Positions 1-64,000 of a stretch of 64,000 nucleotides of DNA are shown here, in pieces. Where the stretch lies: positions 1 through 64,000 of the forward strand of contig JAUIIB010000011.1 of NCBI GenBank assembly GCA_030431985.1, read 5' to 3'. The first letter of the stretch is position 1, and each line of letters opens with the position of its first letter. Made by a program: the position numbers and the translations under genes. The notes below the pieces were generated by a model. It was not told the DNA's origin, ran no database searches, and saw nothing but the letters and a program-made list of their open reading frames with translations. The DNA comes from Gammaproteobacteria bacterium. Its GTDB lineage: Bacteria; Pseudomonadota; Gammaproteobacteria; Burkholderiales; Nitrosomonadaceae.

Positions 1-267
1 CTTGTGCAGAAAATGCGCCAATTGATTCCACGGCAAATGTTTGATATTGCAGTACAAGCTGCAGTCGGTGCGCATATCATTGCCAGGGAGACCGTCAAGG
101 CATTGCGTAAAAATGTTTTGGCGAAATGCTATGGTGGTGATATTACGCGCAAACGAAAATTGCTCGAAAAACAAAAAGCGGGTAAAAAAAGAATGAAACG
201 TGTCGGGAATGTAGAAATACCACAGGAAGCATTCTTGGCGATTCTGCAGGCTGATGAGAAATCGTAA
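1..267 (+). CDS. lepA: Elongation factor 4 (LepA), C-terminal fragment
   Basis: The reading frame is open at the window edge, and only about the last 88 residues are present. They match the C-terminal domain unique to EF4/LepA: the stretch [20 protein letters not shown] near residue 45 is the lysine/arginine-rich tRNA-contacting segment of the family, and the end [10 protein letters not shown] is its usual terminus. EF4 is a ribosome-associated GTPase that acts on stalled or mistranslocated ribosomes. The GTPase domain lies upstream, outside the window. lepB follows 95 bases downstream on the same strand, the standard lepA-lepB arrangement of proteobacteria. The identification is very secure; only the 5' truncation by the window limits it. 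Confidence 0.96.
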
Positions 268-362
268 CTGTTTTAAATGATGTAGTGTGAATAACAAGTT
301 CAGAGAAAAAGGTAAATAAACGTGACTATTCGTTATCTGGTACATTCAGGAAGGCAAGGCAA

Positions 363-1166
363 ATGAATTTTCCTTTGGTGTTATTTAGCCTGCTTGTTAT
401 TACAGGTATTGTCTGGGTTTTAGATTACTTTGTTTTGCGGCATAAGCGCAAACCAGAAGATGAAGAACCATGGTGGATAGAATATCCTAAAAGTTTTTTT
501 CCGATTATTCTCATTGTTTTTTGTTTGCGATCATTTATTATTGAACCGTTTAAAATCCCTTCTGGTTCGATGATTCCGACGCTTTTAGTTGGGGATTTTA
601 TTCTCGTCAATAAATACATTTATGGTATTAGATTGCCGGTCATTAATAAGAAAATTATAGATATGGATAGTCCTCAATCAGGAGATGTGCTGGTGTTTCG
701 TTATCCTGAAGACTCATCCATAGATTATATCAAGCGTGTCGTCGGTACTCCCGGCGACGTTATTACTTATCACAATAAGCAGTTGTTTATTAATGATAAT
801 ATTGTTGAGCAAGTGTATGAAAAAGACTATAAGTATGTGGAACCCGGGATGGGGTATATATATTCTGAAAAATATACAGAGAGTCTTGGGGAGATTCATC
901 ACTCGATTCTAGTAAACCGGGATGTTCATGGATTACAGTATTCCAGTGTGCGTGTATTCCCGTTTCGCGAAAACTGCGAATATAGCCGGACCGGGTTTAC
1001 CTGTAAAGTTCCGCCCGGACATTATTTTACCTTGGGTGATAACCGGGATAGCAGTAGTGATAGTCGGTACTGGGGGTTCGTACCTGAAGAGAACATTGTA
1101 GGTAAAGCATTTATGATTTGGTGGAATTTTGGTGATTTTGGCCGAATCGGCCAACAGATTCAGTAG
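363..1166 (+). CDS. lepB: Signal peptidase I
   Basis: This inner-membrane serine protease removes signal peptides from exported preproteins. Two N-terminal membrane segments are visible (about residues 3-22 and 44-60), separated by a charged cytoplasmic loop. The catalytic serine lies in PSGSMIPT (Ser69) and the general-base lysine in DYIKRVVG (Lys124). The family box GDNRDSSSDSRYWG follows near residue 225. At 267 residues it has the usual size for a proteobacterial LepB. It lies between lepA and a DUF4845 gene, and the latter begins 28 bases after the stop, so co-transcription is likely. The start follows a purine-rich stretch (GGAAGGCAAGGCAA). No anomalies were seen. Confidence 0.97.
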   Translation: MNFPLVLFSLLVITGIVWVLDYFVLRHKRKPEDEEPWWIEYPKSFFPIILIVFCLRSFIIEPFKIPSGSMIPTLLVGDFILVNKYIYGIRLPVINKKIIDMDSPQSGDVLVFRYPEDSSIDYIKRVVGTPGDVITYHNKQLFINDNIVEQVYEKDYKYVEPGMGYIYSEKYTESLGEIHHSILVNRDVHGLQYSSVRVFPFRENCEYSRTGFTCKVPPGHYFTLGDNRDSSSDSRYWGFVPEENIVGKAFMIWWNFGDFGRIGQQIQ

Positions 1167-1194
1167 TCGAGATATTTTTTCTGGAGGGTGAATC

Positions 1195-1560
1195 ATGAAT
1201 TTGCGTAATAAACAGCGGGGTATTACCTTATCGGGAATGATGCTTTGGTCGGTCGTGTTGGTTCTGGCACTTGTGCTGGGTATGAAGGTTGCGCCGGTTT
1301 ATATCGAAAATGCTACTATCAAGAAAAATATCGTTGCAGTAGCTAATGATCCTAGCCTCCAAAAAGCGAGCGCAAGCCAGATCAGAAGTGCCTATTCAAA
1401 GCGCGCGCAAATCGACGGAACGACGGTTATCACCGCAAAAGATATCAAGATCGCCCGCGACAAAGGTCAGAATATTCTGAGCACTGCCTATACTGTCACA
1501 GTACCGTTATTTTACAACGTTTCCCTGCTACTTGATTTTGACACACGCAGTGATTCATAG
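1195..1560 (+). CDS. DUF4845 family small membrane protein
   Basis: The protein has 121 residues. A type IV-pilin-like N-terminus (KQRGITLSGMMLWSVV) leads into one hydrophobic segment (about residues 11-30), followed by a soluble, probably periplasmic, domain rich in Lys and Asp. This matches the DUF4845 family, which in beta- and gammaproteobacteria sits between lepB and rnc as it does here. Its function is not established; position suggests a link to protein export or the membrane. A good Shine-Dalgarno (GGAGGG) lies just upstream of the ATG. The family call rests on size, topology, sequence feel and genomic position rather than on a catalytic motif. Confidence 0.85.
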   Translation: MNLRNKQRGITLSGMMLWSVVLVLALVLGMKVAPVYIENATIKKNIVAVANDPSLQKASASQIRSAYSKRAQIDGTTVITAKDIKIARDKGQNILSTAYTVTVPLFYNVSLLLDFDTRSDS

Positions 1561-1590
1561 AAATCTGGAAACCTAAAAGCGATATTGGGC

Positions 1591-2283
1591 ATGCAGTACG
1601 GTTGGAATGACAAACTTAATACGTTTTGTGATCGATTGGGATATCAATTCTCACAACCAGAATTATTGTATGAGGCCTTGACGCATCGCAGTCATAGTGC
1701 TGCACATAATGAGCGTCTCGAATTTTTAGGAGACAGCATTCTAAATTGCGCAGTTTCCGGATTAATTTTTAAACGATTTGACAAGTCTCCTGAAGGACAT
1801 TTATCCCGTTTGCGTGCGAATCTGGTCAATCAAAAAGCTTTGTTCGACTTAGCACTTAACTTGAATATAGATCAACTGATTCAGCTAGGAGAGGGGGAAT
1901 TGAAAAGCGGCGGAAATCGCAGACCGTCTATTTTGGCAGATGCGCTGGAAGCTGTTGTTGGTGCAATTTATGTTGACAGTGGTTTTGAGCAGGCCAATTC
2001 AGTCGTTACAAAATTATATCTGCCCGTATTGAAAGGCATCGACGATGCAACGCACGGAAAAGACCCCAAAACAATGTTACAGGAATTACTTCAAGGTCAG
2101 AAACTGGATTTACCTGAATACAGGGTGGTTACTACAACAGGGAAAGCCCATCAACAAAAGTTTGAGGTCGAATGCGTAATCTCGGCGTTTAATATTCGTA
2201 CCTTAGGTGAGGGTTCCAGCCGACGCAGAGCCGAGCAGGCCGCTGCCAAAAAGGCTTATAAACTGGCATACTTCGATAATTGA
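1591..2283 (+). CDS. rnc: Ribonuclease III
   Basis: This double-strand-specific endoribonuclease matures 16S and 23S rRNA and processes structured mRNAs. The catalytic signature [11 protein letters not shown] lies at about residues 41-51, the second acidic cluster is in [14 protein letters not shown] near 110-123, and a C-terminal double-stranded-RNA-binding domain (about 150-225) ends in the alanine-rich [11 protein letters not shown] helix. Length (230 aa) is typical. I chose the ATG at 1591; an in-frame TTG lies two codons upstream. The gene precedes era, the usual rnc-era pair. A perfect 14-bp inverted repeat overlaps its stop codon and is listed separately. Confidence 0.97.
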
Positions 2284-2296
2284 TTATCGAAGTATG
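2267..2296. repeat. Perfect 14-bp inverted repeat spanning the rnc stop codon
   Basis: CATACTTCGATAAT at 2267-2280 is followed by TG and then its exact reverse complement at 2283-2296. The hairpin would include the last codons of rnc and its stop (TGA, 2281-2283). There is no clear run of T afterwards, so it is not a textbook intrinsic terminator. It could instead be an mRNA 3'-end stabiliser, an attenuator between rnc and era, or an RNase III target. Confidence 0.85.
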
Positions 2297-2349
2297 TAAC
2301 CTTGTTTATTAATAGCCTGACATGTACAAAATTTATTTTATGATCAGTC

Positions 2350-3249
2350 ATGACCCCAATGCAGTCTGAAGGCTTTAGAGCGGGATATATTGCCATTGTG
2401 GGCCGCCCCAATGTGGGGAAATCGACACTGCTCAATCATTTGGTACAGCAGAAAATAAGCATCACATCGAGAAAAGCGCAAACCACCCGTTATCGAATTC
2501 ATGGTATTTTGACAGACTCAAGATCACAGTTTGTCTTTGTCGATACGCCAGGTTTTCAGAAACAGTATACGAACCGAATGAATACGGCTATGAATAAGGT
2601 TGTATCACAAAGCTTGCAGGAAGTGGATGTCGTGCTATTTGTTATTGAAGCGCTGCATTTCAGTGAACAGGATCAACTGGTTTTAAATCTGTTGTCAAAA
2701 GCTGTTCCGGTCATTTTGGTTGTCAATAAAATTGATAAATTTTCTGATAAAAGTCGTTTACTGCCATTCCTGGATGACGTGGATAAACGGTTTGATTTTG
2801 AGGCTATAATCCCGGTAAGCGCTCTCAATCAAGTGCAGGTGTCCGAGGTTGTCGAGTTAATTCGCCCTTGCCTGCCAGAAAATCCGCCATTATTCGATGT
2901 CGATGCGATTACCGATAGAAGTTCACGGTTTATTGCCGCTGAGCTCCTGCGCGAAAAACTGTTTCGTTTGATTGGAGACGAAATACCCTATTCAACAAGC
3001 GTCGTTGTCGATCAATTTACTGAAACAGATAAATTGATCACAATATATGCGACAATCTTGATCGATAAATCGGGACAAAAAGCTATTGTGATAGGTAAGA
3101 ACGGTGGGAAATTGAAGCTAATTGCCAGTCAGGCCCGCAAGGATATGGAGACGCTTTTCGATAAGAAAGTTTTTTTGCAGGTCTGGGTAAAGGTAAGGAG
3201 CGGCTGGGCGGATGACATCGCCGTTTTAAGGCAACTTGGCCATGAATGA
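2350..3249 (+). CDS. era: GTPase Era
   Basis: Era is an essential GTPase that binds 16S rRNA near its 3' end and assists 30S subunit assembly. The G domain is at the N-terminus, with P-loop GRPNVGKST (about residues 18-26), G3 box DTPGF and G4 box NKID near 120. The C-terminal KH domain carries the RNA-binding GKNGGKLK loop near residue 249. The length of 299 residues is normal. It lies 66 bases after rnc. In many proteobacteria recO follows directly; here only a short inverted-repeat element separates era from pdxJ. The start at 2350 has a weak ribosome site, and a second in-frame ATG lies three codons later. Confidence 0.97.
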
Positions 3250-3330
3250 CATTGTTAAGGAAATTATATCGGAACATTTATGATTTGCATTTATCATTGC
3301 GAATTATCACTGAATTTGTCTGGTTTTATT

Positions 3331-3552
3331 AGGGGGTGTCGTCATAAGTTATGTACAATTCTATTTGCTTTTCGGGCAAAAGGATCAAGATTTTGCTCGG
3401 AAAACAAACTCGAATGGTGCGACTGATTTTTTATCCCTGCTTATTCAAAGTACTTGAACATATAGCTATAGCTATGTCTTACGTATTTCTCACAATCATT
3501 CATCAGGAATCTGCTCGTGCAGAAAAGTACATAACTCATGACGATACCCTCT
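3331..3552. mobile_element. MITE-like inverted-repeat element, copy 1
   Basis: A 26-base end at 3331-3356 (starting AGGGGGTGTCGTCATAAG) matches the reverse complement of 3527-3552 (AGAGGGTATCGTCATGAG) at 23 of 26 positions. Trimming the outermost base leaves TA at both edges, as expected for TA-targeting elements such as the IS630/Tc1-mariner group. The interior of about 170 bases has no convincing gene. The pdxJ Shine-Dalgarno (AGGA, 3553-3556) begins at the right border, so the element supplies the whole upstream region of pdxJ. The same ends recur at 45935-46009 and, decayed, at 62076-62139. The IS630 link is inferred from the TA flanks only. Confidence 0.75.
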
Positions 3553-3563
3553 AGGAAAAATAT

Positions 3564-4289
3564 ATGGTAGAGCTTGGTGTTAATATTGATCACGTTGCTA
3601 CATTGAGACAGGCTCGGGGCACTGAATACCCAAGTCCAATTGAGGCTGCACGGATTGCCGAATCGGCAGGCGCTGACGCCATTACCTTGCATCTGCGTGA
3701 GGACCGGCGGCATATTCAGGACCGGGACGTTGAAATTCTGCGTGGAATATTGCGGACACGTATGAATTTGGAAAGCGCGGTTACGCCCGAAATGATCGAT
3801 ATTGCATTACGCATTAAACCGCATGATATTTGTCTGGTTCCGGAGCGGCGCGAGGAACTCACTACGGAAGGGGGGCTAGATGTTGTCAGGTATTTCGATC
3901 AGGTCAGTGAGGCATGCAATCGGTTAGATAAAGCGGGCGTTCGTGTTTCACTATTTATTAATGCCGATTTTGAACAAATAGATGCGGCGGTTCAGGCTGG
4001 TGCGCCAGTTATTGAAATTCATACCGGCGGCTATGCCGATGCAGTGACGCCGCAGGCGCAAATTGAAGAATTTGAGAAAATCAAAAAGGCGGTTGCCTAT
4101 GGTACCGGCCAGAATTTAAGGGTAAACGCCGGTCATGGGTTGCATTACGGTAATGTGCAGGCTATAGCAGAAATTCCGGGTGTTTGCGAGTTGAATATCG
4201 GTCATGCGATTATCGGCCATGCTATTTTTGTGGGTTTAGAAAAAGCAGTGATCGAAATGAAACGGCTGATATCTGAGGCTGACACATGA
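3564..4289 (+). CDS. pdxJ: Pyridoxine 5'-phosphate synthase
   Basis: PdxJ condenses 1-deoxy-D-xylulose 5-phosphate with 3-amino-2-oxopropyl phosphate to form pyridoxine 5'-phosphate, the last ring-closing step of DXP-dependent vitamin B6 synthesis. The N-terminus [21 protein letters not shown] is the family signature (residues 3-23). [14 protein letters not shown] near residue 45 and the C-terminal GHGLHYGN and [12 protein letters not shown] phosphate-binding segments are all present. Length (241 aa) is typical. The ATG follows AGGA by seven bases, and the stop overlaps the acpS start (ATGA). The upstream region is an inserted inverted-repeat element, so its promoter may differ from that of relatives. 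Confidence 0.97.
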
Positions 4290-4663
4290 TTTATGGCATT
4301 GGCACTGATCTGGTAGATCCCTCTCGTATTGAGCGGTCTTTGAGTCAGTACGGTGATAAATTCGCGCGCCGCATACTGACTGAAAACGAATGGCAGGATT
4401 ACCAAAAGAGCAGTAAACCCGCGCTGTTTCTGGCAAGCCGTTTCGCAGCCAAGGAAGCGCTTTCCAAAGCAATGGGAACGGGATTACGTCATCCGGTCAA
4501 TCTTAACTTTATTACCATTACCCATGATTCGCTGGGCAAACCCTATTTTGAGTTTCATCCCGAGCTTAAACAATTATTAACGCAGAAAGGTATCGTCGGT
4601 CATTATCTGTCAATTAGTGACGAAATGAGAATGACATGCGCTTTCGTTGTCCTGGAGCAATAA
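4286..4663 (+). CDS. acpS: Holo-[acyl-carrier-protein] synthase
   Basis: AcpS transfers 4'-phosphopantetheine from CoA to the conserved serine of acyl carrier protein, switching on fatty acid synthesis. The Mg-binding aspartate lies in YGIGTDLVD (residues 3-11) and the second signature [17 protein letters not shown] near residue 50 contains the catalytic glutamate and CoA-binding lysine. The length of 125 residues is standard. The ATG overlaps the pdxJ stop by four bases (ATGA), so translation is probably coupled. The pdxJ-acpS pairing is widely conserved in proteobacteria. No anomalies were seen. Confidence 0.97.
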
Positions 4664-4664
4664 T

Positions 4665-5714
4665 ATGTCATTGGGCCCTGTTATGCTTGATATAGGGGGT
4701 ACGGTACTCACCGAAGATGACAAGCGGCGTTTACAACATCCATTGACCGGTGGCATCATTTTATTTTCGCGTAATTTTACTTCGCAGCAACAATTGATGG
4801 CACTGACGCAGGAGATAAAAGACCTGCGAACACCGCATTTATTAATCGCGGTTGATCAAGAAGGCGGCCGGGTACAGCGCTTTAAAGATGACTTTACACG
4901 TTTGCCAGCAATGCGCGAGTTGGGCAGGATATGGGACAAAAATCCTTCGCGTGCTTGTCATGTGTCGAAGCAGATCGGTTATGTACTGGCTACGGAGTTG
5001 AGTGTATGTGGCGTGGATTTAAGTTTTACACCGGTGTTGGATGTCGATTATGGACAAAGCAGCGTGATCGGCGACCGCGCATTTCATCGCGATACTCAGG
5101 CCATTTCCGATCTTGCGCATGCGTTGATGGCAGGACTGAGAGCCGGTGGTATGCAGGCTGTGGGCAAGCATTTTCCGGGGCACGGCGGAATAAAAGCTGA
5201 TTCACATTTTGAAGAATCTATTGATCAACGTAGATTTGCGGATATTGAACTGGATGATTTGATTCCGTTCCAGCGCATGATTGATTTTGGTGTTGCCGGC
5301 ATGATGGCCGCGCATGTTATTTATCCGCATATTGATCCATTGCCGGCGGGGTTTTCCCGTAAATGGTTGCAGGCCATTCTGCGTGAACGGTTGCAGTTTG
5401 ACGGGTGTATTTTCAGCGATGACTTGAGTATGCAGGGCGCAACGTATTTTAAGTCGATCGGTGATCGTGCATTTGCCGCGCTGGATGCAGGATGTGATAT
5501 GGTGCTGGTATGTAATGATTCTCAGGCTGCCGATGAGTTACTGGAAACACTGCAGTGGAATACGACGGCCGTCAGCCTCGCACGTATGGCGCATATGCAT
5601 GGTAAAAAACACTTTGTTTCATATCCAAAATTACGTGAAGACCCTGTGTATGTTCAGGCTGTTCATGAAATCAGCGCGATTGGCGATCCAAATGGAGAGT
5701 TACCGTTTTCGTAA
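4665..5714 (+). CDS. nagZ: Beta-N-acetylhexosaminidase NagZ
   Basis: NagZ is a cytoplasmic family 3 glycoside hydrolase that removes N-acetylglucosamine from 1,6-anhydro-muropeptides during peptidoglycan recycling. The TIM-barrel landmarks are present: [10 protein letters not shown] near residue 65, the loop [14 protein letters not shown] near 170 carrying the histidine acid/base and Asp of the family, and the nucleophile aspartate in FSDDLSMQG near 250. I chose the ATG at 4665, which has GGAG eight bases upstream; an in-frame TTG at 4647 would overlap acpS. The length from this start, 349 residues, fits the family. It ends a probable pdxJ-acpS-nagZ operon and converges with a response-regulator gene. 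Confidence 0.96.
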
Positions 5715-5730
5715 ATGAACAAATTCAGGT

Positions 5731-6108
5731 TTATGGGTCCGGTAAGTTAAATAAATCATCTTTGTCCAGTGCCTTAACAAAATAATCGACTACAAAATCG
5801 TACGCCATGGATTTATCCTTGTCCTCAGTATGGCAAGAAGACGAAAGCATAACGACAACAGGTGGTTTCTTTTGCACGGACATCTCATTGTAAATTTTCA
5901 AAAACTCGTGCCCATCCATTCTTGGCATATTAATATCAAGAATGATGAGATCAATATCTTCATTGCATTGTTTTATAATCTCAAGTGCTTCCTGTCCATC
6001 ATAAGCCTGCAACACTTCAGCGTCAGGATACTCTGATTGTATAAGATCCTTGGTTAAAAATTGATCGCCTTCACTATCGTCGATAATGAGTGCACATGAA
6101 ATTTTCAT
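5731..6108 (-). CDS. Single-domain response regulator (CheY-like)
   Basis: The protein has 125 residues and consists only of a receiver domain. The acidic pair is in ALIIDDSEGDQ (about residues 8-12), the phospho-acceptor Asp is in IILDINMPRMDG near residue 56, the Ser/Thr switch lies in MLSSS, and the conserved lysine in DYFVKALD near 113. There is no output domain, so it signals by protein contact or acts in a phosphorelay. Its ATG overlaps the stop of the upstream histidine kinase (ATGA, 6105-6108), so the two are almost certainly a translationally coupled pair. DNA binding is excluded by its size. Its downstream target cannot be read from the sequence. Confidence 0.92.
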   Translation of the reverse strand: MKISCALIIDDSEGDQFLTKDLIQSEYPDAEVLQAYDGQEALEIIKQCNEDIDLIILDINMPRMDGHEFLKIYNEMSVQKKPPVVVMLSSSCHTEDKDKSMAYDFVVDYFVKALDKDDLFNLPDP

Positions 6109-8105
6109 TGGTTTTCCTCTTTAAGGGGCATTATTAGCCTGAATATTGAACCATCATTCTGGGTATTTTCATATTCGATACATGCTTCTAATATATCGGC
6201 ACTTTTTTTCATTAAATATAGCCCAAGACCGCTGCCAAATGATGTTCTCGGATGAAAACGCTGAAACATCATAAACATTTTATTTTGTTGATCTTGGGGA
6301 ATTCCTAAGCCGTTGTCTTCGACTTCAAGAACCATACTGTTGCCGGATAAACGGGTGGTGATTCGGATAAAAGCGCTTTCTTTATGACTATCTTTATATT
6401 TTATTGCATTGCTGATCATATTCTCGACGATCATAGTAAAACGGGTTTGTTTTGTAAAAATGGGATTATTGAAATCAAGTTCTTTTTGAATATCTATGGT
6501 GTCAAATCCTTCCATATGGGAAAATTTTTCAAGCACATCGGTTATTACTTTTGAAATATCGATTTCGACATCCTCTTCTTGCAGTTTTTTACTGCGTGCC
6601 AGAGCCAGGATGTCTTCGGTTAACGTTTCCAACTTTTTCAGGCCTGAATGTGCGAAAGTCAGACTTTGCATCGCTTTGTCAGCGTTATTCTCTGTAATGG
6701 ATCGCTGGGAAATTTCGAGTAACCGAATCGATGAAACAATAGGTGAGCGCAGGTCGTGAAACGTCCGGTAAGTAAATTCTTCAAGTTCTGCGTTGACCTC
6801 CAGTAAATCGGCGGTTTGTTTGCTGACTTCCTGCTCCAGGCTTTCTTTATGTTTTTGAAGTGCTTCTTTTAACTCGCATTGTTCTAATCCATTGATTTGG
6901 AAAATTTTCAGCGCCTTGGCAATTTCGCCGATTTCGTTGCGGGTAGGTTGAGGAAGTTCGATGTCCAGGTTGCCTTCAGCCAGCTGAGTAGTTGATGCAA
7001 CTACTTTATGAATAGAAGAATGAACCACAGAAATGATGGTGATGGAGAGTAAAATGGTTAGTACAATAATCAAGACGGTCAGCAGTATCACTTGTAATCT
7101 ATAGGTATTTGATACGCTCATCATGGATTCCATGTACTGATGTAAATCAGCTGCTAAAAAATCTTCAACCTCTTTCAGGCTTTCAATTTTTAGGGTGATG
7201 GTATCGAACCAATATTCGCCGTCTATACCTTGCAGCTCACCAATTTGACCACCCATCTTGACAATATCACGCATTCTTGAAACTTCTTTAAATTCAGTAC
7301 GTGTTTTAATGCTATGGTAAAAATCCTTTGCTTCCGTTTTTGCATACAAAAGAAATGCTTCTGCCGAAATAGTTTCCAGACTTACGAGCCGGGTAAATTT
7401 TTGTATTGCCTGAGGTGTAAAGCGGCCGGAGAAAAAACCATTTGCGCCAACAGCTCGTTCTATACCTGCATATTCCTTTTGACGTAGAAAATTACTATAA
7501 GCGAATAGGCTAACGGCGATATGGGTATCAGGGCTGACTTTACTCATGAGGCTAATGGTATTAATCATTTTGCTATTTAATACTGAGTAAAATTCAGTCG
7601 CATCAGGCTGGGAAATAGAACGTGTGTCTACTAAAGCTCGGATTTTCTCGATTTGCTTGAGTATTGAAATAGCGTCGGTAAGACTGGCATTGAACGCTTG
7701 GTTAAATTGATTGAAATCAAAGTTGATTAGATGATTATCCAACGCTTGAAGTTTTTCATCAGTTTTTTTGCGTTGTATTACCATTGGTTGTTCAAATCGA
7801 GTGCCTTCACTTCCTAGAAAACCGGCTGTTGTGCCACGCTCTTTTTGTTGTTCATGAATCAGGTTGCTGATCGTAATACTGAGCGCTGTAAGTTTCGATA
7901 AGTATTGTAAATGGCGTATGGTCTGGTTTTCATTTGAAATAGTTTGAACCGCGAGAAATATAGCCGCAACTGACGGGAATAACGCAATCAGGATAATTGC
8001 ATTTGAAATTTTTAAATTCTGAAAAAACTGTATACCCATTTTGTCTATCAATCTTATTGGCTTTTGTAACAATTTTGTTAAAACACAAAAAAGAATAGAT
8101 AACAC
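6105..8105 (-). CDS. Sensor histidine kinase with nitrate/nitrite-sensing (NIT) domain
   Basis: This is a membrane histidine kinase of up to 666 residues. A first membrane segment (about 35-55) precedes a large periplasmic alpha-helical region with the NIT-type pattern HEQQKERGTTAGFLGSEG, typical of nitrate/nitrite-sensing domains. A second membrane segment (about 340-362) leads to a HAMP linker, a HisKA dimerisation helix with phospho-acceptor His in YRTFHDLRSP, and an HATPase domain with N box MISNAIKYKD, G1 box VEDNGLGIP and G2 box GSGLGLYL. It is coupled to the single-domain regulator downstream. Nitrate or nitrite as ligand is inferred from family. The start is uncertain: a GTG at 8105 and an ATG at 8039 are both possible, and neither has a good ribosome site. 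Confidence 0.9.
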   Translation of the reverse strand: MLSILFCVLTKLLQKPIRLIDKMGIQFFQNLKISNAIILIALFPSVAAIFLAVQTISNENQTIRHLQYLSKLTALSITISNLIHEQQKERGTTAGFLGSEGTRFEQPMVIQRKKTDEKLQALDNHLINFDFNQFNQAFNASLTDAISILKQIEKIRALVDTRSISQPDATEFYSVLNSKMINTISLMSKVSPDTHIAVSLFAYSNFLRQKEYAGIERAVGANGFFSGRFTPQAIQKFTRLVSLETISAEAFLLYAKTEAKDFYHSIKTRTEFKEVSRMRDIVKMGGQIGELQGIDGEYWFDTITLKIESLKEVEDFLAADLHQYMESMMSVSNTYRLQVILLTVLIIVLTILLSITIISVVHSSIHKVVASTTQLAEGNLDIELPQPTRNEIGEIAKALKIFQINGLEQCELKEALQKHKESLEQEVSKQTADLLEVNAELEEFTYRTFHDLRSPIVSSIRLLEISQRSITENNADKAMQSLTFAHSGLKKLETLTEDILALARSKKLQEEDVEIDISKVITDVLEKFSHMEGFDTIDIQKELDFNNPIFTKQTRFTMIVENMISNAIKYKDSHKESAFIRITTRLSGNSMVLEVEDNGLGIPQDQQNKMFMMFQRFHPRTSFGSGLGLYLMKKSADILEACIEYENTQNDGSIFRLIMPLKEENQ

Positions 8106-8292
8106 CTGGTCGAATACTTCGAGTCAGCGTGCAAAGCGGATATTTTTATTTTTGGAGAATATTTTTATATTATGTAAAGTAATAAGCTAAGTTTTATATT
8201 ACAGTAATATTTGTTTTATGATTGGTCAAATAACACCCTGTTTCACCTGCAGTTACCTTTAATAAGGCAAAGGTGATGAGATTAATGCATGG

Positions 8293-11148
8293 TCACTGTA
8301 AGGACAGCATTTCATTATTTTCGTGTATGAGCTCAAGTAGTTCGGTGTAGGGGATAGGGCGGCTGAAGTAATAGCCTTGTTGATAAAGGCAGTGATGCTG
8401 GAGCAGGATTTGGGTTTGTTGTGCCGTTTCTACACCTTCCGCGACGACAGTTAATCCCATGTTGTTACCCAGACCGATGATTGCTTGAACAATCGTTAGA
8501 TCATTCTGGTTCTGATCAAGCGTGCGTACGAAGGATTTGTCTATTTTTAATATGTCAATGGGTAACTCCCGCAGCAGGGTGAGAGAAGAATAGCCCGTTC
8601 CGAAATCATCCAGTGCAATATTGATTTTCAAGTTCTTGAGTTTACTTAGAATCTCACCCACACGGGGTATATCGCTAACTATAGCGCTTTCAGTGATTTC
8701 GAGTATTAATGCATGTGCAGGCAAACGGGTTTCTTGGAGCGTGCGGGTAACGGTTTGCAGAAAATTCTGGTTCAATAGTTGCCGGGGATTAACATTGACT
8801 GAAACGTTAACCGTGTAGCCGAGTTGCAATAGTTGTTGTGCGGCCATACACGATACGTTCAGGACCAGTTCGCCGAGTGGTTCAATAAGGCCGGCATTTT
8901 CGGCGAGTGGAATAAAATCGCTGGGCGATAAATAGCCTCTTGTGGGATGTGGCCAGCGAATCAGTGCTTCCATGCGGGTGATGTGACGTGTTTCTGCATT
9001 GATAATAGGTTGGAATAAAACCTGCAGCTCCTTGTTGACGATGGCGGCGCGTAATTCCTTTTCCAGTTCAAGCCTGTCGCGCGTCCAGACAATGGCTGAT
9101 TCAGAAGAGTAAAAGTCGAAACTGTTGCCGCCATCGCGTTTGGCACGATACATTGCGGTTTCTGCACGTTTTAAAACGACTTCACTGGTTAATCCATTAT
9201 TTGGATAGAAACTAATGCCGATACTCGCCGCGACGAAAATATCCATGTTTTCTATTTCAAAACGTTGCCGGATGACATCAAGGATTTTTTGTGCCATCTC
9301 GGTCGCTGAATTGACAGTGTTCAAATGGTTGAATAGCAGGATAAATTCGTCACCGCCCCAACGTGCGGCAATGTCGTCATGATGAAGGGCTTCATTAAGC
9401 CGCGACGAAACCATTTTGAGTAGCTTGTCTCCTGCCTGATGTCCCATGGCATCGTTGATCTTCTTAAAATTATCCAGCGCAACAAAAAAAACAGTGATGC
9501 CGCCTGTTGTATTTTTTATATGCTGTGTCATTTGACCGAACTGGGATAACAACTTCGCGCGGTTAGGCAGTTTGGTTAGCGTATCGTAATTTTCCTGACG
9601 GGCAACTTGTTGTACCAGCTCGGCCGTGTCGGTAATGTCGGTAATAGCAATGGCTGAGCCGATTAAGACTTTGTGTTCATCATGGATCTGGTTTCGGGTA
9701 ATCTTTACGATACGGGTATCGCCGGGCATTGTTATTAACGTACATTCCAGTGTTTCAATATTATTTGTACTGGGGTTTAAAATTTCTTTGATGCGTGCGT
9801 CGTCAGTTGGGTCGTCGTGGTTGGTTGAAAGCTGCAGTATGTCTTGCAGTAGTTTGCCTTGAGCATGCTTGAAGTCCGACTGTAAAATATTTTCCGTGCC
9901 TTTATTAATATAAACGACGGCGTTATGTGCATCCGTTATGATAACGCCGTCCTTGACCGATTCTAACGCCGCGTTTGAACTTATTTTTGCGATTAAAAAA
10001 GAGCGTATGAATTGATTGAGGCGTTGCCAGTTGGATAAGGGGTAAAGTGCCAGTGTGCCAAACAGTGCTGCGGATGGTGGAAACCAGACATGGCCGATTT
10101 TGAGTAAGTAGTAAAGCAATGCTGAACCGGTAATAAGTATGAGAAATAGCAGCGGTATGGTCAGGTTTGTTTTTGTCAACCTCATGATTCCCAGAATGAT
10201 GGCGATCCATATGACCGAGATCAGCATGCCCCCGGTGTTTGAAATGGGGTATATAGCATGACCGTTTTGTAGCATCGAATAGACATGTGCATGCCATTCG
10301 ACTCCAGTCATAGGCTGACGGTTGGTGGCGGACAATGGTGTTGCAAATCGGGTTCCCATACCCGCTGCGGTCATGCCGACTATTGCGGTTTTGTTTTTTA
10401 AAGTTCTTAATACATCATCGTCAAGCATGACATCGGCATAGGAAACCTTGTGAAAACGATTCAGTCCACCTATATATGGAATCAAAATTTCTTCTGCACG
10501 AGACCAGTGTCTTGTTGGGTCCACCGGTTTTTCATCTTCACCATTGAGTAAATATTGTTTTGTTGCGGTTTTGGGATTTGCCAGCACCATTGCCAGTGAT
10601 GGCCATGTCGGCGCGTTAATACCCGCATAAAGAAAAGTACGCCTGACAATGCCATCACTGTCAATTTCAATATCGACATGACCCGGCACAGCATTTCGTC
10701 TTAATAGCGGATAAGGTGCGGCTATATGTAACGATCCGGGAAGCGTTGTAGACACGGGTGCTAGCGGCAGAACAACTTGGCCATGATTGGTGATCGCAGA
10801 GGCCAGCATCTGGTCGGCTTCCGGGTCATCGTGTTGTTTTTCCAGAAACAGTATGTCAATGGCCATGTTTCTGTTATCAACCGACTTTAAACGATTAATG
10901 AGTTCGGCGTGTACGCTTCTTGACCAGGGCCATGCACCCAGGATGCCGAGACTTTTATTGTCAATTTCAACAATGACAATGTCTGATTCGTGTGCGTAAT
11001 GTACCGAAGTTAATAATGTGTCATAAATAACAAAATCGAGCCGTTCCGCCAATTCAGTATAAGCGATAAAAGCGACGACGACAGTCAATATGACAACACG
11101 TAAAGTCAGGGTATTACTATATTTCCATAAATTATGCAGAGAGATCAT
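8293..11148 (-). CDS. CHASE2-PAS-GGDEF-EAL cyclic-di-GMP signalling protein
   Basis: The 951-residue inner-membrane protein has an N-terminal membrane anchor, an extracytoplasmic CHASE2 sensor (about residues 30-300, with the typical VIVEIDNKSLGILGAWPW start) and a cluster of membrane helices (about 305-385). A PAS domain (about 395-500), a GGDEF domain (about 515-680) and an EAL domain (about 690-945) follow. The cyclase motif is intact (RWGGDEF), as is the phosphodiesterase signature (MEALIRW, later DDFGTGYSSL), so either activity is possible. Its ATG overlaps the stop of the upstream LysM/FecR gene (ATGA), a coupling often seen for CHASE2 sensors. It probably adjusts biofilm or exopolysaccharide output in response to an envelope signal. 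The signal itself is unknown. Confidence 0.93.
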   Translation of the reverse strand: MISLHNLWKYSNTLTLRVVILTVVVAFIAYTELAERLDFVIYDTLLTSVHYAHESDIVIVEIDNKSLGILGAWPWSRSVHAELINRLKSVDNRNMAIDILFLEKQHDDPEADQMLASAITNHGQVVLPLAPVSTTLPGSLHIAAPYPLLRRNAVPGHVDIEIDSDGIVRRTFLYAGINAPTWPSLAMVLANPKTATKQYLLNGEDEKPVDPTRHWSRAEEILIPYIGGLNRFHKVSYADVMLDDDVLRTLKNKTAIVGMTAAGMGTRFATPLSATNRQPMTGVEWHAHVYSMLQNGHAIYPISNTGGMLISVIWIAIILGIMRLTKTNLTIPLLFLILITGSALLYYLLKIGHVWFPPSAALFGTLALYPLSNWQRLNQFIRSFLIAKISSNAALESVKDGVIITDAHNAVVYINKGTENILQSDFKHAQGKLLQDILQLSTNHDDPTDDARIKEILNPSTNNIETLECTLITMPGDTRIVKITRNQIHDEHKVLIGSAIAITDITDTAELVQQVARQENYDTLTKLPNRAKLLSQFGQMTQHIKNTTGGITVFFVALDNFKKINDAMGHQAGDKLLKMVSSRLNEALHHDDIAARWGGDEFILLFNHLNTVNSATEMAQKILDVIRQRFEIENMDIFVAASIGISFYPNNGLTSEVVLKRAETAMYRAKRDGGNSFDFYSSESAIVWTRDRLELEKELRAAIVNKELQVLFQPIINAETRHITRMEALIRWPHPTRGYLSPSDFIPLAENAGLIEPLGELVLNVSCMAAQQLLQLGYTVNVSVNVNPRQLLNQNFLQTVTRTLQETRLPAHALILEITESAIVSDIPRVGEILSKLKNLKINIALDDFGTGYSSLTLLRELPIDILKIDKSFVRTLDQNQNDLTIVQAIIGLGNNMGLTVVAEGVETAQQTQILLQHHCLYQQGYYFSRPIPYTELLELIHENNEMLSLQ

Positions 11149-12806
11149 ATCAATGCTAAGAAAGGCAAGAGTAGCAGTAGCATAAGCCAGTAAGGCGTTT
11201 CACCTGGAATTTCAATAGTTTGAGGTGTTCCCCATGGTCCGTTAAAGCCATCAGATTCAATGGTTTTAATACGCATATAATATGTTCCGCCTTCGGGTTT
11301 GGGAACGGTGATTCGGGATTCTGAAATAATCTCGTCGTAAATGATTGTGGTAAATGAAGAGTCATGGGCGAGCTGAAAATGAAAGCGCTGGTCTGCGGTA
11401 GCGGCCCGCCATGCAAAAGTTATTTCGTCGTTATCTTTATCTATTTGCGTATCTTCAAGTGAGGGTCCCGGATAAGGTACTCTGAAAGACATTGTATCGC
11501 TGTAAGGGCCGGCGCCTTCATGCGGTGAGACGGCCGCTATGCGCCAAAAATAATGGCCGGGCTCGAGTAATGTTGGCAAGGTGATCGTATCTGTCGTTAT
11601 TTCGGGATTAAAGTAGACCGGATCGGAAACATTTTCGTTCTCGCTGATTAACACGGTGTAATGTGAAACATCTGGCTGTTTCGTCCAGCTGAGTTCTTGA
11701 TTATCCGGCGCCAAGACACCATCGGGCAAGGGGGATATCACAAAAGGAGGTTCGGGTCGCGCGTTTAGTGTAAATGGCATTTGAGCGTCTTTGCCCTCGA
11801 TTCCAGAGTCGTCTATGCCGCGAACTCTTAGCCAGTAATCTCCATCTGGAATGTCACCGTCACGAAAAGGTAAAGTCGTTGCGACAAATTCGGACACCAT
11901 ATGAGTGAATGTTTTGTCTGTTGCAATTTGTGCCCGGTAGGCACCGGCGCCAGGGAGCGGATTCAAATGAATGACGAGCGGGAGACGCTCATAATAATCG
12001 GGCGTGTCAGAAAGATCAGGGGGCGGCAGTAGTGCAACAGGTGGTGCGGGCGGTTTGTTTAAGACGGTGACGGTACCGTAACCTGCGGATACTTTAATCT
12101 GTTTCTTTGCACCAATAACTTGTATTTTTCCAGAAAGTACTTCGCTGCTTGTTTCAGGGCGGGATTCTACTGTGCCGACACGAAAATTTGTTCCCCGGAC
12201 AGAACTGATTGCCGAGGGCGTGCGTATTCTGAATCGAGTGCCTGTGACAGATTCTTTGGGGGCAGTGTTTTCAGTACGTCCTTCTTCAAGATAAATTAAC
12301 GTGTCGACAAGCCCATGGTCACCAAAAGCTTTCATTTCTTCCAGTCGCACCCGGCTGTTATTCTGTAAGCGCATCGTGGAGTGATCTGCAAATTCTATTG
12401 TAGCAAATGAATCGTTTTCACTCTGAACTTCGTTGTTCACAAATAACTGCATACCGGGTGCTGCCAGTATTTTTTCCTGATTGTCTTGCTGAATAAAGAC
12501 AGTACCGTGAACACTGATAATTCGTGCGCTGACATTTTCAATAATTCTGGTCCATGCTACCGGAATGTTCAATTGCGCACCGGGTAGTATTTTATTTGGA
12601 TTTTGCACATGATTTAATCGCTGTAGAGGCTGGATGTACTGCATACCCTTGAGATGGTTTTTAGTGATATTCCAGAGATTGTCGCCCGATCTTACGGTAT
12701 AAACCCATGATTCTGCGATCGCGCTGACTGGCAGAAGCAATAACGTAGCGACTAAGTAACAGTAATGCGCTCGAATCATGCTATGGCGAATAAAATTTAA
12801 TTTCAT
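11145..12806 (-). CDS. LysM and FecR domain periplasmic protein
   Basis: The protein has 553 residues. A signal peptide ends at about residue 31 (VSAIA before ES). A LysM peptidoglycan-binding motif (about 33-80, YTVRSGDNLWNITKNHL) is followed by a FecR-type beta domain (about 95-240, with FADHSTMRLQNNSRVRLE and TPSAISSVRGTNFRV). Two or three fibronectin-III/Ig-like repeats (about 260-525) and a C-terminal hydrophobic tail (LMLLLLLPFLALI) complete it. It is probably held in the envelope by both peptidoglycan and membrane contacts. It is translationally coupled to the CHASE2 protein, so it is a likely periplasmic partner or input for that sensor. A GGGAGA ribosome site precedes the ATG. The partnership is inferred from coupling, not proven. 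Confidence 0.88.
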   Translation of the reverse strand: MKLNFIRHSMIRAHYCYLVATLLLLPVSAIAESWVYTVRSGDNLWNITKNHLKGMQYIQPLQRLNHVQNPNKILPGAQLNIPVAWTRIIENVSARIISVHGTVFIQQDNQEKILAAPGMQLFVNNEVQSENDSFATIEFADHSTMRLQNNSRVRLEEMKAFGDHGLVDTLIYLEEGRTENTAPKESVTGTRFRIRTPSAISSVRGTNFRVGTVESRPETSSEVLSGKIQVIGAKKQIKVSAGYGTVTVLNKPPAPPVALLPPPDLSDTPDYYERLPLVIHLNPLPGAGAYRAQIATDKTFTHMVSEFVATTLPFRDGDIPDGDYWLRVRGIDDSGIEGKDAQMPFTLNARPEPPFVISPLPDGVLAPDNQELSWTKQPDVSHYTVLISENENVSDPVYFNPEITTDTITLPTLLEPGHYFWRIAAVSPHEGAGPYSDTMSFRVPYPGPSLEDTQIDKDNDEITFAWRAATADQRFHFQLAHDSSFTTIIYDEIISESRITVPKPEGGTYYMRIKTIESDGFNGPWGTPQTIEIPGETPYWLMLLLLLPFLALI

Positions 12807-12937
12807 GTCGTTCTCCCGTTACTTGCAGTATTGCAATTGAACGCTATTTATTGTTTTGTACAGTCAAGGCATTGATATGCATAGACTGTGAAATTCGATC
12901 AGGAGTAAAAAATGTCAGTCGTTGGCTCTTTTTTATG

Positions 12938-13417
12938 TCACTGAACGATTTCAACGCAGGTACCCACTGGAATCAGTTCAAATAGTTCCAGTAAATCATT
13001 ATTTGAAATGCGTACGCAACCAATGGAGCCAGGTTTACCCATTTCAACGCTATCTGGGCTACCATGAATATAAATATACCGTCGCATGGTATCTACCGAT
13101 CCCAGCCGGTTAAAACCGGGCTCGCAACCTGATAACCACAGAATACGTGTTAAAATCCAGTCGCGTTTTGGATACTGTCTTCCTAATTCGGGAGAGTAAA
13201 TTTCTCCGGTGGGTCGGCGGCGTATAAAAACAGTGTTGACCGGTTGCCCGGAACCAATTTTGGCACGGATAATATGTTTGCCTAGCGGTGTGCAGAAACT
13301 GCCGTTTCGTTGACCGGTGCCGTTTTTTGCCGAAGAAATCGGGTAGCGTTTAATCGTTTGATTATTATCGTTTAATAAGTTGAGTTGTTGCTTGCCGATA
13401 GAAATATTGATTTTCAT
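12938..13417 (-). CDS. L,D-transpeptidase (YkuD fold) without a visible signal peptide
   Basis: The 159-residue protein is a YkuD/ErfK domain with the active-site pattern HGSPDS...GKPGSIGCVRISNNDL near residues 117-145, which contains the catalytic His and Cys. Enzymes of this family cross-link peptidoglycan or attach proteins to it in the periplasm. The N-terminus (MKINISIGKQQLNLL) starts directly in the fold's first strand and has no hydrophobic leader, which is odd for a periplasmic enzyme. Either export uses another route or it acts on cytoplasmic substrates. tadA lies immediately upstream on the same strand with a 27-base gap, so the pair may be co-transcribed. Confidence 0.88.
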   Translation of the reverse strand: MKINISIGKQQLNLLNDNNQTIKRYPISSAKNGTGQRNGSFCTPLGKHIIRAKIGSGQPVNTVFIRRRPTGEIYSPELGRQYPKRDWILTRILWLSGCEPGFNRLGSVDTMRRYIYIHGSPDSVEMGKPGSIGCVRISNNDLLELFELIPVGTCVEIVQ

Positions 13418-13444
13418 AATGATTTTAATAGGCTTACCTGATAA

Positions 13445-13918
13445 TTATGAAATGCCTGTTTTACGTTTTAAGGAGAAGAATTGTTTTATTAACCTGCTGG
13501 CTTCTTCTGCCAGGATGCCGCCATCAACCCGTAAATGGTGATTAAGCTGGGCCTGAGCAGGTAAGTTGATAACGCTGCCACATACACCTGTCTTGGGATC
13601 GGCTGCAGCGTAAATCAGACGTTCGATACGCGCATGAAAAACTGCGCCGATACACATGGTGCAGGGTTCTAGCGTGACATAAAGCGAGCAGTTGGGTTGG
13701 CGGTAATTATTTAAATATTGTCCACTGTCACGCAATGCCATGACTTCAGCATGCGCGGTTGGATCTCGCGATGTAATCGGGCAATTGAATCCACGCCCAA
13801 TAATCGTTTCATTTTGTACGATAATGGCGCCCACTGGAACTTCACCGAGCTTCTGCGCTTTTTTTGCTTGTTCAAGCGCTAAATGCATAAAATGAATATC
13901 TTTTTCTAAATGTACCAC
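13445..13918 (-). CDS. tadA: tRNA-specific adenosine deaminase
   Basis: TadA converts the wobble adenosine 34 of tRNA-Arg(ACG) to inosine. The zinc-binding cytidine-deaminase-fold motifs are complete: HAEVMALR near residue 56 (His and the proton-shuttling Glu) and PCTMCIGAVF near residue 87 (two Cys). The following ARIERLIYAAADPKTGVCGS is characteristic of TadA rather than of guanine or cytosine deaminases. The length of 157 residues is typical. The gene is divergent from prmB across about 110 bases, which should carry both promoters. No anomalies were seen. Confidence 0.95.
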   Translation of the reverse strand: MVHLEKDIHFMHLALEQAKKAQKLGEVPVGAIIVQNETIIGRGFNCPITSRDPTAHAEVMALRDSGQYLNNYRQPNCSLYVTLEPCTMCIGAVFHARIERLIYAAADPKTGVCGSVINLPAQAQLNHHLRVDGGILAEEASRLIKQFFSLKRKTGIS

Positions 13919-14029
13919 TCGTTGCAGTTTAAAAGCAAATTTAAAAGATTTAAGTCTGTAAATAAATTTTATGATATATTTCAGTGGGTTAATTTAAATT
14001 ATTATTGGATGGTTGGTCCTTAAAAGTAC

Positions 14030-14932
14030 ATGTTTACCCAAGCAAAAAATCAACTCAATACTATACGTGATTTGTTACGTATCGCCGTTAGTAAATTCAT
14101 TCATGCGGAACTTTTTTTCGGCCACGGCTCGGTGAGCGCGTATGATGAAGCTGCTTATCTTATTTTACACACCCTGCATTTGCCTCTGGACAATCTGGAT
14201 ACTTTTCTTGATGCCCGACTTACCAGCGACGAAATTGAAGAAGTAACGGCTGTGCTTAAGCGGCGCATTATAGAACGAAAGCCGGCTGCTTATTTAACGC
14301 ATGAAGCATGGCTCGGTGATTATGCTTTTTACGTCGATGAACGTGTCATAGTCCCGCGTTCTTTTATTTCTGAACTGCTGCGTGATCAGTTGCATCCCTG
14401 GATTTCCAATCCAGAAGATGTCTATCATGCACTTGATTTGTGCACCGGTTGCGGTTGTTTGGCCATACTGATGGCGCATGAATTTGTTCATACTGAGATT
14501 GATGCTGTTGATATATCGCATGACGCATTAGCAGTTGCTAAGATAAATGTTGTGGACAATTATCAGTTGCAGCAACGGATTCAGTTGATTCAGTCCGATT
14601 TGTTTGATCGGCTCGCAGATAAACGTTACGATTTGATCATCAGCAATCCGCCCTATGTTAATGCTGCATCTATGGCCTTGTTACCGGAGGAATACCAGCA
14701 TGAGCCATATACAGCGCTGGCCAGCGGTACGGACGGGCTGGAAGCAATTCGTCATATTCTGCAACATGCTGCGAACTATCTGACCGACCGCGGCTTGCTT
14801 ATTGTAGAGATCGGTCATAATAGGGACGTGCTTTTGGATGCATTTCCACAGATGCCGTTTACCTGGCTGGAAACCAGCGCGGGCGATGAGAACGTGTTTC
14901 TGCTCAGCCGCGATCAGCTTAGCGGATGGTGA
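14030..14932 (+). CDS. prmB: Ribosomal protein L3 N5-glutamine methyltransferase
   Basis: PrmB methylates a glutamine of ribosomal protein L3 using S-adenosylmethionine. The N-terminal helical domain is followed by a Rossmann methyltransferase domain with ALDLCTGCGCLAIL near residue 140 (SAM motif I) and the substrate-glutamine motif SNPPYVN near 204. The PrmB/HemK family is separated here by the helical N-terminus GHGSVSAYDEAAYLILHTL, which is typical of PrmB, and by length (300 aa). PrmC, the release-factor enzyme, is the alternative, but this N-terminus argues against it. The gene is convergent with rluB. Confidence 0.93.
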   Translation: MFTQAKNQLNTIRDLLRIAVSKFIHAELFFGHGSVSAYDEAAYLILHTLHLPLDNLDTFLDARLTSDEIEEVTAVLKRRIIERKPAAYLTHEAWLGDYAFYVDERVIVPRSFISELLRDQLHPWISNPEDVYHALDLCTGCGCLAILMAHEFVHTEIDAVDISHDALAVAKINVVDNYQLQQRIQLIQSDLFDRLADKRYDLIISNPPYVNAASMALLPEEYQHEPYTALASGTDGLEAIRHILQHAANYLTDRGLLIVEIGHNRDVLLDAFPQMPFTWLETSAGDENVFLLSRDQLSGW

Positions 14933-14939
14933 TAGGGGA

Positions 14940-15758
14940 TCAATTTAGCAGTGTTAGCAATCGTCTTATTTTTTTTTCATCTAGCTCCAGCCATTGACCT
15001 CGTTTAATACGTGCTGGCAAATTAACCGGACCAAATCGTGTTCGCATCAGGCGGCTAACAGTGATGCCGAGTGCTTCAAACATGCGCCGGACTTCTCTGT
15101 TCTTTCCTTCCTTAAGTACGACCCGATACCATCGGTTGGCGCCTTCTCCACCTTGTGCGGTCAGTTGGTTAAAGTTAGCGATACCGTCTTCTAATTGAAT
15201 GCCGTTGGTTAAGCGATTAATGTGTTCGGCGGTTAATTCACCAAGTATCCGAACGGCGTATTCACGCTCCACTTCAAAACGTGGGTGCATTAACCGGTTT
15301 GCCAGTAAACCGTCCGTGGTAAAAATTAACAGGCCGCTGGTATTAAAATCCAACCGGCCGATTGCGATCCATTTGGAAGATTTAAGGTGTGGCAGTTTAT
15401 CGAAAACGGTTGGACGGCCTTCCGGATCATGTCGACTGACTATTTCACCTTCAGGCTTATGATAAAGCAGCACACGTGGCAGACGTTCCGAAAAATCAAA
15501 ACGAATAACGCGTTTATCGATTTGAACGCGATCCTTAACGCCAACGCGATTTCCCAGAACAGCTTTTTTCCCGTTGATGCTGACGCGTCCTGAAGTAATT
15601 AACGCTTCCATTTCGCGCCTCGAACCCAACCCTTTTTGAGCTAAAAGTTTTTGCAGTTTATGCGTTGAGGTCGAATCTAAAGCGTCGGCTTTTTTTGCTT
15701 CATTTGTTCGTAAAGGCGGTTTGTTGTAGTTCTTTCTGGATGGTTTGTATGTGCGCAT
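14940..15758 (-). CDS. rluB: 23S rRNA pseudouridine synthase (RluB type)
   Basis: The 272-residue enzyme has a basic N-terminal extension and an S4 RNA-binding domain (about residues 30-90, KLLAQKGLGSRREMEALI). The RsuA-family catalytic domain follows, with the active-site aspartate in GRLDFNTSGLLIFTTDG near residue 137. The C-terminal KEGKNREVRRMFEALG motif is standard for this branch. RluB modifies U2605 of 23S rRNA (E. coli numbering). RluE and RluF are alternatives within the family, but the S4 domain and genomic setting favour RluB. It converges with prmB, with a gap of seven bases, and lies downstream of ybaB on the same strand. Confidence 0.9.
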   Translation of the reverse strand: MRTYKPSRKNYNKPPLRTNEAKKADALDSTSTHKLQKLLAQKGLGSRREMEALITSGRVSINGKKAVLGNRVGVKDRVQIDKRVIRFDFSERLPRVLLYHKPEGEIVSRHDPEGRPTVFDKLPHLKSSKWIAIGRLDFNTSGLLIFTTDGLLANRLMHPRFEVEREYAVRILGELTAEHINRLTNGIQLEDGIANFNQLTAQGGEGANRWYRVVLKEGKNREVRRMFEALGITVSRLMRTRFGPVNLPARIKRGQWLELDEKKIRRLLTLLN

Positions 15759-15784
15759 AGGTGGATGTTAACTTAGCCTCAAGA

Positions 15785-16114
15785 TCAAAATGGCAGCTTC
15801 ATGCCAGGCGGCAGTCCGAGTCCGCCGGTAAGCTCAGACATTTTTTCCTGGGTTGTAGATTCAACGCGGCGCACAGCGTCGTTAAATGCGGCGGCGATCA
15901 GATCTTCCAACATTTCCTTATCATCACTGTCACCAACCAGACTATCATCGATTTGTACGCGTTTGACATCGTGACGGCAGGTCATGATAATTTTCACCAT
16001 GCCAGCACCGGATTGGCCTTCCACCTCCAATGTAGCGAGTTTTTCCTGCATTTGCTTCATACTTTCTTGCACTTGCTGAGCCTGTTTCATCATATTTGCC
16101 AGGTTTGCTTTCAT
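15785..16114 (-). CDS. ybaB: YbaB/EbfC family nucleoid-associated protein
   Basis: The 109-residue protein has the YbaB signature: an N-terminal coiled-coil helix ([25 protein letters not shown]), a central strand pair including GAGMVKI and VQIDDSL, and a C-terminal helix rich in acidic residues. These proteins form dimers that bind DNA and affect nucleoid structure and expression. It follows dnaX by 13 bases, the conserved dnaX-ybaB arrangement, so co-transcription is nearly certain. The recR gene that often comes next is absent here; rluB follows instead. Confidence 0.94.
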
Positions 16115-16127
16115 AATTTTTACTCCT

Positions 16128-17762
16128 TTAATTCCGTATTGGTTTGATTGAGGATTCTATGATTCTTGCGTCAAAACTGTCCACCAAATCCTGCACAACA
16201 GGGTCTTTTTCAATTGCGGCAATGGCGTTCGATTGTTTTTTCTCATTTTCTTGTTGCTGTAGTGCGGCAGGTGTCATTCCGGTAATGCTGCCAATTGAAA
16301 AGCGCAATGTAACAGGTTTGCCAAAGTGTATATCCAAGGCAGCTTGTATGGCGTTTTGATACTTTTTATCCAATAAATGTTTATGGATTTCCGGCACGCA
16401 TAACTCAACTGTGTTTGAAGTCAGAGTACTTGCTTCGCTATTCTGTGCCAGCATTTTTGCCATGCCGGTTAATTTCAGCTGTTTGACCAAATCGTGCCAG
16501 TTCTGTTCGGAAGCTATGGATGATACTTGCTTAGCTATTGCCCTTTGCGAATCGCTGTTGGACTGGGTCGGCTCTTTCTGATACGCAATTCGATCATTGG
16601 TTTGATTGGTATTTTTGTTACAATGCCCTGTTGCAGATGATTGTTGCTCTGATTCCGCATCATGTGTGCAGAAATTATCCGGTACAAATGTGAGCATACG
16701 TAACAATGTCATGGTGAAACCCGCGTACTCATCAGGTGCAAGACTCAAGTCGTTGCGGCCATGCAACGCTATTTGATAATACAGCTGAATGTCTTCAGGC
16801 GAAAAAAGTTTAGCGAATGACTGAATACGTTGATATTCCGGTATATCGTCGTGGATTGCCTGGGGTACCGTTTGTGCCAATGCAATTTGATGCAAATACA
16901 TTGCGAGGTCGTGAAGCGCTGCATCAAATGAAACGCATTGTGTATTAATTTCATCAGCGATAGTGAGCAATTTTTGCCCGTTCTGAGACGCCAGGGCATC
17001 AATTAAGTCAAACAGATACTGCTGATTAATAACGCCCAGCATCTCCCGTACGGTATCTTCCGTTACGTTTCCTGAGCCATAAGCGATTGCCTGATCCAGA
17101 ATGCTTAATGCATCGCGCATGCTGCCTTGAGCGGCTTGCGCGATCAGTTTCAACGCAATATCATCAGTTGAAAAATTCTCTTGAGTGAGAACGCCTCTAA
17201 GGTGTTCGCTGATCAGGGTGGGAGGAATTTGTTTTAAATTAAACTGCAGGCATCGAGACAACACGGTTACCGGAATTTTTTGCGGGTCCGTGGTGGCAAG
17301 AACAAATTTGACATGTGCAGGCGGTTCCTCCAGTGTTTTTAGCATGGCGTTGAACGCTGATTTGGAGAGCATATGCACTTCATCAATAATATAAATCTTA
17401 AATCGGGCATTGGTGGGCGCATACTGCGCGTTCTCCAGGAGTTCACGCATGTGATCAACTTGCGTATTCGATGCGGCATCGAGTTCGATCAGATCAATAA
17501 AATGCCCTGAATCTATCTGCGTACATGCGTTACAGGTGCCGCAGGGAACTGCTGTTATTCCGGTTTCACAATTGAGCGTTTTTGCAAGAATACGAGCTAT
17601 AGTCGTTTTTCCAACACCACGCGTACCTGTCAGTAAGTAAGCATGATGTAACCGGTTTTGTTCAAGTGCATGGGTCAATGCTTTGACAACGTGATCCTGT
17701 CCGGTCAATTCGGAGAAATTCTTGGGACGCCATTTGCGTGCAAGGGCTTGGGATTGAGACAC
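16128..17762 (-). CDS. dnaX: DNA polymerase III subunit tau/gamma
   Basis: DnaX is the clamp-loader ATPase that opens the beta clamp and ties the replicative polymerases to the helicase. The N-terminal AAA+ domain has Walker [10 protein letters not shown] near residue 46. A zinc-binding Cys cluster (CETG...PCGTCNAC) lies between Walker A and the DEVH Walker B near residue 126. Sensor motifs and the collar domain follow to about residue 365, then a polar linker and a C-terminal tau region. The length of 544 residues is shorter than E. coli tau (643) but common in betaproteobacteria. I saw no obvious slippery site for a programmed frameshift that would yield gamma. The SRP RNA gene lies just upstream. 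Confidence 0.96.
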
Positions 17763-17904
17763 GGTTTAATAATATGAGAAAAAGATTTCCATCAAACTGA
17801 TATTATAACAGGTCGGCCCGAGAGGCTATCATGCATTGATACGTTCTGATAAATGCAGCTATGTAGATGTTTTGATGGAATATCTGGAGTATCCAATCTA
17901 ATGA

Positions 17905-18005
17905 GGGTGGCGAGCCTGACCCCCGGCACTTGCAAGAATTAGCTGTGGCTGCTTCCTTCCGGACCTGACCAGATTCACTACTTTGCAATGCGGGGAAGCC
18001 CGCCC
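17905..18005 (-). ncRNA. ffs: 4.5S signal recognition particle RNA
   Basis: Read on the minus strand, the segment contains GGTCAGGTCCGGAAGGAAGC, the nearly invariant apical tetraloop and Ffh-binding region of bacterial small SRP RNA. The ends pair: GGGCGGGCTT at the 5' side (about 18005 downward) with AGGCTCGCC at the 3' side (about 17909), and inner CCCCGCA pairs with TGCCGGGG. The size, about 100 nt, is that of small-type SRP RNA. With Ffh it targets nascent membrane proteins to the translocon. It sits just upstream of dnaX on the same strand, a common position. The exact ends are uncertain by a few bases. Confidence 0.95.
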
Positions 18006-18359
18006 TTGACCTTGATAAGATATCATACAGGTTGCGAGAGTATACCAGTACGTGGCGGGTAAACAAAGCGCTTTGCAAAGTGGTTTTAGTTCGAACATGG
18101 AATAGTGCATGGTGTTAACAGAGAATAGGCGCATATCATGGAAAAATGGGTGCGTATTCAAACATGTTGATTGCTCACTTAATGTTCACTAAAAAATCAT
18201 CGGATATCGCTGGATGAGACATGAGTGCTTTGACTAATACCCGTGTTTTATTCCTATGTCTCCTATGTCCTAAGTTTATTCAGAGACGGTACTTAATTGT
18301 GATGTGTGTATAAAAATAGACGATGGGGCTAACTTAGGTTTTTTCAACTCGGTGTTTGT
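18006..18359. other. Intergenic region between ffs and the RecB-like nuclease gene
   Basis: About 350 bases without a supported gene. The part next to position 18005 should hold the ffs promoter reading leftward, and the part near 18300 the promoter of the rightward nuclease gene. I see no tRNA, repeat or conserved reading frame. Short open frames here have no recognisable motif. Confidence 0.5.
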
Positions 18360-19835
18360 ATGACTCAACAGGAAAACGATCTCTTTCTGATTAAACCAAG
18401 TGATGCGGTGTCGTGGGTTTTCTGTGTCCGACGAGCATGGCTTGATATGCATCTCGCGACTGATTTTGTTGTTGATCCTTTTATGCAATTGTTATTCGAC
18501 GCGGGGTTGCAACATGAAGCAAATACTCTGAGGCGGTTGCAAAATGACCATGATGTGCAGCAAGCGACCTCTTTCGATCACACGCGGGCGCTGATGCAGC
18601 TAGGGGTATCTGTTATTTATCAGGCGAAATTACGCAATCGTGAAAAAGGCCTGATAGGCTATCCGGATTTTCTGATTCGTCATGACAGTGGTTTGTATCA
18701 AGCCGCTGATGCCAAGCTAACTCAGAACAAAAATAAAAAAGTGTTGCAAATACAATTGGGAGTGTACCGGCAGTTGCTCGACAATTCATTGCCGGCTGTT
18801 GTTTATCTGGGTGATGGCACCACGGCGAGCTATAGCGATGAAGTAAACACACAGGTTAGTGCATTTATTCAAAGCATGCGTCGTTTGCGAGTTCAGACGG
18901 AACAGCCGCATGTACATTACAGCCATAGCCGTTGCCGTATTTGTCCCTATTATGCATACTGTTTGACTCAGTTTGAGGCTGATGACTCATTATCTTTGCT
19001 TTATGGTATCCATGGTCGTACGGCTGAGCACCTGACCCAGGCTGGTATCCAGACAATTTCTCAGCTTGCAGCTCAGCACGCAGAAAAAATTCCGGATGTA
19101 CCGCATTTAAAGGGTTTACAACGAAAACAGCGGGCAATTATTCAGGCACAGTCCGTGCAGTCTGGTAAGGTGTTTTTGTTGCGCGATATTGTGTTGCCGG
19201 AAGGTGTCTGGATCCATTTTGATATTGAAGATAACCCGTTGTCGTCGACACGTGACAGGCACGTTTACTTGTGGGGATTACTTGTACCACCTTTTACCGC
19301 TTCTGATTTCGATTATGTGTGGACGGATAATGAGGCAACGGACTATCAGGGCTGGCTCGCGTTTCTGAGAAAAATCCAGCAGTACCGTGTACGGTATAAG
19401 TCAGTAGTTTTAGCACATTATTCAAACCACGAAAAAACGACTATCAAGAAATATGCCGAGCGGTATCACATGCTTGACAATAAAACTGTGCAATGGCTTC
19501 TGGGTTTGGAAGGTGAGACGAGTCCATTATTTGATATGCAAAAGGCGGTAAGGGATAGTCTTATATTGCCCGTACAGGGCTATGGCTTAAAAGAGATCTG
19601 TAAACACCCCGAATTGGTTAATTTTCAATGGGAGATTGAAGCATCAGGATCGCAGTGGTCTGTTGTACAATTTAACAATTTTCTGGTTGCTGACGAACAT
19701 GACAAACAACGCATCAAATCAGAAATTCTGGCTTATAATCGTGATGATGTCATTGCAACACGTAAGCTAGAGGTGTGGTTGCGAACATTGTCGACTCAAA
19801 GGGTTGATGGTTCGGTAGATATTATTGATGCGTGA
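18360..19835 (+). CDS. TM0106-family RecB-like putative nuclease
   Basis: This 491-residue protein resembles the TM0106 family. The N-terminal half is a RecB/Cas4-like nuclease domain: an early Cys (VFCVRRAWLDMH near residue 21), the catalytic aspartate and lysine region YQAADAKLTQ near 118 with a following IQLGVYRQLL helix, and a second Cys group CRICPYYAYC near 198. This layout suggests an iron-sulfur cluster. A helix-hairpin-helix-like stretch follows (TAEHLTQAGIQTISQLA). The C-terminal half is an RNase H-like exonuclease domain starting at WIHFDIEDNPL near 280 and ending in YNRDDVIATRKLEVW. Its biological role is unknown. It stands alone, with no CRISPR or recombination partner nearby. 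Confidence 0.82.
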   Translation: MTQQENDLFLIKPSDAVSWVFCVRRAWLDMHLATDFVVDPFMQLLFDAGLQHEANTLRRLQNDHDVQQATSFDHTRALMQLGVSVIYQAKLRNREKGLIGYPDFLIRHDSGLYQAADAKLTQNKNKKVLQIQLGVYRQLLDNSLPAVVYLGDGTTASYSDEVNTQVSAFIQSMRRLRVQTEQPHVHYSHSRCRICPYYAYCLTQFEADDSLSLLYGIHGRTAEHLTQAGIQTISQLAAQHAEKIPDVPHLKGLQRKQRAIIQAQSVQSGKVFLLRDIVLPEGVWIHFDIEDNPLSSTRDRHVYLWGLLVPPFTASDFDYVWTDNEATDYQGWLAFLRKIQQYRVRYKSVVLAHYSNHEKTTIKKYAERYHMLDNKTVQWLLGLEGETSPLFDMQKAVRDSLILPVQGYGLKEICKHPELVNFQWEIEASGSQWSVVQFNNFLVADEHDKQRIKSEILAYNRDDVIATRKLEVWLRTLSTQRVDGSVDIIDA

Positions 19836-19940
19836 TGTGCCGGTCATCGGCTGGGATGATGTGTTATTACGGTGCATTCAAAATAATTTGCCGCGCTATT
19901 GTTTATAAGAGAATAATATATTGTTTTATTAGGTTATTTT

Positions 19941-21317
19941 GTGTTTATCAGTGTTCTTGATTTATTTAAAATTGGAGTGGGTCCGTCTAGTTCGCATACT
20001 ATGGGGCCGATGGTGGCTGCAAAAGATTTCCGTGGTCGATGCATAGCCCATATTGCCAACCAATCGGACGGTCAGTCGTTTCATATCCGCTGTACATTAA
20101 AGGGCTCCTTGGCCTTTACTGGTAAAGGTCATGCCACGGATCGCGCAGTTATTTTGGGATTAAACGGTTTTACGCCCCGGGCACTGGCAAAAGAAGACGT
20201 TAATGCTTTGATTGAGAATCTGTCGGCATGTACGGTGATTGATTTCGAGGGTGCCGGTGTTATTTTTTCGCCAACAGACGATATTGTCTTTGATCGCGGA
20301 GAACCGCTGCCCGAGCATCCCAATGGCATGATTTTTCAGTTCATGGACACGGTTGGCAAAACAATGTTGACGGAAACCTATTTTTCGATCGGCGGGGGAT
20401 TTATTTCAACGTTGGCGGAAATTAATCAGTTAGTCGCGCCGATTAAGTTGGAAGCAACCTTTTCATGTGGCTACCCGTTTGAGAATGCAAATCAAATGAT
20501 GGGGATGTCAGCAGATAGCGGATTATCCGTTGCCGACATGAAGCGCAATAATGAATTAGAACGTGCCAGTGAGAAACAGTTAAACGAGGGGCTGGATGCA
20601 ATCCGGGATGCGATGTTTACCTGCATCCAGAACGGTTTACAGGCCGAAGGCAGCTTGCCGGGTGGATTAAAAGTGAAGCGGCGCGCCAAAGCACTGTACC
20701 ATCAATTGCAGGATTCTCCACAATCGACGACCCTAAATGATTGGTTATGTGCGTATGCCATGGCTGTTAATGAAGAAAACGCTGCGGGTCATATGGTTGT
20801 GACTGCGCCAACCAATGGTGCCGCAGGTGTCATACCTGCCGTCATTTATTATGCGGTTAAACATGAGGGTGCAACGCATGAGCAGGTTCAGGATTTTTTA
20901 CTGGTAGCTGCAGCTGTCGGTGGGCTAATTAAGCATAATAGTTCGATCTCTGGTGCGGAAGTGGGGTGCCAGGGTGAAGTGGGGTCAGCTTCCGCAATGG
21001 CTGCTGCAGGACTGTGTGCGATAAAGGGCGGTACTACGGAACAGATTGAGAATGCGGCGGAAATTGCACTTGAACACCATTTGGGTATGACCTGTGACCC
21101 GGTTGGCAGTCTTGTACAAGTGCCCTGTATTGAACGTAACGGGTTTGGTGCAATTAAGGCCTATACCGCGGCTTCTTTAGCAATTCGGGGGGATGGTCGG
21201 CATTTTATGTCATTGGACAATTGTATTGCCGCAATGAAGCAGACCGGTCTGGAAATGTCGGTCAAATACAAAGAAACTTCGCTCGGCGGATTGGCTGTCA
21301 GTATAACCGAATGCTGA
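19941..21317 (+). CDS. sdaA: L-serine ammonia-lyase, iron-sulfur-dependent, single chain
   Basis: The enzyme deaminates L-serine to pyruvate and ammonia using a [4Fe-4S] cluster. The N-terminus FISVLDLFKIGVGPSSSHTMGPM is the beta-domain signature. The alpha domain contains the cluster cysteines, in GCQGEVGSASAMAAAGLCAI near residue 346 and MTCDPVGSLVQVPCIERNG near 393. Both domains lie in one chain of 458 residues, the usual proteobacterial form. The start codon is GTG at 19941, fixed by the conserved N-terminal motif. In a lithoautotroph this enzyme would link serine to central carbon and to ammonia release. No operon partner is evident. Confidence 0.95.
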   Translation: MFISVLDLFKIGVGPSSSHTMGPMVAAKDFRGRCIAHIANQSDGQSFHIRCTLKGSLAFTGKGHATDRAVILGLNGFTPRALAKEDVNALIENLSACTVIDFEGAGVIFSPTDDIVFDRGEPLPEHPNGMIFQFMDTVGKTMLTETYFSIGGGFISTLAEINQLVAPIKLEATFSCGYPFENANQMMGMSADSGLSVADMKRNNELERASEKQLNEGLDAIRDAMFTCIQNGLQAEGSLPGGLKVKRRAKALYHQLQDSPQSTTLNDWLCAYAMAVNEENAAGHMVVTAPTNGAAGVIPAVIYYAVKHEGATHEQVQDFLLVAAAVGGLIKHNSSISGAEVGCQGEVGSASAMAAAGLCAIKGGTTEQIENAAEIALEHHLGMTCDPVGSLVQVPCIERNGFGAIKAYTAASLAIRGDGRHFMSLDNCIAAMKQTGLEMSVKYKETSLGGLAVSITEC

Positions 21318-21347
21318 GATTACGATAAGTCTGGTTTCTGGGGATGG

Positions 21348-22685
21348 CTATTTATTTCGATGTTGTTTGTTGACCAGATTGCGAATATTGCGTACGGCAA
21401 AAAACACGCCGACGACAACGATGGGTATGGCAATGCCGGTGAGAATTTCGACATTGATGGTAATACCGATTGCTTTAATCGCTTTCAAACCATAGCTTAT
21501 CAGGCCAAGCAGGTAATAGCTGAGCACCACGACGGACAATCCCTCAACAGTTTCCTGTAAGCGTAACTGGAGGTGGGCGCGGTTATCCATTGATTTAAGC
21601 AAATCACGGATCTGGGCTTCCATAGAAATATCAACACGGGTACGCAATAATTCCGAAGCACGAGCAACATGCAAAGATAAATTTTCCAGTTTTGAATGTA
21701 CCAGTTCACAAGTACCCATGGCTGAGGATAAACGTTGTATCATGAATTCCTGCAGCATTTGCAGCCCTTCAATCCTTTCTTCTCGCAGTTCTTTGATGCG
21801 TAGCTTGACAATATCGTAGTATGCCCGGGAGGCATTGTATCGATGACTGGTGTGGGCTGACAGCACTTCAATTTCAGCTGCCAGTGTGGTCAATTCCTCC
21901 AAAAGTTTTCGTTCGTCATCAATATTGGAGAGTTCCGTATTTCTTAACGCGGCCAGTTTTTGATCGGCTTGCGCAAGCTTGGGGATCATATCACGGGTCA
22001 TGGGTAAAGGCAGCATAGCCAGCATGCGGTAGGTCTCTATTTCCAGCAAGCGTTGCACCAGGCGACCGACCTGCCGACTACGCAGATTATCGTCATGAAC
22101 CAGAATGCGGCCAAAACCATCCTCGTGAATTTGGTTGTCGCTCCATACACCGGCAGCACCGCCTGCTACTTTGGAGCCGATAACGGAATTTGAGGAAAAC
22201 AGCTGTGTTAGCTCGTTTAAGCTGCGTTTAGGACGAGAACGGTCATCGAGTGCTATATGTGTGGCAACGAGCACTTCTCCAGGTAATTCGGCAACCCATT
22301 TGTGTGGAAGCTGTTTAATCGGTGGTTGGTCAAAAGGTACATTAAAAGGTCCAGCCTGATAAACGGTATAGGTTGAATATTCAGTATGCCGCTCCCAGGT
22401 AAATTGTAATGGGCCGAGTATTACGGTGAACTCATTGTCATGATGATTGGGTGGCGCAACGTTGTACTGATCGCACAGTTCACCGATCAATTTTCGTTCC
22501 TGATCGACAGATTGCCGGTCGGACAGTAATACCAGATGCGAAAGCTGCGCAGGTACGGCCAGGAACTCGTAAGTAATTGCGTTGAGCTCAGTATGTAATT
22601 CTTTTCTCTGATGATATTGGGACATGCCCGGCATGTCATTACTCTGGAGAACATCAATGTGTACTTCGGGTGTGTGAGTATTCAT
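21348..22685 (-). CDS. DUF3422 family membrane protein
   Basis: A 445-residue protein whose N-terminal domain carries the family hallmark WERHTEYSTYT near residue 80. A central run of long helices with coiled-coil character follows (LVQRLLEIETYRMLAMLPLP, then the 220-360 region), and two C-terminal membrane segments lie at about 370-420. I chose the ATG at 22685, which gives MNTHTPEVHI and the family's usual length; a longer frame reaching 22835 would add about 50 residues of unrelated character. The function is unknown; the topology suggests a membrane-bound protein with a large cytoplasmic helical domain. It is convergent with sdaA. Confidence 0.85.
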   Translation of the reverse strand: MNTHTPEVHIDVLQSNDMPGMSQYHQRKELHTELNAITYEFLAVPAQLSHLVLLSDRQSVDQERKLIGELCDQYNVAPPNHHDNEFTVILGPLQFTWERHTEYSTYTVYQAGPFNVPFDQPPIKQLPHKWVAELPGEVLVATHIALDDRSRPKRSLNELTQLFSSNSVIGSKVAGGAAGVWSDNQIHEDGFGRILVHDDNLRSRQVGRLVQRLLEIETYRMLAMLPLPMTRDMIPKLAQADQKLAALRNTELSNIDDERKLLEELTTLAAEIEVLSAHTSHRYNASRAYYDIVKLRIKELREERIEGLQMLQEFMIQRLSSAMGTCELVHSKLENLSLHVARASELLRTRVDISMEAQIRDLLKSMDNRAHLQLRLQETVEGLSVVVLSYYLLGLISYGLKAIKAIGITINVEILTGIAIPIVVVGVFFAVRNIRNLVNKQHRNK

Positions 22686-22849
22686 AGGTGCGAGTCTACA
22701 GTAAAGAGCCAAATAGCCCATACTATAAACAGAAAGACAGTAATTTTGGAAAAAAGATACCCCCACTACTATACGTTGTATATGGCGATAAGTAGTGTGA
22801 TAAAGCAGTTGTGAGTATTTGCTGGGTATAGCCATGAATTTATTTAGAA

Positions 22850-23210
22850 CCTGTCTGGTTAAAAATTAAATGCATTTCAAGATTTTCCATCGTATCCGCC
22901 ACAATCTAGCGTTTGTGTCCTTTGGTTTTCTTGTCATTGTCAAACCCGTGACCCCAGCTGGCACCGGCGGTTTTTACGTTTTGCGAGTCAATCAAACCGT
23001 AGCTCAGCGTTGCTTATTTGTTATTTGCCATTTTTTTCGATGCTTCCGATTACAATTGATCCGTCATTTTTCCCAAACGTCACTGCGATTCCATTGATCA
23101 TAGTTCGCTTGGCATGTTTTGTACCTGCACCGCCCCGATTATCTATCGGATCAAAAAAATGCTTGATTAACTTTCTATGCTTCATCAGAAACATCGCTGT
23201 CATGCATCAT
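22850..23210 (-). pseudogene. Relic of an IS5-family transposase
   Basis: On the minus strand, 23203-23021 encodes HRKLIKHFFDPIDNRGGAGTK followed by HAKRTMINGI, which matches the N-terminal domain of IS5/IS427-type transposases. After a frame change, about 23003-22866 encodes YGLIDSQNVKTAGASW and then DNDKKTKGHKR, stop, IVADTMENL. This is the DDE-core motif (usually IDSQSVKT...KKxKGRKRHIVVDT) with a TAG at 22909-22907. The region between the two blocks is too short, so the middle has been deleted. No complete terminal repeat was found. The element is dead by stop codon, frameshift and deletion. The family call rests on motif resemblance. Confidence 0.8.
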
Positions 23211-23420
23211 CTTATTAACAAGCAACTTTATTAAAACCTTCCATGAGATAAATAGCGTGTTTTTCACCAAACAGCTTATAAGATTCTGTAAACCGCGTTA
23301 ACAATTTATCGTGGCATGCATGACATAAGGTACAGCGACTTTTGTCGGAAAAATTTACATATTTTGGATGATTGCTAAATATAATTAACTAATTATAAGA
23401 TTAAGAACAGTTTTTTTATT

Positions 23421-23436
23421 TGGCATACTCTTTGCT
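23421..23436 (+). promoter_or_regulatory. Sigma-54 (-24/-12) promoter
   Basis: TGGCATACTCTTTGCT has GG and GC exactly 12 bases apart and fits the RpoN consensus TGGCAC-N5-TTGCW at all key positions. Transcription would begin near 23447, leaving a leader of about 120 bases before the 676-residue protein at 23569. The leader holds a short inverted repeat (AGCCA...TGGCT near 23469). An enhancer-binding activator would be required; none is encoded in the window. PEP-CTERM systems commonly use the sigma-54 regulator PrsR, which makes a link to the XrtA locus possible but unproven. Confidence 0.65.
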
Positions 23437-23568
23437 AATAATGTCAATATTCTAATAAAGAGTAGTAAAGCCAATGTAAATGGCTGTATCTAATTCAATA
23501 TTTAACATTTTATTTAAACAGAATCAGGTCTTAATCTGATACTTACTTATTTCATAAGAATAGATCGT

Positions 23569-25599
23569 ATGAGGCAAATATTTAAAATAGCAAGCCGCAC
23601 ATATCTGCAAATGCTAGGCTATATACAAACACAACAACGTATTTGGAGCCTGTGCATATGGCTTTTATTTTATCCAGTGATGGCCAACGCATTGTCGCTA
23701 CCTGACAATCAACAGGCCATGACACCATATGTGGCAGCGGCCACGACTGCACTTGGTAACGATGCGGCCAGCACATATCCAATCGCTATATCCAGCGCGG
23801 CAACAGAACGCGGTAATTTTCACTTACAAGTACGAACAGGTGCTTTGGATGCACCCATGGATGCTTATTTTGCAATACAGGCAAATCCGCTCTTATCCAA
23901 TACCCCACTTATACTTACGGAAGACGATTCACTTCAACCGCTGTCTGGTAAACTGAAACCATGGAAAACTAATGTCGACAATATAGATGACGCACCGTTT
24001 GACGGTATTGCCCTAAGTAATTTACCCGTAGGCGACTATACTTTCTATCTGCTGTTAGTCCCCGCGGGTAGCGATAACCCACTGCAAAATAATTATTATC
24101 TGTGGACTGCAACGATGGCATTGACTGCACAAAAGGATTCGCTGCCTCCTGAAGATGCTTTAATACTGGATAAAAGTACAATATTCATGGGTGATCAAAT
24201 CACCCTATTCCATCCAACGATTAGTGCCAATATCCCGCTAACCATTACTTTTGATGATGGTTCAGATTATAGTGTCACAATAACCGCCACCCCTACTGAA
24301 GAAGGGCAAGTCAGCGTTAACGCACCTTTATTGATAAATGCTCAAGCACCTTATCTTCGCTCAGGCAGCGTTAATGTTACCCTTGCGGGTGTTGCTGAAA
24401 GCGCCGCATTCTTTATCGTTGAGCCACCCGAATTACCGGGAACCAGACCTGGTGAAATTACTGAAATGATTCTCCAGTCCAACCTAGATAGCCTACAAGA
24501 CACATTAGACAGCATTGCAACATTGAACAATGAGGAACAGGCAGCCATGGCTGAATCGGTTGCGGTTATCCAGGCACAAAAAGAAATCGTGTCGGCACAA
24601 ATTTCGCAAATATCCAACCAATTTGCACATATCGAAATGGATAGTGAGACAGTTATACTGCAAAGAGATGAGTTAATAATGATTGATCGCTTGATGTTGA
24701 TGCATCTTCTTTCTATTTCAGCACAGTATTCGCCAATATTGACAATAAATTCACGAGCCAAGCAACTGAGCATAGACCAAGATGGGTTAGAACAAATAAA
24801 GAGACAGATTGCAGACATCAGAGCAAATGCTAATGGATTGGCAGAGAATACTTTAAATGCTATAAAGAATGTTGGCATACCCGGTACTAAAGTGTTAGCT
24901 GCAGGCATCACAACTGGTTTGGGTCTGGTTGCACTAGGTGCCTCGACCCCCGTCGCAACTGCAGCAGCAGGTACAGCAGCACTCGTCGTGGTCGTGCATA
25001 CAACAGGTATGTTCACAACCACATTGTTTTTGCAACCAAGTATTGATGCTGCTAAAGGAAGAAGAACGGATTTTTCTCAGGCAGCGATTGATGCATTTAA
25101 TGAAGTACGTGCTGGTTTTAAATCGCTTGGTTTGACTTTCCTTGGCGCTGCAAAATGGACGGGCCAGACGTTTGCCAGTCTGGAAGGTCTATTGGGGGAT
25201 ATTTCAACAGGCTATAATGCAGCTATAAAATTAGCATGTAACACACAGCAGACGAATTCATTCAGCTTAGATTTTTGCGCATTGTTCCAATCAGCCAGTA
25301 TTGGTGGAAGCTGGACGACAACCTACGGAACAATGACTTTTCCTGAAATACGTTCGGGAACTTTACGCGCACCTTATACAAATGAAAAAGGTGTCATTAT
25401 CGGCACCCTAAATGGTCAAATTTTAAGTGGTATTTGGGTTGAACCAAGCTCGGCTCAGAAATGTACATCCGAGAGAGATGGCAGCTTCTACTGGGGAGTG
25501 GTGAATTTCGAATTTAATGCTAACAATACTCGATTTAGCGGTTCATGGGACTACTGCGGCACCTCATCTACAAGAGCATGGACGGGAACAAAGAATTGA
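23569..25599 (+). CDS. Uncharacterised exported or membrane protein, 676 aa
   Basis: I do not recognise a family. A hydrophobic segment with a likely signal-peptidase site (about residues 25-42, ending MANALS) suggests export. Residues 60-280 look like two or three Ig-like beta domains (DGIALSNLPVGDYTFYLLLVP; LTITFDDGSDYSVTITAT). Residues 290-420 are a helical, probably coiled-coil, region (EEQAAMAESVAVIQAQKEIV). A glycine/alanine-rich hydrophobic stretch at about 445-485 could insert into a membrane. The last 110 residues form a beta-rich module with repeated GTLxG and SGxW patterns (GTLNGQILSGIW, FSGSWDYCGTSS). The gene lies behind a sigma-54 site between two IS relics. No PEP-CTERM or LPXTG tail is present. 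Confidence 0.7.
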   Translation: MRQIFKIASRTYLQMLGYIQTQQRIWSLCIWLLFYPVMANALSLPDNQQAMTPYVAAATTALGNDAASTYPIAISSAATERGNFHLQVRTGALDAPMDAYFAIQANPLLSNTPLILTEDDSLQPLSGKLKPWKTNVDNIDDAPFDGIALSNLPVGDYTFYLLLVPAGSDNPLQNNYYLWTATMALTAQKDSLPPEDALILDKSTIFMGDQITLFHPTISANIPLTITFDDGSDYSVTITATPTEEGQVSVNAPLLINAQAPYLRSGSVNVTLAGVAESAAFFIVEPPELPGTRPGEITEMILQSNLDSLQDTLDSIATLNNEEQAAMAESVAVIQAQKEIVSAQISQISNQFAHIEMDSETVILQRDELIMIDRLMLMHLLSISAQYSPILTINSRAKQLSIDQDGLEQIKRQIADIRANANGLAENTLNAIKNVGIPGTKVLAAGITTGLGLVALGASTPVATAAAGTAALVVVVHTTGMFTTTLFLQPSIDAAKGRRTDFSQAAIDAFNEVRAGFKSLGLTFLGAAKWTGQTFASLEGLLGDISTGYNAAIKLACNTQQTNSFSLDFCALFQSASIGGSWTTTYGTMTFPEIRSGTLRAPYTNEKGVIIGTLNGQILSGIWVEPSSAQKCTSERDGSFYWGVVNFEFNANNTRFSGSWDYCGTSSTRAWTGTKN

Positions 25600-26495
25600 T
25601 CGCCAGCAATTCATCTAGCTCTAGCTTGAATAGTACTCACTTACCCCCTTCATGGCAGAATAGTTGTCCACGGTTACAAGTTAATTAAACCAATTCGGCA
25701 TTAAACTTTCAGAGCTCCTATACGAAACAGTCATCACTTGCTTGGTACTATTGCTGATATCTATTTACAATTGACCAGAAATGTTTAAGTATGCGAATGT
25801 TTTCTGGTCGAAATGATAATCTATTGATGCTTAACCCAGAAAAAGTAAAAAGTTTTCATCAGTCCAATTTGTTTGAAACAGACCTGTTATTACAGCATGA
25901 TTCCTCTGATCCAGAACTCAGGCTATCACCATTTCATTGCCGGTGTGGTCAGTCGCGAACAGAACCAGCATGGCAGCCACACGTTGCCGAAAATATTCAT
26001 GTATGTTGAAACATCACGTGGCAAAATTTATGTTAGAGTCCTTATCCTATGATAAATCGTGTGCTTTTCGCCTGACAGCTTCTTAGAATCATATCGAGAT
26101 TGGCTGCGGCTTTTTTCAAGTTGAATAATATCCCTAAGATTTCAATTTTCTACACCGGCAGAATTTGAGGTTTCATGCACTGCTTTGTTAAATCTGCGTA
26201 TTGTATCAGTACGTTTATTTGTAACCTTTAACTGATCATGGACTGAGATTAGCTTAGTTACTTAGGGGTTATGTCCGGGCAGAGCGTGTTAGCATGATTT
26301 GTGCTAACCTTGCTGACCAGAGGCTTCATTCGCATTTCCAATAGACATATTTACTGAGCTGACGCAGTTTGGCGGTAGAATTTTTGGTTCATATGATGTT
26401 ACTCCAGCCAAAGACTGCTGTCGCTGTCGCAAGACTGCTTCACAATGTATCTCAGTACTGACCGGTATTGCCATATTTATTATTCTTATTCATGA
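25600..26495. other. Intergenic region with transposase debris
   Basis: About 900 bases with no intact gene. It contains a transposase N-terminal relic on the plus strand (listed separately). A minus-strand stretch at roughly 26125-26040 reads NLKKAAANLDMILRSCQA and might be the C-terminal tail of another transposase. A segment at 26261-26285 (AGGGGTTATGTCCGGGCAGA) resembles an IS terminus. I see no RNA gene. The region appears to be a worn insertion site next to the accessory 676-aa gene. Confidence 0.45.
25791..26009 (+). pseudogene. N-terminal relic of an IS5-type transposase
   Basis: Within this 72-residue frame, MLNPEKVKSFHQSNLFETDL continuing LLQHDSSDPELRLSP resembles the N-terminus of one IS5-group transposase family (pattern LFETDLLxQLDPxDPLLxL). 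After that point the similarity stops and the frame ends in unrelated sequence, so the rest of the gene is lost. It may belong to the same insertion event as the debris at 26040-26290. The call rests on one motif and is moderate. A short unrelated protein is the alternative. Confidence 0.5.
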
Positions 26496-27296
26496 ATGCA
26501 TAACAAACGACAAAGAGCTGTTAACCGAATCGTGTTGCTGGGTGCGAGTAATCTGACATTATCACTGCGCATCATTGTCCATTTGCTGCAACAGTCGGTC
26601 GGTAGTCCCAGTGAGGTGCTGGTAGCGGCTGGACATGGACGATCATACGGTCATAACAGCCGGATGCTATTGCGGGAACTGCCAGGTATTGTGCACAGCG
26701 GTTTATGGCAGCAGTTGCATTCGGACCAATTGTATTCGGGCAATTCACTGCCGGTTTATGCATTACTGACTGATATCGGTAATGATATTCCATATGGTTG
26801 TTTACCGGAACAAATTGTCGAGTGGATCGCATGGTGTGTTGAGCAGTTGCAACAGATAAACGCACATATTGTAGTGACCAATCTGCCGATCGCATCGATT
26901 GAGCTGTTATCCGAAGTGCGTTTCAGCGTGTTGCGCAGACTAATATTTCCATCCTGCAGGTTAGCGCGTCACGATGTGATTGAACGTGCGCATGCTGTGT
27001 ATCAACACTTATGTGAGTTAGCGGTACAGCGCCAAGTGACGCTGCTGAAGCCTGATGACAGGCATATCGGTATTGATGGTATTCATGTTTCACTTTGGAA
27101 ACGCAGGGATTATTATCAACAATTGTTTAAAGATCTAAAAGGCCTTTGGGAACTAGATAGCGAATATACACGCATTCCCTCACTATCCTGGCGGCGACAT
27201 CCTCAGTTTGCCGAGCGTAGGGTGTTCGGAAGAATTAGACAGGCAGATCAGCCCAGTGGATTGTTATCAGATTGTAGCTCGGTTTCACTGTATTAG
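26496..27296 (+). CDS. SGNH/GDSL-like hydrolase, uncharacterised
   Basis: The 266-residue protein shows the four-block layout of SGNH hydrolases: block I IVLLGASNLTLSL (about residues 12-24, Gly-Ala-Ser), block III with the TDIGNDIPYG asparagine near 95, and block V with the DGIH aspartate/histidine dyad near 191. Block II may be the GHGRSYGHNS region near 47. No signal peptide is visible, so it may be cytoplasmic. Block I has GAS rather than GDS, as in several divergent members. The substrate cannot be predicted; such enzymes cleave acyl or acetyl esters. It lies alone between IS debris and fadN. Confidence 0.65.
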   Translation: MHNKRQRAVNRIVLLGASNLTLSLRIIVHLLQQSVGSPSEVLVAAGHGRSYGHNSRMLLRELPGIVHSGLWQQLHSDQLYSGNSLPVYALLTDIGNDIPYGCLPEQIVEWIAWCVEQLQQINAHIVVTNLPIASIELLSEVRFSVLRRLIFPSCRLARHDVIERAHAVYQHLCELAVQRQVTLLKPDDRHIGIDGIHVSLWKRRDYYQQLFKDLKGLWELDSEYTRIPSLSWRRHPQFAERRVFGRIRQADQPSGLLSDCSSVSLY

Positions 27297-27580
27297 TGTG
27301 GTTTTAGTCTGAATAAGACTTTTGCCTTTTTCGGTATTCTGCGGTGGGAGGTACGTTGAAATTGTAGATTGAAGGGGTCGCAATTATTTCTGGTCTACTT
27401 CGCTTTGTAATAATGTTATGTTAGGTTTAGAAATGCACGCTCAGCGTATATTTATTATGAATTTGGAGTTTTAGTCGTCAAACCAGCGGTATTGTGTACA
27501 AACTGATCTGGTGACGAAGAAAAGTTGTGGCAGGCGAAAACGACGGAGCAACAGCTGTGAACTTAATGATCCAATCTTGC

Positions 27581-27586
27581 AGGAGG
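27581..27586 (+). promoter_or_regulatory. Ribosome binding site that fixes a TTG start for fadN
   Basis: AGGAGG lies five bases before an in-frame TTG at 27592. The protein then begins LKNAHFVVRKVAILGAG, so the NAD-binding fold starts about ten residues in, as in relatives. No comparable ribosome site precedes the longer alternative at 27511. Confidence 0.7.
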
Positions 27587-27591
27587 CAGAA

Positions 27592-30111
27592 TTGAAGAAC
27601 GCTCATTTTGTTGTGCGTAAAGTAGCGATACTCGGTGCCGGTGTAATGGGTGCTCAGATTGCAGCCCATATGGTTAATGCAAATATTGAAACGGTATTAT
27701 ATGAATTGCCGGCTGAGACCGGTAATCTGAATGCCAATGTGATTAAAGCAGTTGAACAGTTGAAGAAGTTCGAGCCGTCACCGTTGTCGATAAAAACCAG
27801 GGCTGCCTATATTCAACCTGCCAATTATGATCAACATCTTGAATTGTTAAAGGACTGCGATGTGGTCATTGAAGCAATAGCCGAGCGTATCGATTGGAAG
27901 CAGGCGCTTTATGAAAAAGTGGCGCCGTATCTTGGTGAGCAGACCCTATTTGTCAGCAATACGTCGGGCCTTTCTATCAATACACTGGCACAAGCCCTTC
28001 CTGAAACATTGCGTCATCGTTTTTGCGGTGTCCATTTTTTTAATCCACCACGGTACATGCATCTGGTCGAATTGATTCCTTGTGCGCAAAGTGATAACGA
28101 GATGCTTGATCATCTGGAATCCTTTCTGGTGACATACTTGGGTAAGGGTGTCATTCGTGCGAAAGATACACCTAACTTTATTGCTAATCGTATCGGTGTT
28201 TTCTCTTTACTTGCGACTATGCATCACGGCCAGTCGTTCGGTTTGACATTCGATGAAGTGGACGCGTTGACAGGTACGTTGATTGGACGGCCTAAGAGTG
28301 CAACCTACAGGACGGCAGATGTCGTAGGGCTGGATGTATTGGCGCATGTGATTCATACCATGCGTGATACGTTGCCAGATGATCATTGGCACTCGTATTT
28401 CGAGGCACCAGACTGGCTGCGCGATTTAATAGATGATGGCGCCCTCGGCCAAAAGACCAAGCGTGGCGTATATCAGAAAGTCGGCAAAGAAATTCAAATA
28501 TTTGATCTTGGAAGGAATGAATATCGTACGGCAATAGGTGAAGTTGCGGAAGATTTGAAACAGCAGCTTAAGCTTGGCAAATCGTCAGATAGCATTGCCG
28601 TAATGCACGATAGCGAGCATAAACAGGGGCAGTTCTTATGGGCCATTCATCGTGATTTGTTTCATTATTGTGCGGTTCAGCTAGAATCGATTGCAGACAA
28701 TACACGTGATTTGGATTTGGCTATTCGATGGGGGTTTGGATGGAAACGCGGCCCCTTTGAAATCTGGCAGAACGCCGGATGGCAGCAAATTGTAGATTGG
28801 ATTAATGCGGATATAGCCGCAGGAAAATCCATGAGAGACACACCGTTGCCTGCCTGGGTATACGAAATTGGTAAACAACAGATGCAATCCGTACATACGC
28901 CACAGGGTTCTTATGCACCGCTATTCCAGTCGTTGCACAAGCGTTCCACGTTGCCCGTATATCAACGGCAACTTTATCCCGATCGTCTTGTTGGTGAAAG
29001 TGTTGATTACGGTGAGACCATTCTTGAAACTGATGCAATCCGCTTGTGGCATACAGGCGATAAGATAGCAATCCTCAGTTTCAAGAGTAAAATGCATACG
29101 ATCAGCAAAGCGGTGCTGAACGGTATGCAGGATGCCATCAAAGAAGCTGAGATGAACTGGCAAGCCATGGTGATTTGGCAAACGGAACCGCCATTCTCCG
29201 CTGGCGCGGATCTTAAACAAGCAACCGAACATATTACAGCAGCTTGTAGAGAACAGGATGCACCGTTGTTTTCGTCTTCTACGCTTGAAAAATTGCTGAA
29301 GCAATTCAGACGCTCAGTTAAATCGGAAACGCATAACGATAGCGAAGATCCAGTTAAATCGGATACATTTCTGGCGGAAAAACTGACGGAAGTCATGGTG
29401 ATGATTGAGCAATTCCAGCAAACGTCACAAGCTCTGCGTTATTCTATGATTCCGACGGTGGCTGCGGTAGATGGATTGGCGTTGGGTGGTGGATGTGAAT
29501 TTGTTATGCACTGTGACCGTACAGTTGCAACGTTGGAAACTTATATTGGTTTGGTTGAAGCCGGTGTTGGCCTGTTACCTGCTGGGGGCGGGTGTAAGGA
29601 ATTTGCACTTAGGTCTGCACAAACCGCGCTAGAAGGCGATCCATTTCCGCAGCTGAAAAAGTATTATCAGACGGTTGCCATGGCTGAACTGGCGAAAAGC
29701 GCAGAGCAGGGTAAAGCGCTCGGTTTTTTGCGGCAGGCTGATTCAATTATTATGAATCGTTTTGAATTACTGCACACGGCAAAGCATCAGGCACTGGCGC
29801 TCGCGGAATCCGGTTACCGGCCGCCATTGAAATCAATGGCGATTCCGGTGGCCGGCAATACAGGTATTGCGACGATAGAAAGTATGCTTGTTAACATGCA
29901 TGAAGGAGCATTTATTTCTGATCATGATTATTTGATCGGTAAAAAAATCGCCTATGTTATGTGTGGCGGAGATCTGACGCCGGGCAGTCTGGTGGACGAA
30001 GAATGGCTACTGGAACTTGAGCGTACTGCATTTATCGAGTTACTCGTTACCGAGAAAACGCAGGCGCGTATCGCGCATACGATGAAGACCGGAAAGCCGC
30101 TTAGAAATTGA
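27592..30111 (+). CDS. fadN: 3-hydroxyacyl-CoA dehydrogenase / enoyl-CoA hydratase, FadN type
   Basis: This bifunctional beta-oxidation enzyme hydrates trans-2-enoyl-CoA and oxidises the 3-hydroxyacyl-CoA with NAD. The dehydrogenase is at the N-terminus (KVAILGAGVMGAQIAAHM, residues 10-27; HFFNPPRYMHLVELIP near 160) with its second C-terminal domain to about 430. The enoyl-CoA hydratase is at the C-terminus (PPFSAGADLKQ near 544; DGLALGGGCEF near 628). This order is that of FadN (YusL) rather than of enterobacterial FadB. I chose the TTG at 27592, which has a perfect AGGAGG five bases upstream; an ATG-type frame opening at 27511 would add an unconserved basic leader. fadA follows 42 bases downstream. 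Confidence 0.92.
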   Translation: MKNAHFVVRKVAILGAGVMGAQIAAHMVNANIETVLYELPAETGNLNANVIKAVEQLKKFEPSPLSIKTRAAYIQPANYDQHLELLKDCDVVIEAIAERIDWKQALYEKVAPYLGEQTLFVSNTSGLSINTLAQALPETLRHRFCGVHFFNPPRYMHLVELIPCAQSDNEMLDHLESFLVTYLGKGVIRAKDTPNFIANRIGVFSLLATMHHGQSFGLTFDEVDALTGTLIGRPKSATYRTADVVGLDVLAHVIHTMRDTLPDDHWHSYFEAPDWLRDLIDDGALGQKTKRGVYQKVGKEIQIFDLGRNEYRTAIGEVAEDLKQQLKLGKSSDSIAVMHDSEHKQGQFLWAIHRDLFHYCAVQLESIADNTRDLDLAIRWGFGWKRGPFEIWQNAGWQQIVDWINADIAAGKSMRDTPLPAWVYEIGKQQMQSVHTPQGSYAPLFQSLHKRSTLPVYQRQLYPDRLVGESVDYGETILETDAIRLWHTGDKIAILSFKSKMHTISKAVLNGMQDAIKEAEMNWQAMVIWQTEPPFSAGADLKQATEHITAACREQDAPLFSSSTLEKLLKQFRRSVKSETHNDSEDPVKSDTFLAEKLTEVMVMIEQFQQTSQALRYSMIPTVAAVDGLALGGGCEFVMHCDRTVATLETYIGLVEAGVGLLPAGGGCKEFALRSAQTALEGDPFPQLKKYYQTVAMAELAKSAEQGKALGFLRQADSIIMNRFELLHTAKHQALALAESGYRPPLKSMAIPVAGNTGIATIESMLVNMHEGAFISDHDYLIGKKIAYVMCGGDLTPGSLVDEEWLLELERTAFIELLVTEKTQARIAHTMKTGKPLRN

Positions 30112-30153
30112 TACAGGCGGGTGCAAACATATCCATAATGTAAGGGGAAGTTG

Positions 30154-31353
30154 ATGACTAAGCCGATACAAGATACCTATATTGTTGCAGCAGCACGCAC
30201 ACCGGTAGGTAAAGCGCCGCGTGGCATATTCAGAAATGTCCGCCCAGATGATTTACTCGTGCATGTATTGAAAGCGGTAATGCAGCAGTGCGAAGGACTT
30301 GATCCCGCAGTAGTTGATGATGTAATTGTCGGTTGTGCCATGCCGGAAGCCGAGCAGGGGATCAACGTTGCGCGTGTGGCGTTATTAATGGCCGATATGC
30401 CGGATAGTGTGCCGGGCATGACGATTAATCGATTTTGTGCGTCAGGCTTGCAATCCGTTGCGATTGCTGCAGATCGTATTCGCCTGGGTGAGGCAGATGT
30501 TCTGATAGCCGGCGGGACGGAAAGCATGAGCATGGTGCCGATGATGGGAAATAAGGTGGCCATGAATCCGGTATTGTTTAAACATGATGAGAATGTTGCA
30601 ATTGCCTATGGAATGGGCATGACCGCAGAAAAAGTAGCCGAACGGTGGCATGTCGATCGTGAGGCGCAGGATTTATTTGCCTTTACCAGTCATCAGCGTG
30701 CACTTAAAGCGATAAATGAGGGTGAGTTTGACGAAGAAATCGCGCCTTATGTCATCGATGAAAGGTGTCCAGATCTGGAGGCCCGCCAGATACAGCGGTT
30801 TGAGTCGGTTAAAGATACCGATGAAGGGCCGCGTGCGGATACAAACCTGGATGTTTTGGCAAAGCTGAGACCGGTTTTTGCTTCGCAAGGTTCAGTAACG
30901 GCAGGGAACAGTTCGCAAATGTCCGATGGCGCAGGGGCGGTGGTTTTGATGAGTGAAGCAGCTATGCTGCGCTTTAATCTATCGCCATTGGGTCGATTTG
31001 TTGGCTACGCAGTTGCGGGTGTTCCGCCTGAGATTATGGGGGTCGGGCCAATCCAGGCAATTCCTAAAGTCCTAACACAGACGGGTATCAAACAAGATGA
31101 CCTTGATTGGATTGAATTGAATGAGGCTTTTGCCGCACAAAGCCTTGCTGTTATTAATGAACTGGGATTAAATCGGGAAAAAATTAATCCTCTGGGCGGT
31201 GCCATTGCATTAGGGCATCCCTTAGGGGCAACAGGTTCTATACGTGTGGCAACTTTATTGCATGGTATGCGTCGCCGCCAAATGAAATACGGCATGGTGA
31301 CAATGTGTATTGGCAGTGGAATGGGGGCAGCCGGAATTTTTGAAGCGCTTTAG
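30154..31353 (+). CDS. fadA: Acetyl-CoA acyltransferase (3-ketoacyl-CoA thiolase)
   Basis: This thiolase cleaves 3-ketoacyl-CoA with CoA to release acetyl-CoA in the last step of beta-oxidation. The nucleophilic cysteine lies in NRFCASGLQSVA near residue 90. The active-site His is in GGAIALGHPLGATGSIR near 350 and the second Cys in CIGSGMGAAGIFEAL at the C-terminus. The length of 399 residues is standard. AAGGGGA precedes the ATG at 30154; a TTG directly before it is also in frame. It follows fadN, together forming a fadNA-type operon. An acyl-CoA dehydrogenase is not encoded nearby. It converges with fghA over a short inverted repeat. Confidence 0.95.
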   Translation: MTKPIQDTYIVAAARTPVGKAPRGIFRNVRPDDLLVHVLKAVMQQCEGLDPAVVDDVIVGCAMPEAEQGINVARVALLMADMPDSVPGMTINRFCASGLQSVAIAADRIRLGEADVLIAGGTESMSMVPMMGNKVAMNPVLFKHDENVAIAYGMGMTAEKVAERWHVDREAQDLFAFTSHQRALKAINEGEFDEEIAPYVIDERCPDLEARQIQRFESVKDTDEGPRADTNLDVLAKLRPVFASQGSVTAGNSSQMSDGAGAVVLMSEAAMLRFNLSPLGRFVGYAVAGVPPEIMGVGPIQAIPKVLTQTGIKQDDLDWIELNEAFAAQSLAVINELGLNREKINPLGGAIALGHPLGATGSIRVATLLHGMRRRQMKYGMVTMCIGSGMGAAGIFEAL

Positions 31354-31380
31354 CGTGTTTCGGTCAATGTTAAGACACGC
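31353..31380. terminator. Possible bidirectional terminator between fadA and fghA
   Basis: GCGTGT at 31353-31358 pairs with ACACGC at 31375-31380 around a 16-base loop, in the 16-base gap between two convergent genes and overlapping both ends. A strong T run is lacking, so the assignment is tentative. Confidence 0.35.
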
Positions 31381-32221
31381 ACTCCAGTATATTTGCGTGA
31401 TGTTTGAAATGATCTTCAATAAATGTACTGATAAAATAATAGCTATGGTCGTAATTTTGGTGATAACGTAGCGTCAATTTTTGTTTATTTTTCTGACAAA
31501 TTTTTTCCAGTAGATCGGGGCGGAGCTGTTCGGTCAGAAACGGATCATTCAGACCTTGATCAACTAATATATCAGGAATACGTTTGCCCTCTTCAATGAG
31601 GGCGGTCGCGTCATAATTCCGCCAGCTGTCTTTGTCTTTTCCTAGATAATGTGTGAATGCTTTTTGACCCCAGGGGCATTGTATCGGTGCACAAATTGGC
31701 GCAAAAGCGGAGATTGATCTAAACTTGTCAGGATAACGCAAACCCAGCGTCAATGCGCCGTGACCGCCCATTGAGTGACCTGATATACCGATTTTATCTT
31801 TGTCGGCTAAACAATCATTAATAATGATTTCGTATAATTCTTGTGTAACGTAGTGTTCCATCAAATAGTGATTTGACCATGGTTTTTCCGTTGCATCCAG
31901 GTAAAAACCAGCGCCGGTACCGAAATCCCAGTCATCGTTCTCCCCTGAAATACCTGTTTCCCGGGGGCTGGTGTCCAGCGTAACGATCATAAATCCATAT
32001 TCAGCAGCATAACGTTGTGCGCCTGCTTTGAACATGAATGTCTCTTCAGTGCAAGTTAGTCCGGCGAGAAAAAAGATTGCAGGTATCCGCTGTTGTGATT
32101 GGTGTGGTTGAAAAACTGAAAAACGCATCGGCAAGCCGATGGTTGATGAATGATGTTGATAAAACCGTTGAATACCTCCGAAACAGTTGTGTTCATTACG
32201 GATCTCTAGGTTCAGTGCCAT
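31370..32221 (-). CDS. fghA: S-formylglutathione hydrolase
   Basis: This esterase splits S-formylglutathione into formate and glutathione, the second step of glutathione-dependent formaldehyde oxidation. The nucleophile elbow is GISGHSMGGHGALT near residue 147 and the catalytic histidine lies in HQNYDHSYYFIS near 256. The N-terminal GLTCTEETFMFKAGAQRYAAE motif is typical of the family. The length of 283 residues is normal. Its ATG shares one base with the frmA stop codon (TAATG), so the two are translationally coupled and act in one pathway. Confidence 0.95.
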   Translation of the reverse strand: MALNLEIRNEHNCFGGIQRFYQHHSSTIGLPMRFSVFQPHQSQQRIPAIFFLAGLTCTEETFMFKAGAQRYAAEYGFMIVTLDTSPRETGISGENDDWDFGTGAGFYLDATEKPWSNHYLMEHYVTQELYEIIINDCLADKDKIGISGHSMGGHGALTLGLRYPDKFRSISAFAPICAPIQCPWGQKAFTHYLGKDKDSWRNYDATALIEEGKRIPDILVDQGLNDPFLTEQLRPDLLEKICQKNKQKLTLRYHQNYDHSYYFISTFIEDHFKHHANILECVS

Positions 32222-33327
32222 TAATATATCACCACTGAACGGATGGATTCTCCCGCTTTCATTAATTGGAAGCCTTCATTGATATCCTCCAGTTTTAGTG
32301 TATGTGTAATAAGTGAGTCAATGTTGATTTTGCCTTCCATATACCAATCGACAATTCTCGGGACATCAGTTCGGCCGCGTGCTCCCCCGAAAGCGGAGCC
32401 TTCCCATTTTCTGCCGGTAACCAGTTGAAACGGACGTGTGCTGATTTCAGCACCCGCTTCGGCTACACCAATAATAATACTGCGCCCCCAGCCTTTATGG
32501 GTGCATTCTAGGGCTTGCCGCATGACTTGCGTATTACCGATGCATTCAAAACTGTAGTCCGCACCTCCGTCAGTGAGTTGAATAATGGCATCTGTGATGT
32601 CGGATTCTTCATTGGGATTAAGAAAATGAGTCATGCCGAAGTCACGTGCCATAGTTTCACGTTCGGAGTTGATGTCGATACCGATAATTTTGTCAGCACC
32701 GACCATTCTGGCACCTTGTATAACATTCAGCCCTATACCACCGAGTCCGAAGACGGCTATATTGCTGCCTGCTTCAACTTTGGCGGTAAATAAAACTGCG
32801 CCTATTCCAGTGGTAACGCCACAACCGATATAGCACACCTTGTCAAATGGTGCATCGGGCCGGATCTTAGCTAATGCAATTTCGGGAACGATCGTATAAT
32901 TCGAGAAGGTTGATGTCCCCATGTAATGGAAAAGCGGCTCACCGTTTAATGAAAAGCGTGATGTTGAATCAGGCATAAGGCCGCGGCCTTGTGTAGATCG
33001 AATTGCCTGGCAAAGATTGGTTTTTTGGGATAAACAGAATTTGCATTCCCGGCATTCCGGTGTGTAGAGCGGTATAACATGATCGCCTGGTTGCAGTGAT
33101 TTTACGTCTTGACCGGTTTCGACGACAATGCCAGCGCCTTCATGTCCCAGTATCGTTGGGAATAAGCCTTCAGGATCTGCACCAGATAATGTGTAATAGT
33201 CAGTATGACAAATACCCGTGGCTTTGATTTCAACAACCACTTCGTTTGCTTTCGGACCGTCTAGGTCAACGTGTTCAATTGTCAGGGGTTGTCCCGCTTG
33301 CCAGGCTACAGCTGCTTTTGTTTTCAT
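32221..33327 (-). CDS. frmA: S-(hydroxymethyl)glutathione dehydrogenase / class III alcohol dehydrogenase
   Basis: This zinc enzyme oxidises S-hydroxymethylglutathione to S-formylglutathione with NAD, removing formaldehyde. Catalytic-zinc ligands are visible in GICHTDYYTLSGAD (Cys near residue 38) and GHEGAGIV near 60. The four-cysteine structural zinc site is CRECKFCLSQKTNLC near 90-104. The Rossmann motif GLGGIGLNVIQGARMVGADK is near 193. Length (368 aa) is standard. It is the first gene of a frmA-fghA operon with no frmR-type repressor next to it. In a C1-exposed autotroph such as an ammonia oxidiser, formaldehyde can arise from co-oxidation of methane or methanol; that link is inference. 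Confidence 0.96.
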   Translation of the reverse strand: MKTKAAVAWQAGQPLTIEHVDLDGPKANEVVVEIKATGICHTDYYTLSGADPEGLFPTILGHEGAGIVVETGQDVKSLQPGDHVIPLYTPECRECKFCLSQKTNLCQAIRSTQGRGLMPDSTSRFSLNGEPLFHYMGTSTFSNYTIVPEIALAKIRPDAPFDKVCYIGCGVTTGIGAVLFTAKVEAGSNIAVFGLGGIGLNVIQGARMVGADKIIGIDINSERETMARDFGMTHFLNPNEESDITDAIIQLTDGGADYSFECIGNTQVMRQALECTHKGWGRSIIIGVAEAGAEISTRPFQLVTGRKWEGSAFGGARGRTDVPRIVDWYMEGKINIDSLITHTLKLEDINEGFQLMKAGESIRSVVIY

Positions 33328-33798
33328 TCGAGTGTGTTAATTTTAATATGTGAAAATAGGCATGGTAAATTATGATATTGCCGCAGGTAATAAGAGTCTG
33401 AACTGAATGGTTTTGTGTGATTCATAATATATACACGGTCAGTATTTGCGTACAGATTATTTTAGAATATCAAATAAACTGAACATATGGGCAGGAATAT
33501 GAGCACAAAATTCATTAATTTCATAATTTCGAATGTACTACCGTCCAGTTGTTTCATTTAGCTGAATAGCTAAGATGCAGCTAGCGGTTCGCAGCATAAA
33601 TGAGTTTGGCCGTTTTTGCAGTATTCATGTGGTTTTAGAATTTATTGGGTTTGAATTGCAAATAATAAGGTGAATTGATGCTTAATTACTTGATTGTTGC
33701 TTATGAAATTTAGTTATTCTTTTAGTATCTGATAATATTGCATTATGTTATAAATTTTGACTAGATTTTGCTTGATAAATCTATAAGAGGAAACTTCT
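33328..33798. other. Divergent intergenic region between frmA and the XrtA operon
   Basis: About 470 AT-rich bases between two divergent transcription units, so promoters for both are expected. I found no sigma-54 site with correct spacing: two GG/GC pairs are one base too close. No convincing sigma-70 pair was identified either. No reading frame of note, repeat or RNA gene is visible. A ribosome site for the first XrtA gene (AAGAGGA) lies at its right end. Confidence 0.5.
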
Positions 33799-34428
33799 GT
33801 GAAAACATATTCTTTGGGCTTGGGTTATTTGCAGCGATCTGTTTCATTTTGGATTGCCTTATTACTTATGACTGGTTGCAATACTTATCCGCTTTTGACT
33901 GAAACTGAAAATAATTTCGTTCACCGAGATTATTTAATTGGACCCGGAGACAATGTTGAAATCATTGTCTGGCGCAATCCTGAGATATCTATGTCGGTGC
34001 CCGTGAGGCCGGATGGAAAAATTACAACGCCATTAGTCGAAGACCTGCCCGCCAGTGGTAAAACTTCGACGCAACTCGCCCGTGACATCGAAGAAACATT
34101 GTCGAAATATATCCAAGAGCCTGTTGTAACTGTCGTAGTAACGGAGTTTGTTGGACCCTTTGGCGAACAGGTTCGAGTGATAGGAGAGGCCGCCAACCCT
34201 ATGGCATTGGCTTATCGGGAAAAAATGACCTTAATGGATGTGATGATTGCGGTGGGGGGTATGACTGATTTTGCGGCGGGGAACCGGGCGAGATTAATCC
34301 GAACTATAAATGGAGAGCAACAACAGTTTCGCGTTCGATTGGATGATTTAATTAGAGATGGAGACGTTTCAGCAAATGTTCCTGTGTTACAAGGGGATGT
34401 GCTAGTGATACCCGAAAGTCTTTTTTAG
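33799..34428 (+). CDS. XrtA/PEP-CTERM system polysaccharide export lipoprotein
   Basis: This 209-residue Wza-type outer-membrane export protein has a hydrophobic leader ending in a lipobox (LLLMTGC, Cys near residue 27), so it is probably a lipoprotein. The Poly_export domain follows (YLIGPGDNVEIIVWRNPEIS near 46-65) and then a SLBB-like region (VRVIGEAANPMALAYREKMT near 135-155). It is short compared with Wza, as is usual for exopolysaccharide systems of the exosortase type. The start is GTG with AAGAGGA seven bases upstream. It opens a nine-gene run and would form the outer-membrane exit for the polymer. Gaps of 60-140 bases separate the first three genes. Confidence 0.92.
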   Translation: MKTYSLGLGYLQRSVSFWIALLLMTGCNTYPLLTETENNFVHRDYLIGPGDNVEIIVWRNPEISMSVPVRPDGKITTPLVEDLPASGKTSTQLARDIEETLSKYIQEPVVTVVVTEFVGPFGEQVRVIGEAANPMALAYREKMTLMDVMIAVGGMTDFAAGNRARLIRTINGEQQQFRVRLDDLIRDGDVSANVPVLQGDVLVIPESLF

Positions 34429-34564
34429 CGACTTGGAGCGAAGTGTGCTGTGCACAATGAATGTAACACGGTATTAAAAGATTTGTAATTTGAAATAGAT
34501 TGAATCTGAAGATTGTGTTGAGCTAACCCAAGAAGTAGTCAAATTTCAATAGTGAGAATACTGC

Positions 34565-36127
34565 ATGGATGAACTGATTACCCGTTTATATGTTTTTATT
34601 AAGGGTATCTGGAAATACCGTTTACTCGCGATAATTGTTGCATGGATAGTTGCAATCGTTGGCTGGGTGGTTGTGTTAAAACTCCCGGATAATTATGAAG
34701 CATCAGCAAGAATTTACGTCGATACGCAGAATGTTATCAGACCATTAATGGAGGGAATGACGGTTTCGACGAATGTGCAACATCAGGTTTCCATTATGGG
34801 GCGTACGTTAATCAGTCGTCCCAATGTTGAAAATGTTATGCGGATGGTTGATCTAGATGTCCAAGTTAAAACCGAAAAAGAAAAAGAGCGGCTAATTACC
34901 GATCTCATGCAGGATATAAAACTGGCGGCCACAGCTGGAGATAACATTTTTACGATTACATACAACCATAAGAATCCCGTTTTAGCCAGAGATGTTGTGC
35001 AATCATTATTAACGATTTTTGTGGAAGAGGGGCTGGATGGGAAGAAAGAGGATTCCACTTCTGCATTGCGTTTCATCGATCAGCAGATTGCGGCTTACGA
35101 GGAAAAATTAATCGAAGCTGAAAATGCTTTAACGAAATTTAAGCAGGAAAATCTTGGATTGTTACCTGGGCAAGGTGGTGATTATTACGAGCAATTGTTG
35201 AAAGCACAAGAAGATATGAAACAGGCTAAGTTAGCACTTAGAGAGGCGGAACGGGGCCGGGATGCGATTAGAAAACAAATCAGTGGTGATGAACCTGTTT
35301 TTGTATTGGAATCATTTGATGTAGAGGGTGAGACCATTGTTAATCCTGAAATTGATGCGCGGATTCAGAGTTTGAATGAAAAGCTGGATTCTCTTCGGCT
35401 TAATTTTACTGAGTTACATCCGGATATTGTGTCTACCAAAAGACTGATTGCTCAGCTAGAAGAGCAGAAAAAAGAAGAAGCAAAACGCTTTTCCAGCCAC
35501 CGAGATCTCGGCAAAGATTATAGTCCTATGTTGCAACAATTAAATGTCGCATTAGCGGATGCAGAAGCAGCCGTTGCCTCTATGGCCGCTCGTGTTGAAG
35601 AATATTCGGTTAGGTATGAGAATTTAAAATCAATGAGTTCTGCTATCCCGAGAGTCGAAGCGGAGTTTACGCAGCTTAATCGTGATTACAATGTTAATAA
35701 AGCCAATTATGAACGACTTCTGGAGCGCAGGATTTCGGCGCGGATGTCAGGTGAGCTAACGTCGGCTTCAGGTTTGTTGTCGTTCAGAATTATTGATCCA
35801 CCTCAGGTTCCGGAGATTCCTGTTGGCCCAGAGCATAGGCTGTTGTTTTCTCTGGTTTTCGTTGCCGCTTTAATGACGGGTATTGCCGTTGCCTTTATCA
35901 TCAGCCAGGTCAGGCCAGCTTTTTACAGTCAAAGCAATCTGCGCGAAGTAACTGGCTTACCTGTTTTAGGTTCTGTCCCCATGGTATGGACGGGTGAGCA
36001 GATTGCGCACCGAAAGCACAGGCTATTTATCTTTGGGTTGTCTATCTTAATGTTGGCAGTGATTTATGGGGTGTTAATACTCTATTTTAGAAAGCTGAAC
36101 AATATCGTGGGAATGTTTCCTTTTTAA
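34565..36127 (+). CDS. XrtA system polysaccharide chain-length determinant
   Basis: The 520-residue inner-membrane protein is of the Wzz/GumC type. It has an N-terminal membrane segment (about residues 18-38) and a Wzz domain with YEASARIYVDTQNVIRPLM near 45. Long periplasmic coiled coils span about 170-395 (YEEKLIEAENALTKFKQENL; QLEEQKKEEAKR). A second membrane segment near 425-445 is preceded by the proline-rich IDPPQVPEIPVGPEHR, and a third hydrophobic helix lies near the C-terminus. These proteins set polymer length and connect to the cytoplasmic tyrosine kinase, here a separate gene next downstream. The C-terminus lacks a kinase domain. The assignment follows length, motifs and context. 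Confidence 0.92.
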   Translation: MDELITRLYVFIKGIWKYRLLAIIVAWIVAIVGWVVVLKLPDNYEASARIYVDTQNVIRPLMEGMTVSTNVQHQVSIMGRTLISRPNVENVMRMVDLDVQVKTEKEKERLITDLMQDIKLAATAGDNIFTITYNHKNPVLARDVVQSLLTIFVEEGLDGKKEDSTSALRFIDQQIAAYEEKLIEAENALTKFKQENLGLLPGQGGDYYEQLLKAQEDMKQAKLALREAERGRDAIRKQISGDEPVFVLESFDVEGETIVNPEIDARIQSLNEKLDSLRLNFTELHPDIVSTKRLIAQLEEQKKEEAKRFSSHRDLGKDYSPMLQQLNVALADAEAAVASMAARVEEYSVRYENLKSMSSAIPRVEAEFTQLNRDYNVNKANYERLLERRISARMSGELTSASGLLSFRIIDPPQVPEIPVGPEHRLLFSLVFVAALMTGIAVAFIISQVRPAFYSQSNLREVTGLPVLGSVPMVWTGEQIAHRKHRLFIFGLSILMLAVIYGVLILYFRKLNNIVGMFPF

Positions 36128-36187
36128 AACCTGGACCGGTTAAGTGATGTTTGTATGACCCGCTTCGATTAATCATGAAGGATTAGT

Positions 36188-37105
36188 ATGAGTATTATAG
36201 AGAAGGCAATAAACAAGCTTGAAAAGGAAGTCGGTAGCAAAGCCATACATAATGTAAAAAGGAAAAGGCCGCAGCCAGCCGTCAACACAACGATTAAAGC
36301 AGATGTTTCTGAAGAGGCAAATATTTCTGAAAAGGTGGTTGATCATTTTCAGGTAAATAGAATCAGCCACGATAAGCCTCTTCCTACAACTGCAAGTCCT
36401 AATTATATTAATATCGATCTCGAAAGATTGCATCAATTGGGGATTGTTACGCCTAATCAAGGTAAAACCCAGATTGCAGAGCAGTTTAGGATAATCAAAC
36501 GTCCACTGTTAACCAAGGCATTTGCAAAAAAAAATAACAATCTGATTATGATTTCGAGCGCGCTAGCAGGGGAAGGTAAAAGTTTTTGTGCGGTGAACCT
36601 AGCGATGAGTATCGCATCTGAGATGGATCATAGAGTTTTGTTGATTGATGCGGATGTGGCTAGACCTTCGATACCGAATTTATTGGACATTGAGAATCAA
36701 GCGGGATTAATGGATATACTCATTGGTAAGTCTGGGGATGTTTCAGACGTTCTGATAAAAACCAATGTAGAAAAACTGAGCTTGATTATGTCTGGGACTG
36801 CGCATTCTCATGCTACGGAGCTTCTGGCAAGCCAGACTATGGCCATACTGCTTGAAGAACTTGCTCAACGTTACAATGATAGAATTGTAGTCTTCGACGC
36901 ACCTCCTATACTATTAACGAGTGAAGCGCGTGTTTTACCCGAACGCATGGGGCAAATTGTCTTAGTCGTTGAAGCCGAACAAACAACGCAGCAGGCGCTA
37001 AATCAAGTAATTAACCAGTTCAGTTCTAAAGCCAATATTAGTTTGATTTATAACAAAGTTAAAACTTTCGCGAGTGGCGAGTATTGTGGGTACTACTACT
37101 CATGA
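36188..37105 (+). CDS. XrtA-associated tyrosine autokinase
   Basis: The 305-residue protein is a BY-kinase with a polar N-terminal linker (about residues 1-90) and a CpsD/CapB-like ATPase domain. Walker A is SSALAGEGKSFCAVNLA near residue 125, Walker A' is VLLIDADVARPS near 152, and Walker B lies in IVVFDAPPIL near 235. The C-terminal tail contains closely spaced tyrosines (YCGYYYS), the usual autophosphorylation cluster. With the chain-length determinant it would control polymer assembly. A GAAGGA ribosome site precedes the ATG. Its stop overlaps the next gene (ATGA, 37102-37105). Confidence 0.94.
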   Translation: MSIIEKAINKLEKEVGSKAIHNVKRKRPQPAVNTTIKADVSEEANISEKVVDHFQVNRISHDKPLPTTASPNYINIDLERLHQLGIVTPNQGKTQIAEQFRIIKRPLLTKAFAKKNNNLIMISSALAGEGKSFCAVNLAMSIASEMDHRVLLIDADVARPSIPNLLDIENQAGLMDILIGKSGDVSDVLIKTNVEKLSLIMSGTAHSHATELLASQTMAILLEELAQRYNDRIVVFDAPPILLTSEARVLPERMGQIVLVVEAEQTTQQALNQVINQFSSKANISLIYNKVKTFASGEYCGYYYS

Positions 37106-38634
37106 GTTTTTCAATTAAACAGAAAATCGATACTCTGTTTATTCATTTAAGCACCGCATTTGTTTTTTTTCTGATGCAGGTTGGATATGTAGCCGCGGGT
37201 GAGTGGGAATTTGATCCATCACTTACTGTAAGTGAAACATATACTGATAATGTGAGACTGGGAGGGCGATTAATACCGGGTGGAATTGGTGGTATTGGAT
37301 TCGGTGGTGCTGGTTCAGAGGGGGGAGATATGATTACACAAATCAACCCTCGATTGTCATTCTCAGGTGTAGGAAAGCGGTATGAGATAAGATCGGATTA
37401 TATGATGAATAATCTTATCTTTGCTCAGAATAGTAACTTAACACGCATTCGGCACCGGCTTAATGCCACAGGTACGGCAGAAATTTTAAAGGACTTGTTT
37501 TTTGTTGATGGTACTGCAAGAATCTTACAACAAAATATCAGTTTGTTGGCTCCACAGACAACAAGTAATATTTTTGTGACGGGGAATCGTGCAAATCTTA
37601 GAGTTTACAGTGTCAGCCCATATTTGCGGCATCGATTTGGGAATTTTGCGACTACAGAAGCGCGTTATACATGGAGCAAAGTTGAATCCGGTGCCAATGG
37701 CTTTAGAAATAGCCAAAGAGATGGTTATCAGTTCAGGTTAAACAGTGGTGAAAGGTTTGGTAAATTGGGCTGGGGATTCAATTACAATAATGATCGCATT
37801 CATTTAAAACGTTTTAACAGAACAATTGAGCTGGAACGCTATATTGGTAATTTACGTTACAATCTTACCTCACGTTTTAGCTTGACAGCTACCGGTGGTT
37901 ATGAACGGAACAGTTTTGTTTCAATTCGCGGTAAGCCAAGCAGTCCTACATGGACAGTGGGTTTCATCTGGGCGCCAAACAAAAGAACAGATTTAAAATT
38001 TAGTGCCGGACAACGGTTTTTTGGCGACACGTACTCGGCAAGTGCTAATTATCGAACGCGTCTAACAACCTGGCGGGTTCTCTATTCCGAAGATATTACG
38101 ACATTAAATCAACAAGCCGGCCAGTTTGGATCATTTGGTTCTTTAGGCGGGCTAAATGTTGGTAATTTGGCTTTGGGTTTAAGTAACTTTTTAAGTAATC
38201 GTGTTTTTTTACAAAGGCGCTTTAATGCGACTGTAACCTTAAACGGATCGAGAAATGATTTGACGCTCAGGCTATTTCAATTAAAGCGGCAGCCTTATAC
38301 ATCGGAGGAACTTGATGAGGATTTACTAGGCTTTCCTCTGTTTTTTAATGATACAAAGCAGCTTGGTGGAAATGTTTCATGGCGTTACAGAGTATCGCCA
38401 AAGACAAATCTTAATATGAGCTTTAGTTTCATTCGATATGATTTTTTATCGGCTAACAGTAGAAGAAATGACAATCTAATTTTTACAGCTAACGTGACTC
38501 GAGATTTTTTCCCGGACTTAACTGGTATGTTGCAGTATATGCGTATAGATCGATTATCAAATATACAGCAGGGAAGTCAAAATATTGATTTATCAGCCAA
38601 TGCCGTTACAGTATCCCTGACCAAGCATTTTTGA
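37102..38634 (+). CDS. XrtA/PEP-CTERM-associated outer-membrane beta-barrel protein
   Basis: The protein has 510 residues. A signal peptide (about residues 1-34, ending YVAAG) is followed by alternating polar/hydrophobic beta strands throughout, as in TIGR03016-type barrel proteins of PEP-CTERM loci. The mature start EWEFDPSLTVSETYTDN is typical of that family. A glycine-rich loop (PGGIGGIGFGGAGSEGG) lies near residue 60. The last residue is Phe (LTKHF), the outer-membrane C-terminal signature recognised by the Bam machinery. I chose the ATG that overlaps the kinase stop; a TTG 18 bases upstream is possible. It may form part of the polysaccharide or PEP-CTERM protein exit path. Confidence 0.9.
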   Translation: MSFSIKQKIDTLFIHLSTAFVFFLMQVGYVAAGEWEFDPSLTVSETYTDNVRLGGRLIPGGIGGIGFGGAGSEGGDMITQINPRLSFSGVGKRYEIRSDYMMNNLIFAQNSNLTRIRHRLNATGTAEILKDLFFVDGTARILQQNISLLAPQTTSNIFVTGNRANLRVYSVSPYLRHRFGNFATTEARYTWSKVESGANGFRNSQRDGYQFRLNSGERFGKLGWGFNYNNDRIHLKRFNRTIELERYIGNLRYNLTSRFSLTATGGYERNSFVSIRGKPSSPTWTVGFIWAPNKRTDLKFSAGQRFFGDTYSASANYRTRLTTWRVLYSEDITTLNQQAGQFGSFGSLGGLNVGNLALGLSNFLSNRVFLQRRFNATVTLNGSRNDLTLRLFQLKRQPYTSEELDEDLLGFPLFFNDTKQLGGNVSWRYRVSPKTNLNMSFSFIRYDFLSANSRRNDNLIFTANVTRDFFPDLTGMLQYMRIDRLSNIQQGSQNIDLSANAVTVSLTKHF

Positions 38635-38647
38635 TGGAATTGAACTT

Positions 38648-39655
38648 ATGTATGAATCGTTTTACAAACTAAATGCCAGGCCATTTTTGTTAAAACCCGA
38701 CCCTAGTTTTTTTTATGGCAGTAAGGGTCACAAACGTGCTATGGCTTACTTAGAATATGGATTGTCGCAGGGTGAAGGTTTTATTGTGCTGACAGGTGAA
38801 GTAGGTGCAGGTAAAACGACTTTGATGCGCAACCTGTTCCAACGGCTGGAGAAGGATAAAATAGTTGCGGTACAAATTGTCAGCACACATGTCGATTCTA
38901 GTGATATTTTGACACTGGTGGCAGCCGCTTTTGGTTTATCGTATTCGGGTGCAAGCAAAGCAACGCTACTGCTCGACATCGAACAATTCCTGCGTCGTTG
39001 TGATCAGCAGGGTAAGCGGGTTTTGCTGGTTGTTGACGAAGCACAAAATCTGTCTGCCGAAACACTTGAAGAACTGCGAATGCTGTCTAATTTCCAGACT
39101 GACGAGGTGCCGTTGTTGCAAACATTTTTATTGGGCCAACCTGAGTTTAAAAAAATTCTGCTCAATCAAAATATGCAGCAGCTCAGACAGAGAGTCATTG
39201 CCACCTATCATTTAGGTCCTTTGGACGAAGAGGAAACAACAGCATATATAGAACATCGATTAAGAACTGTAGGCTGGGGAAATGATCCTGTCATCAATGA
39301 TGATGCCTACCATCTGATACATATGTCAACGAATGGTATTCCACGCAAAATAAACCTGTTGTGTGACAGAATGTTCATGATGGGCTGCTTGGAAGAGCTA
39401 CATCACTTTGATACGGATGCAGTAAATGAAGTAATTAATGATTTTCAGCAAGAGTTCGATTCAAGTGAAATGGCACCCGATAACTCAATAGAACAGTTTG
39501 CTACAGATTCTGTGGCGATTGATCATGCTAAGGCTGACCTGGAAAAATTAGAAATCAGAATGGAAAAGATGGAACGGTCTGTGCTGTTTGTTCTGGATTT
39601 ACTCAAACAGAATATGTCTGTTAACAATGTGAAGAATGATTATCACAAGAGATAG
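38648..39655 (+). CDS. XrtA-associated ExeA-like ATPase
   Basis: The 335-residue AAA ATPase opens with YESFYKLNARPFLLKPDPSF, the usual start of ExeA/TIGR03015 proteins. Walker A is LTGEVGAGKTTLMRNL near residue 45, Walker B is VLLVVDEAQNLS near 123, and RQRVIATYHLGPL is the sensor region. The C-terminal 80 residues include an acidic linker and a short coiled coil (LEKLEIRMEKMERSVLFVLDLL). In type II secretion the ExeA relative helps the secretin cross peptidoglycan; in this locus it probably powers assembly of the export apparatus. It follows the barrel gene by 13 bases. Confidence 0.93.
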   Translation: MYESFYKLNARPFLLKPDPSFFYGSKGHKRAMAYLEYGLSQGEGFIVLTGEVGAGKTTLMRNLFQRLEKDKIVAVQIVSTHVDSSDILTLVAAAFGLSYSGASKATLLLDIEQFLRRCDQQGKRVLLVVDEAQNLSAETLEELRMLSNFQTDEVPLLQTFLLGQPEFKKILLNQNMQQLRQRVIATYHLGPLDEEETTAYIEHRLRTVGWGNDPVINDDAYHLIHMSTNGIPRKINLLCDRMFMMGCLEELHHFDTDAVNEVINDFQQEFDSSEMAPDNSIEQFATDSVAIDHAKADLEKLEIRMEKMERSVLFVLDLLKQNMSVNNVKNDYHKR

Positions 39656-39673
39656 ATTATGGGGAAAATAACA

Positions 39674-40525
39674 ATGAATACCCAGTCAATCAGTAATGCG
39701 ATGACGATTGACGTGGAGGATTATTTCCAAGTTTCCGCTTTTGAAAACCATATTCCGAGAACTGCATGGGACAATATGCCTTGCAGGGTCGAGCGCAACA
39801 TGGAAAGAATACTTAATTTGTTGGATGAGCATCAAATTAAGGCAACTTTTTTTACCTTGGGCTGGATTGCAGAACGCTATCCGGAAATGGTGAGACGCAT
39901 GGTGGATAATGGACACGAATTGGCAAGTCACGGGTGGGGACATGCGCGTGTGACTGATTTAACGCCTACAGAGTTTAAAAATGACATTGTGCGCAGCAAG
40001 GGGTTGCTGGAAGATATTAGCGGTCAGTCAATACAAGGCTACCGCGCACCTAGTTTTTCAATTAACGATCATAATCTGTGGGCTTTGGATTGTTTGGCGG
40101 AGGCAGGGTATCGTTACAGTTCAAGCATCTATCCTGTGCGTCATGACCATTACGGTATGCCTGATGCACCTAGATTCGCAAATTTTCCTAGAGGTGAGCA
40201 GGGTGTATTGGAGCTTCCGGTCACAACTGTACGGTTGTGGGGACGAAACCTGCCGGCAGGTGGTGGCGGGTATTTTCGATTTTGGCCCTATATGGTTTCT
40301 AAGTGGTTTATTAATAGACTGAATAATGCTGAGTCACGTGCGGCAATTTTTTATTTTCATCCGTGGGAAATTGATGCTGAACAACCGCGTCAAAATGGGA
40401 TCAAATTTAAAACTCGATTTCGGCATTATTTGAATTTGAGCCGGATGGAAGGAAGACTGCGAACATTGATTCGTGATTTCAAGTGGAACAGAATGGATAA
40501 AGTTTTTCTTTCGCAAGAGGTCTAG
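39674..40525 (+). CDS. XrtA system polysaccharide deacetylase
   Basis: The family 4 carbohydrate esterase-like protein has about 283 residues. NAMTIDVEDYFQVSAFE opens the domain and includes the metal-binding or catalytic aspartates. ATFFTLGWIAERYP is near residue 50. The zinc-binding HELASHGWGHARV (two His) is near 80 and the C-terminal FYFHPWEID near 235. It would remove acetyl groups from the exopolysaccharide. I chose the ATG at 39674; an ATG five codons upstream (39659) is equally possible. No signal peptide is visible, as is usual for this subfamily (TIGR03006). It sits between the ATPase and the FemAB-like gene. Confidence 0.92.
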   Translation: MNTQSISNAMTIDVEDYFQVSAFENHIPRTAWDNMPCRVERNMERILNLLDEHQIKATFFTLGWIAERYPEMVRRMVDNGHELASHGWGHARVTDLTPTEFKNDIVRSKGLLEDISGQSIQGYRAPSFSINDHNLWALDCLAEAGYRYSSSIYPVRHDHYGMPDAPRFANFPRGEQGVLELPVTTVRLWGRNLPAGGGGYFRFWPYMVSKWFINRLNNAESRAAIFYFHPWEIDAEQPRQNGIKFKTRFRHYLNLSRMEGRLRTLIRDFKWNRMDKVFLSQEV

Positions 40526-40533
40526 CCGTAACA

Positions 40534-41604
40534 ATGAATGTATCCAATGACTTATCAAATTCGGACTCTTCAGTATCTAATGTGTTAGTTAAAGAATTAA
40601 ATCCCGAGAATAACGAACGCTGGGATCAGTTTGTCTTGGCGTGTTCAAAAGCAACTTTTTTTCATAAATCGGGTTGGAAAAAAGTTATTGAGAGGGCTTT
40701 CGGTCATAAAACTTGGTTTTTATATGCGGAGAATGAGGGAAGAATAGAGGGTGTTTTGCCTTTGGTTGAGATTAAGAGCGTTTTGTTTGGACACTCTATC
40801 AGCGCATTACCGTTTTGCGTTTATGGTGGAATTGCTTCAGAAAACGATGTTGCACGGCAAAAATTAGAAGCGGCAGCTTATGAGCTAGCACAACAACAAC
40901 AGGTCGATTATCTTGAATACAGAAACATGTATCCAGTACACAATGAATGGCCTACTAAAGACTTGTATGTAACGTTTCGTAAAGCAATTGATCCGGATGT
41001 TGAGGCGAACTTACTGGCGATACCGAGAAAACAACGTGCAATGGTGCGAAAAGGTATTAAAAATGAGTTGAACAGCGATGTAGATGACGATATAGAACGT
41101 TTCTTTTTTGCTTATTCAAGAAGCGTGCATCGTTTGGGTACTCCCGTTTTTCCAAAGCAGTACTTCCAACTACTTAAAGAAACATTTGCGGAGCAATGTG
41201 AAATTCTGACTGTTCACAAAAATAATAACACCTTAAGCAGCGTAATGAGTTTTTATTTTAGAGATGAAGTACTTCCATATTATGGTGGTAGTACGGGTGA
41301 TGCTAGGGCCTTAGCCGCAAATGATTTTATGTATTGGGAATTAATGAGGCGAAGTTGTGAGAAAGGCTATAAATTGTTTGATTTTGGTCGAAGTAAACGT
41401 GACACAGGGTCGTTCAGTTTCAAAAAGAATTGGGGGTTTGAAGCGCAACCGCTTTACTATGAATATCAACTGATTCAGTCATCGGGAATACCTAATCACA
41501 ATCCTTCCAACCCGAAATATAAATTTTTTATTAAAGCCTGGCAGAAGCTTCCACTTTCAGTGGCGAATAGAGTTGGCCCCTATATTGTAAAGAACCTGGG
41601 ATAG
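40534..41604 (+). CDS. FemAB-like XrtA/PEP-CTERM-associated protein
   Basis: The 356-residue protein is a double GNAT-fold relative of FemA/FemB. Features include FVLACSKATFFHKSGWKKVIERAFGH near the N-terminus, AIPRKQRAMVRKGIKN near residue 165, and a second GNAT half with VMSFYFRDEVLPYYGGSTG near 245 and FDFGRSKRDTGSFSFKKNWG near 285. The family (TIGR03019) occurs only with exosortase loci. FemAB proteins use aminoacyl-tRNA to add amino acids to peptidoglycan, but the acceptor in PEP-CTERM systems is unknown. It begins eight bases after the deacetylase stop. Confidence 0.92.
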   Translation: MNVSNDLSNSDSSVSNVLVKELNPENNERWDQFVLACSKATFFHKSGWKKVIERAFGHKTWFLYAENEGRIEGVLPLVEIKSVLFGHSISALPFCVYGGIASENDVARQKLEAAAYELAQQQQVDYLEYRNMYPVHNEWPTKDLYVTFRKAIDPDVEANLLAIPRKQRAMVRKGIKNELNSDVDDDIERFFFAYSRSVHRLGTPVFPKQYFQLLKETFAEQCEILTVHKNNNTLSSVMSFYFRDEVLPYYGGSTGDARALAANDFMYWELMRRSCEKGYKLFDFGRSKRDTGSFSFKKNWGFEAQPLYYEYQLIQSSGIPNHNPSNPKYKFFIKAWQKLPLSVANRVGPYIVKNLG

Positions 41605-41633
41605 CATGATTCCTCTATCGGGACATACGATGA

Positions 41634-43190
41634 ATGAATAATCGGATTTTAGACAAAAAGTCAAATCATAATTCAGTTTATCCGGCTATGATTATGACCG
41701 TACTGGCCATAATCGGTATTCTGGCAATTTACCATGAAACTGTTTGGTCTATGGTTACCACATGGCATAGATCAGAGACATACGCACATGGGTTTCTTAT
41801 ACTGCCCTTTGTAGTCTATATGATATGGACTAAACGACATAGTCTTATTACTATCAACCAGAAACCGAGTTCACTTGCTTTAATCGCTTTGTGTGTCTTA
41901 GGTTTGTTCTGGTTAATTGCGGAGCTGGCGAGTGTTCTGATATTGAAACAGTATTTCGTTGTGGCTATGTTGCCCGTAGTGGTTGGAGCTGTTTTGGGTT
42001 TCAGAATGATGTATGCGTTGGCATTTCCGTTAGCTTACCTTTTTTTTGCTGTACCTTTCGGTGACATTCTGATTCCACCGTTAATCAATTTTACGGCCGA
42101 TTTTACTGTAAATGCGCTACAACTGAGTGGTATCCCGGTTTTCCGGGAAGGAACATTCTTTTCCCTGCCGTCTGGAAACTGGTCCGTTATAGAGGCCTGC
42201 AGCGGGTTACGTTATTTAATTGCATCGGTGACGTTGGGTACATTATATGCGTATCTTACTTATAGGAGTTTGACCAGGCGAGCCATTTTTATACTCTTTT
42301 CAATTATCGTACCAATAGTTGCGAATGGGGTACGTGCTTATTTGATTGTCATGACAGGGCATCTGAGCGATATGGAGTTGGCTGTAGGCGTGGATCACCT
42401 GATCTATGGCTGGGTTTTCTTTGGTTTAGTCATGCTGACTCTTTTTTGGATAGGGTCAATCTGGCGTGAGGATAGGCAGAATGAAATTAATGCTGAGAAG
42501 ATGAATAATTCATCAGCTGGAAATAGCGCTTTTGCGGTTTCAATTAAACAATCGGCGTTATTTATGTGTGGCGTATTGATGGTTGCATCAATTTGGCCGG
42601 TTTATGCTGCGTATCTCGAAAAAGATGTGGACGATGAGCCACCGGAATTTAATTTTTCATTGTCTGATCGTAACTGGCGAGCTGACGGTGATCCTGCTTC
42701 AAATTGGGAGCCGATTTATATTGGTCTTCCTCAACAATTTACGGAGCATTTTGTCAATCACGAGAATCAGAAAGTCAGTCTGTTTATTACTTATTATCAT
42801 AATCAAAAACAAGGAAATGAACTGATTAATTCAGGGAATGTGTTGGTGCCCGAGGTCGATTCTAAGTGGTACAAAATTAGCGATTCAAAATTAGCCATTA
42901 AAATCGGTGAGAGTCGATTTGATGTCCGTCAGGCTGAGCTAAACTCATTTTCAAAAAATTTATTAGTCTGGCGGTGGTACGTTTTGGATGGTGTTGCAAC
43001 AACTAGTCCATATATAGCCAAGGCGTTACTGGCAAAGAATCAATTGCTTTCTGGTGATGATTTCGGCGCTGAAATCATTGTTGCGGCACCTTATGATATT
43101 AAGATTGATGAGGGGTCGCAAATTCTTCATCAGTTCCTCAAGGATATGCTTGCAACAATATCCGACAATCTGGAAAAAATTAATCAGTAA
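41634..43190 (+). CDS. xrtA: Exosortase A fused to an EpsI domain
   Basis: This is the polytopic transpeptidase-like enzyme thought to cleave PEP-CTERM sorting signals. About eight membrane helices fill residues 15-285. The proposed catalytic residues are all present: Cys189 in VIEACSGLRYL, Arg234 in NGVRAYLIV and His255 in VDHLIYGW. After a further helix at about 303-320, the C-terminal 190 residues form a periplasmic EpsI domain (NFSLSDRNWRADGDP; VSLFITYYHNQKQGNEL). Single-chain XrtA-EpsI fusions are common in betaproteobacteria. The gene is embedded in the polymer locus, which fits coupling of protein sorting to exopolysaccharide. No PEP-CTERM substrate was found in the window. Confidence 0.95.
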   Translation: MNNRILDKKSNHNSVYPAMIMTVLAIIGILAIYHETVWSMVTTWHRSETYAHGFLILPFVVYMIWTKRHSLITINQKPSSLALIALCVLGLFWLIAELASVLILKQYFVVAMLPVVVGAVLGFRMMYALAFPLAYLFFAVPFGDILIPPLINFTADFTVNALQLSGIPVFREGTFFSLPSGNWSVIEACSGLRYLIASVTLGTLYAYLTYRSLTRRAIFILFSIIVPIVANGVRAYLIVMTGHLSDMELAVGVDHLIYGWVFFGLVMLTLFWIGSIWREDRQNEINAEKMNNSSAGNSAFAVSIKQSALFMCGVLMVASIWPVYAAYLEKDVDDEPPEFNFSLSDRNWRADGDPASNWEPIYIGLPQQFTEHFVNHENQKVSLFITYYHNQKQGNELINSGNVLVPEVDSKWYKISDSKLAIKIGESRFDVRQAELNSFSKNLLVWRWYVLDGVATTSPYIAKALLAKNQLLSGDDFGAEIIVAAPYDIKIDEGSQILHQFLKDMLATISDNLEKINQ

Positions 43191-43290
43191 TCGAGTTGCC
43201 GGTTTAAATCATCATAAAATGCTGATTACAGCGGTTCAATATCATTCAATTCCTGATTTTAGCCATTATTAGATCCATGCTATTCCACTT

Positions 43291-44442
43291 ATGCAAAACA
43301 CGCCGTTAATTGCTCACATTATTTATCGATTGGGTGTTGGTGGACTGGAAAACGGTTTGGTCAATCTGATCAATAGTATACCCCGGACTCGTTATCGACA
43401 TGCTATTATTTGTTTTGAAAGCTACACAGACTTTCGGCACCGTATTCAACGAGATGATGTTGAAATTATCGCTTTGAATAAAAGTGAAGGTTACGACCTT
43501 AAGCTTTTTCTCAGACTTCTAAAAGTACTCCGCGAATTAAAGCCGGATATTATTCATACCCGAAACCTGTCAGCCTTGGAAGCGCAGTTTATTGCAGTTA
43601 TTGCTCGTATTAAAGCGCGTGTACATAGCGAACACGGCAGAGACATTACTGACCTGACAGGCGAAAATTTTAAATATAATACTCTGCGCAGGATGATTTA
43701 TCCATGTGTGAATCATTTCATTACGGTCAGTAAAGATCTGGAAACATGGTTAACGACGTTGCTGGCTGTATCGCCCGATCGGATTAGCCAAATTTATAAC
43801 GGTGTTGATCATCAACGTTTTTCTCCTGATACAACTCAATCTATTCGGAAAGGTCCAGACGGTTTTTTTGTGGAGAATGCGTTTGTTGTGGGTAGCGTGG
43901 GTAGAATGGAGGTAGTTAAGGACTACCCGAGTTTAGTTCGCGCGTTTTTACGTATTTTGGAAAAAATGCCGGAAGCGCGTAAGAAACTAAGGTTAATGAT
44001 TGTGGGCGATGGCAGTACGCGTCAGGAATGCATCAGATTAGTTCAAAAATCGGGCGCGGAAAGATATGTTTGGTTTCCGGGTGAACGCAAGGATATTCCA
44101 GAATTGATGGGTATGATGAATTTGTTCGTACTGCCGTCTCTTGCCGAGGGGATATCTAATACAATTTTAGAAGCCATGTCCAGCGGGTTGCCGGTTGTGG
44201 CAACTCGAGTCGGCGGTAATTCGGAACTTGTTGATGATGCAGTTACCGGCAAGCTGGTTACATCAGGCAATGAAGTGGAATTAATGGAAGCTATTCTGGG
44301 GTATTACTCGATGCCAGAATTATCAGTGTTGCATGGTCAGTCTGCTCGACAAAAAATTGAAACCCAATTCAGTATGCAGGCAATGGTTAGTGGATATTTG
44401 TCTGTTTATGATCGGGTATTACGCCCAACCGGAGTTAATTAA
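43291..44442 (+). CDS. XrtA/PEP-CTERM system glycosyltransferase, GT4 type
   Basis: The 383-residue GT-B fold enzyme opens with LIAHIIYRLGVGGLENGLVNLIN, the signature of TIGR03088 (stp2-like) glycosyltransferases. Other features are the SEHGRD acceptor loop near residue 113 and IYNGVDHQRFSP near 168. The C-terminal nucleotide-sugar-binding half has VGSVGRMEVVKDYPSLVRAF near 200 and PSLAEGISNTILEAMSSGLPVVAT near 285, with the EGxxxxxxE retaining-GT4 motif. It would add a sugar to the lipid-linked repeat unit. It ends the plus-strand XrtA run. The TIGR03087 glycosyltransferase and asparagine-synthase-like gene that often follow are not here. Confidence 0.93.
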   Translation: MQNTPLIAHIIYRLGVGGLENGLVNLINSIPRTRYRHAIICFESYTDFRHRIQRDDVEIIALNKSEGYDLKLFLRLLKVLRELKPDIIHTRNLSALEAQFIAVIARIKARVHSEHGRDITDLTGENFKYNTLRRMIYPCVNHFITVSKDLETWLTTLLAVSPDRISQIYNGVDHQRFSPDTTQSIRKGPDGFFVENAFVVGSVGRMEVVKDYPSLVRAFLRILEKMPEARKKLRLMIVGDGSTRQECIRLVQKSGAERYVWFPGERKDIPELMGMMNLFVLPSLAEGISNTILEAMSSGLPVVATRVGGNSELVDDAVTGKLVTSGNEVELMEAILGYYSMPELSVLHGQSARQKIETQFSMQAMVSGYLSVYDRVLRPTGVN

Positions 44443-44519
44443 TTGTTCATAGTAAAAAGGTAGAAACGGGGTGGATCGGTGCCTATACTGTTATTGTTTG
44501 GCATAACATATCTACATTT

Positions 44520-44825
44520 TCAGTCCGATTTTTGATCCAACGCATCGCGATTGTCGCCCTGTTCATTTTCAGGCCAGCTATGGAATGGAAATGGGCGTTG
44601 CTCGCTATTAAATGAGAGATATCGAATAATTTGGAAAATGTAAGTACCCAGGCTACGCGAAAATTTTAGAATTTGCTCATTGGGTTTTTCCGTCAGTATA
44701 ATCGTTGCGAACTGAAACAGGATAATGCCGATAATGAGAAATTTTGAGATACCATAGATTACTACAAAAAAAAGCATAAAAAGACCGCGTGTAAGAATTT
44801 CATTTTTCTGTAAAGTTTGCATCAT
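44520..44825 (-). CDS. DUF4389 family small membrane protein
   Basis: The 101-residue protein has a cytoplasmic start (MMQTLQKNEILTRGLFM) and one long or two short hydrophobic segments (about residues 14-45). A short amphipathic helix (EQILKFSRSLGTYIFQIIRYLSF) precedes a polar acidic tail. The RYLSFNSEQRPFPF motif is characteristic of DUF4389. The function is unknown. It is the last gene of a probable three-gene minus-strand unit (NlpC/P60, methyltransferase-like, DUF4389) with gaps of about 40 bases. It is convergent with the XrtA operon. Confidence 0.8.
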   Translation of the reverse strand: MMQTLQKNEILTRGLFMLFFVVIYGISKFLIIGIILFQFATIILTEKPNEQILKFSRSLGTYIFQIIRYLSFNSEQRPFPFHSWPENEQGDNRDALDQKSD

Positions 44826-44868
44826 TTTTTTATCAGTTCCTTCAGTAAACTAAACGGTGCAGGAACAT

Positions 44869-45327
44869 TTATACCCAGCGCCGTACATTATTTTTATATT
44901 CATTAAAGATGTTGCCAAATCTTTGACTCAGCAATTTTTCTTCCAGTTTGATCTGAAATTGGTTCATGTAGCCAATAAAACCAGCGACAAGCAGCAGTGC
45001 CAGAAAATTGCTTAAGTATAAACTCCATCCCAGTAGTATAAGTGCAAATCCCAAATATATCGGATTCCGGCTATACCGATATGGTCCATTCTGAATCAGA
45101 ACGGTAGTCAGTTCCGGTTTTATCGGATTCAATGTGGTTTTAGCATAAAGAAGCATAACACTGCTGAATAAGATTAAGCAGAATCCTAAAAGTATTATCA
45201 ACGCTGGAATTGCAACATGTAGCGCCATGAACGAGCAGAATGGACATGCTATCGATATGAGCCATGTCCCCAAGGCGAACAATATAAAGATTACTACTGG
45301 GGGAATACAGCGCGTTAATTGGCACAT
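44869..45327 (-). CDS. Isoprenylcysteine carboxyl methyltransferase-like membrane protein
   Basis: The 152-residue protein has four predicted membrane helices. The family motif NGPYRYSRNPIYLGFALILLGW near residue 80-100 and the C-terminal EEKLLSQRFGNIFNEYKNNVRRW are typical of the ICMT/PEMT-like group that binds S-adenosylmethionine at the membrane face. Bacterial members are mostly uncharacterised, and some methylate small lipophilic substrates. Protein prenylation is not expected in bacteria, so the eukaryotic name should not be taken as function. Six of the first 30 residues are Cys or Thr/Ile-rich (MCQLTRCIPPVV), with extra cysteines in ACPFCSF. Confidence 0.82.
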   Translation of the reverse strand: MCQLTRCIPPVVIFILFALGTWLISIACPFCSFMALHVAIPALIILLGFCLILFSSVMLLYAKTTLNPIKPELTTVLIQNGPYRYSRNPIYLGFALILLGWSLYLSNFLALLLVAGFIGYMNQFQIKLEEKLLSQRFGNIFNEYKNNVRRWV

Positions 45328-45363
45328 TTGCTGAGTTACAAATCGCTATTGCTGGGGTCAGGT

Positions 45364-45864
45364 CTATACGCGGATAGATTTCCAGTACTTAGCCTTCCAG
45401 TAAACATTATCTAGATGCGATATTATGACTCCCTTCTTTTGAGAAACATGCAGGAATGTATTATTTTCCAGATAAATCCCTACATGTTTTGATGTCCGTC
45501 CCGTGCGAAAGAATACTAAGTCGCCAGCTTTTAATTCATGTTTGTTTATAGTTTTTCCATATTGAGATTGTAAGCGTGCTGTCCTAGGCAAAGAGACGCC
45601 TAATCTGGTTTTGTATGTTAAATAAACAAAGCCCGAACAATCAATACCGTTTTTACTGAGTCCGCCGAATTTATAGCGTACACCGTTCCATTCCGCATAT
45701 TGGCGATATAGATCATGAAGAATAGATTCCTGAGGCGTATTGTTTAATGCAGCAGCTGACTTGAATCGATTGTTACTGACTGGGGTATTGGTGAGCGTGC
45801 TACATCCGGTAAGCAGCCATAAAAGCAATAAAGAGATGAGAAAAATTCTTTCTGTGTGCTTCAT
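45364..45864 (-). CDS. NlpC/P60 family cell-wall hydrolase, lipoprotein
   Basis: The 166-residue endopeptidase has a lipoprotein signal (LLLLWLLTGCSTL, Cys near residue 21), so it is probably anchored in a membrane facing the periplasm. The NlpC/P60 catalytic triad is intact: Cys in GIDCSGFVYLTY near residue 75, His in TSKHVGIYLENN near 127, and a polar third residue in FLHVSQKKGV near 139. Such enzymes cut D-Glu-mDAP type bonds in peptidoglycan (compare E. coli Spr/MepS). It leads the small minus-strand unit with the ICMT-like and DUF4389 genes. A copy of the inverted-repeat element lies about 70 bases upstream. Confidence 0.93.
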   Translation of the reverse strand: MKHTERIFLISLLLLWLLTGCSTLTNTPVSNNRFKSAAALNNTPQESILHDLYRQYAEWNGVRYKFGGLSKNGIDCSGFVYLTYKTRLGVSLPRTARLQSQYGKTINKHELKAGDLVFFRTGRTSKHVGIYLENNTFLHVSQKKGVIISHLDNVYWKAKYWKSIRV

Positions 45865-45934
45865 GTTTGCATCATATCAAACCAATCCTGAAAATCAAAT
45901 TTGTAAAATGAAAGTCGAAAAGATTAATTGATTA

Positions 45935-46009
45935 GGGGTATCGTCATGAGTTATCTACAATTCTGCTTGCTTTTTAGGTAGAAATGCACATAACTCATGA
46001 CGATACCCC
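45935..46009. mobile_element. MITE-like inverted-repeat element, copy 2
   Basis: The 75-base element is almost one hairpin. GGGGTATCGTCATGAGTTAT (45935-45954) recurs exactly as its reverse complement at the right end (45990-46009), and pairing continues a few bases further with mismatches. The ends match those of copy 1 (3331-3552). The left flank is TA and the right flank TG, so one side of the presumed TA duplication may have mutated. It lies between two minus-strand genes, where its RNA could act as a strong stem-loop in either direction. It is too short to encode a transposase and must have been moved by one elsewhere. Confidence 0.8.
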
Positions 46010-46133
46010 TGGCATAGATTCATTTTCAATGAAACAACAAGTGATTCGGTAAAAATAGGTAACCGTATGTTTCTTGATTGCATGGATTATTAAATTGGAA
46101 ACAAAGCAGCCCTGCTTTTGCTGCAAACTTAAA

Positions 46134-46787
46134 TCAAGAATTATTTTTTTCCATAGTGTTAATAAATGCATTAGCTTCGTCAATTGAGGCTTCCATTGAA
46201 TCAACTAATGCGGAAACATCGGATTGAATATTGCCAAGTTCGCTTTTAAGAGCAGCAATTGCACGGGCATTCAGATTGTGTTTGAGGAACATGACTTGAT
46301 CTCTAAAAACGCGCAGTATCGGTTCAATCTTAGCTTCTGCATTTTTCATTGATGAAATGAGTTGTCGGTAATGCCGTTTAGTGGAAGTCAGTTTATTTTG
46401 ACTGCTGCGTTTCAGGCTGGTATTGCTATACTCGGCTATTTCCTGTTCCCACTCAGTAAATAATGCCTGGGAGACATCTTCAATATCTTCAATGCGGCTT
46501 CTGACTTCTTCAGCCTTGCTCACGCTGGATTCATATTCATCGTTTAGCTTGGTGTAAATTGCTTCCAGATCACCGCCGCTAAAATTGGTGGCCGCCGAAA
46601 ACTGGGCCAATGCAGACTTAAACTGCTCTTTGGTTTCTTCTTGTGTGTCGCGCGCCTGTTCTACCCGGTAAACCATGACGTCTCTTTTAGGAATGCCAAT
46701 TTTCTCAAGTCCTTCGTAGTACATGGTAGAACATGCACTCAAAACCAGAATGATAGTGAGCAAAAGCGGAAAATGTTTTGTTTTCAT
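46134..46787 (-). CDS. DUF2959 family lipoprotein
   Basis: The 217-residue protein has a signal peptide ending in a lipobox (LVLSAC, Cys near residue 19) and then an almost entirely helical, charged body with coiled-coil character (EETKEQFKSALAQFSAATNF; NDEYESSVSKAEEVRSRIED). This matches DUF2959, a family of unknown function. I chose the ATG at 46787, which follows GGGAGG; a longer frame reaching 46838 would add 17 residues with no ribosome site. It comes 47 bases after the last gene of the lipid cluster on the same strand and might be co-transcribed with it. Confidence 0.85.
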   Translation of the reverse strand: MKTKHFPLLLTIILVLSACSTMYYEGLEKIGIPKRDVMVYRVEQARDTQEETKEQFKSALAQFSAATNFSGGDLEAIYTKLNDEYESSVSKAEEVRSRIEDIEDVSQALFTEWEQEIAEYSNTSLKRSSQNKLTSTKRHYRQLISSMKNAEAKIEPILRVFRDQVMFLKHNLNARAIAALKSELGNIQSDVSALVDSMEASIDEANAFINTMEKNNS

Positions 46788-46834
46788 AGTACCTCCCATA
46801 TACAGGTGTTCGTTATCGTGTAATTGAATTGTAT

Positions 46835-47803
46835 TCAACGTATAGCGCCTTTACGCAAAATCTGCCATATTACCGAAAATCCCCAAAGAAAAGGGTGACG
46901 GCGTAGCCAGGGTGTGATTTCGATATTTATGCCGGTATGACGTTCTATTTTCCAGGCAGCATAATCGAGGCAATCTTTAAAAGTTAAAGTGGCTTTTGAT
47001 AAGCGCAAGATTGACAGAACGCGTCCTTGCCAGCGGCGTATTCTCCAGTGCCATAACGCCTGCCGGCGTACCTTGGATGAATTCTGACACAAATAGTTTT
47101 GATTGTCGGGATTGTAACTGAGAATATCGGTTAACACCGTGTGTGCGGCAATTGTTAACTGTGCAAATTCGTAATGATTGAGTGCGGCCAGATGTTTTGC
47201 ACGAGTTTCTTTTTCAGGCCTTAATTCGGCAGCGTAACTCAGCATTAAACAGCGCGTCCATAGTGTTTCGGTATCAATCGCTGTATTGTCCAAAGTACTT
47301 GCGCCTGAACGCAGAAATGTAATGACTGAATGGGCAATTGCATGGAAAATCTGTTTTCGGGCAGTCTCGTCCCTTGCATAAAGTAGTCGCGATGGTTGCG
47401 CAAAACGAGCCCAGATATACGAATGGAACCAATATTTTGAACCATTTTCAAAATCGGTTGTAGAGATTACCGCATATTTGGCTCTTAATATTCTGCCTTG
47501 GTGGTTAACTTCCAAATAAAATACATTAGGTGGAAGCCAGGCATTTAACAGACCCAGATAACGCTTGGTGTAAGCTTTTTTATAGTCATCGACCAGAACA
47601 TAAAGATCGGCAATACCTTCGTCTAGGTTTCCTGTACGCAGACACGAGCCGTACAGAATAATGGCATCAACCGTTGTTTGGAAGCGTTCACACAAAGCCT
47701 CGACAAATTTCGCGTAGTCGGATGAAACATCACGTGTACTCTGTTTGGCGACAGTGTCGAGTAGTGTTTCGGGTAGCGTTTCACAAGATACTGAATGGGA
47801 CAT
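46835..47803 (-). CDS. Nucleotidyltransferase-fold protein with altered active site
   Basis: The 322-residue protein begins with a polymerase-beta-like minimal nucleotidyltransferase domain: IILYGSCLRTGNLDEGIADLYVLVDD at about residues 49-74. The GS motif is present, but the expected D-x-D reads D-L-Y, so one catalytic aspartate appears replaced. The C-terminal 200 residues are helical and basic (LWHWRIRRWQGRVLSILRLSK), with a hydrophobic tail. It is the seventh gene of the lipid cluster and starts five bases after the kinase-like gene. It may be a non-catalytic binding protein, or the active site may be built differently. I do not recognise a named family. Confidence 0.65.
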   Translation of the reverse strand: MSHSVSCETLPETLLDTVAKQSTRDVSSDYAKFVEALCERFQTTVDAIILYGSCLRTGNLDEGIADLYVLVDDYKKAYTKRYLGLLNAWLPPNVFYLEVNHQGRILRAKYAVISTTDFENGSKYWFHSYIWARFAQPSRLLYARDETARKQIFHAIAHSVITFLRSGASTLDNTAIDTETLWTRCLMLSYAAELRPEKETRAKHLAALNHYEFAQLTIAAHTVLTDILSYNPDNQNYLCQNSSKVRRQALWHWRIRRWQGRVLSILRLSKATLTFKDCLDYAAWKIERHTGINIEITPWLRRHPFLWGFSVIWQILRKGAIR

Positions 47804-47808
47804 AAGTG

Positions 47809-48834
47809 TTACAGTACAAGAAAGGTGACGGGAGGCGTGGCGGTAATGCGTAAGGGTTGATCGCCAGTTAATCGGTATAATTCACCATCGACTATGTACT
47901 CATCGTCCATATGAATTGTTAGTGAATGTCCGTTGTGACTGTGGTATCCATCTTGCGCTTTGAGTCGATGACCGTTGCCAGTCAATAATGGCCATAGTGA
48001 ACGCCATAAATGCTTGTGTTTCTGGTCGACCCATGTCATATGTAGGGGGGCATTTTCTTTACCCCAGAAAGGCCGTATTTTTAATAGCAAGCAATCTAGC
48101 GCACTGACCAGCGCAAAAAGATAGGTGCCTCTCGGCGTTTCTCCGTTTTCTTTAATCACAGACATCTTCACAGGAGACCACTCGTGGTGATTCCGGCTGA
48201 ATATCATGCCGACCAGAGAGCGCAACATTATAAGGCAGGTAAAAATGCCGCCAGTGATACCGATCTGCTTGATGTTACTGCGTGAGAATTTAACGCCACG
48301 CGCAACCAGTCCCACGGCAAAAAACATACCATAAATAGGTTGTTTTCCATATTGTTCCATACGCAACACAGGACGTTGAACCAGTTTGGCTGACTCGCTG
48401 GAGTTCTCGCAATTTAGATATTCGGTCAAGCGATACAATACTGTGTCCGGGTTTCCGCGCATACCGAGATCAAGTGGCGTCATATTGGTTGTGCCACCGG
48501 GTACAATCATCAAAACCGGCCATTCCTCTAACGGTCGTATCATAAAGAGGTGGCTGAGAACAGCATGGGATGTGCCGTCTCCGGCGATAATGACCAGCAA
48601 ATCGATATTTGCCTGTATCAGTGTATTAGTCGCAGTAATAAACCCAGAAGCGTCGCTTGCTTCACACAGGATACTGTTTGGTATTTGCTCAAGTGCGTCC
48701 CGAACAGCTTGTTCTTGTTTTTTTATTCGTCCGCTCATGGGGTTGAGTAATAGGCCGATTCTACTTGGCGAGAAGACTAAATTGTCGAGTTTGGAATCAC
48801 GAATCATGAATCTATTTTGAAGTGAATTAAACAT
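47809..48834 (-). CDS. Diacylglycerol-kinase-like lipid kinase
   Basis: The protein has about 341 residues and a DAGK catalytic fold. IGLLLNPMSGRIKKQEQ (about residues 27-43) is the NPxSG element, VIIAGDGTSHAVL near 85 is the GGDGT-type ATP-binding loop (here AGDGT), and PGGTTNMTPLDLG near 113 is the substrate motif. A C-terminal beta-sandwich ends in DDEYIVDGELY. Relatives phosphorylate diacylglycerol, sphingoid bases or other lipid alcohols. I chose the ATG at 48834, which overlaps the upstream stop by eight bases; later and earlier starts are possible. Its place next to a CDP-alcohol phosphatidyltransferase supports a lipid substrate. Confidence 0.82.
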   Translation of the reverse strand: MFNSLQNRFMIRDSKLDNLVFSPSRIGLLLNPMSGRIKKQEQAVRDALEQIPNSILCEASDASGFITATNTLIQANIDLLVIIAGDGTSHAVLSHLFMIRPLEEWPVLMIVPGGTTNMTPLDLGMRGNPDTVLYRLTEYLNCENSSESAKLVQRPVLRMEQYGKQPIYGMFFAVGLVARGVKFSRSNIKQIGITGGIFTCLIMLRSLVGMIFSRNHHEWSPVKMSVIKENGETPRGTYLFALVSALDCLLLKIRPFWGKENAPLHMTWVDQKHKHLWRSLWPLLTGNGHRLKAQDGYHSHNGHSLTIHMDDEYIVDGELYRLTGDQPLRITATPPVTFLVL

Positions 48835-50062
48835 TAACCGGTTGCAGGCGTTTGGGGTCGATCGGTGCACGTGTAAATAATTTTACAGCAAGTATGTTGC
48901 GGTCTCGAATGGGATCGATATCCTGCAGCCAGGAGCGCAGCTTACCCTGTTGACGCCAAACCTGCCATCCTGCAATAAGTCGGCCCATTAAAATTGCCGT
49001 CGACAGTAGGTGCCAGGCCACAACCAGTAACAGACCCAGGTCCGGCTGTTCTATAGCCCATCCATAAGTTAGCAGAATCAGGTTGGGATTACGCCGGGCG
49101 GTGATGAGCCGGTTATATGAATCGATTCTGCGCCAGATGAACATATCGAACGATGCAAACCAAAACTGAAATGCACCTTCGCACAAGCGGCCGCCAACAT
49201 AGCCGAAAAATACCAACCAGATTAATAAATCGAGGTTAGCAATCGGCGTTACTGTATTTGCCAGACCGATGCCCCAGGCCAGATACCAAAGCGGGGGATG
49301 GATAATGTCAAGTCCGTGATCGAAAACGTCACCAAAGCGACTCGACGTGACTGTAACCCGGGCCAATTTGCCATCTACGGTATCTAGGAAAGTCATCAAC
49401 CAGCCCATGACCAAGCCCGCTGCAAAAAAGCCGTACCAGAACAAGATGCCAGCCAGTAAAGCGAATACGGCACTTGCCAGCGTAACATGGTTTGGTTTTA
49501 ATCCGAAACGCACACATAGCTGTGTGCACCAAAAAGCGGGTAAGGGCCAGAGCCATTTTGTCACTAAATCGGTGACTCCTTTATATGAGCCATGGAATAG
49601 CTCTTTTTCAAGTAGTTTGCGATTCTTTTCATTAATCGGCAGCACATAGGGCGGGTCCTTCTTTTTTAAATTTTGCTGAAAATCAATTTTGAGGTCATCG
49701 AGTGTATAATGCGGCAGCGTTGCAAGGATATGCTCCGGCCTTAAATTATTTTTTTTGGTTAAGACGTCGAGCAGATGCGGTGCTTGATTTCCAAATGTAC
49801 GGACTGCTGTAGGCTGCATGTCACGGTTGTACAGCACCATGGGCTCTTTGAGCGCAAAAAGTGCGGTCAGTACTCTGATATCAAAGAGATAGTGTGTGCT
49901 TAAAATGAGCAATGGTGCATTTGCAGGAACTTTCTCAATTTCGTCAACCAATAAAACGTTCTTGAATGGCCGAATCATCCGATGCAGACGTTCCCGTCCA
50001 TTTAGCCCCCATATTGGGGTAGTGTTTTCACCAATGGTATAGATATAGATTGTTTTTAACAT
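48827..50062 (-). CDS. CDP-alcohol phosphatidyltransferase with N-terminal extension
   Basis: The 411-residue protein's membrane domain (about residues 185-380) holds the complete family motif DxxDGxxAR-x8-G-x3-D-x3-D, seen as DTVDGKLARV...FGDVFDHGLD near residue 222. The enzyme therefore transfers a phospho-alcohol from a CDP-activated donor. The N-terminal 170 residues are soluble (PLLILSTHYLFDIRVLTALF; VLYNRDMQPTAVRTFGNQAP) and resemble a degenerate nucleotidyltransferase-like fold. This recalls inositol-phosphate cytidylyltransferase/phosphotransferase fusions of hyperthermophiles, but that is inference. PssA and PgsA are much shorter and lack this extension. A gap of 135 bases, with a possible TATAAT box, separates it from lptG. 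Confidence 0.85.
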   Translation of the reverse strand: MLKTIYIYTIGENTTPIWGLNGRERLHRMIRPFKNVLLVDEIEKVPANAPLLILSTHYLFDIRVLTALFALKEPMVLYNRDMQPTAVRTFGNQAPHLLDVLTKKNNLRPEHILATLPHYTLDDLKIDFQQNLKKKDPPYVLPINEKNRKLLEKELFHGSYKGVTDLVTKWLWPLPAFWCTQLCVRFGLKPNHVTLASAVFALLAGILFWYGFFAAGLVMGWLMTFLDTVDGKLARVTVTSSRFGDVFDHGLDIIHPPLWYLAWGIGLANTVTPIANLDLLIWLVFFGYVGGRLCEGAFQFWFASFDMFIWRRIDSYNRLITARRNPNLILLTYGWAIEQPDLGLLLVVAWHLLSTAILMGRLIAGWQVWRQQGKLRSWLQDIDPIRDRNILAVKLFTRAPIDPKRLQPVNV

Positions 50063-50197
50063 AGCATTTTGGTTCAGTTTAGTTTTTTATTTTAGAAGAG
50101 CAGGTTATAGCAGTGTATCTCAGTTTTTATTCTTTATTAACTGAATGAAATTGCTAAGAATTATTGTGCTTTTAGAGGATATTATAACAGTAGGTAT

Positions 50198-51259
50198 TTA
50201 GAATATTCTTCGTAACCATAATACTGCTAGCAGTATAAGTACCGTGCTGGGCGCGAGGGCTGCGAAAGCGGGATTAAGGTGCAATATCAGGCTGGCATTG
50301 GCAAAAATCTGATCGAGTAAATAGACAGCAACACCGATAAGGGCGGCTAATACAAGTTTGTTAGCCAAGCCGGAGCGTATTGAACCGAAAATAAATGGGA
50401 TTGAGAGCAGTAGCATCGCGATTGTCAGTAATGCACTGCCTGCTTTTCGCCATAGGGCAAGGGCGTAGCTATCCGCCTCCTGTCCGGTGTTACGTAGAAA
50501 ATCAACATGGCGAACGAGTTCCAGTGGTGAAAGACTTTCCGGAGGTTTAGTGAGCGTTGCAATATCTTCTGGTTTCAAGAACGATTTCCAGCGTAATACT
50601 TTGCTGCGTGTTAACAGAATATTTGAGTCGGTAAATTTCCGAATGACCACATTGGACAGTACCCAGGTATCACCACTGTCAATGTCCGCAAATTCAGCTT
50701 GAATGTGCGCCAATAAATGATCGGTTTGACCAAAATATAAAATCTCAATGTCGGCAGCCTTTTTGGCGTGCAGCATTTGCCCGATACGCAATATATTTTG
50801 TTCGTTACGGGTCCATATACCGAGCCCTTTGCCCAGCTCAGCAGTTTGATTCAATGCGACAGCCCGGTTTGAAATTGCTTTTTGTTGCAGTTGCGGCGCT
50901 ACAAATTGCTCTAGACCGGCAATGAACAATATCAACGCTACACCCACTGCGATGGGAGCCAGACTGATTTGTAACGGAGAGAGTCCCGCGTTGCGCATGG
51001 TAATGAGCTCAGAATTTACTGCCAGCACACCCAGCGCCGCAACCGTGCCTAACAAGGCTATAAAGGGTGCGATTTGGATAAATCGTCTCGGTAACAGCAT
51101 GGTTGTATATGAGAATGCATCTGCCGTTTGGTAGGTGCCCTTGCCAACATCGTCGAGTTGCTCCAATAGGTCGAAGAAACTGAATAAGGGTAATAATACG
51201 GCTGTGGCGATTATTAAGCCCACGAGTACTTGGATAGCAATATAGCGGAATATCAGCAT
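50198..51259 (-). CDS. lptG: LptG-like permease of the LPS-type export ABC transporter
   Basis: The 353-residue protein is of the YjgP/YjgQ family. It has three N-terminal membrane helices (about residues 10-125), a periplasmic beta-jellyroll domain (about 130-250, IRKFTDSNILLTRSKVLRWK) and three C-terminal helices. RNAGLSPLQISLAPIAVG near 95 is the coupling-helix region contacting the ATPase LptB. I chose the ATG at 51259, which shares one base with the lptF stop (TAATG); a frame reaching 51337 lies inside lptF. The pair normally extracts lipopolysaccharide from the inner membrane. Its setting among lipid-modifying genes, away from pepA, raises the possibility of a different lipid cargo. Confidence 0.88.
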   Translation of the reverse strand: MLIFRYIAIQVLVGLIIATAVLLPLFSFFDLLEQLDDVGKGTYQTADAFSYTTMLLPRRFIQIAPFIALLGTVAALGVLAVNSELITMRNAGLSPLQISLAPIAVGVALILFIAGLEQFVAPQLQQKAISNRAVALNQTAELGKGLGIWTRNEQNILRIGQMLHAKKAADIEILYFGQTDHLLAHIQAEFADIDSGDTWVLSNVVIRKFTDSNILLTRSKVLRWKSFLKPEDIATLTKPPESLSPLELVRHVDFLRNTGQEADSYALALWRKAGSALLTIAMLLLSIPFIFGSIRSGLANKLVLAALIGVAVYLLDQIFANASLILHLNPAFAALAPSTVLILLAVLWLRRIF

Positions 51260-52335
51260 TACCGGAGTGAAAGCAATTTTTGACCAGGTTTGAGCGAGTA
51301 TGCAAAGATCAGTACAAAAAGTAAGGCATATAACCACCAGACGCCGGGGATAGTGTCGACAACATTTTGTTCAACCCAGTTTTTTGCCAGGCCGCTCAAA
51401 TTGTAATATACAGCGAAAACCATGGCTGCTAAAAGATAAGTTTTTGTTGCTTTATCCTGACGTGGCGTGATTTGAATAAAGGCGACTGCAACCAGCGCCA
51501 TTAAAATAGTTGAAAATGGCCGAGACAGACGCCATTGCAGTTCAGCAATTTCCCAGGGTTTTTCCGATTTCCAGAGTGTCCGGGTTGGAGCAGCCTTACG
51601 GCGATATCGCAATACCAGTTCGCTGTCGGTAAAATACGTAAGCTTTTCGAATGTAATCGTATCATCTCTTGAAGCGTTGCGTGTCAGTTGATAGATATAG
51701 CCATTCGATAACTGTATGCTGGGACGTTCTTCTTGTTTTGTTGGTTGAATTTGCCTGGCTTTTTTAGCAACAATGATTTCATGTGTTTCTGGTGTGTTTG
51801 TATAGTGAAAAATATGATTCATTGTTTTGTGAACATTATCTTTACTATGGACGTACACTACTCTGCCACTGCGCTCACTACCGTAAAAACGGCCTGCCTG
51901 AAAACGATTAGTATTAAGTTCTGCTTCTGCCTGAGCGTCAAGAATGTAGCTTTCTGCATATGCCCAAGGGCGAACATAAGCAGACAGGAGACCGCTAATC
52001 ATACCTACCGGTACGGCAACCATCAAAACGATAAATACGATCTGTCTACCGCTGATACCGTTCGAACGCAGTACGTTTAATTCTTGATCCTTATTGAGCC
52101 GCGTAAGACCGCTGATAATGGCGATATAGAGTGCTATAGGGATGAGGACCTCCAGGGCGATCAGGGTTTTCAGCATTACGAGTTTAAACAGCGCGCCAAA
52201 CCCAAGTGTCTCTGTAACGGCTCCGGCAAGCAGACGCGCGCTGCTAAAGCTGGCAAACAAGCCAATGAGAATCAAGATGATCACAAGAAACGGAATGGTG
52301 AGTTCACGTGTGATATAGCGTTCGATGATTTTCAT
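51259..52335 (-). CDS. lptF: LptF-like permease of the LPS-type export ABC transporter
   Basis: The 358-residue protein has the LptF start (MKIIERYITRELTIPFLVII), six membrane helices in a 3+3 arrangement, the coupling region LNVLRSNGISGRQIVF near residue 88, and a periplasmic beta-jellyroll (about 135-255). The motif LQWRLSRPFSTILMALVAVAF near 270 is typical. With LptG and the ATPase LptB it would pull a lipid from the inner membrane to the LptA bridge. It begins 72 bases after the nucleotidyltransferase gene. Whether this is the cell's only LptFG or a second set cannot be decided from the window. Confidence 0.9.
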   Translation of the reverse strand: MKIIERYITRELTIPFLVIILILIGLFASFSSARLLAGAVTETLGFGALFKLVMLKTLIALEVLIPIALYIAIISGLTRLNKDQELNVLRSNGISGRQIVFIVLMVAVPVGMISGLLSAYVRPWAYAESYILDAQAEAELNTNRFQAGRFYGSERSGRVVYVHSKDNVHKTMNHIFHYTNTPETHEIIVAKKARQIQPTKQEERPSIQLSNGYIYQLTRNASRDDTITFEKLTYFTDSELVLRYRRKAAPTRTLWKSEKPWEIAELQWRLSRPFSTILMALVAVAFIQITPRQDKATKTYLLAAMVFAVYYNLSGLAKNWVEQNVVDTIPGVWWLYALLFVLIFAYSLKPGQKLLSLR

Positions 52336-52407
52336 GTATCAATGCTATCAGAAATGCAACGGTGGCTCATCGAATGTTGCCCATGAAAATTGTCTCTATG
52401 AAATTTT

Positions 52408-53238
52408 CTAGTGTTGTGCAGAAGAGGGAAATGGTTTTCCCAGAATAGATTCAGCCAATAACAGATCTTCGACTTTATCGACATCAATCCCGGCGCGGGC
52501 ATCGGACATTAGTACCGGACTTACGCGTACACCCGATTTGGCGGCCAACATATCCAGCGCTTTTTCCAGAGATAATCTCCTGAATACATATGACAATACA
52601 ATACCTGGATTTACCAAATGTGCAATTAACCGCCAAGGCTGTTTGCGTAGATCTTCTACTGTACGCCAGAATTTTATGAGCGCACGTCCCTGCGGGTTGA
52701 AGGTAAACAGATTGCAACCGCAGATGCCGCCATCACGTAAATGAAAAACGGTGCGCTTGGTCCCGGGAAAAGTATCGGTCATCAGTGTGTTTGTGATGAG
52801 ACCGACGGTCGCATCGCTGCTGGATCTTAGCGATTCGGCCAAAAAATATTCGACAATGTCCGGTGTAAGCAGCGCATGGTCAGCGGTTGTCAGAAATACT
52901 GGCGTGTTGACGGGCAAATGATTCAGTCCGTGTTCTGCGCTGCGGCTGGGTGAATTTTGATTTGATAGCCACATCAACTCTCCTGAATCGATACGCTTTT
53001 TTAAGGACGGGCAATCATCTAATTTTGACTGGGGTGGGCCACATAACATAATGGAATCGACAAGGTCGCAAGTGGAAAGTGCATCAATCACACGGAGAAT
53101 CATCGGTATACCGCCAACCGGCGCAAAGGCCTTGCAGGCTACGCCGGCATATTGGGCTACCGGGTCACCGCTAGCCCGGTCGGCGGCCAGAATCAATGCA
53201 GTGAATTTTTGTTGTGTACTGTTGAGAGTGTCGGTCAC
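52408..53238 (-). CDS. MobA-like NTP transferase
   Basis: The 276-residue protein has a sugar-nucleotidyltransferase fold. The N-terminal nucleotide-binding segment is ALILAADRASGDP...CKAFAPVGGIPMI (about residues 14-45, with the conserved Lys). The metal-binding aspartate is in FLTTADHALLTP near 118, and a second acidic site is DARAGIDVDKVEDL near 250. Enzymes of this group form NDP-alcohols or NDP-sugars. With a CDP-alcohol phosphatidyltransferase three genes downstream, it may make the CDP-activated head group; inositol-, glycerol- or sugar-phosphate are candidates. The start is GTG, overlapping the upstream TGA (GTGA). The substrate is unknown. Confidence 0.8.
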   Translation of the reverse strand: MTDTLNSTQQKFTALILAADRASGDPVAQYAGVACKAFAPVGGIPMILRVIDALSTCDLVDSIMLCGPPQSKLDDCPSLKKRIDSGELMWLSNQNSPSRSAEHGLNHLPVNTPVFLTTADHALLTPDIVEYFLAESLRSSSDATVGLITNTLMTDTFPGTKRTVFHLRDGGICGCNLFTFNPQGRALIKFWRTVEDLRKQPWRLIAHLVNPGIVLSYVFRRLSLEKALDMLAAKSGVRVSPVLMSDARAGIDVDKVEDLLLAESILGKPFPSSAQH

Positions 53239-54389
53239 AAAGTTTTTCCATAAATACGATAACGTTTATAGGCTTCGCTGCCAATTTTTTTTAGAATACC
53301 ACGCATTGGGAGATTGTCTTCCAATATCCATGACAATTCGACTTCACGAATGCCATGTGCCAGACCGATTTTTTTCGGTGCTTCAATGACTGTGCATGCC
53401 AGTGCCATACCCAGGGAAGTGTTATGAAACTGTTTACGTACGCCCATCAGAGGAATACGGGCCGTAGTGATTTCATGACGTTTCAGTTTACGGATTAATT
53501 TCAACCAGCCAAATGGCAACAAACGTCCATTGAGTTCGCCAAAGACTTCATTCAGATTGGGTAGGGCTGCTATAAACGCAGACGGCAGGCCGTCAACTTC
53601 GGCGATTTGGATGTAGTCATTATGGACAAGATATTTCAGACTGTTACCTAGTTCCGCAAATTCCGCTTCTGTGAAAGGTACAAATCCCCAGTTTTCAGAC
53701 CATGCGTCATTAAAAATGTCCCGCAGTATTTCCATTTCCCTGGTTAATTGTTCACGATTCAGACTTCGGAGCTGAATCTGATGAGCATGGCGTTGCATCA
53801 ATTGTTTTACGATACGAGGCGGTTCAAAGTCGGCCGCTATTTTATAGGCAAATAAGTCCTTGGCAGGAATATAACCGTGTAGTTCAAGTAACTGGGGATA
53901 CCAGTCCGCCGTATGTGGCATCATGACGAACGGTGGCGTATCGAAACCTTCGACAAGAATACCGCATTCCTGATTGATCGATAAATTGAACGGTCCCGTA
54001 ATACAATGCGCGTGCCGAATGGCTAGCCAGGCTTCAGCATGCAATATGAGTGCGTTAAATACATCGGCATCATTAATGCATTCAAGTAAGCCGAAATGGC
54101 CGGTATCGTCGCCATAGCGCTCACGGTGTAATTGGTCAATTTGCGCACTGATTCTGCCTGCTGGCCGGTTATGCTTATAAGCTACCCAGGCCTGCCATTC
54201 GCCGTGCCGTAAAAACGGATTGTATTTTGAAAAATGAAAACGTCTTTCCAGACGTAATGGCGGTACCCACCTCGGGTCGTCCTGATAAATCTGCCATGGG
54301 ACATTGATAAAGTCACTCATGTCTCTGTATGACATGACCGGCTTGACTGTCAATGCGTCAGTGGCGGGGCCCTTCCGGAGGAATGTCAT
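53235..54389 (-). CDS. Large GNAT-like acyltransferase, uncharacterised
   Basis: The 384-residue protein belongs to a group of long GNAT-related proteins. It starts VMSYRDMSDFINVPWQIYQDDPRWVPP, with RISAQIDQLHRERYGDDTGHFGLLEC near residue 80 and GPFNLSINQECGILVEGFDTPPFVMMPHT near 133. A second GNAT half follows, with EIAEVDGLPSAFIAALPNLNE near 270. The role is unknown; N- or O-acylation of a lipid or amino group would fit. It is the first gene of the seven-gene cluster and overlaps the next gene by four bases (GTGA). I chose the ATG at 54389, preceded by GAGGA; a TTG directly before it is in frame. Confidence 0.7.
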   Translation of the reverse strand: MTFLRKGPATDALTVKPVMSYRDMSDFINVPWQIYQDDPRWVPPLRLERRFHFSKYNPFLRHGEWQAWVAYKHNRPAGRISAQIDQLHRERYGDDTGHFGLLECINDADVFNALILHAEAWLAIRHAHCITGPFNLSINQECGILVEGFDTPPFVMMPHTADWYPQLLELHGYIPAKDLFAYKIAADFEPPRIVKQLMQRHAHQIQLRSLNREQLTREMEILRDIFNDAWSENWGFVPFTEAEFAELGNSLKYLVHNDYIQIAEVDGLPSAFIAALPNLNEVFGELNGRLLPFGWLKLIRKLKRHEITTARIPLMGVRKQFHNTSLGMALACTVIEAPKKIGLAHGIREVELSWILEDNLPMRGILKKIGSEAYKRYRIYGKTL

Positions 54390-54644
54390 CAATGCTTCCT
54401 CAGGGATTTCAGTTGATTTCTATTCATGTGCATATCAAACAGATGATATGAAAATGTTCTCGGAAGCAATACCCTCAAAAAATAGATCCGGATCGTTTGC
54501 AATGCTATGTATTTATTGGCTGGTAGTGCAATCGTTCTAACGGTATATTCCAAAAATAATTAGAAGCAAGAGCTGCATTGTATCAGATTGTTCTTGTAGG
54601 TTTGGGGTGGTGTCGCGATACTGATACTCTGTCGTAGCGGTAAG

Positions 54645-57600
54645 CTAAACGCGGGAGTCTGGTGCCGGGGGATGGTTCTCATTCTCTTTTCCAGAATCAT
54701 TTTTCGGGTCTTCGGTTTCATTTCTGGGTTTGACGTCAAACCAGCGGTAAAGTGTAGGCAGCACAACCAGTGTCAGCAACGTCGATGTAATCAGTCCGCC
54801 AATCACTACAACTGCTAATGGCCGTTGTACTTCTGATCCAGGTCCAGTTGCAAACAGAAAAGGAACCAATCCCAGCATGGCTACCGTTGCTGTCATCAGC
54901 ACCGGTCGGAAGCGCTGCTCGCAGCCTCGAATAACCGATATCGGTACACTCACACCGAGTTCGCGCTGGCTGCGGATATACGAAATCAGAACGACGCCAT
55001 TCAATACAGCGATACCCCATAATGCGATGAAACCTACTGATGCAGGTACCGATAAATATTCTCCGGTTATAAATAAACCAAAGATGCCGCCGATGGACGC
55101 AAACGGCAGTACCATAATGATTAATGCCGCCAATTTGATCGAGTTAAATAGCATGAATAACAGAAAAAATATGGCGCCGATGGTGATTGGAACAATAACA
55201 GACAATTTCGCCATGGCACGCTCCATATTTTCAAATTGACCGCCCCACTCAAAATAATAACCGTCAGGCAGTGTGATTTCGTCTGCAACCCGTTGCTGCA
55301 GCTCTTCGACAAATCCCCCCATATCACGGTTATGAACATTAGCGCCGACTACAACGCGTCGCTTGGCAAATTCTCGGTTAATTTGCGCTGGGCCATCAAT
55401 GACTTTGACTTCAGCTACAGAATGTAGCGGAATCAATGCCCCTCCAGGTACCGTACCTGCGTTACCTGGGAGTTTTTCAGGCGTACGTAGTAACAAATCG
55501 TGAATGGCATCAACATTGTCACGGTATTTTAGTGGAAACCTGAGCACAAGTGAAAAGCGGCGTTCCCCTTCGAATACGGTAGTGATTTCTTTGCCGCCGA
55601 CAGCTGTCCTAATAAGTTCATTGACATCAGCAACATTAATGCCATAACGGGCAATTGCATCGCGATTGATGTCAATCGTTAATGATTGCTGACCGGATAG
55701 ACGCTGAATGCGAATGTCACGCGCGCCTGGTACCGTGCGAATGATACGTGCTAATTGTTCCGACAGGATGCGGAGTTTTTCGAGATCATCGCCAAAAATT
55801 TTAACAGCAACCTGCGACCGAACGCCCGTAACCATTTCGTCAACACGTTGTGCAATGGGTTGAGAAATTACAATACTGACGCCGGGCAGTACGGACAGTA
55901 CTTTGCGAATGTCGGCGTCAACTTCATCTTGCGTTCTTCCCGAATCAGGATCTAATGTAATGATTGGGTCAGATTCATGAGGCCCTGCCGGATCAGCAGG
56001 GGATTCACCGCGGCCGAGTCTAGCTACAACACTCTTTACACCAGGTACGGCGGCAATTAACTTCATTGCCTCAGTTTCGATATTAATTGAGTTTTCCAGT
56101 GAAATCGACGGTGCACGAATAATGACCGGTGTCAAAGCGCCTTCTTTCATTACCGGGATAAATGATTTCCCGAGAAAAGGAAACAGAAAAAAAGATATGA
56201 TGAGTAATGCTGCTGCAACCAAAATGGTGGTTTTTTCATTTGCGAGTGCTTTGTTAAGAAGTACCCGGTATCTGCTCTTGAGAAACGCGATAATGGGTGT
56301 ATCGTGATCAGAGCCGCCTTTCAAAACATAAGCACAGAGTACCGGCGATAACGTCAACGATACAATAAGTGAGACAGCAAGGGCGATGGCAATAGTGTAT
56401 GCCAGCGGGCTGAAGGTTTTACCCTCCATGCCTTCCAATGTCATGAGAGGTAAAAAGACGAGAATAATGACCGATATACCGAAAATCAAAGGTACGCCGA
56501 TTTCGACAACTCCATTGAGAATAACCTGCAATTTTTCTTTCAGCATATTTCCTGAATGTCCCAGCCGGTGGTAAACGTTTTCTACCACGACAACCGTTGA
56601 ATCCACCATCAGCCCGATGGCAATCGCCAGTCCGCCCAAAGACATCAAGTTAGCTGAAATACCTTGATGGTTCATAATCATAAAGGTAATAAGCGGGGCA
56701 ATAATAAGCGTTGCAACGACGATCAGGCTGGAGCGTACATCCCCAAGGAAAATTAACAGCACGATGACAACTAGAATAATGCCTTCGATGAGTACTTTGG
56801 TGACAGTCCATAAAGCGGCGTCGACCAAGTCTGAACGGTCATAGAACGGTTCAATTTGTAAGCCGCCAGGCAGTAGGTTACGTGCATTGATATCGGCAAC
56901 TTTTTCCTGAATACGTGAGACGATTTCTTTAGCATTACCTCCCCGCAGCATCATCACAATACCACCCGCAGATTCGGTATAACCGCCTTTTACTAATGCA
57001 CCTTGGCGAACCTCGCCGCCGAATTTTACTTCTGCGACATCACGAACAAATACAGGTACGCCATTGACCTCTTTGAGAACGATATTGCGTATATCGTCGA
57101 GTGTTTGAATCAGACCGTTGGTTCGTACCAAATATTGTTCGGCATGCAGTGACAGAATGTTTCCACTGGCGTTGGCGTTGTTATCTGCCAGTGCACGGTC
57201 GACTTGCGACAGTGTGAGGTCATAATGGCGTAGCCGCTCAGGATTAATCAGTACATGGTATTGTTTTTTATGGCCACCCAGTGAATTGATTTCAGCTACG
57301 CCTTGAATCGATCTTAACAATGGACGGACTACCCAATCCTGAATGGTACGACGTTCGGTAAGCTCTTCCACGCTTAATTCGCGTGTGCCGTCATTGGGAT
57401 GGTCTAACGTATATTGATAGATTTCACCGAGGCCGGTAGAAACTGGACCCAATTCGGACACGACGTTCGCGGGTAATTTACTTTGAACGCCGATAAAGCG
57501 CTCCATAACCAGTTGCCGTGCGAAATAGACGTCCGTGTCGTCAGTAAAAACGAGTGTAATAATAGATAGCCCGCTTTTAATCAGTGAACGCATTTCAACT

Positions 57601-57836
57601 AAGTTCGGCAAGCCGGTCATGGCGATTTCCGTGGGCACGGTTACCAGCCTTTCTATTTCTTCTGCACTGCGGCCAACGGCCCGGCTGGCCACCTGAACTT
57701 GTACGTTGGTGACATCGGGGAAAGCGTCCACGGAAAGCTGCGTTGTCGCCCGCATTCCGAAACCGATTAGAATAAGAGAAATGACAACGACTAGAAGCCG
57801 CTGCTTGAGCATGGTTTGTACAATTGAATAGAGCAT
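54645..57836 (-). CDS. Heavy-metal RND efflux pump, permease subunit (CzcA/CusA family)
   Basis: The 1063-residue inner-membrane proton antiporter has the RND layout of twelve membrane helices and two large periplasmic loops. ASRAVGRSAEEIERLVTVPTE near residue 50 and FLVFLGD-like helices are visible. Helix 4 reads GGLAIAIGLMVDSTVVVVEN near 398-417. Classical Czc-type zinc/cobalt pumps have DFG there, whereas the AIAIG form with a single Asp before the EN pair is nearer to Cus-type and unassigned HME pumps, so the metal is uncertain. The C-terminus is a polar tail (NETEDPKNDSGKENENHPPA). The gene starts four bases after the membrane-fusion gene in a CBA operon. Confidence 0.93.
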   Translation of the reverse strand: MLYSIVQTMLKQRLLVVVISLILIGFGMRATTQLSVDAFPDVTNVQVQVASRAVGRSAEEIERLVTVPTEIAMTGLPNLVEMRSLIKSGLSIITLVFTDDTDVYFARQLVMERFIGVQSKLPANVVSELGPVSTGLGEIYQYTLDHPNDGTRELSVEELTERRTIQDWVVRPLLRSIQGVAEINSLGGHKKQYHVLINPERLRHYDLTLSQVDRALADNNANASGNILSLHAEQYLVRTNGLIQTLDDIRNIVLKEVNGVPVFVRDVAEVKFGGEVRQGALVKGGYTESAGGIVMMLRGGNAKEIVSRIQEKVADINARNLLPGGLQIEPFYDRSDLVDAALWTVTKVLIEGIILVVIVLLIFLGDVRSSLIVVATLIIAPLITFMIMNHQGISANLMSLGGLAIAIGLMVDSTVVVVENVYHRLGHSGNMLKEKLQVILNGVVEIGVPLIFGISVIILVFLPLMTLEGMEGKTFSPLAYTIAIALAVSLIVSLTLSPVLCAYVLKGGSDHDTPIIAFLKSRYRVLLNKALANEKTTILVAAALLIISFFLFPFLGKSFIPVMKEGALTPVIIRAPSISLENSINIETEAMKLIAAVPGVKSVVARLGRGESPADPAGPHESDPIITLDPDSGRTQDEVDADIRKVLSVLPGVSIVISQPIAQRVDEMVTGVRSQVAVKIFGDDLEKLRILSEQLARIIRTVPGARDIRIQRLSGQQSLTIDINRDAIARYGINVADVNELIRTAVGGKEITTVFEGERRFSLVLRFPLKYRDNVDAIHDLLLRTPEKLPGNAGTVPGGALIPLHSVAEVKVIDGPAQINREFAKRRVVVGANVHNRDMGGFVEELQQRVADEITLPDGYYFEWGGQFENMERAMAKLSVIVPITIGAIFFLLFMLFNSIKLAALIIMVLPFASIGGIFGLFITGEYLSVPASVGFIALWGIAVLNGVVLISYIRSQRELGVSVPISVIRGCEQRFRPVLMTATVAMLGLVPFLFATGPGSEVQRPLAVVVIGGLITSTLLTLVVLPTLYRWFDVKPRNETEDPKNDSGKENENHPPAPDSRV

Positions 57837-57840
57837 GAGC

Positions 57841-59019
57841 TTATTCTAGTTCCGCGAGTCTGCGTTCGTTATCTATATCAAAAGCACCGTCGATAACGAT
57901 ATGTTGTCCGATAGTAAGACCTGAAATTACGGGACGCAAATTTCCAACTTCAGGTGCAAGCTCTACGGGTACACGCCGGTAAGTATAGTTGCCTTTGCTC
58001 AGATACACATAATCTTTGTTTGCTTCGCGCACGATAGCAGATTCAGGAATAACCAATTGATCATGAGACGTTTCCGTGATACGCATTGTGGCCAGCATAG
58101 AGGGCTTGAGCTTTCGGTCTTGGTTTTCAACCACTGTACGTACCATAACGGTGCGGGTGAGCGGGTTAACTGTATCGGCGACATAAACGATAACCCCGTT
58201 AAGAACGTTATTCCCCAGTGCAGGCACTTCTATTTCAACCTGTTGACCGCCCGAGACATTAACAGCGATATGCTCCGGGACATCGCCCACAGCCCAAACT
58301 GTGGATAAATCGGCAACTTTAAATAGTTGATCGGAAGGTTGCACAACTTGCCCGGCAACGACATCACGGCCAATGACTGTGCCACTTTTGGAAACGGTAA
58401 TGGCGACTGAAGGCAGAATTTGTCCACGTTTGACCAAATCCTTAACGGCGAGTTCGTTGACTCCGAGCAAACGTAACTGATCTTTCGCTGCGCTTAACTC
58501 AGCTCGGGACACCTGTAATTCCGACTCTCTACGTTGTAGTTCGGCTGTACCGATAACATCGGCATCCAACAACAGCTTCGCGCGTTTCGCTGCACGCTCG
58601 TTAAGCACTGTGAGAGAATGTGCACGTAAATAAGCCAGTTGGGCTTTGGTTAATTCGGGGCTGGAAATACTGGCCAGAGTAGTTCCGGCATCAACGTTGT
58701 CACCCAGTTGCGCATTTACTTCTACAATGCGCCCGGTAACATTTGCACCAACCCTGATGAGTTGCTGCTCATTAACTTTAATTTGACTGGGCACCTGAAT
58801 TTTATCTGCCAGACTGGTGAGCTTGAGTTCTGCGATTTTGATGCCTTTTGCCATTTCAGAACTCAGTGTGATGATATCTTGGCTCTGGTCCTGTGAATCA
58901 GTCGTTTCGGACGGCTGAATCGGTGCCGCATTATTGTCGGGATCTTCGCTGCTACTGCAGGCAGCATTAAGAAAAGCGACAATCAGAGAGTAGAATACAA
59001 AACGAATTGGAAATTTCAT
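57841..59019 (-). CDS. Periplasmic adaptor (membrane fusion) subunit of metal RND pump
   Basis: The 392-residue lipoprotein has its lipobox at LNAACSS (Cys near residue 21). A coiled-coil hairpin (about 115-185, LTKAQLAYLRAHSLTVLNERAAKRAKLL) is flanked by lipoyl-like halves (GRIVEVNAQLGDNVDAGTTLASI near 92). Beta-barrel and membrane-proximal domains follow to GLTIGQHIVIDGAF near the end. The acidic, Asn/Asp-rich linker after the lipobox (SSEDPDNNAAP) lacks the His-rich metal-binding stretch of CzcB. It joins the RND permease to the outer-membrane channel. Its start overlaps the upstream gene's stop (ATGA). Confidence 0.92.
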   Translation of the reverse strand: MKFPIRFVFYSLIVAFLNAACSSSEDPDNNAAPIQPSETTDSQDQSQDIITLSSEMAKGIKIAELKLTSLADKIQVPSQIKVNEQQLIRVGANVTGRIVEVNAQLGDNVDAGTTLASISSPELTKAQLAYLRAHSLTVLNERAAKRAKLLLDADVIGTAELQRRESELQVSRAELSAAKDQLRLLGVNELAVKDLVKRGQILPSVAITVSKSGTVIGRDVVAGQVVQPSDQLFKVADLSTVWAVGDVPEHIAVNVSGGQQVEIEVPALGNNVLNGVIVYVADTVNPLTRTVMVRTVVENQDRKLKPSMLATMRITETSHDQLVIPESAIVREANKDYVYLSKGNYTYRRVPVELAPEVGNLRPVISGLTIGQHIVIDGAFDIDNERRLAELE

Positions 59020-60293
59020 TCGGAGAGATGCTCCTTGGGGTAATGGGCGCGAAGCCGGTCTATTTCTGCTGCGGCAGACTGCAATTCAAAACGGGCCTGC
59101 AGTAAATCTGCAAGAACGCCGCGTAAAACACGCTGAGTATCCAGCACTTCAATAAATCCGCGCTCACCAAGGCGGTAAGCCGTTTGCGCAATACTAAGAG
59201 CCAGCTGCGCTTCTGTAACGATACCCCCTTCAAACATTTCAACTCTGCGACGGGCAATTTCCTTAGCCTGCCAGGCCGATTCCAATTGCTGGGCGATTTC
59301 AAATCGCTTGTATTCAAGAGTTTCACGAATACGTGCCGAGTCGTAAATTGCATTATCTATTTCACCGCGTCGACGATAAAACAATGGAATCTCAAGGCTA
59401 ACGCCAGCAGTATTCGATGCAAATTGTTTGTCCTGATAGTTTGTGTATTGTATGTTCACCGATGGAAGGACTGATGCTTTTTGTTGATCAATACGTAAAT
59501 TTGCACTGTCTTGTTCCGCTTCAAGACGCTGGATGTCGGGGTTAGTTTGTACAATTTCCTGCCGTATTTCTTCCAGTGGCGGAAATTTTACAGGGTCGCT
59601 TAAAGACGCATTGATTTGAAAATCTTTGTTTAATGCACCTGCGGTCAGTTGTATTAGCGCGATGCGTGCGCGCTCGGCGCTCAAGATTGCTGCCTCCATG
59701 CGGTTCTCGGCGCTGAGTACTTCGGTCTCGGCTCTAATAAGTTCAAAACGTGCTGTTTCGCCGACATCGACGCTAACGTTGATACGCCGATAAATCTCTT
59801 TCATTAGATCGTGGATTACTGTTTCCATTTGCGCTTGTTCTTGACGCAATAGTAATTCATAAGCGCGTATGCGCAGTTGTGCGGCCAAGTCGGCGCGGAC
59901 TTGATCCAGATTGGCTTGTCTTGCTTTAACAAGTGCTTCGGCGGAGCCGATACGAGCGGATCTCAGAAAAGGATTTTCAATCGGCTGACTGACTTTGACT
60001 TCATGCTGGTTGCTGGAAGGGCCGGTTACAGTTGCGGGTAAACGCTTGCTCTGGGGGCCTGCCTCAACGCTGACTCTCGGGTTTGGAAATGCGCCGGCTT
60101 TAACAACATCTGCCTCGGCCATATCAACTTGCGAGCGTGCAGCCTGTACCAAGCCATTAGCTTGTAGCCCGAGTCGCTGTAGATCTTGAATAGCTAACTC
60201 AGGAGATGCTTGAGCAAACGACAGTGTCGTATAAAAGATCAATAGCAAGCAGAATAGAGAATGACGCAACAAAAGGCTCTGCATAATCTGCAT
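59016..60293 (-). CDS. TolC-family outer-membrane channel of metal RND pump (CzcC-like)
   Basis: The 425-residue protein has a signal peptide (about residues 1-27, ending SFAQA) and two repeats of the outer-membrane efflux domain. These are rich in long helices (AARSQVDMAEADVVKAGAFPNPRVSVEAGP near 55; EQDSANLRIDQQKASVLPSVNIQYTNYQD near 255). The RLGERGFIEVLDTQRVLRGVLADLLQA motif near 385 is typical of CzcC/CusC proteins. It forms the exit duct of the tripartite pump and heads the operon. No metal-responsive regulator gene is adjacent. Confidence 0.92.
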   Translation of the reverse strand: MQIMQSLLLRHSLFCLLLIFYTTLSFAQASPELAIQDLQRLGLQANGLVQAARSQVDMAEADVVKAGAFPNPRVSVEAGPQSKRLPATVTGPSSNQHEVKVSQPIENPFLRSARIGSAEALVKARQANLDQVRADLAAQLRIRAYELLLRQEQAQMETVIHDLMKEIYRRINVSVDVGETARFELIRAETEVLSAENRMEAAILSAERARIALIQLTAGALNKDFQINASLSDPVKFPPLEEIRQEIVQTNPDIQRLEAEQDSANLRIDQQKASVLPSVNIQYTNYQDKQFASNTAGVSLEIPLFYRRRGEIDNAIYDSARIRETLEYKRFEIAQQLESAWQAKEIARRRVEMFEGGIVTEAQLALSIAQTAYRLGERGFIEVLDTQRVLRGVLADLLQARFELQSAAAEIDRLRAHYPKEHLSE

Positions 60294-60827
60294 ATGGTTT
60301 ATTAAAGGTCAGTGAGAATTGCGGAATGACTATATCGATAAAGAAACAAAATAACAGAACGGTATGACTGTCTACTGGTATTGCTAAATATATGTTAAAG
60401 CAAAATCAGAATTCATCAATGTAAAATTAATATGATTTTTACTTTTTAATTTCAGTGTTAACATGGTTATGATGCTCAATGTTTAGTTCGATGCGACAAT
60501 TTTTAGACATGCATGGTACATGAATGGTTTCTATATGCAAATTCGATATCAGAATAGTACGCTGGTGGCGCCTTCATATTACTTATGTTAGCCCTATAAG
60601 ATGCCAGCTTTAGTCAATAAAGATATGAGTGATTTTGCACGAAATCACGGTTTATTTATGTGTTTGTATATGATAATTATCCAATCAGAAAAATATTGTA
60701 GAGATATCGTTTATCATTCGCCCTGCACTGATTAAAATTCAATCTTGAATGTGAGACATGATATCGTATGTCTTGTTCGTAACGCGTAACTGTAAAATTA
60801 GACAATATGAAAGCAAGGTGCGTGTGC

Positions 60828-60865
60828 CATTGGGGCCAATGCGTCAGAGGATAAGCGTTCTGACG
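60828..60865. repeat. Two abutting inverted repeats upstream of dacC
   Basis: CATTGG-GG-CCAATG (60828-60841) directly abuts CGTCAGA-N10-TCTGACG (60842-60865). They lie about 80-115 bases before the dacC start and before a TATAAT box. They could be operator sites or RNA hairpins of an upstream transcript. Confidence 0.5.
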
Positions 60866-60916
60866 ATGATAGCTTTTTGTAAGCTGTAGGTTGGTCTATG
60901 GAATTTCGCGAGTAGG

Positions 60917-60922
60917 TATAAT
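60917..60922 (+). promoter_or_regulatory. Possible -10 box for dacC
   Basis: A perfect TATAAT lies 20 bases before the ATG at 60943. The best -35 candidate (TTGGTC, 60891-60896) is 20 bases upstream, longer than ideal. Transcription would start near 60929 and give a short leader without a clear ribosome site. Confidence 0.35.
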
Positions 60923-60942
60923 AAATCTTTTTGTATAAATTC

Positions 60943-62076
60943 ATGAGACGCTTAATATTTCTAACGTTTTATTTGGTTGTACTGTTATTGCACACGATGA
61001 CAGCATTTGCTCAGCAGCCTGAAATCTCAATTGCGGCAAAAGCCTATATGTTGACGGATTATCAGTCCGGTCAGGTATTGGCCACTCAGAATGCACATGA
61101 ACGTGTTGAGCCGGCGTCATTAACTAAATTAATGACGGCTTATATTGTTTTCTCAGCGCTCAAGCAGAACCGTATCCAGCTTGATCAGATCGTGCCGGTA
61201 TCAAATGATGCATGGCGTATGATTGGGTCACGTATGTTTATAGAGCCAAATAAACCGGTAACGGTAAATGAATTGATTCGCGGCATGATAGTGCAATCTG
61301 GCAACGACGCATGTATTGCACTGGCCGAGGTTGTTGCAGGTTCTGAAGAAATATTTGTACAAATGATGAATCAGGAGGCCCAGAGGCTGGGCATGAAAAA
61401 TACGTCCTTTGTGAATACAACGGGACTGCCCGACCCGAATCATTATACCTCTGCACATGATTTAACTTTGCTGGCAGCGGCAATCATACGTGATTTTCCT
61501 GAATTTTATCCGCTATATTCGCTTAAAGAATATACCTACAATAACATTACACAACCCAATCGTAATCGGCTGTTGTGGTTGGATCCGCATGTGGACGGCA
61601 TGAAAACGGGATGGACAGAATCAGCCGGTTACTGTTTGATTACTTCGGCAAAACGCGATAAAAGGCGCCTGATTTCTGTTGTTATGGGTACGAAATCAAC
61701 AAATGCGCGCACCATGGAAAGCCAGCGGTTACTCAATTTTGGCTTCCAGTTCTACGATACCGTGCATTTATATAAGAAAGGTGAGGTTTTAACGTCAATA
61801 GAGTTATGGAAGGGTTCGCAAGACATGCTCAAGGCTGGTTTTGGCAATGATGTTTATTTTTCAATACCTAAAGGTCAGACTGAGAATCTTAAAGCAACGA
61901 TGGAATATAAACAGCCGCTTATTGCACCGATAAATGCGGGGCAAGAAGTCGGGACGGTCAAATTCACACTAAATGGACAGCTATTGGAAAATATTCCACT
62001 TGTGGCGCTTGAAAATGTGGATCTGGGGAATTTCGTCGGTCGTACCTGGGATAGCTTGATGTTACTTTTTAACTAA
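60943..62076 (+). CDS. dacC: D-alanyl-D-alanine carboxypeptidase (penicillin-binding protein 5/6 type)
   Basis: This periplasmic enzyme trims the terminal D-alanine from peptidoglycan pentapeptides. The signal peptide ends at about residue 22 (MTAFAQQ). The three penicillin-binding motifs are intact: SLTKLM (SxxK) near residue 57, SGNDA (SxN) near 114, and KTGWTESAGY (KTG) near 220. The C-terminal beta domain and amphipathic membrane anchor (FVGRTWDSLMLLF) follow. The length of 377 residues is typical. I chose the ATG at 60943; an in-frame TTG lies four codons upstream. It heads a conserved order dacC-dat-ybeD-lipB. Confidence 0.95.
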   Translation: MRRLIFLTFYLVVLLLHTMTAFAQQPEISIAAKAYMLTDYQSGQVLATQNAHERVEPASLTKLMTAYIVFSALKQNRIQLDQIVPVSNDAWRMIGSRMFIEPNKPVTVNELIRGMIVQSGNDACIALAEVVAGSEEIFVQMMNQEAQRLGMKNTSFVNTTGLPDPNHYTSAHDLTLLAAAIIRDFPEFYPLYSLKEYTYNNITQPNRNRLLWLDPHVDGMKTGWTESAGYCLITSAKRDKRRLISVVMGTKSTNARTMESQRLLNFGFQFYDTVHLYKKGEVLTSIELWKGSQDMLKAGFGNDVYFSIPKGQTENLKATMEYKQPLIAPINAGQEVGTVKFTLNGQLLENIPLVALENVDLGNFVGRTWDSLMLLFN

Positions 62077-62139
62077 GGGTGTCGTCTGTTCATCAAAAAT
62101 TTTCTCGCGAAGAAATACGCTGATTCATGATGATCTCTC
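62076..62139. mobile_element. Decayed copy 3 of the MITE-like inverted-repeat element
   Basis: The left end AGGGTGTCGTC follows TA (62074-62075). The right end TCATGATGATCTCTC is followed by TA (62140-62141) and matches the right end of copy 1 (TCATGACGATACCCTC) with few changes. The two ends no longer pair well with each other. The element lies between dacC and dat, which are usually adjacent. The identification is by comparison with copies 1 and 2. Confidence 0.55.
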
Positions 62140-62193
62140 TAGGTTTAACAGTCAAAACACAATTACTTTTAAACTGCTAAAACAAAGCCGGGT

Positions 62194-63048
62194 ATGATTT
62201 TTCTTAATGGACAATTTGTACCGATTGAGCAGGCATGTGTTTCCGTGCTGGATCGGGGATTTATTTTTGGTGATGGGGTGTACGAAGTCATTCCCGTTTA
62301 TTCGCGCAGGCCTTTTCGATTGACGGAACATTTGAGCCGCTTGCAACATAGTTTGGATGGTATTCGGTTAAGCAATCCGTATACCGTTGAGCAATGGTGC
62401 GAATTGATTGCCCAAATTGTTGAACAGAATGATGGAGAGGATCAGTCCGTTTATCTTCACATTACCCGCGGTGTTGCCAAGCGGGATCATGCTTTCCCGG
62501 ATGTATCGCCTACTGTTTTTATTATGAGTAACCCTTTATTGCCGCCGTCAAAGGTGTTTTTAGAGGCAGGGGTGGCGGCTGTTACGGCGAGTGATAATCG
62601 CTGGGTTCGTTGTGATATAAAAGCCATATCTTTATTACCCAATGTATTACTACGACAAATTGCCGTTGATGCTGGCGCCGCAGAAACAATTATGATCCGG
62701 GACGGTTACCTGACTGAGGGTGCGGCAAGTAATATTTTTATCGTGCAGGACCAAGTGCTGCTGGCGCCGCCAAAAAGCCACTATATGTTGCCGGGAATTA
62801 CATATGATGTCGTGCTGGAATTGGCAGCAGAAAATCATATTATCCATGAGGTTAGAGAGATTGCCGAAGATGAATTATTTACCGCTGAAGAAATTATGCT
62901 GACTTCCTCGACACGTGAAATAATGGCGGTAACCAGTTTAAATGGTCAACCTGTTGGTACTGGTCATCCCGGCACAATGTTTACACAACTCCATCAGCTT
63001 TATCAACAATATAAAGCCACGCACATGCGCGGCGGTGATGACGAATAA
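62194..63048 (+). CDS. dat: D-amino-acid aminotransferase (class IV, PLP-dependent)
   Basis: The 284-residue enzyme interconverts D-alanine/2-oxoglutarate and D-glutamate/pyruvate. FLNGQFVPIEQACVSVLDRGFIFGDGVYEVIPVY at the N-terminus is the D-aminotransferase signature. The PLP lysine lies in CDIKAISLLPNVL near residue 145, and EGAASNIFIVQ and LTSSTREIMAVTSLNG are the later cofactor-binding segments. Branched-chain aminotransferase is the alternative, but the N-terminal pattern and length favour Dat. It lies between dacC and ybeD, and D-alanine metabolism links it to peptidoglycan. Confidence 0.9.
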   Translation: MIFLNGQFVPIEQACVSVLDRGFIFGDGVYEVIPVYSRRPFRLTEHLSRLQHSLDGIRLSNPYTVEQWCELIAQIVEQNDGEDQSVYLHITRGVAKRDHAFPDVSPTVFIMSNPLLPPSKVFLEAGVAAVTASDNRWVRCDIKAISLLPNVLLRQIAVDAGAAETIMIRDGYLTEGAASNIFIVQDQVLLAPPKSHYMLPGITYDVVLELAAENHIIHEVREIAEDELFTAEEIMLTSSTREIMAVTSLNGQPVGTGHPGTMFTQLHQLYQQYKATHMRGGDDE

Positions 63049-63060
63049 ATTTAGTGAGTA

Positions 63061-63339
63061 ATGCATCAAACTGATATGTCTGAGGATTCTTTAATTGAAT
63101 ATCCATGCGATTTTCCAATCAAAATTATGGGGAGGGCCGGGCAAGATTTTGCTCAGGTAGCACTGGCTATTGTCAAGAAGCATGCCCCTGATTTTGATGA
63201 GAAAACCATGGAGGTTCGCACCAGTAATGGGGGTAATTACATTAGTGTTACTTGCATGATTCGTGCGACATCCCGTAATCAGTTAGACGCGCTTTATAGC
63301 GCACTGACAGACCATCCGCTGGTGTCGCTCGTATTGTGA
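63061..63339 (+). CDS. ybeD: YbeD/DUF493 family protein
   Basis: The 92-residue protein carries the DUF493 pattern: LIEYPCDFPIKIMGRAGQDF near residues 11-30, VRTSNGGNYISVTCMIRATS near 57-77, and a C-terminal LDALYSALTDHPLVSLVL. It adopts an ACT-like fold in E. coli YbeD and is thought to be regulatory. It lies immediately upstream of lipB, as in most proteobacteria, with the ATG of lipB starting right after its TGA. Confidence 0.94.
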   Translation: MHQTDMSEDSLIEYPCDFPIKIMGRAGQDFAQVALAIVKKHAPDFDEKTMEVRTSNGGNYISVTCMIRATSRNQLDALYSALTDHPLVSLVL

Positions 63340-64000
63340 ATGTCTATGTGTTGTCTAGCTGAAGAGCATACTTATTTGTCTTCAGAATATCAGGTTGTTG
63401 TAAAGCAACTGGGTGTGGTGGATTACGGTGTATCTTGGGAGAGGATGAAGGCATTTACCCAAGTGCGTACACCGCAGACCCTGGACGAGATATGGCTACT
63501 TCAACACCCGCCAATTTATACACAAGGTATTGCAGGTAAACCGGAGCATCTTTTGGCTCGTACGAATATTCCGGTGATTAAAACCGACCGTGGTGGACAG
63601 ATTACTTATCACGGTCCCGGACAACTGATTGCCTATTTACTGCTGGATATCCGTCGTCTGAAACTTGGAGTGCGGGAACTGGTCAGGCGCATGGAAAATG
63701 CCGTGATACAATTGCTCAGTGAATATCACGTTAAGGCAAGTGGGCGCGCTGGTGCTCCAGGTGTATATGTGGGTAAGGCAAAAATAGCTTCACTAGGGTT
63801 AAAAATTAAAAAGAATTATTGTTATCATGGGATTGCATTGAATGTCGATATGGATCTGAAGCCGTTCTTGGCGATAAATCCATGTGGCTATGCCGGACTT
63901 GAAGTAACACAAACTAAAGATCAGGGCATTGCCGATGATCTGGAAGTTTTAAGCCAGAAACTATCCTATTACTTACAACAAGAATTGATTAGGGAAAGGA
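63340..64000 (+). CDS. lipB: Octanoyltransferase LipB (runs off the window end)
   Basis: LipB moves octanoate from acyl carrier protein to lipoyl domains of 2-oxoacid dehydrogenases and glycine cleavage H protein. The family signature DRGGQITYHGPGQLIAYLLL lies near residue 85. The lysine of the active site is in KIASLGLKI near 149 and the acyl-binding cysteine in NPCGYAGLEVTQ near 184. The reading frame is open to the last base, so the stop lies outside; about 220 residues are visible, nearly the whole protein. An ATG at 63340 directly follows the ybeD stop, and a second ATG two codons later is also possible. Confidence 0.95.
   Translation, partial: MSMCCLAEEHTYLSSEYQVVVKQLGVVDYGVSWERMKAFTQVRTPQTLDEIWLLQHPPIYTQGIAGKPEHLLARTNIPVIKTDRGGQITYHGPGQLIAYLLLDIRRLKLGVRELVRRMENAVIQLLSEYHVKASGRAGAPGVYVGKAKIASLGLKIKKNYCYHGIALNVDMDLKPFLAINPCGYAGLEVTQTKDQGIADDLEVLSQKLSYYLQQELIRER

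Follow-up and report, generated by a model that had tools for sequence, protein, structure and literature searches.

A phosphosphingolipid gene cluster with a putative Lpt-linked export route in the Nitrosomonadaceae

Which lipid a run of seven adjacent genes might build and export is the question raised by the 64,000-nucleotide stretch of DNA analysed here (the window), which belongs to a draft nitrosomonad genome that is 91% complete. An initial annotation had read the run as an undescribed pathway for a lipid head group. The seven open reading frames that it listed were recovered at the same positions, all on the minus strand and spanning 46835..54389 (Table 1), and its family assignments were upheld: NTP_transf_3, LptF_LptG for both permease genes, CDP-OH_P_transf and DAGK_cat, while the gene called a degenerate nucleotidyltransferase is cpgC, whose Pfam search returned only a sub-threshold Tam41 match. 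The longest open reading frames overlap by 4 bp (cerS and the NTP transferase gene), 79 bp (lptF and lptG) and 44 bp (cpgA and cpgB); starting at the next in-frame ATG (51259 and 48834, respectively) shrinks the latter two to 1 bp and 8 bp, in agreement with the overlaps of 1–8 bases described before. The remaining neighbours are separated by 72 bp (NTP transferase gene to lptF), 135 bp (lptG to cpgA) and 5 bp (cpgB to cpgC). An eighth gene, coding for a DUF2959 protein, overlaps cpgC by 4 bp. Matches to the gene itself were seen in 19 of the 46 loci fetched from relatives, every one from the same genus, and in none of 36 named loci; since it is restricted to one genus, it is a doubtful member of the core.

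Table 1. Coordinates of the clustered genes within the window.
Gene and product	Position	Strand	Remarks
cerS, GNAT-like ceramide synthase (sphingoid-base N-acyltransferase; by orthology)	53235..54389	-	orthologue of CC_1154 / Neut_1100; longest ORF start 54392
MobA/CofC-like NTP transferase	52408..53238	-	CC_1153 orthologue
lptF, inner-membrane permease, Lpt bridge	51259..52335	-	NCBIfam TIGR04407
lptG, inner-membrane permease, Lpt bridge	50198..51259	-	NCBIfam TIGR04408; longest ORF start 51337
cpgA, CDP-alcohol phosphotransferase with extra N-terminal domain	48827..50062	-	PF01066; CC_1159 orthologue
cpgB, DAGK-family ceramide kinase	47809..48834	-	CC_1160 orthologue; longest ORF start 48870
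cpgC, Tam41-like cytidylyltransferase (predicted)	46835..47803	-	CC_1161 orthologue
DUF2959 lipoprotein-like gene (doubtful member)	46134..46838	-	PF11172, 278.8 bits

The closest known system is the CPG/CPG2 cluster of Caulobacter crescentus, CC_1152-CC_1168 (cpgA-D, cerS, spt, lptF2/G2/C2). A single 21-kb stretch of C. vibrioides T5M6 contains counterparts of nine biosynthetic genes out of ten (CerS, CC_1153, CpgA, CpgB, CpgC, SPT, AcpR, AasR and CerR); CpgD, missing from that stretch, is matched in other Caulobacter loci, and Caulobacter sp. Root1455 has it alongside the rest. An equivalent gene set was found in the 36 named loci. A fetched stretch of E. coli BL21 lacks the ceramide genes. 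The closest characterised relatives of the window genes thus share a single pathway, that of the Caulobacter phosphosphingolipids, instead of being scattered over unrelated ones. As in Caulobacter, LptF/LptG genes sit within the cluster; unlike in Caulobacter, the genes occupy three genomic places here. For Nitrosomonas eutropha C91 (Neut_0458-0461, Neut_1100), passages of published work describe orthologues of 13 or more of the 17 Caulobacter genes, spread over three genomic regions (PMC9386255, PMC11324152), and the relevant passages of the latter do not report orthologues of CC_1168, CC_1167, CC_1166 and CC_1158; judged by locus-tag numbers, the spt operon of C91 has the order seen in the window genome. 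Because these N. eutropha orthologues were published in 2024, the pathway is not an undescribed one, although a functional set for head-group synthesis and lipid export, as first proposed, does appear to be present. We consider it highly probable that the bacterium makes and exports phosphosphingolipids by a system matching the Caulobacter CPG/CPG2 cluster, with the seven genes as its core and the Lpt bridge carrying the sphingolipid.

CerS matched no Pfam family at E 0.01 and is 44% identical to its C. vibrioides T5M6 counterpart (residues 10-385 of 385, E 8e-102), which lies within the corresponding cluster; CC_1154 is treated as a ceramide synthase in the available passages of PMC9386255 and PMC11324152. 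By orthology, the GNAT-like protein is a ceramide N-acyltransferase acting at an early step. An aasR-cerR-acpR-spt operon lies on another contig of the same genome (G000:C59); its spt product matched the equivalog NF047599 at 578.9 bits against a cut-off of 500, and homologues of AcpR, AasR and CerR were matched in Caulobacter. With a limit of E 1e-110, SPT was found in 79 of 81 family genomes.

CpgB matched DAGK_cat (PF00781) at 46.9 bits and its identity to the C. vibrioides protein, whose gene also adjoins cpgA, is low (25%, E 1e-21); the protein carries the motif AGDGT, which is GGDGT or AGDGT in relatives. Its activity is covered in part of PMC10331486. CpgC is 34% identical to the C. vibrioides protein (E 8e-39). 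In a PDB search with an AlphaFold model of CpgC (pLDDT 85, pTM 0.84), Tam41 CDP-DAG synthases took all of the first five places (E 1.7e-9 to 6.7e-9, TM 0.53-0.60 by target), with the mitochondrial and bacterial enzymes 6ig4, 6ig2 and 7ecd giving the best fold match. The likeness to Tam41 is one of fold, at a sequence identity of 14-17%, and the expected substrate differs, being ceramide-1-phosphate. Residues D66, R107 and K109 are invariant in 29 CpgC sequences. The Tam41-like fold suggests the formation of CDP-ceramide, and CpgC is predicted from the model to make it from ceramide-1-phosphate. A CDP-ceramide from CpgC would still require a glycerate-adding enzyme afterwards.

In CpgA the motif DxxDG..AR..G...D...D is intact, as the initial annotation had noted in the form DxxDGxxAR...D...D, and it is invariant among 14 and 29 aligned homologues (L128, L129 and L130 left out of the alignment). 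The AlphaFold model of CpgA (pLDDT 86) matched the folds of AF2299 (4o6n) and the archaeal IPCT-DIPPS (4mnd), whereas a search with the whole model reached the cytidylyltransferase 2xme at E 0.31 or worse. Against the profile of the bifunctional IPCT/DIPPS (NF041135), CpgD matched positions 2-215 and CpgA positions 218-314, both far below cut-off; CpgD thus resembles the N-terminal half of the archaeal enzyme and CpgA the C-terminal half, but here they are two separate proteins. The genome holds both genes, cpgD lying outside the window in an operon on another contig. CpgA and CpgD go together, occurring jointly or not at all in 79 of 81 family genomes and in every one of the 70 good genomes, at limits of E 1e-3 for CpgA and E 1e-25 for CpgD; CpgA was counted in 64 of the 81 after a match in G013 (E 1e-3, 67 residues) was set aside, and otherwise in 65. 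Only five independent co-losses were supported (sign test, p 0.0625), on a tree missing the LptG rows of five genomes and the LptF of one through the length filter or absence. This both-or-neither pattern predicts that the family holds CPG2-makers and CPG-only species, with CpgA and CpgD as an optional unit.

All 20 cpgD regions have HIT and phosphoglycerate mutase genes nearby, and 17 of them a desaturase-family gene; the mutase and desaturase-family neighbours distinguish them from Caulobacter, while the HIT gene takes the place of CC_1157 and, by gene order, is CC_1157. Passages of the published Caulobacter work set CC_1157 aside as ‘probably unrelated’. In Caulobacter, CpgD is described as a phosphoglycerate cytidylyltransferase, and it is suggested that a dedicated enzyme supplying 2-phosphoglycerate may exist (passages of PMC12275187). 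CpgA is predicted to add the second phosphoglycerate, converting CPG to CPG2, from CDP-glycerate.

The CC_1153-type protein matched NTP_transf_3 (PF12804) at 50.6 bits, is 33% identical to its C. vibrioides homologue, and has residues R21, D25, K36, D120, D252 and D254 invariant across 29 sequences (L171 omitted). A PDB sequence search recovered no named function for it: the nearest entry was the hypothetical protein 2dpw (E 4.5e-12), followed by weak matches to cytidylyl- and thymidylyltransferases. CC_1153 is reportedly required for CPG2 in Caulobacter. Its homologue is kept in 10 of 10 fetched loci lacking cpgA and cpgD, and at the locus itself it is absent from 3 of 46, in genomes that have both; this distribution counts against a simple CPG2 role.

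The gene order is largely kept in relatives. Main loci of 46 relatives, chosen out of the 81 genomes (36 with and 10 without cpgA), contained CerS in 46, LptG in 46, LptF in 45, CpgB in 44, CpgC in 44, the NTP transferase in 43 and CpgA in 33. The complete set was present in 28 of the 46, and the adjacency therefore extends beyond this strain; the same neighbours across family loci rule out a strain-specific arrangement, and the clustering is not due to chance. Two main loci (G064 and G004) lack cpgB and cpgC. A replacement transferase in the place of cpgA was rejected, since in the nine cpgA-less loci keeping cpgB the lptG and cpgB matches are just 54-306 bp apart.

We further analysed the export genes. 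Both products matched the Pfam family LptF_LptG, and LptF (TIGR04407, 309.3 bits against a cut-off of 230) and LptG (TIGR04408, 311.5 against 240) exceeded their NCBIfam cut-offs, unlike the pair of a Phenylobacterium cluster (192 and 225 bits). These two are the only PF03739 matches in the genome, which leaves no second pair of the LptF2/G2 clade by this search, and exactly two matches were found in 75 of 81 family genomes. In a tree of the window pair and nine family genomes, with other betaproteobacterial LptFG absent and some branches long (the fifth PF03739 match of G430 and the LptG of G001 were excluded), the cluster's proteins grouped with E. coli LptFG and not with LptF2/G2 of the alphaproteobacterial clusters, which contradicts a transfer of the latter. 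A plasmid search for outside LptF proteins gave nine records, all enterobacterial or from Pseudomonas, and was not used. LptC, LptA and LptB, encoded together as lptC-lptA-lptB at another locus, likewise score above their cut-offs, and LptC was found in 78 of 81 family genomes. The window LptFG seems to be the sole exporter of LPS-type lipids in this bacterium.

LpxC, the sole lipid A gene searched for, was found in none of the 81 family genomes, whereas the controls (E. coli, Caulobacter, Synechococcus and Bacteroides) were positive. According to the accessible part of PMC3087551, lpxK is all that N. europaea keeps of the nine lipid A genes, and lpxA all that N. multiformis keeps. A family with no detected LpxC should not make normal lipid A, and the Nitrosomonadaceae appear to have lost normal LPS; the Lpt bridge therefore probably carries the sphingolipid.

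The pathway can be outlined as follows. Spt, AcpR, AasR and CerR together with CerS would yield ceramide, which CpgB would phosphorylate to ceramide-1-phosphate ahead of the transferase step. By the roles known from Caulobacter, CpgC would be needed for ceramide phosphoglycerate (CPG), probably through the activation described above, while CpgD would make the CDP-glycerate that CpgA is thought to use in forming CPG2. CpgA may act like the archaeal DIPPS and AF2299 transferases, with CpgD as a detached cytidylyltransferase and the mutase of the cpgD operon as the candidate supplier of 2-phosphoglycerate. The sole LptF/LptG pair, with LptC, LptA and LptB, would then carry the sphingolipid to the outer membrane. 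Of the scheme first suggested, CTP activation, transfer, a kinase step and LptFG export survive; its order does not, as the GNAT-like protein would act early, the kinase before the transferase, and CpgD, the enzyme that would use CTP to activate phosphoglycerate, is encoded outside the window.

The identity of the exported lipid is where another reading deserves most weight. The synthesis genes could work as described while LptF and LptG are an old neighbour exporting a residual glycolipid or an LpxC-independent LPS, the sphingolipid taking another route. We regard this as unlikely, yet several observations fit it: lptFG stay with cerS in the fetched cpgA-less genomes and in G004; the pair groups with the LPS-exporting proteins of E. 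coli, and the scores of LptC, LptA and LptB are those of normal LPS exporters; in the CpgA-positive genomes G362 and G293 the only LptFG pair lies away from cpgA; and a KdsB-like cytidylyltransferase is encoded within a sugar-gene cluster of the window genome. Set against these are the failure to find LpxC in the family and the single, different lipid A genes reported for N. europaea and N. multiformis. Moreover, most of the fetched family loci have ceramide genes on one side of lptFG and head-group genes on the other, and two metagenome-assembled records, L189 (Gammaproteobacteria) and L190 (Proteobacteria), carry the pair within the cluster.

It is improbable that CpgA puts inositol phosphate, or some different polyol phosphate, on ceramide in place of phosphoglycerate. 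Its best NCBIfam matches are inositol-phosphate transferases, and the solved structures closest to its model include PIP synthases and IPCT-DIPPS, but every such NCBIfam score is far under cut-off, CpgA is co-inherited with the orthologue of the Caulobacter phosphoglycerate cytidylyltransferase (as described in part of PMC12275187), and cpgD lies close to a mutase gene. Family names alone would also permit the pathway initially envisaged, an unnamed glycerolipid route whose GNAT protein would modify the lipid once it is complete; homology of that protein to the ceramide synthase CC_1154, the presence of spt, acpR, aasR and cerR, and the map of N. eutropha in the published passages contradict it and make it very improbable.

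Export of a sphingolipid by the Lpt bridge remains our preferred reading. Extended to the family, it would mean that the Nitrosomonadaceae gave up lipid A and cover their outer membrane with ceramide phosphoglycerate lipids through the original LptB2FGC-A bridge, lptF and lptG having been absorbed into the sphingolipid operon, and that the number of phosphoglycerates on the surface lipid, one or two, is set by a separable unit of cpgA and cpgD, the latter having HIT and phosphoglycerate mutase genes as neighbours; for this wider proposal we judge the chances to be evenly balanced. LPS-lacking sphingomonads, a different class, are cited as an example of sphingolipid in place of LPS in a passage of PMC11324152, which in 2024 called the sphingolipid route to the outer membrane unknown. 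The account of N. eutropha, in the passages available, draws no link to missing lipid A genes or a single LptFG pair; the single pair with its E. coli-like affinity, the LpxC result, the co-occurrence of CpgA and CpgD and the cpgD-HIT-mutase neighbourhood would go beyond those passages. With no LpxC found and one LptFG pair inside a sphingolipid cluster, the route could be tested directly, as there would be no usual LPS for the bridge to carry. Because CpgA and CpgD come and go as a pair, natural CPG-only species would be available for comparison, and the neighbours of cpgD are candidates for open steps, the mutase for the source of 2-phosphoglycerate and the HIT gene for CC_1157. If this is true, the cell surface of a major nitrifier group would be an unusual one.

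The initial annotation described the seven minus-strand genes as an undescribed pathway for synthesis and export of a lipid head group. An ORF check of the window, together with Pfam and NCBIfam searches, bore out their coordinates and domain families, and the short overlaps between ORFs held once likelier ATG starts replaced the longest-ORF starts. The pathway itself is not undescribed. In Caulobacter crescentus, the 17 genes CC_1152-CC_1168 are reported to make ceramide and then convert this to its phosphoglycerate (CPG) and diphosphoglycerate (CPG2) forms; for Nitrosomonas eutropha, at least 13 of the 17 are reported to have good orthologues, spread over three regions of the genome (PMC11324152; PMC9386255). 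Since these genes, and their occurrence in N. eutropha, have already been published as a set, the finding as first given is known.

Coordinates of the cluster and of other features observed in this and related genomes
Location	Strand	Feature
Window, 46835-54389	minus	cerS, NTP transferase (MobA/CofC-like, CC_1153-type), lptF, lptG, cpgA, cpgB, cpgC
Window, 46134-46838		DUF2959 lipoprotein-like gene; 4 bp overlap with cpgC
Window, 33799-43190	plus	Presumably an exosortase-linked exopolysaccharide cluster (polysaccharide export, chain-length, deacetylase and exosortase-like proteins)
L061 (own genome), 5217-5966		KdsB-like cytidylyltransferase in a sugar-gene cluster, despite no LpxC found
L103 (G004), 4197-8372		cerS, NTP transferase, lptF and lptG retained; 1.3 Mb genome
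L090 (G034), 3738-9200		Third LptF-like gene near relocated cpgA
G018, contig C15, 237276-238003		Second cpgD-like stretch near the cluster, matched as two pieces in different frames

Co-occurrence within the Nitrosomonadaceae was borne out in 46 main loci from other family genomes (36 with cpgA and 10 without), hand-chosen from the 81 genomes searched, ours among the 81: the order cerS-NTP-lptF-lptG-(cpgA)-cpgB-cpgC is largely conserved. The family name given in the initial annotation agrees with the published N. eutropha gene map and with the type of serine palmitoyltransferase described below. Individual genes were present at 46 (cerS and lptG), 45 (lptF), 44 (cpgB and cpgC), 43 (NTP transferase) and 33 (cpgA) loci, and the complete set at 28. 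The DUF2959 gene has a match in 19 of the 46, every one from the same genus, and no match in the 36 named loci described below. The cluster of genome G038 (L101) has no LptF match and the two PF03739 (LptF/LptG family) matches listed for that genome lie on different contigs, suggesting that lptF no longer lies beside lptG there.

When proteins of our genome were compared with a single 21-kb region of Caulobacter vibrioides T5M6 (L175), identities were 50% for serine palmitoyltransferase (SPT), 44% for CerS and AcpR, 41% for AasR, 38% for CpgA, 34% for CpgC, 33% for the NTP transferase and CerR, 25% for CpgB and only 22% for LptG. Within that region LptF had no counterpart at E 0.01, and none was found for CpgD, the CDP-glycerate-making enzyme; CpgD has a 46% match in Caulobacter sp. 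Root1455 (L171). With Phenylobacterium CpgA as query, 36 named loci were found, of which 26 span 18 kb or more. CpgB was present in 34 of the 36 (26 of the long loci), CpgC in 31 (25), SPT in 30 (25), CerS and the NTP transferase each in 28 (25), a HIT-domain protein in 28 (23) and CpgD in 23 (20). One genome outside the family, G088, holds three CpgA homologues inside about 22 kb (L124 and L125). The remaining ceramide-synthesis genes lie elsewhere in our genome: acpR, cerR and aasR directly precede spt, the order published for the N. eutropha operon, and SPT scores 578.9 bits against a cut-off of 500 for the NCBIfam 'beta' serine palmitoyltransferase. Of the 81 family genomes, 79 have SPT; G021 and G024, where it was missed, are each less than 90% complete.

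The head-group enzymes were compared with NF041135, the NCBIfam model of a bifunctional archaeal inositol-phosphate cytidylyltransferase/DIPPS. CpgD matches positions 2-215 (48.3 bits) and CpgA positions 218-314 (31.4 bits), both scores lying far below the cut-off of 580, and some other nucleotidyltransferase models score better for CpgD; the two proteins here correspond to halves of that one archaeal enzyme. Modelled with AlphaFold (29 sequences, pLDDT 86), CpgA matches the folds of AF2299 (E 1e-11) and IPCT-DIPPS 4mnd (E 5e-8). For the CpgC model (29 sequences, pLDDT 85, pTM 0.84), the five best fold matches are all Tam41 CDP-DAG synthase (E 1.7e-9 to 6.7e-9); aminoglycoside nucleotidyltransferases score much worse (E 8e-5). 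This supports the CDP-DAG-synthase-like domain already noted in CC_1161 (PMC11324152), and on the modelled fold CpgC would form CDP-ceramide. Roles of CpgB and CpgD in Caulobacter are treated in PMC10331486, PMC12275187 and PMC13228409.

CpgA and CpgD behave as an optional module. After a CpgA match in G013 (E 1e-3) was set aside, both proteins were found in 63 of 81 genomes and neither in 16, with two incomplete genomes (G024 and G028) discordant; among the 70 good genomes the counts were 60 and 10. The association gives Fisher p 8e-15 (81 genomes) and 3e-12 (good genomes), with kinship ignored. Across a phylogeny of 46 genomes, six changes are required on the best tree and five are forced by supported branches; CpgD changes along with CpgA in all five of the independent pairs, a number for which the lowest attainable sign-test p is 0.0625. 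In the 10 fetched genomes without CpgA and CpgD, cerS, the NTP transferase, lptF and lptG remain in all 10 and cpgB-cpgC in nine. The NTP transferase is reported to be required for CPG2 in Caulobacter, but in this family its gene outlasts cpgA and cpgD. At the locus, cpgB-cpgC are absent from G004 and from the cpgA-positive G064. In G004 neither cpgA nor cpgD was found genome-wide, and its gene content makes a different ceramide head group possible.

The CpgD candidate of our genome, whose closest solved structure by sequence is the LicC cytidylyltransferase, lies on contig C24 and is followed, with overlapping ends, by HIT-domain, fatty-acid desaturase-family and phosphoglycerate mutase genes. 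Of the 64 CpgD-positive genomes, 20 regions were fetched; cpgD, HIT and mutase are together in all 20 and the desaturase-family gene is in 17. In three of 36 fetched cpgA-positive genomes (G002, G022 and G034) cpgA lies away from the cluster; these copies, and a second cpgA of G018, are near cpgD, HIT and mutase genes (within about 17 kb by coordinates in G034), and loci L082, L084 and L095 each contain all four. G018 carries an unbroken cpgD on another contig, and its second cpgD-like stretch looks like a broken copy. Outside the family, HIT homologues (47-55% identity) occur in 8 of 15 checked loci: HIT adjoins lptF in L122, L123, L127 and C. vibrioides L175, is flanked by cpgA and cpgD in L129, and is also found in L171, L185 and L188, where lptF had no match. 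The first His of the motif is Asp in 10 of 11 sequences and is kept in L129. By gene order, from which Caulobacter locus tags were given rather than from records, the HIT gene is CC_1157, called 'probably unrelated' in PMC11324152. Since the mutase was seen in just one of the 36 named loci (L190, adjoining cpgD), its association with cpgD is chiefly characteristic of this family, and the gene may simply encode the glycolytic mutase of the cell.

In the literature searched, which left most subscription papers outside its coverage, we found neither the CpgA/CpgD unit, nor the HIT and mutase linkage, nor a single E. coli-type LptFG pair in an LpxC-less family, and no paper on Nitrosomonas sphingolipid, lipid A or outer membrane, on CC_1157 or on sphingolipids and LptF that made the link.

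Our genome has exactly two PF03739 matches, both inside the window; across the family there are two in 75 genomes, three in four and none in two incomplete ones. LptC was found in 78 of 81, and in our genome lptC-lptA-lptB stand in a row ahead of rpoN, each above its NCBIfam cut-off. Eight CpgA-positive genomes outside the family were compared: the cluster LptFG pair is accompanied by another in G338, G430 (with a fifth PF03739 match) and G175; both pairs of G193 lie on contigs other than that of cpgA; and a single pair lies at the cluster in G088 and G182 and away from it in G362 and G293. In a quick tree with some long branches and no other betaproteobacteria, the window LptF and LptG cluster with E. 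coli LptFG (SH-aLRT 96 and 97), and alphaproteobacterial cluster pairs, including that of C. vibrioides, form a separate group (99 and 97). LpxC, the committed lipid A enzyme, was found in none of the 81 family genomes, including the 70 good ones, with E. coli, Caulobacter, Synechococcus and Bacteroides controls positive. Opiyo et al. (2010; PMC3087551) reported lpxK alone in N. europaea and lpxA alone in N. multiformis, and attributed the missing lipid A genes to genome reduction. Taken together, these counts, the LptFG tree and that report suggest, from the genes, that the cargo of the Lpt bridge in this family is most likely the sphingolipid.
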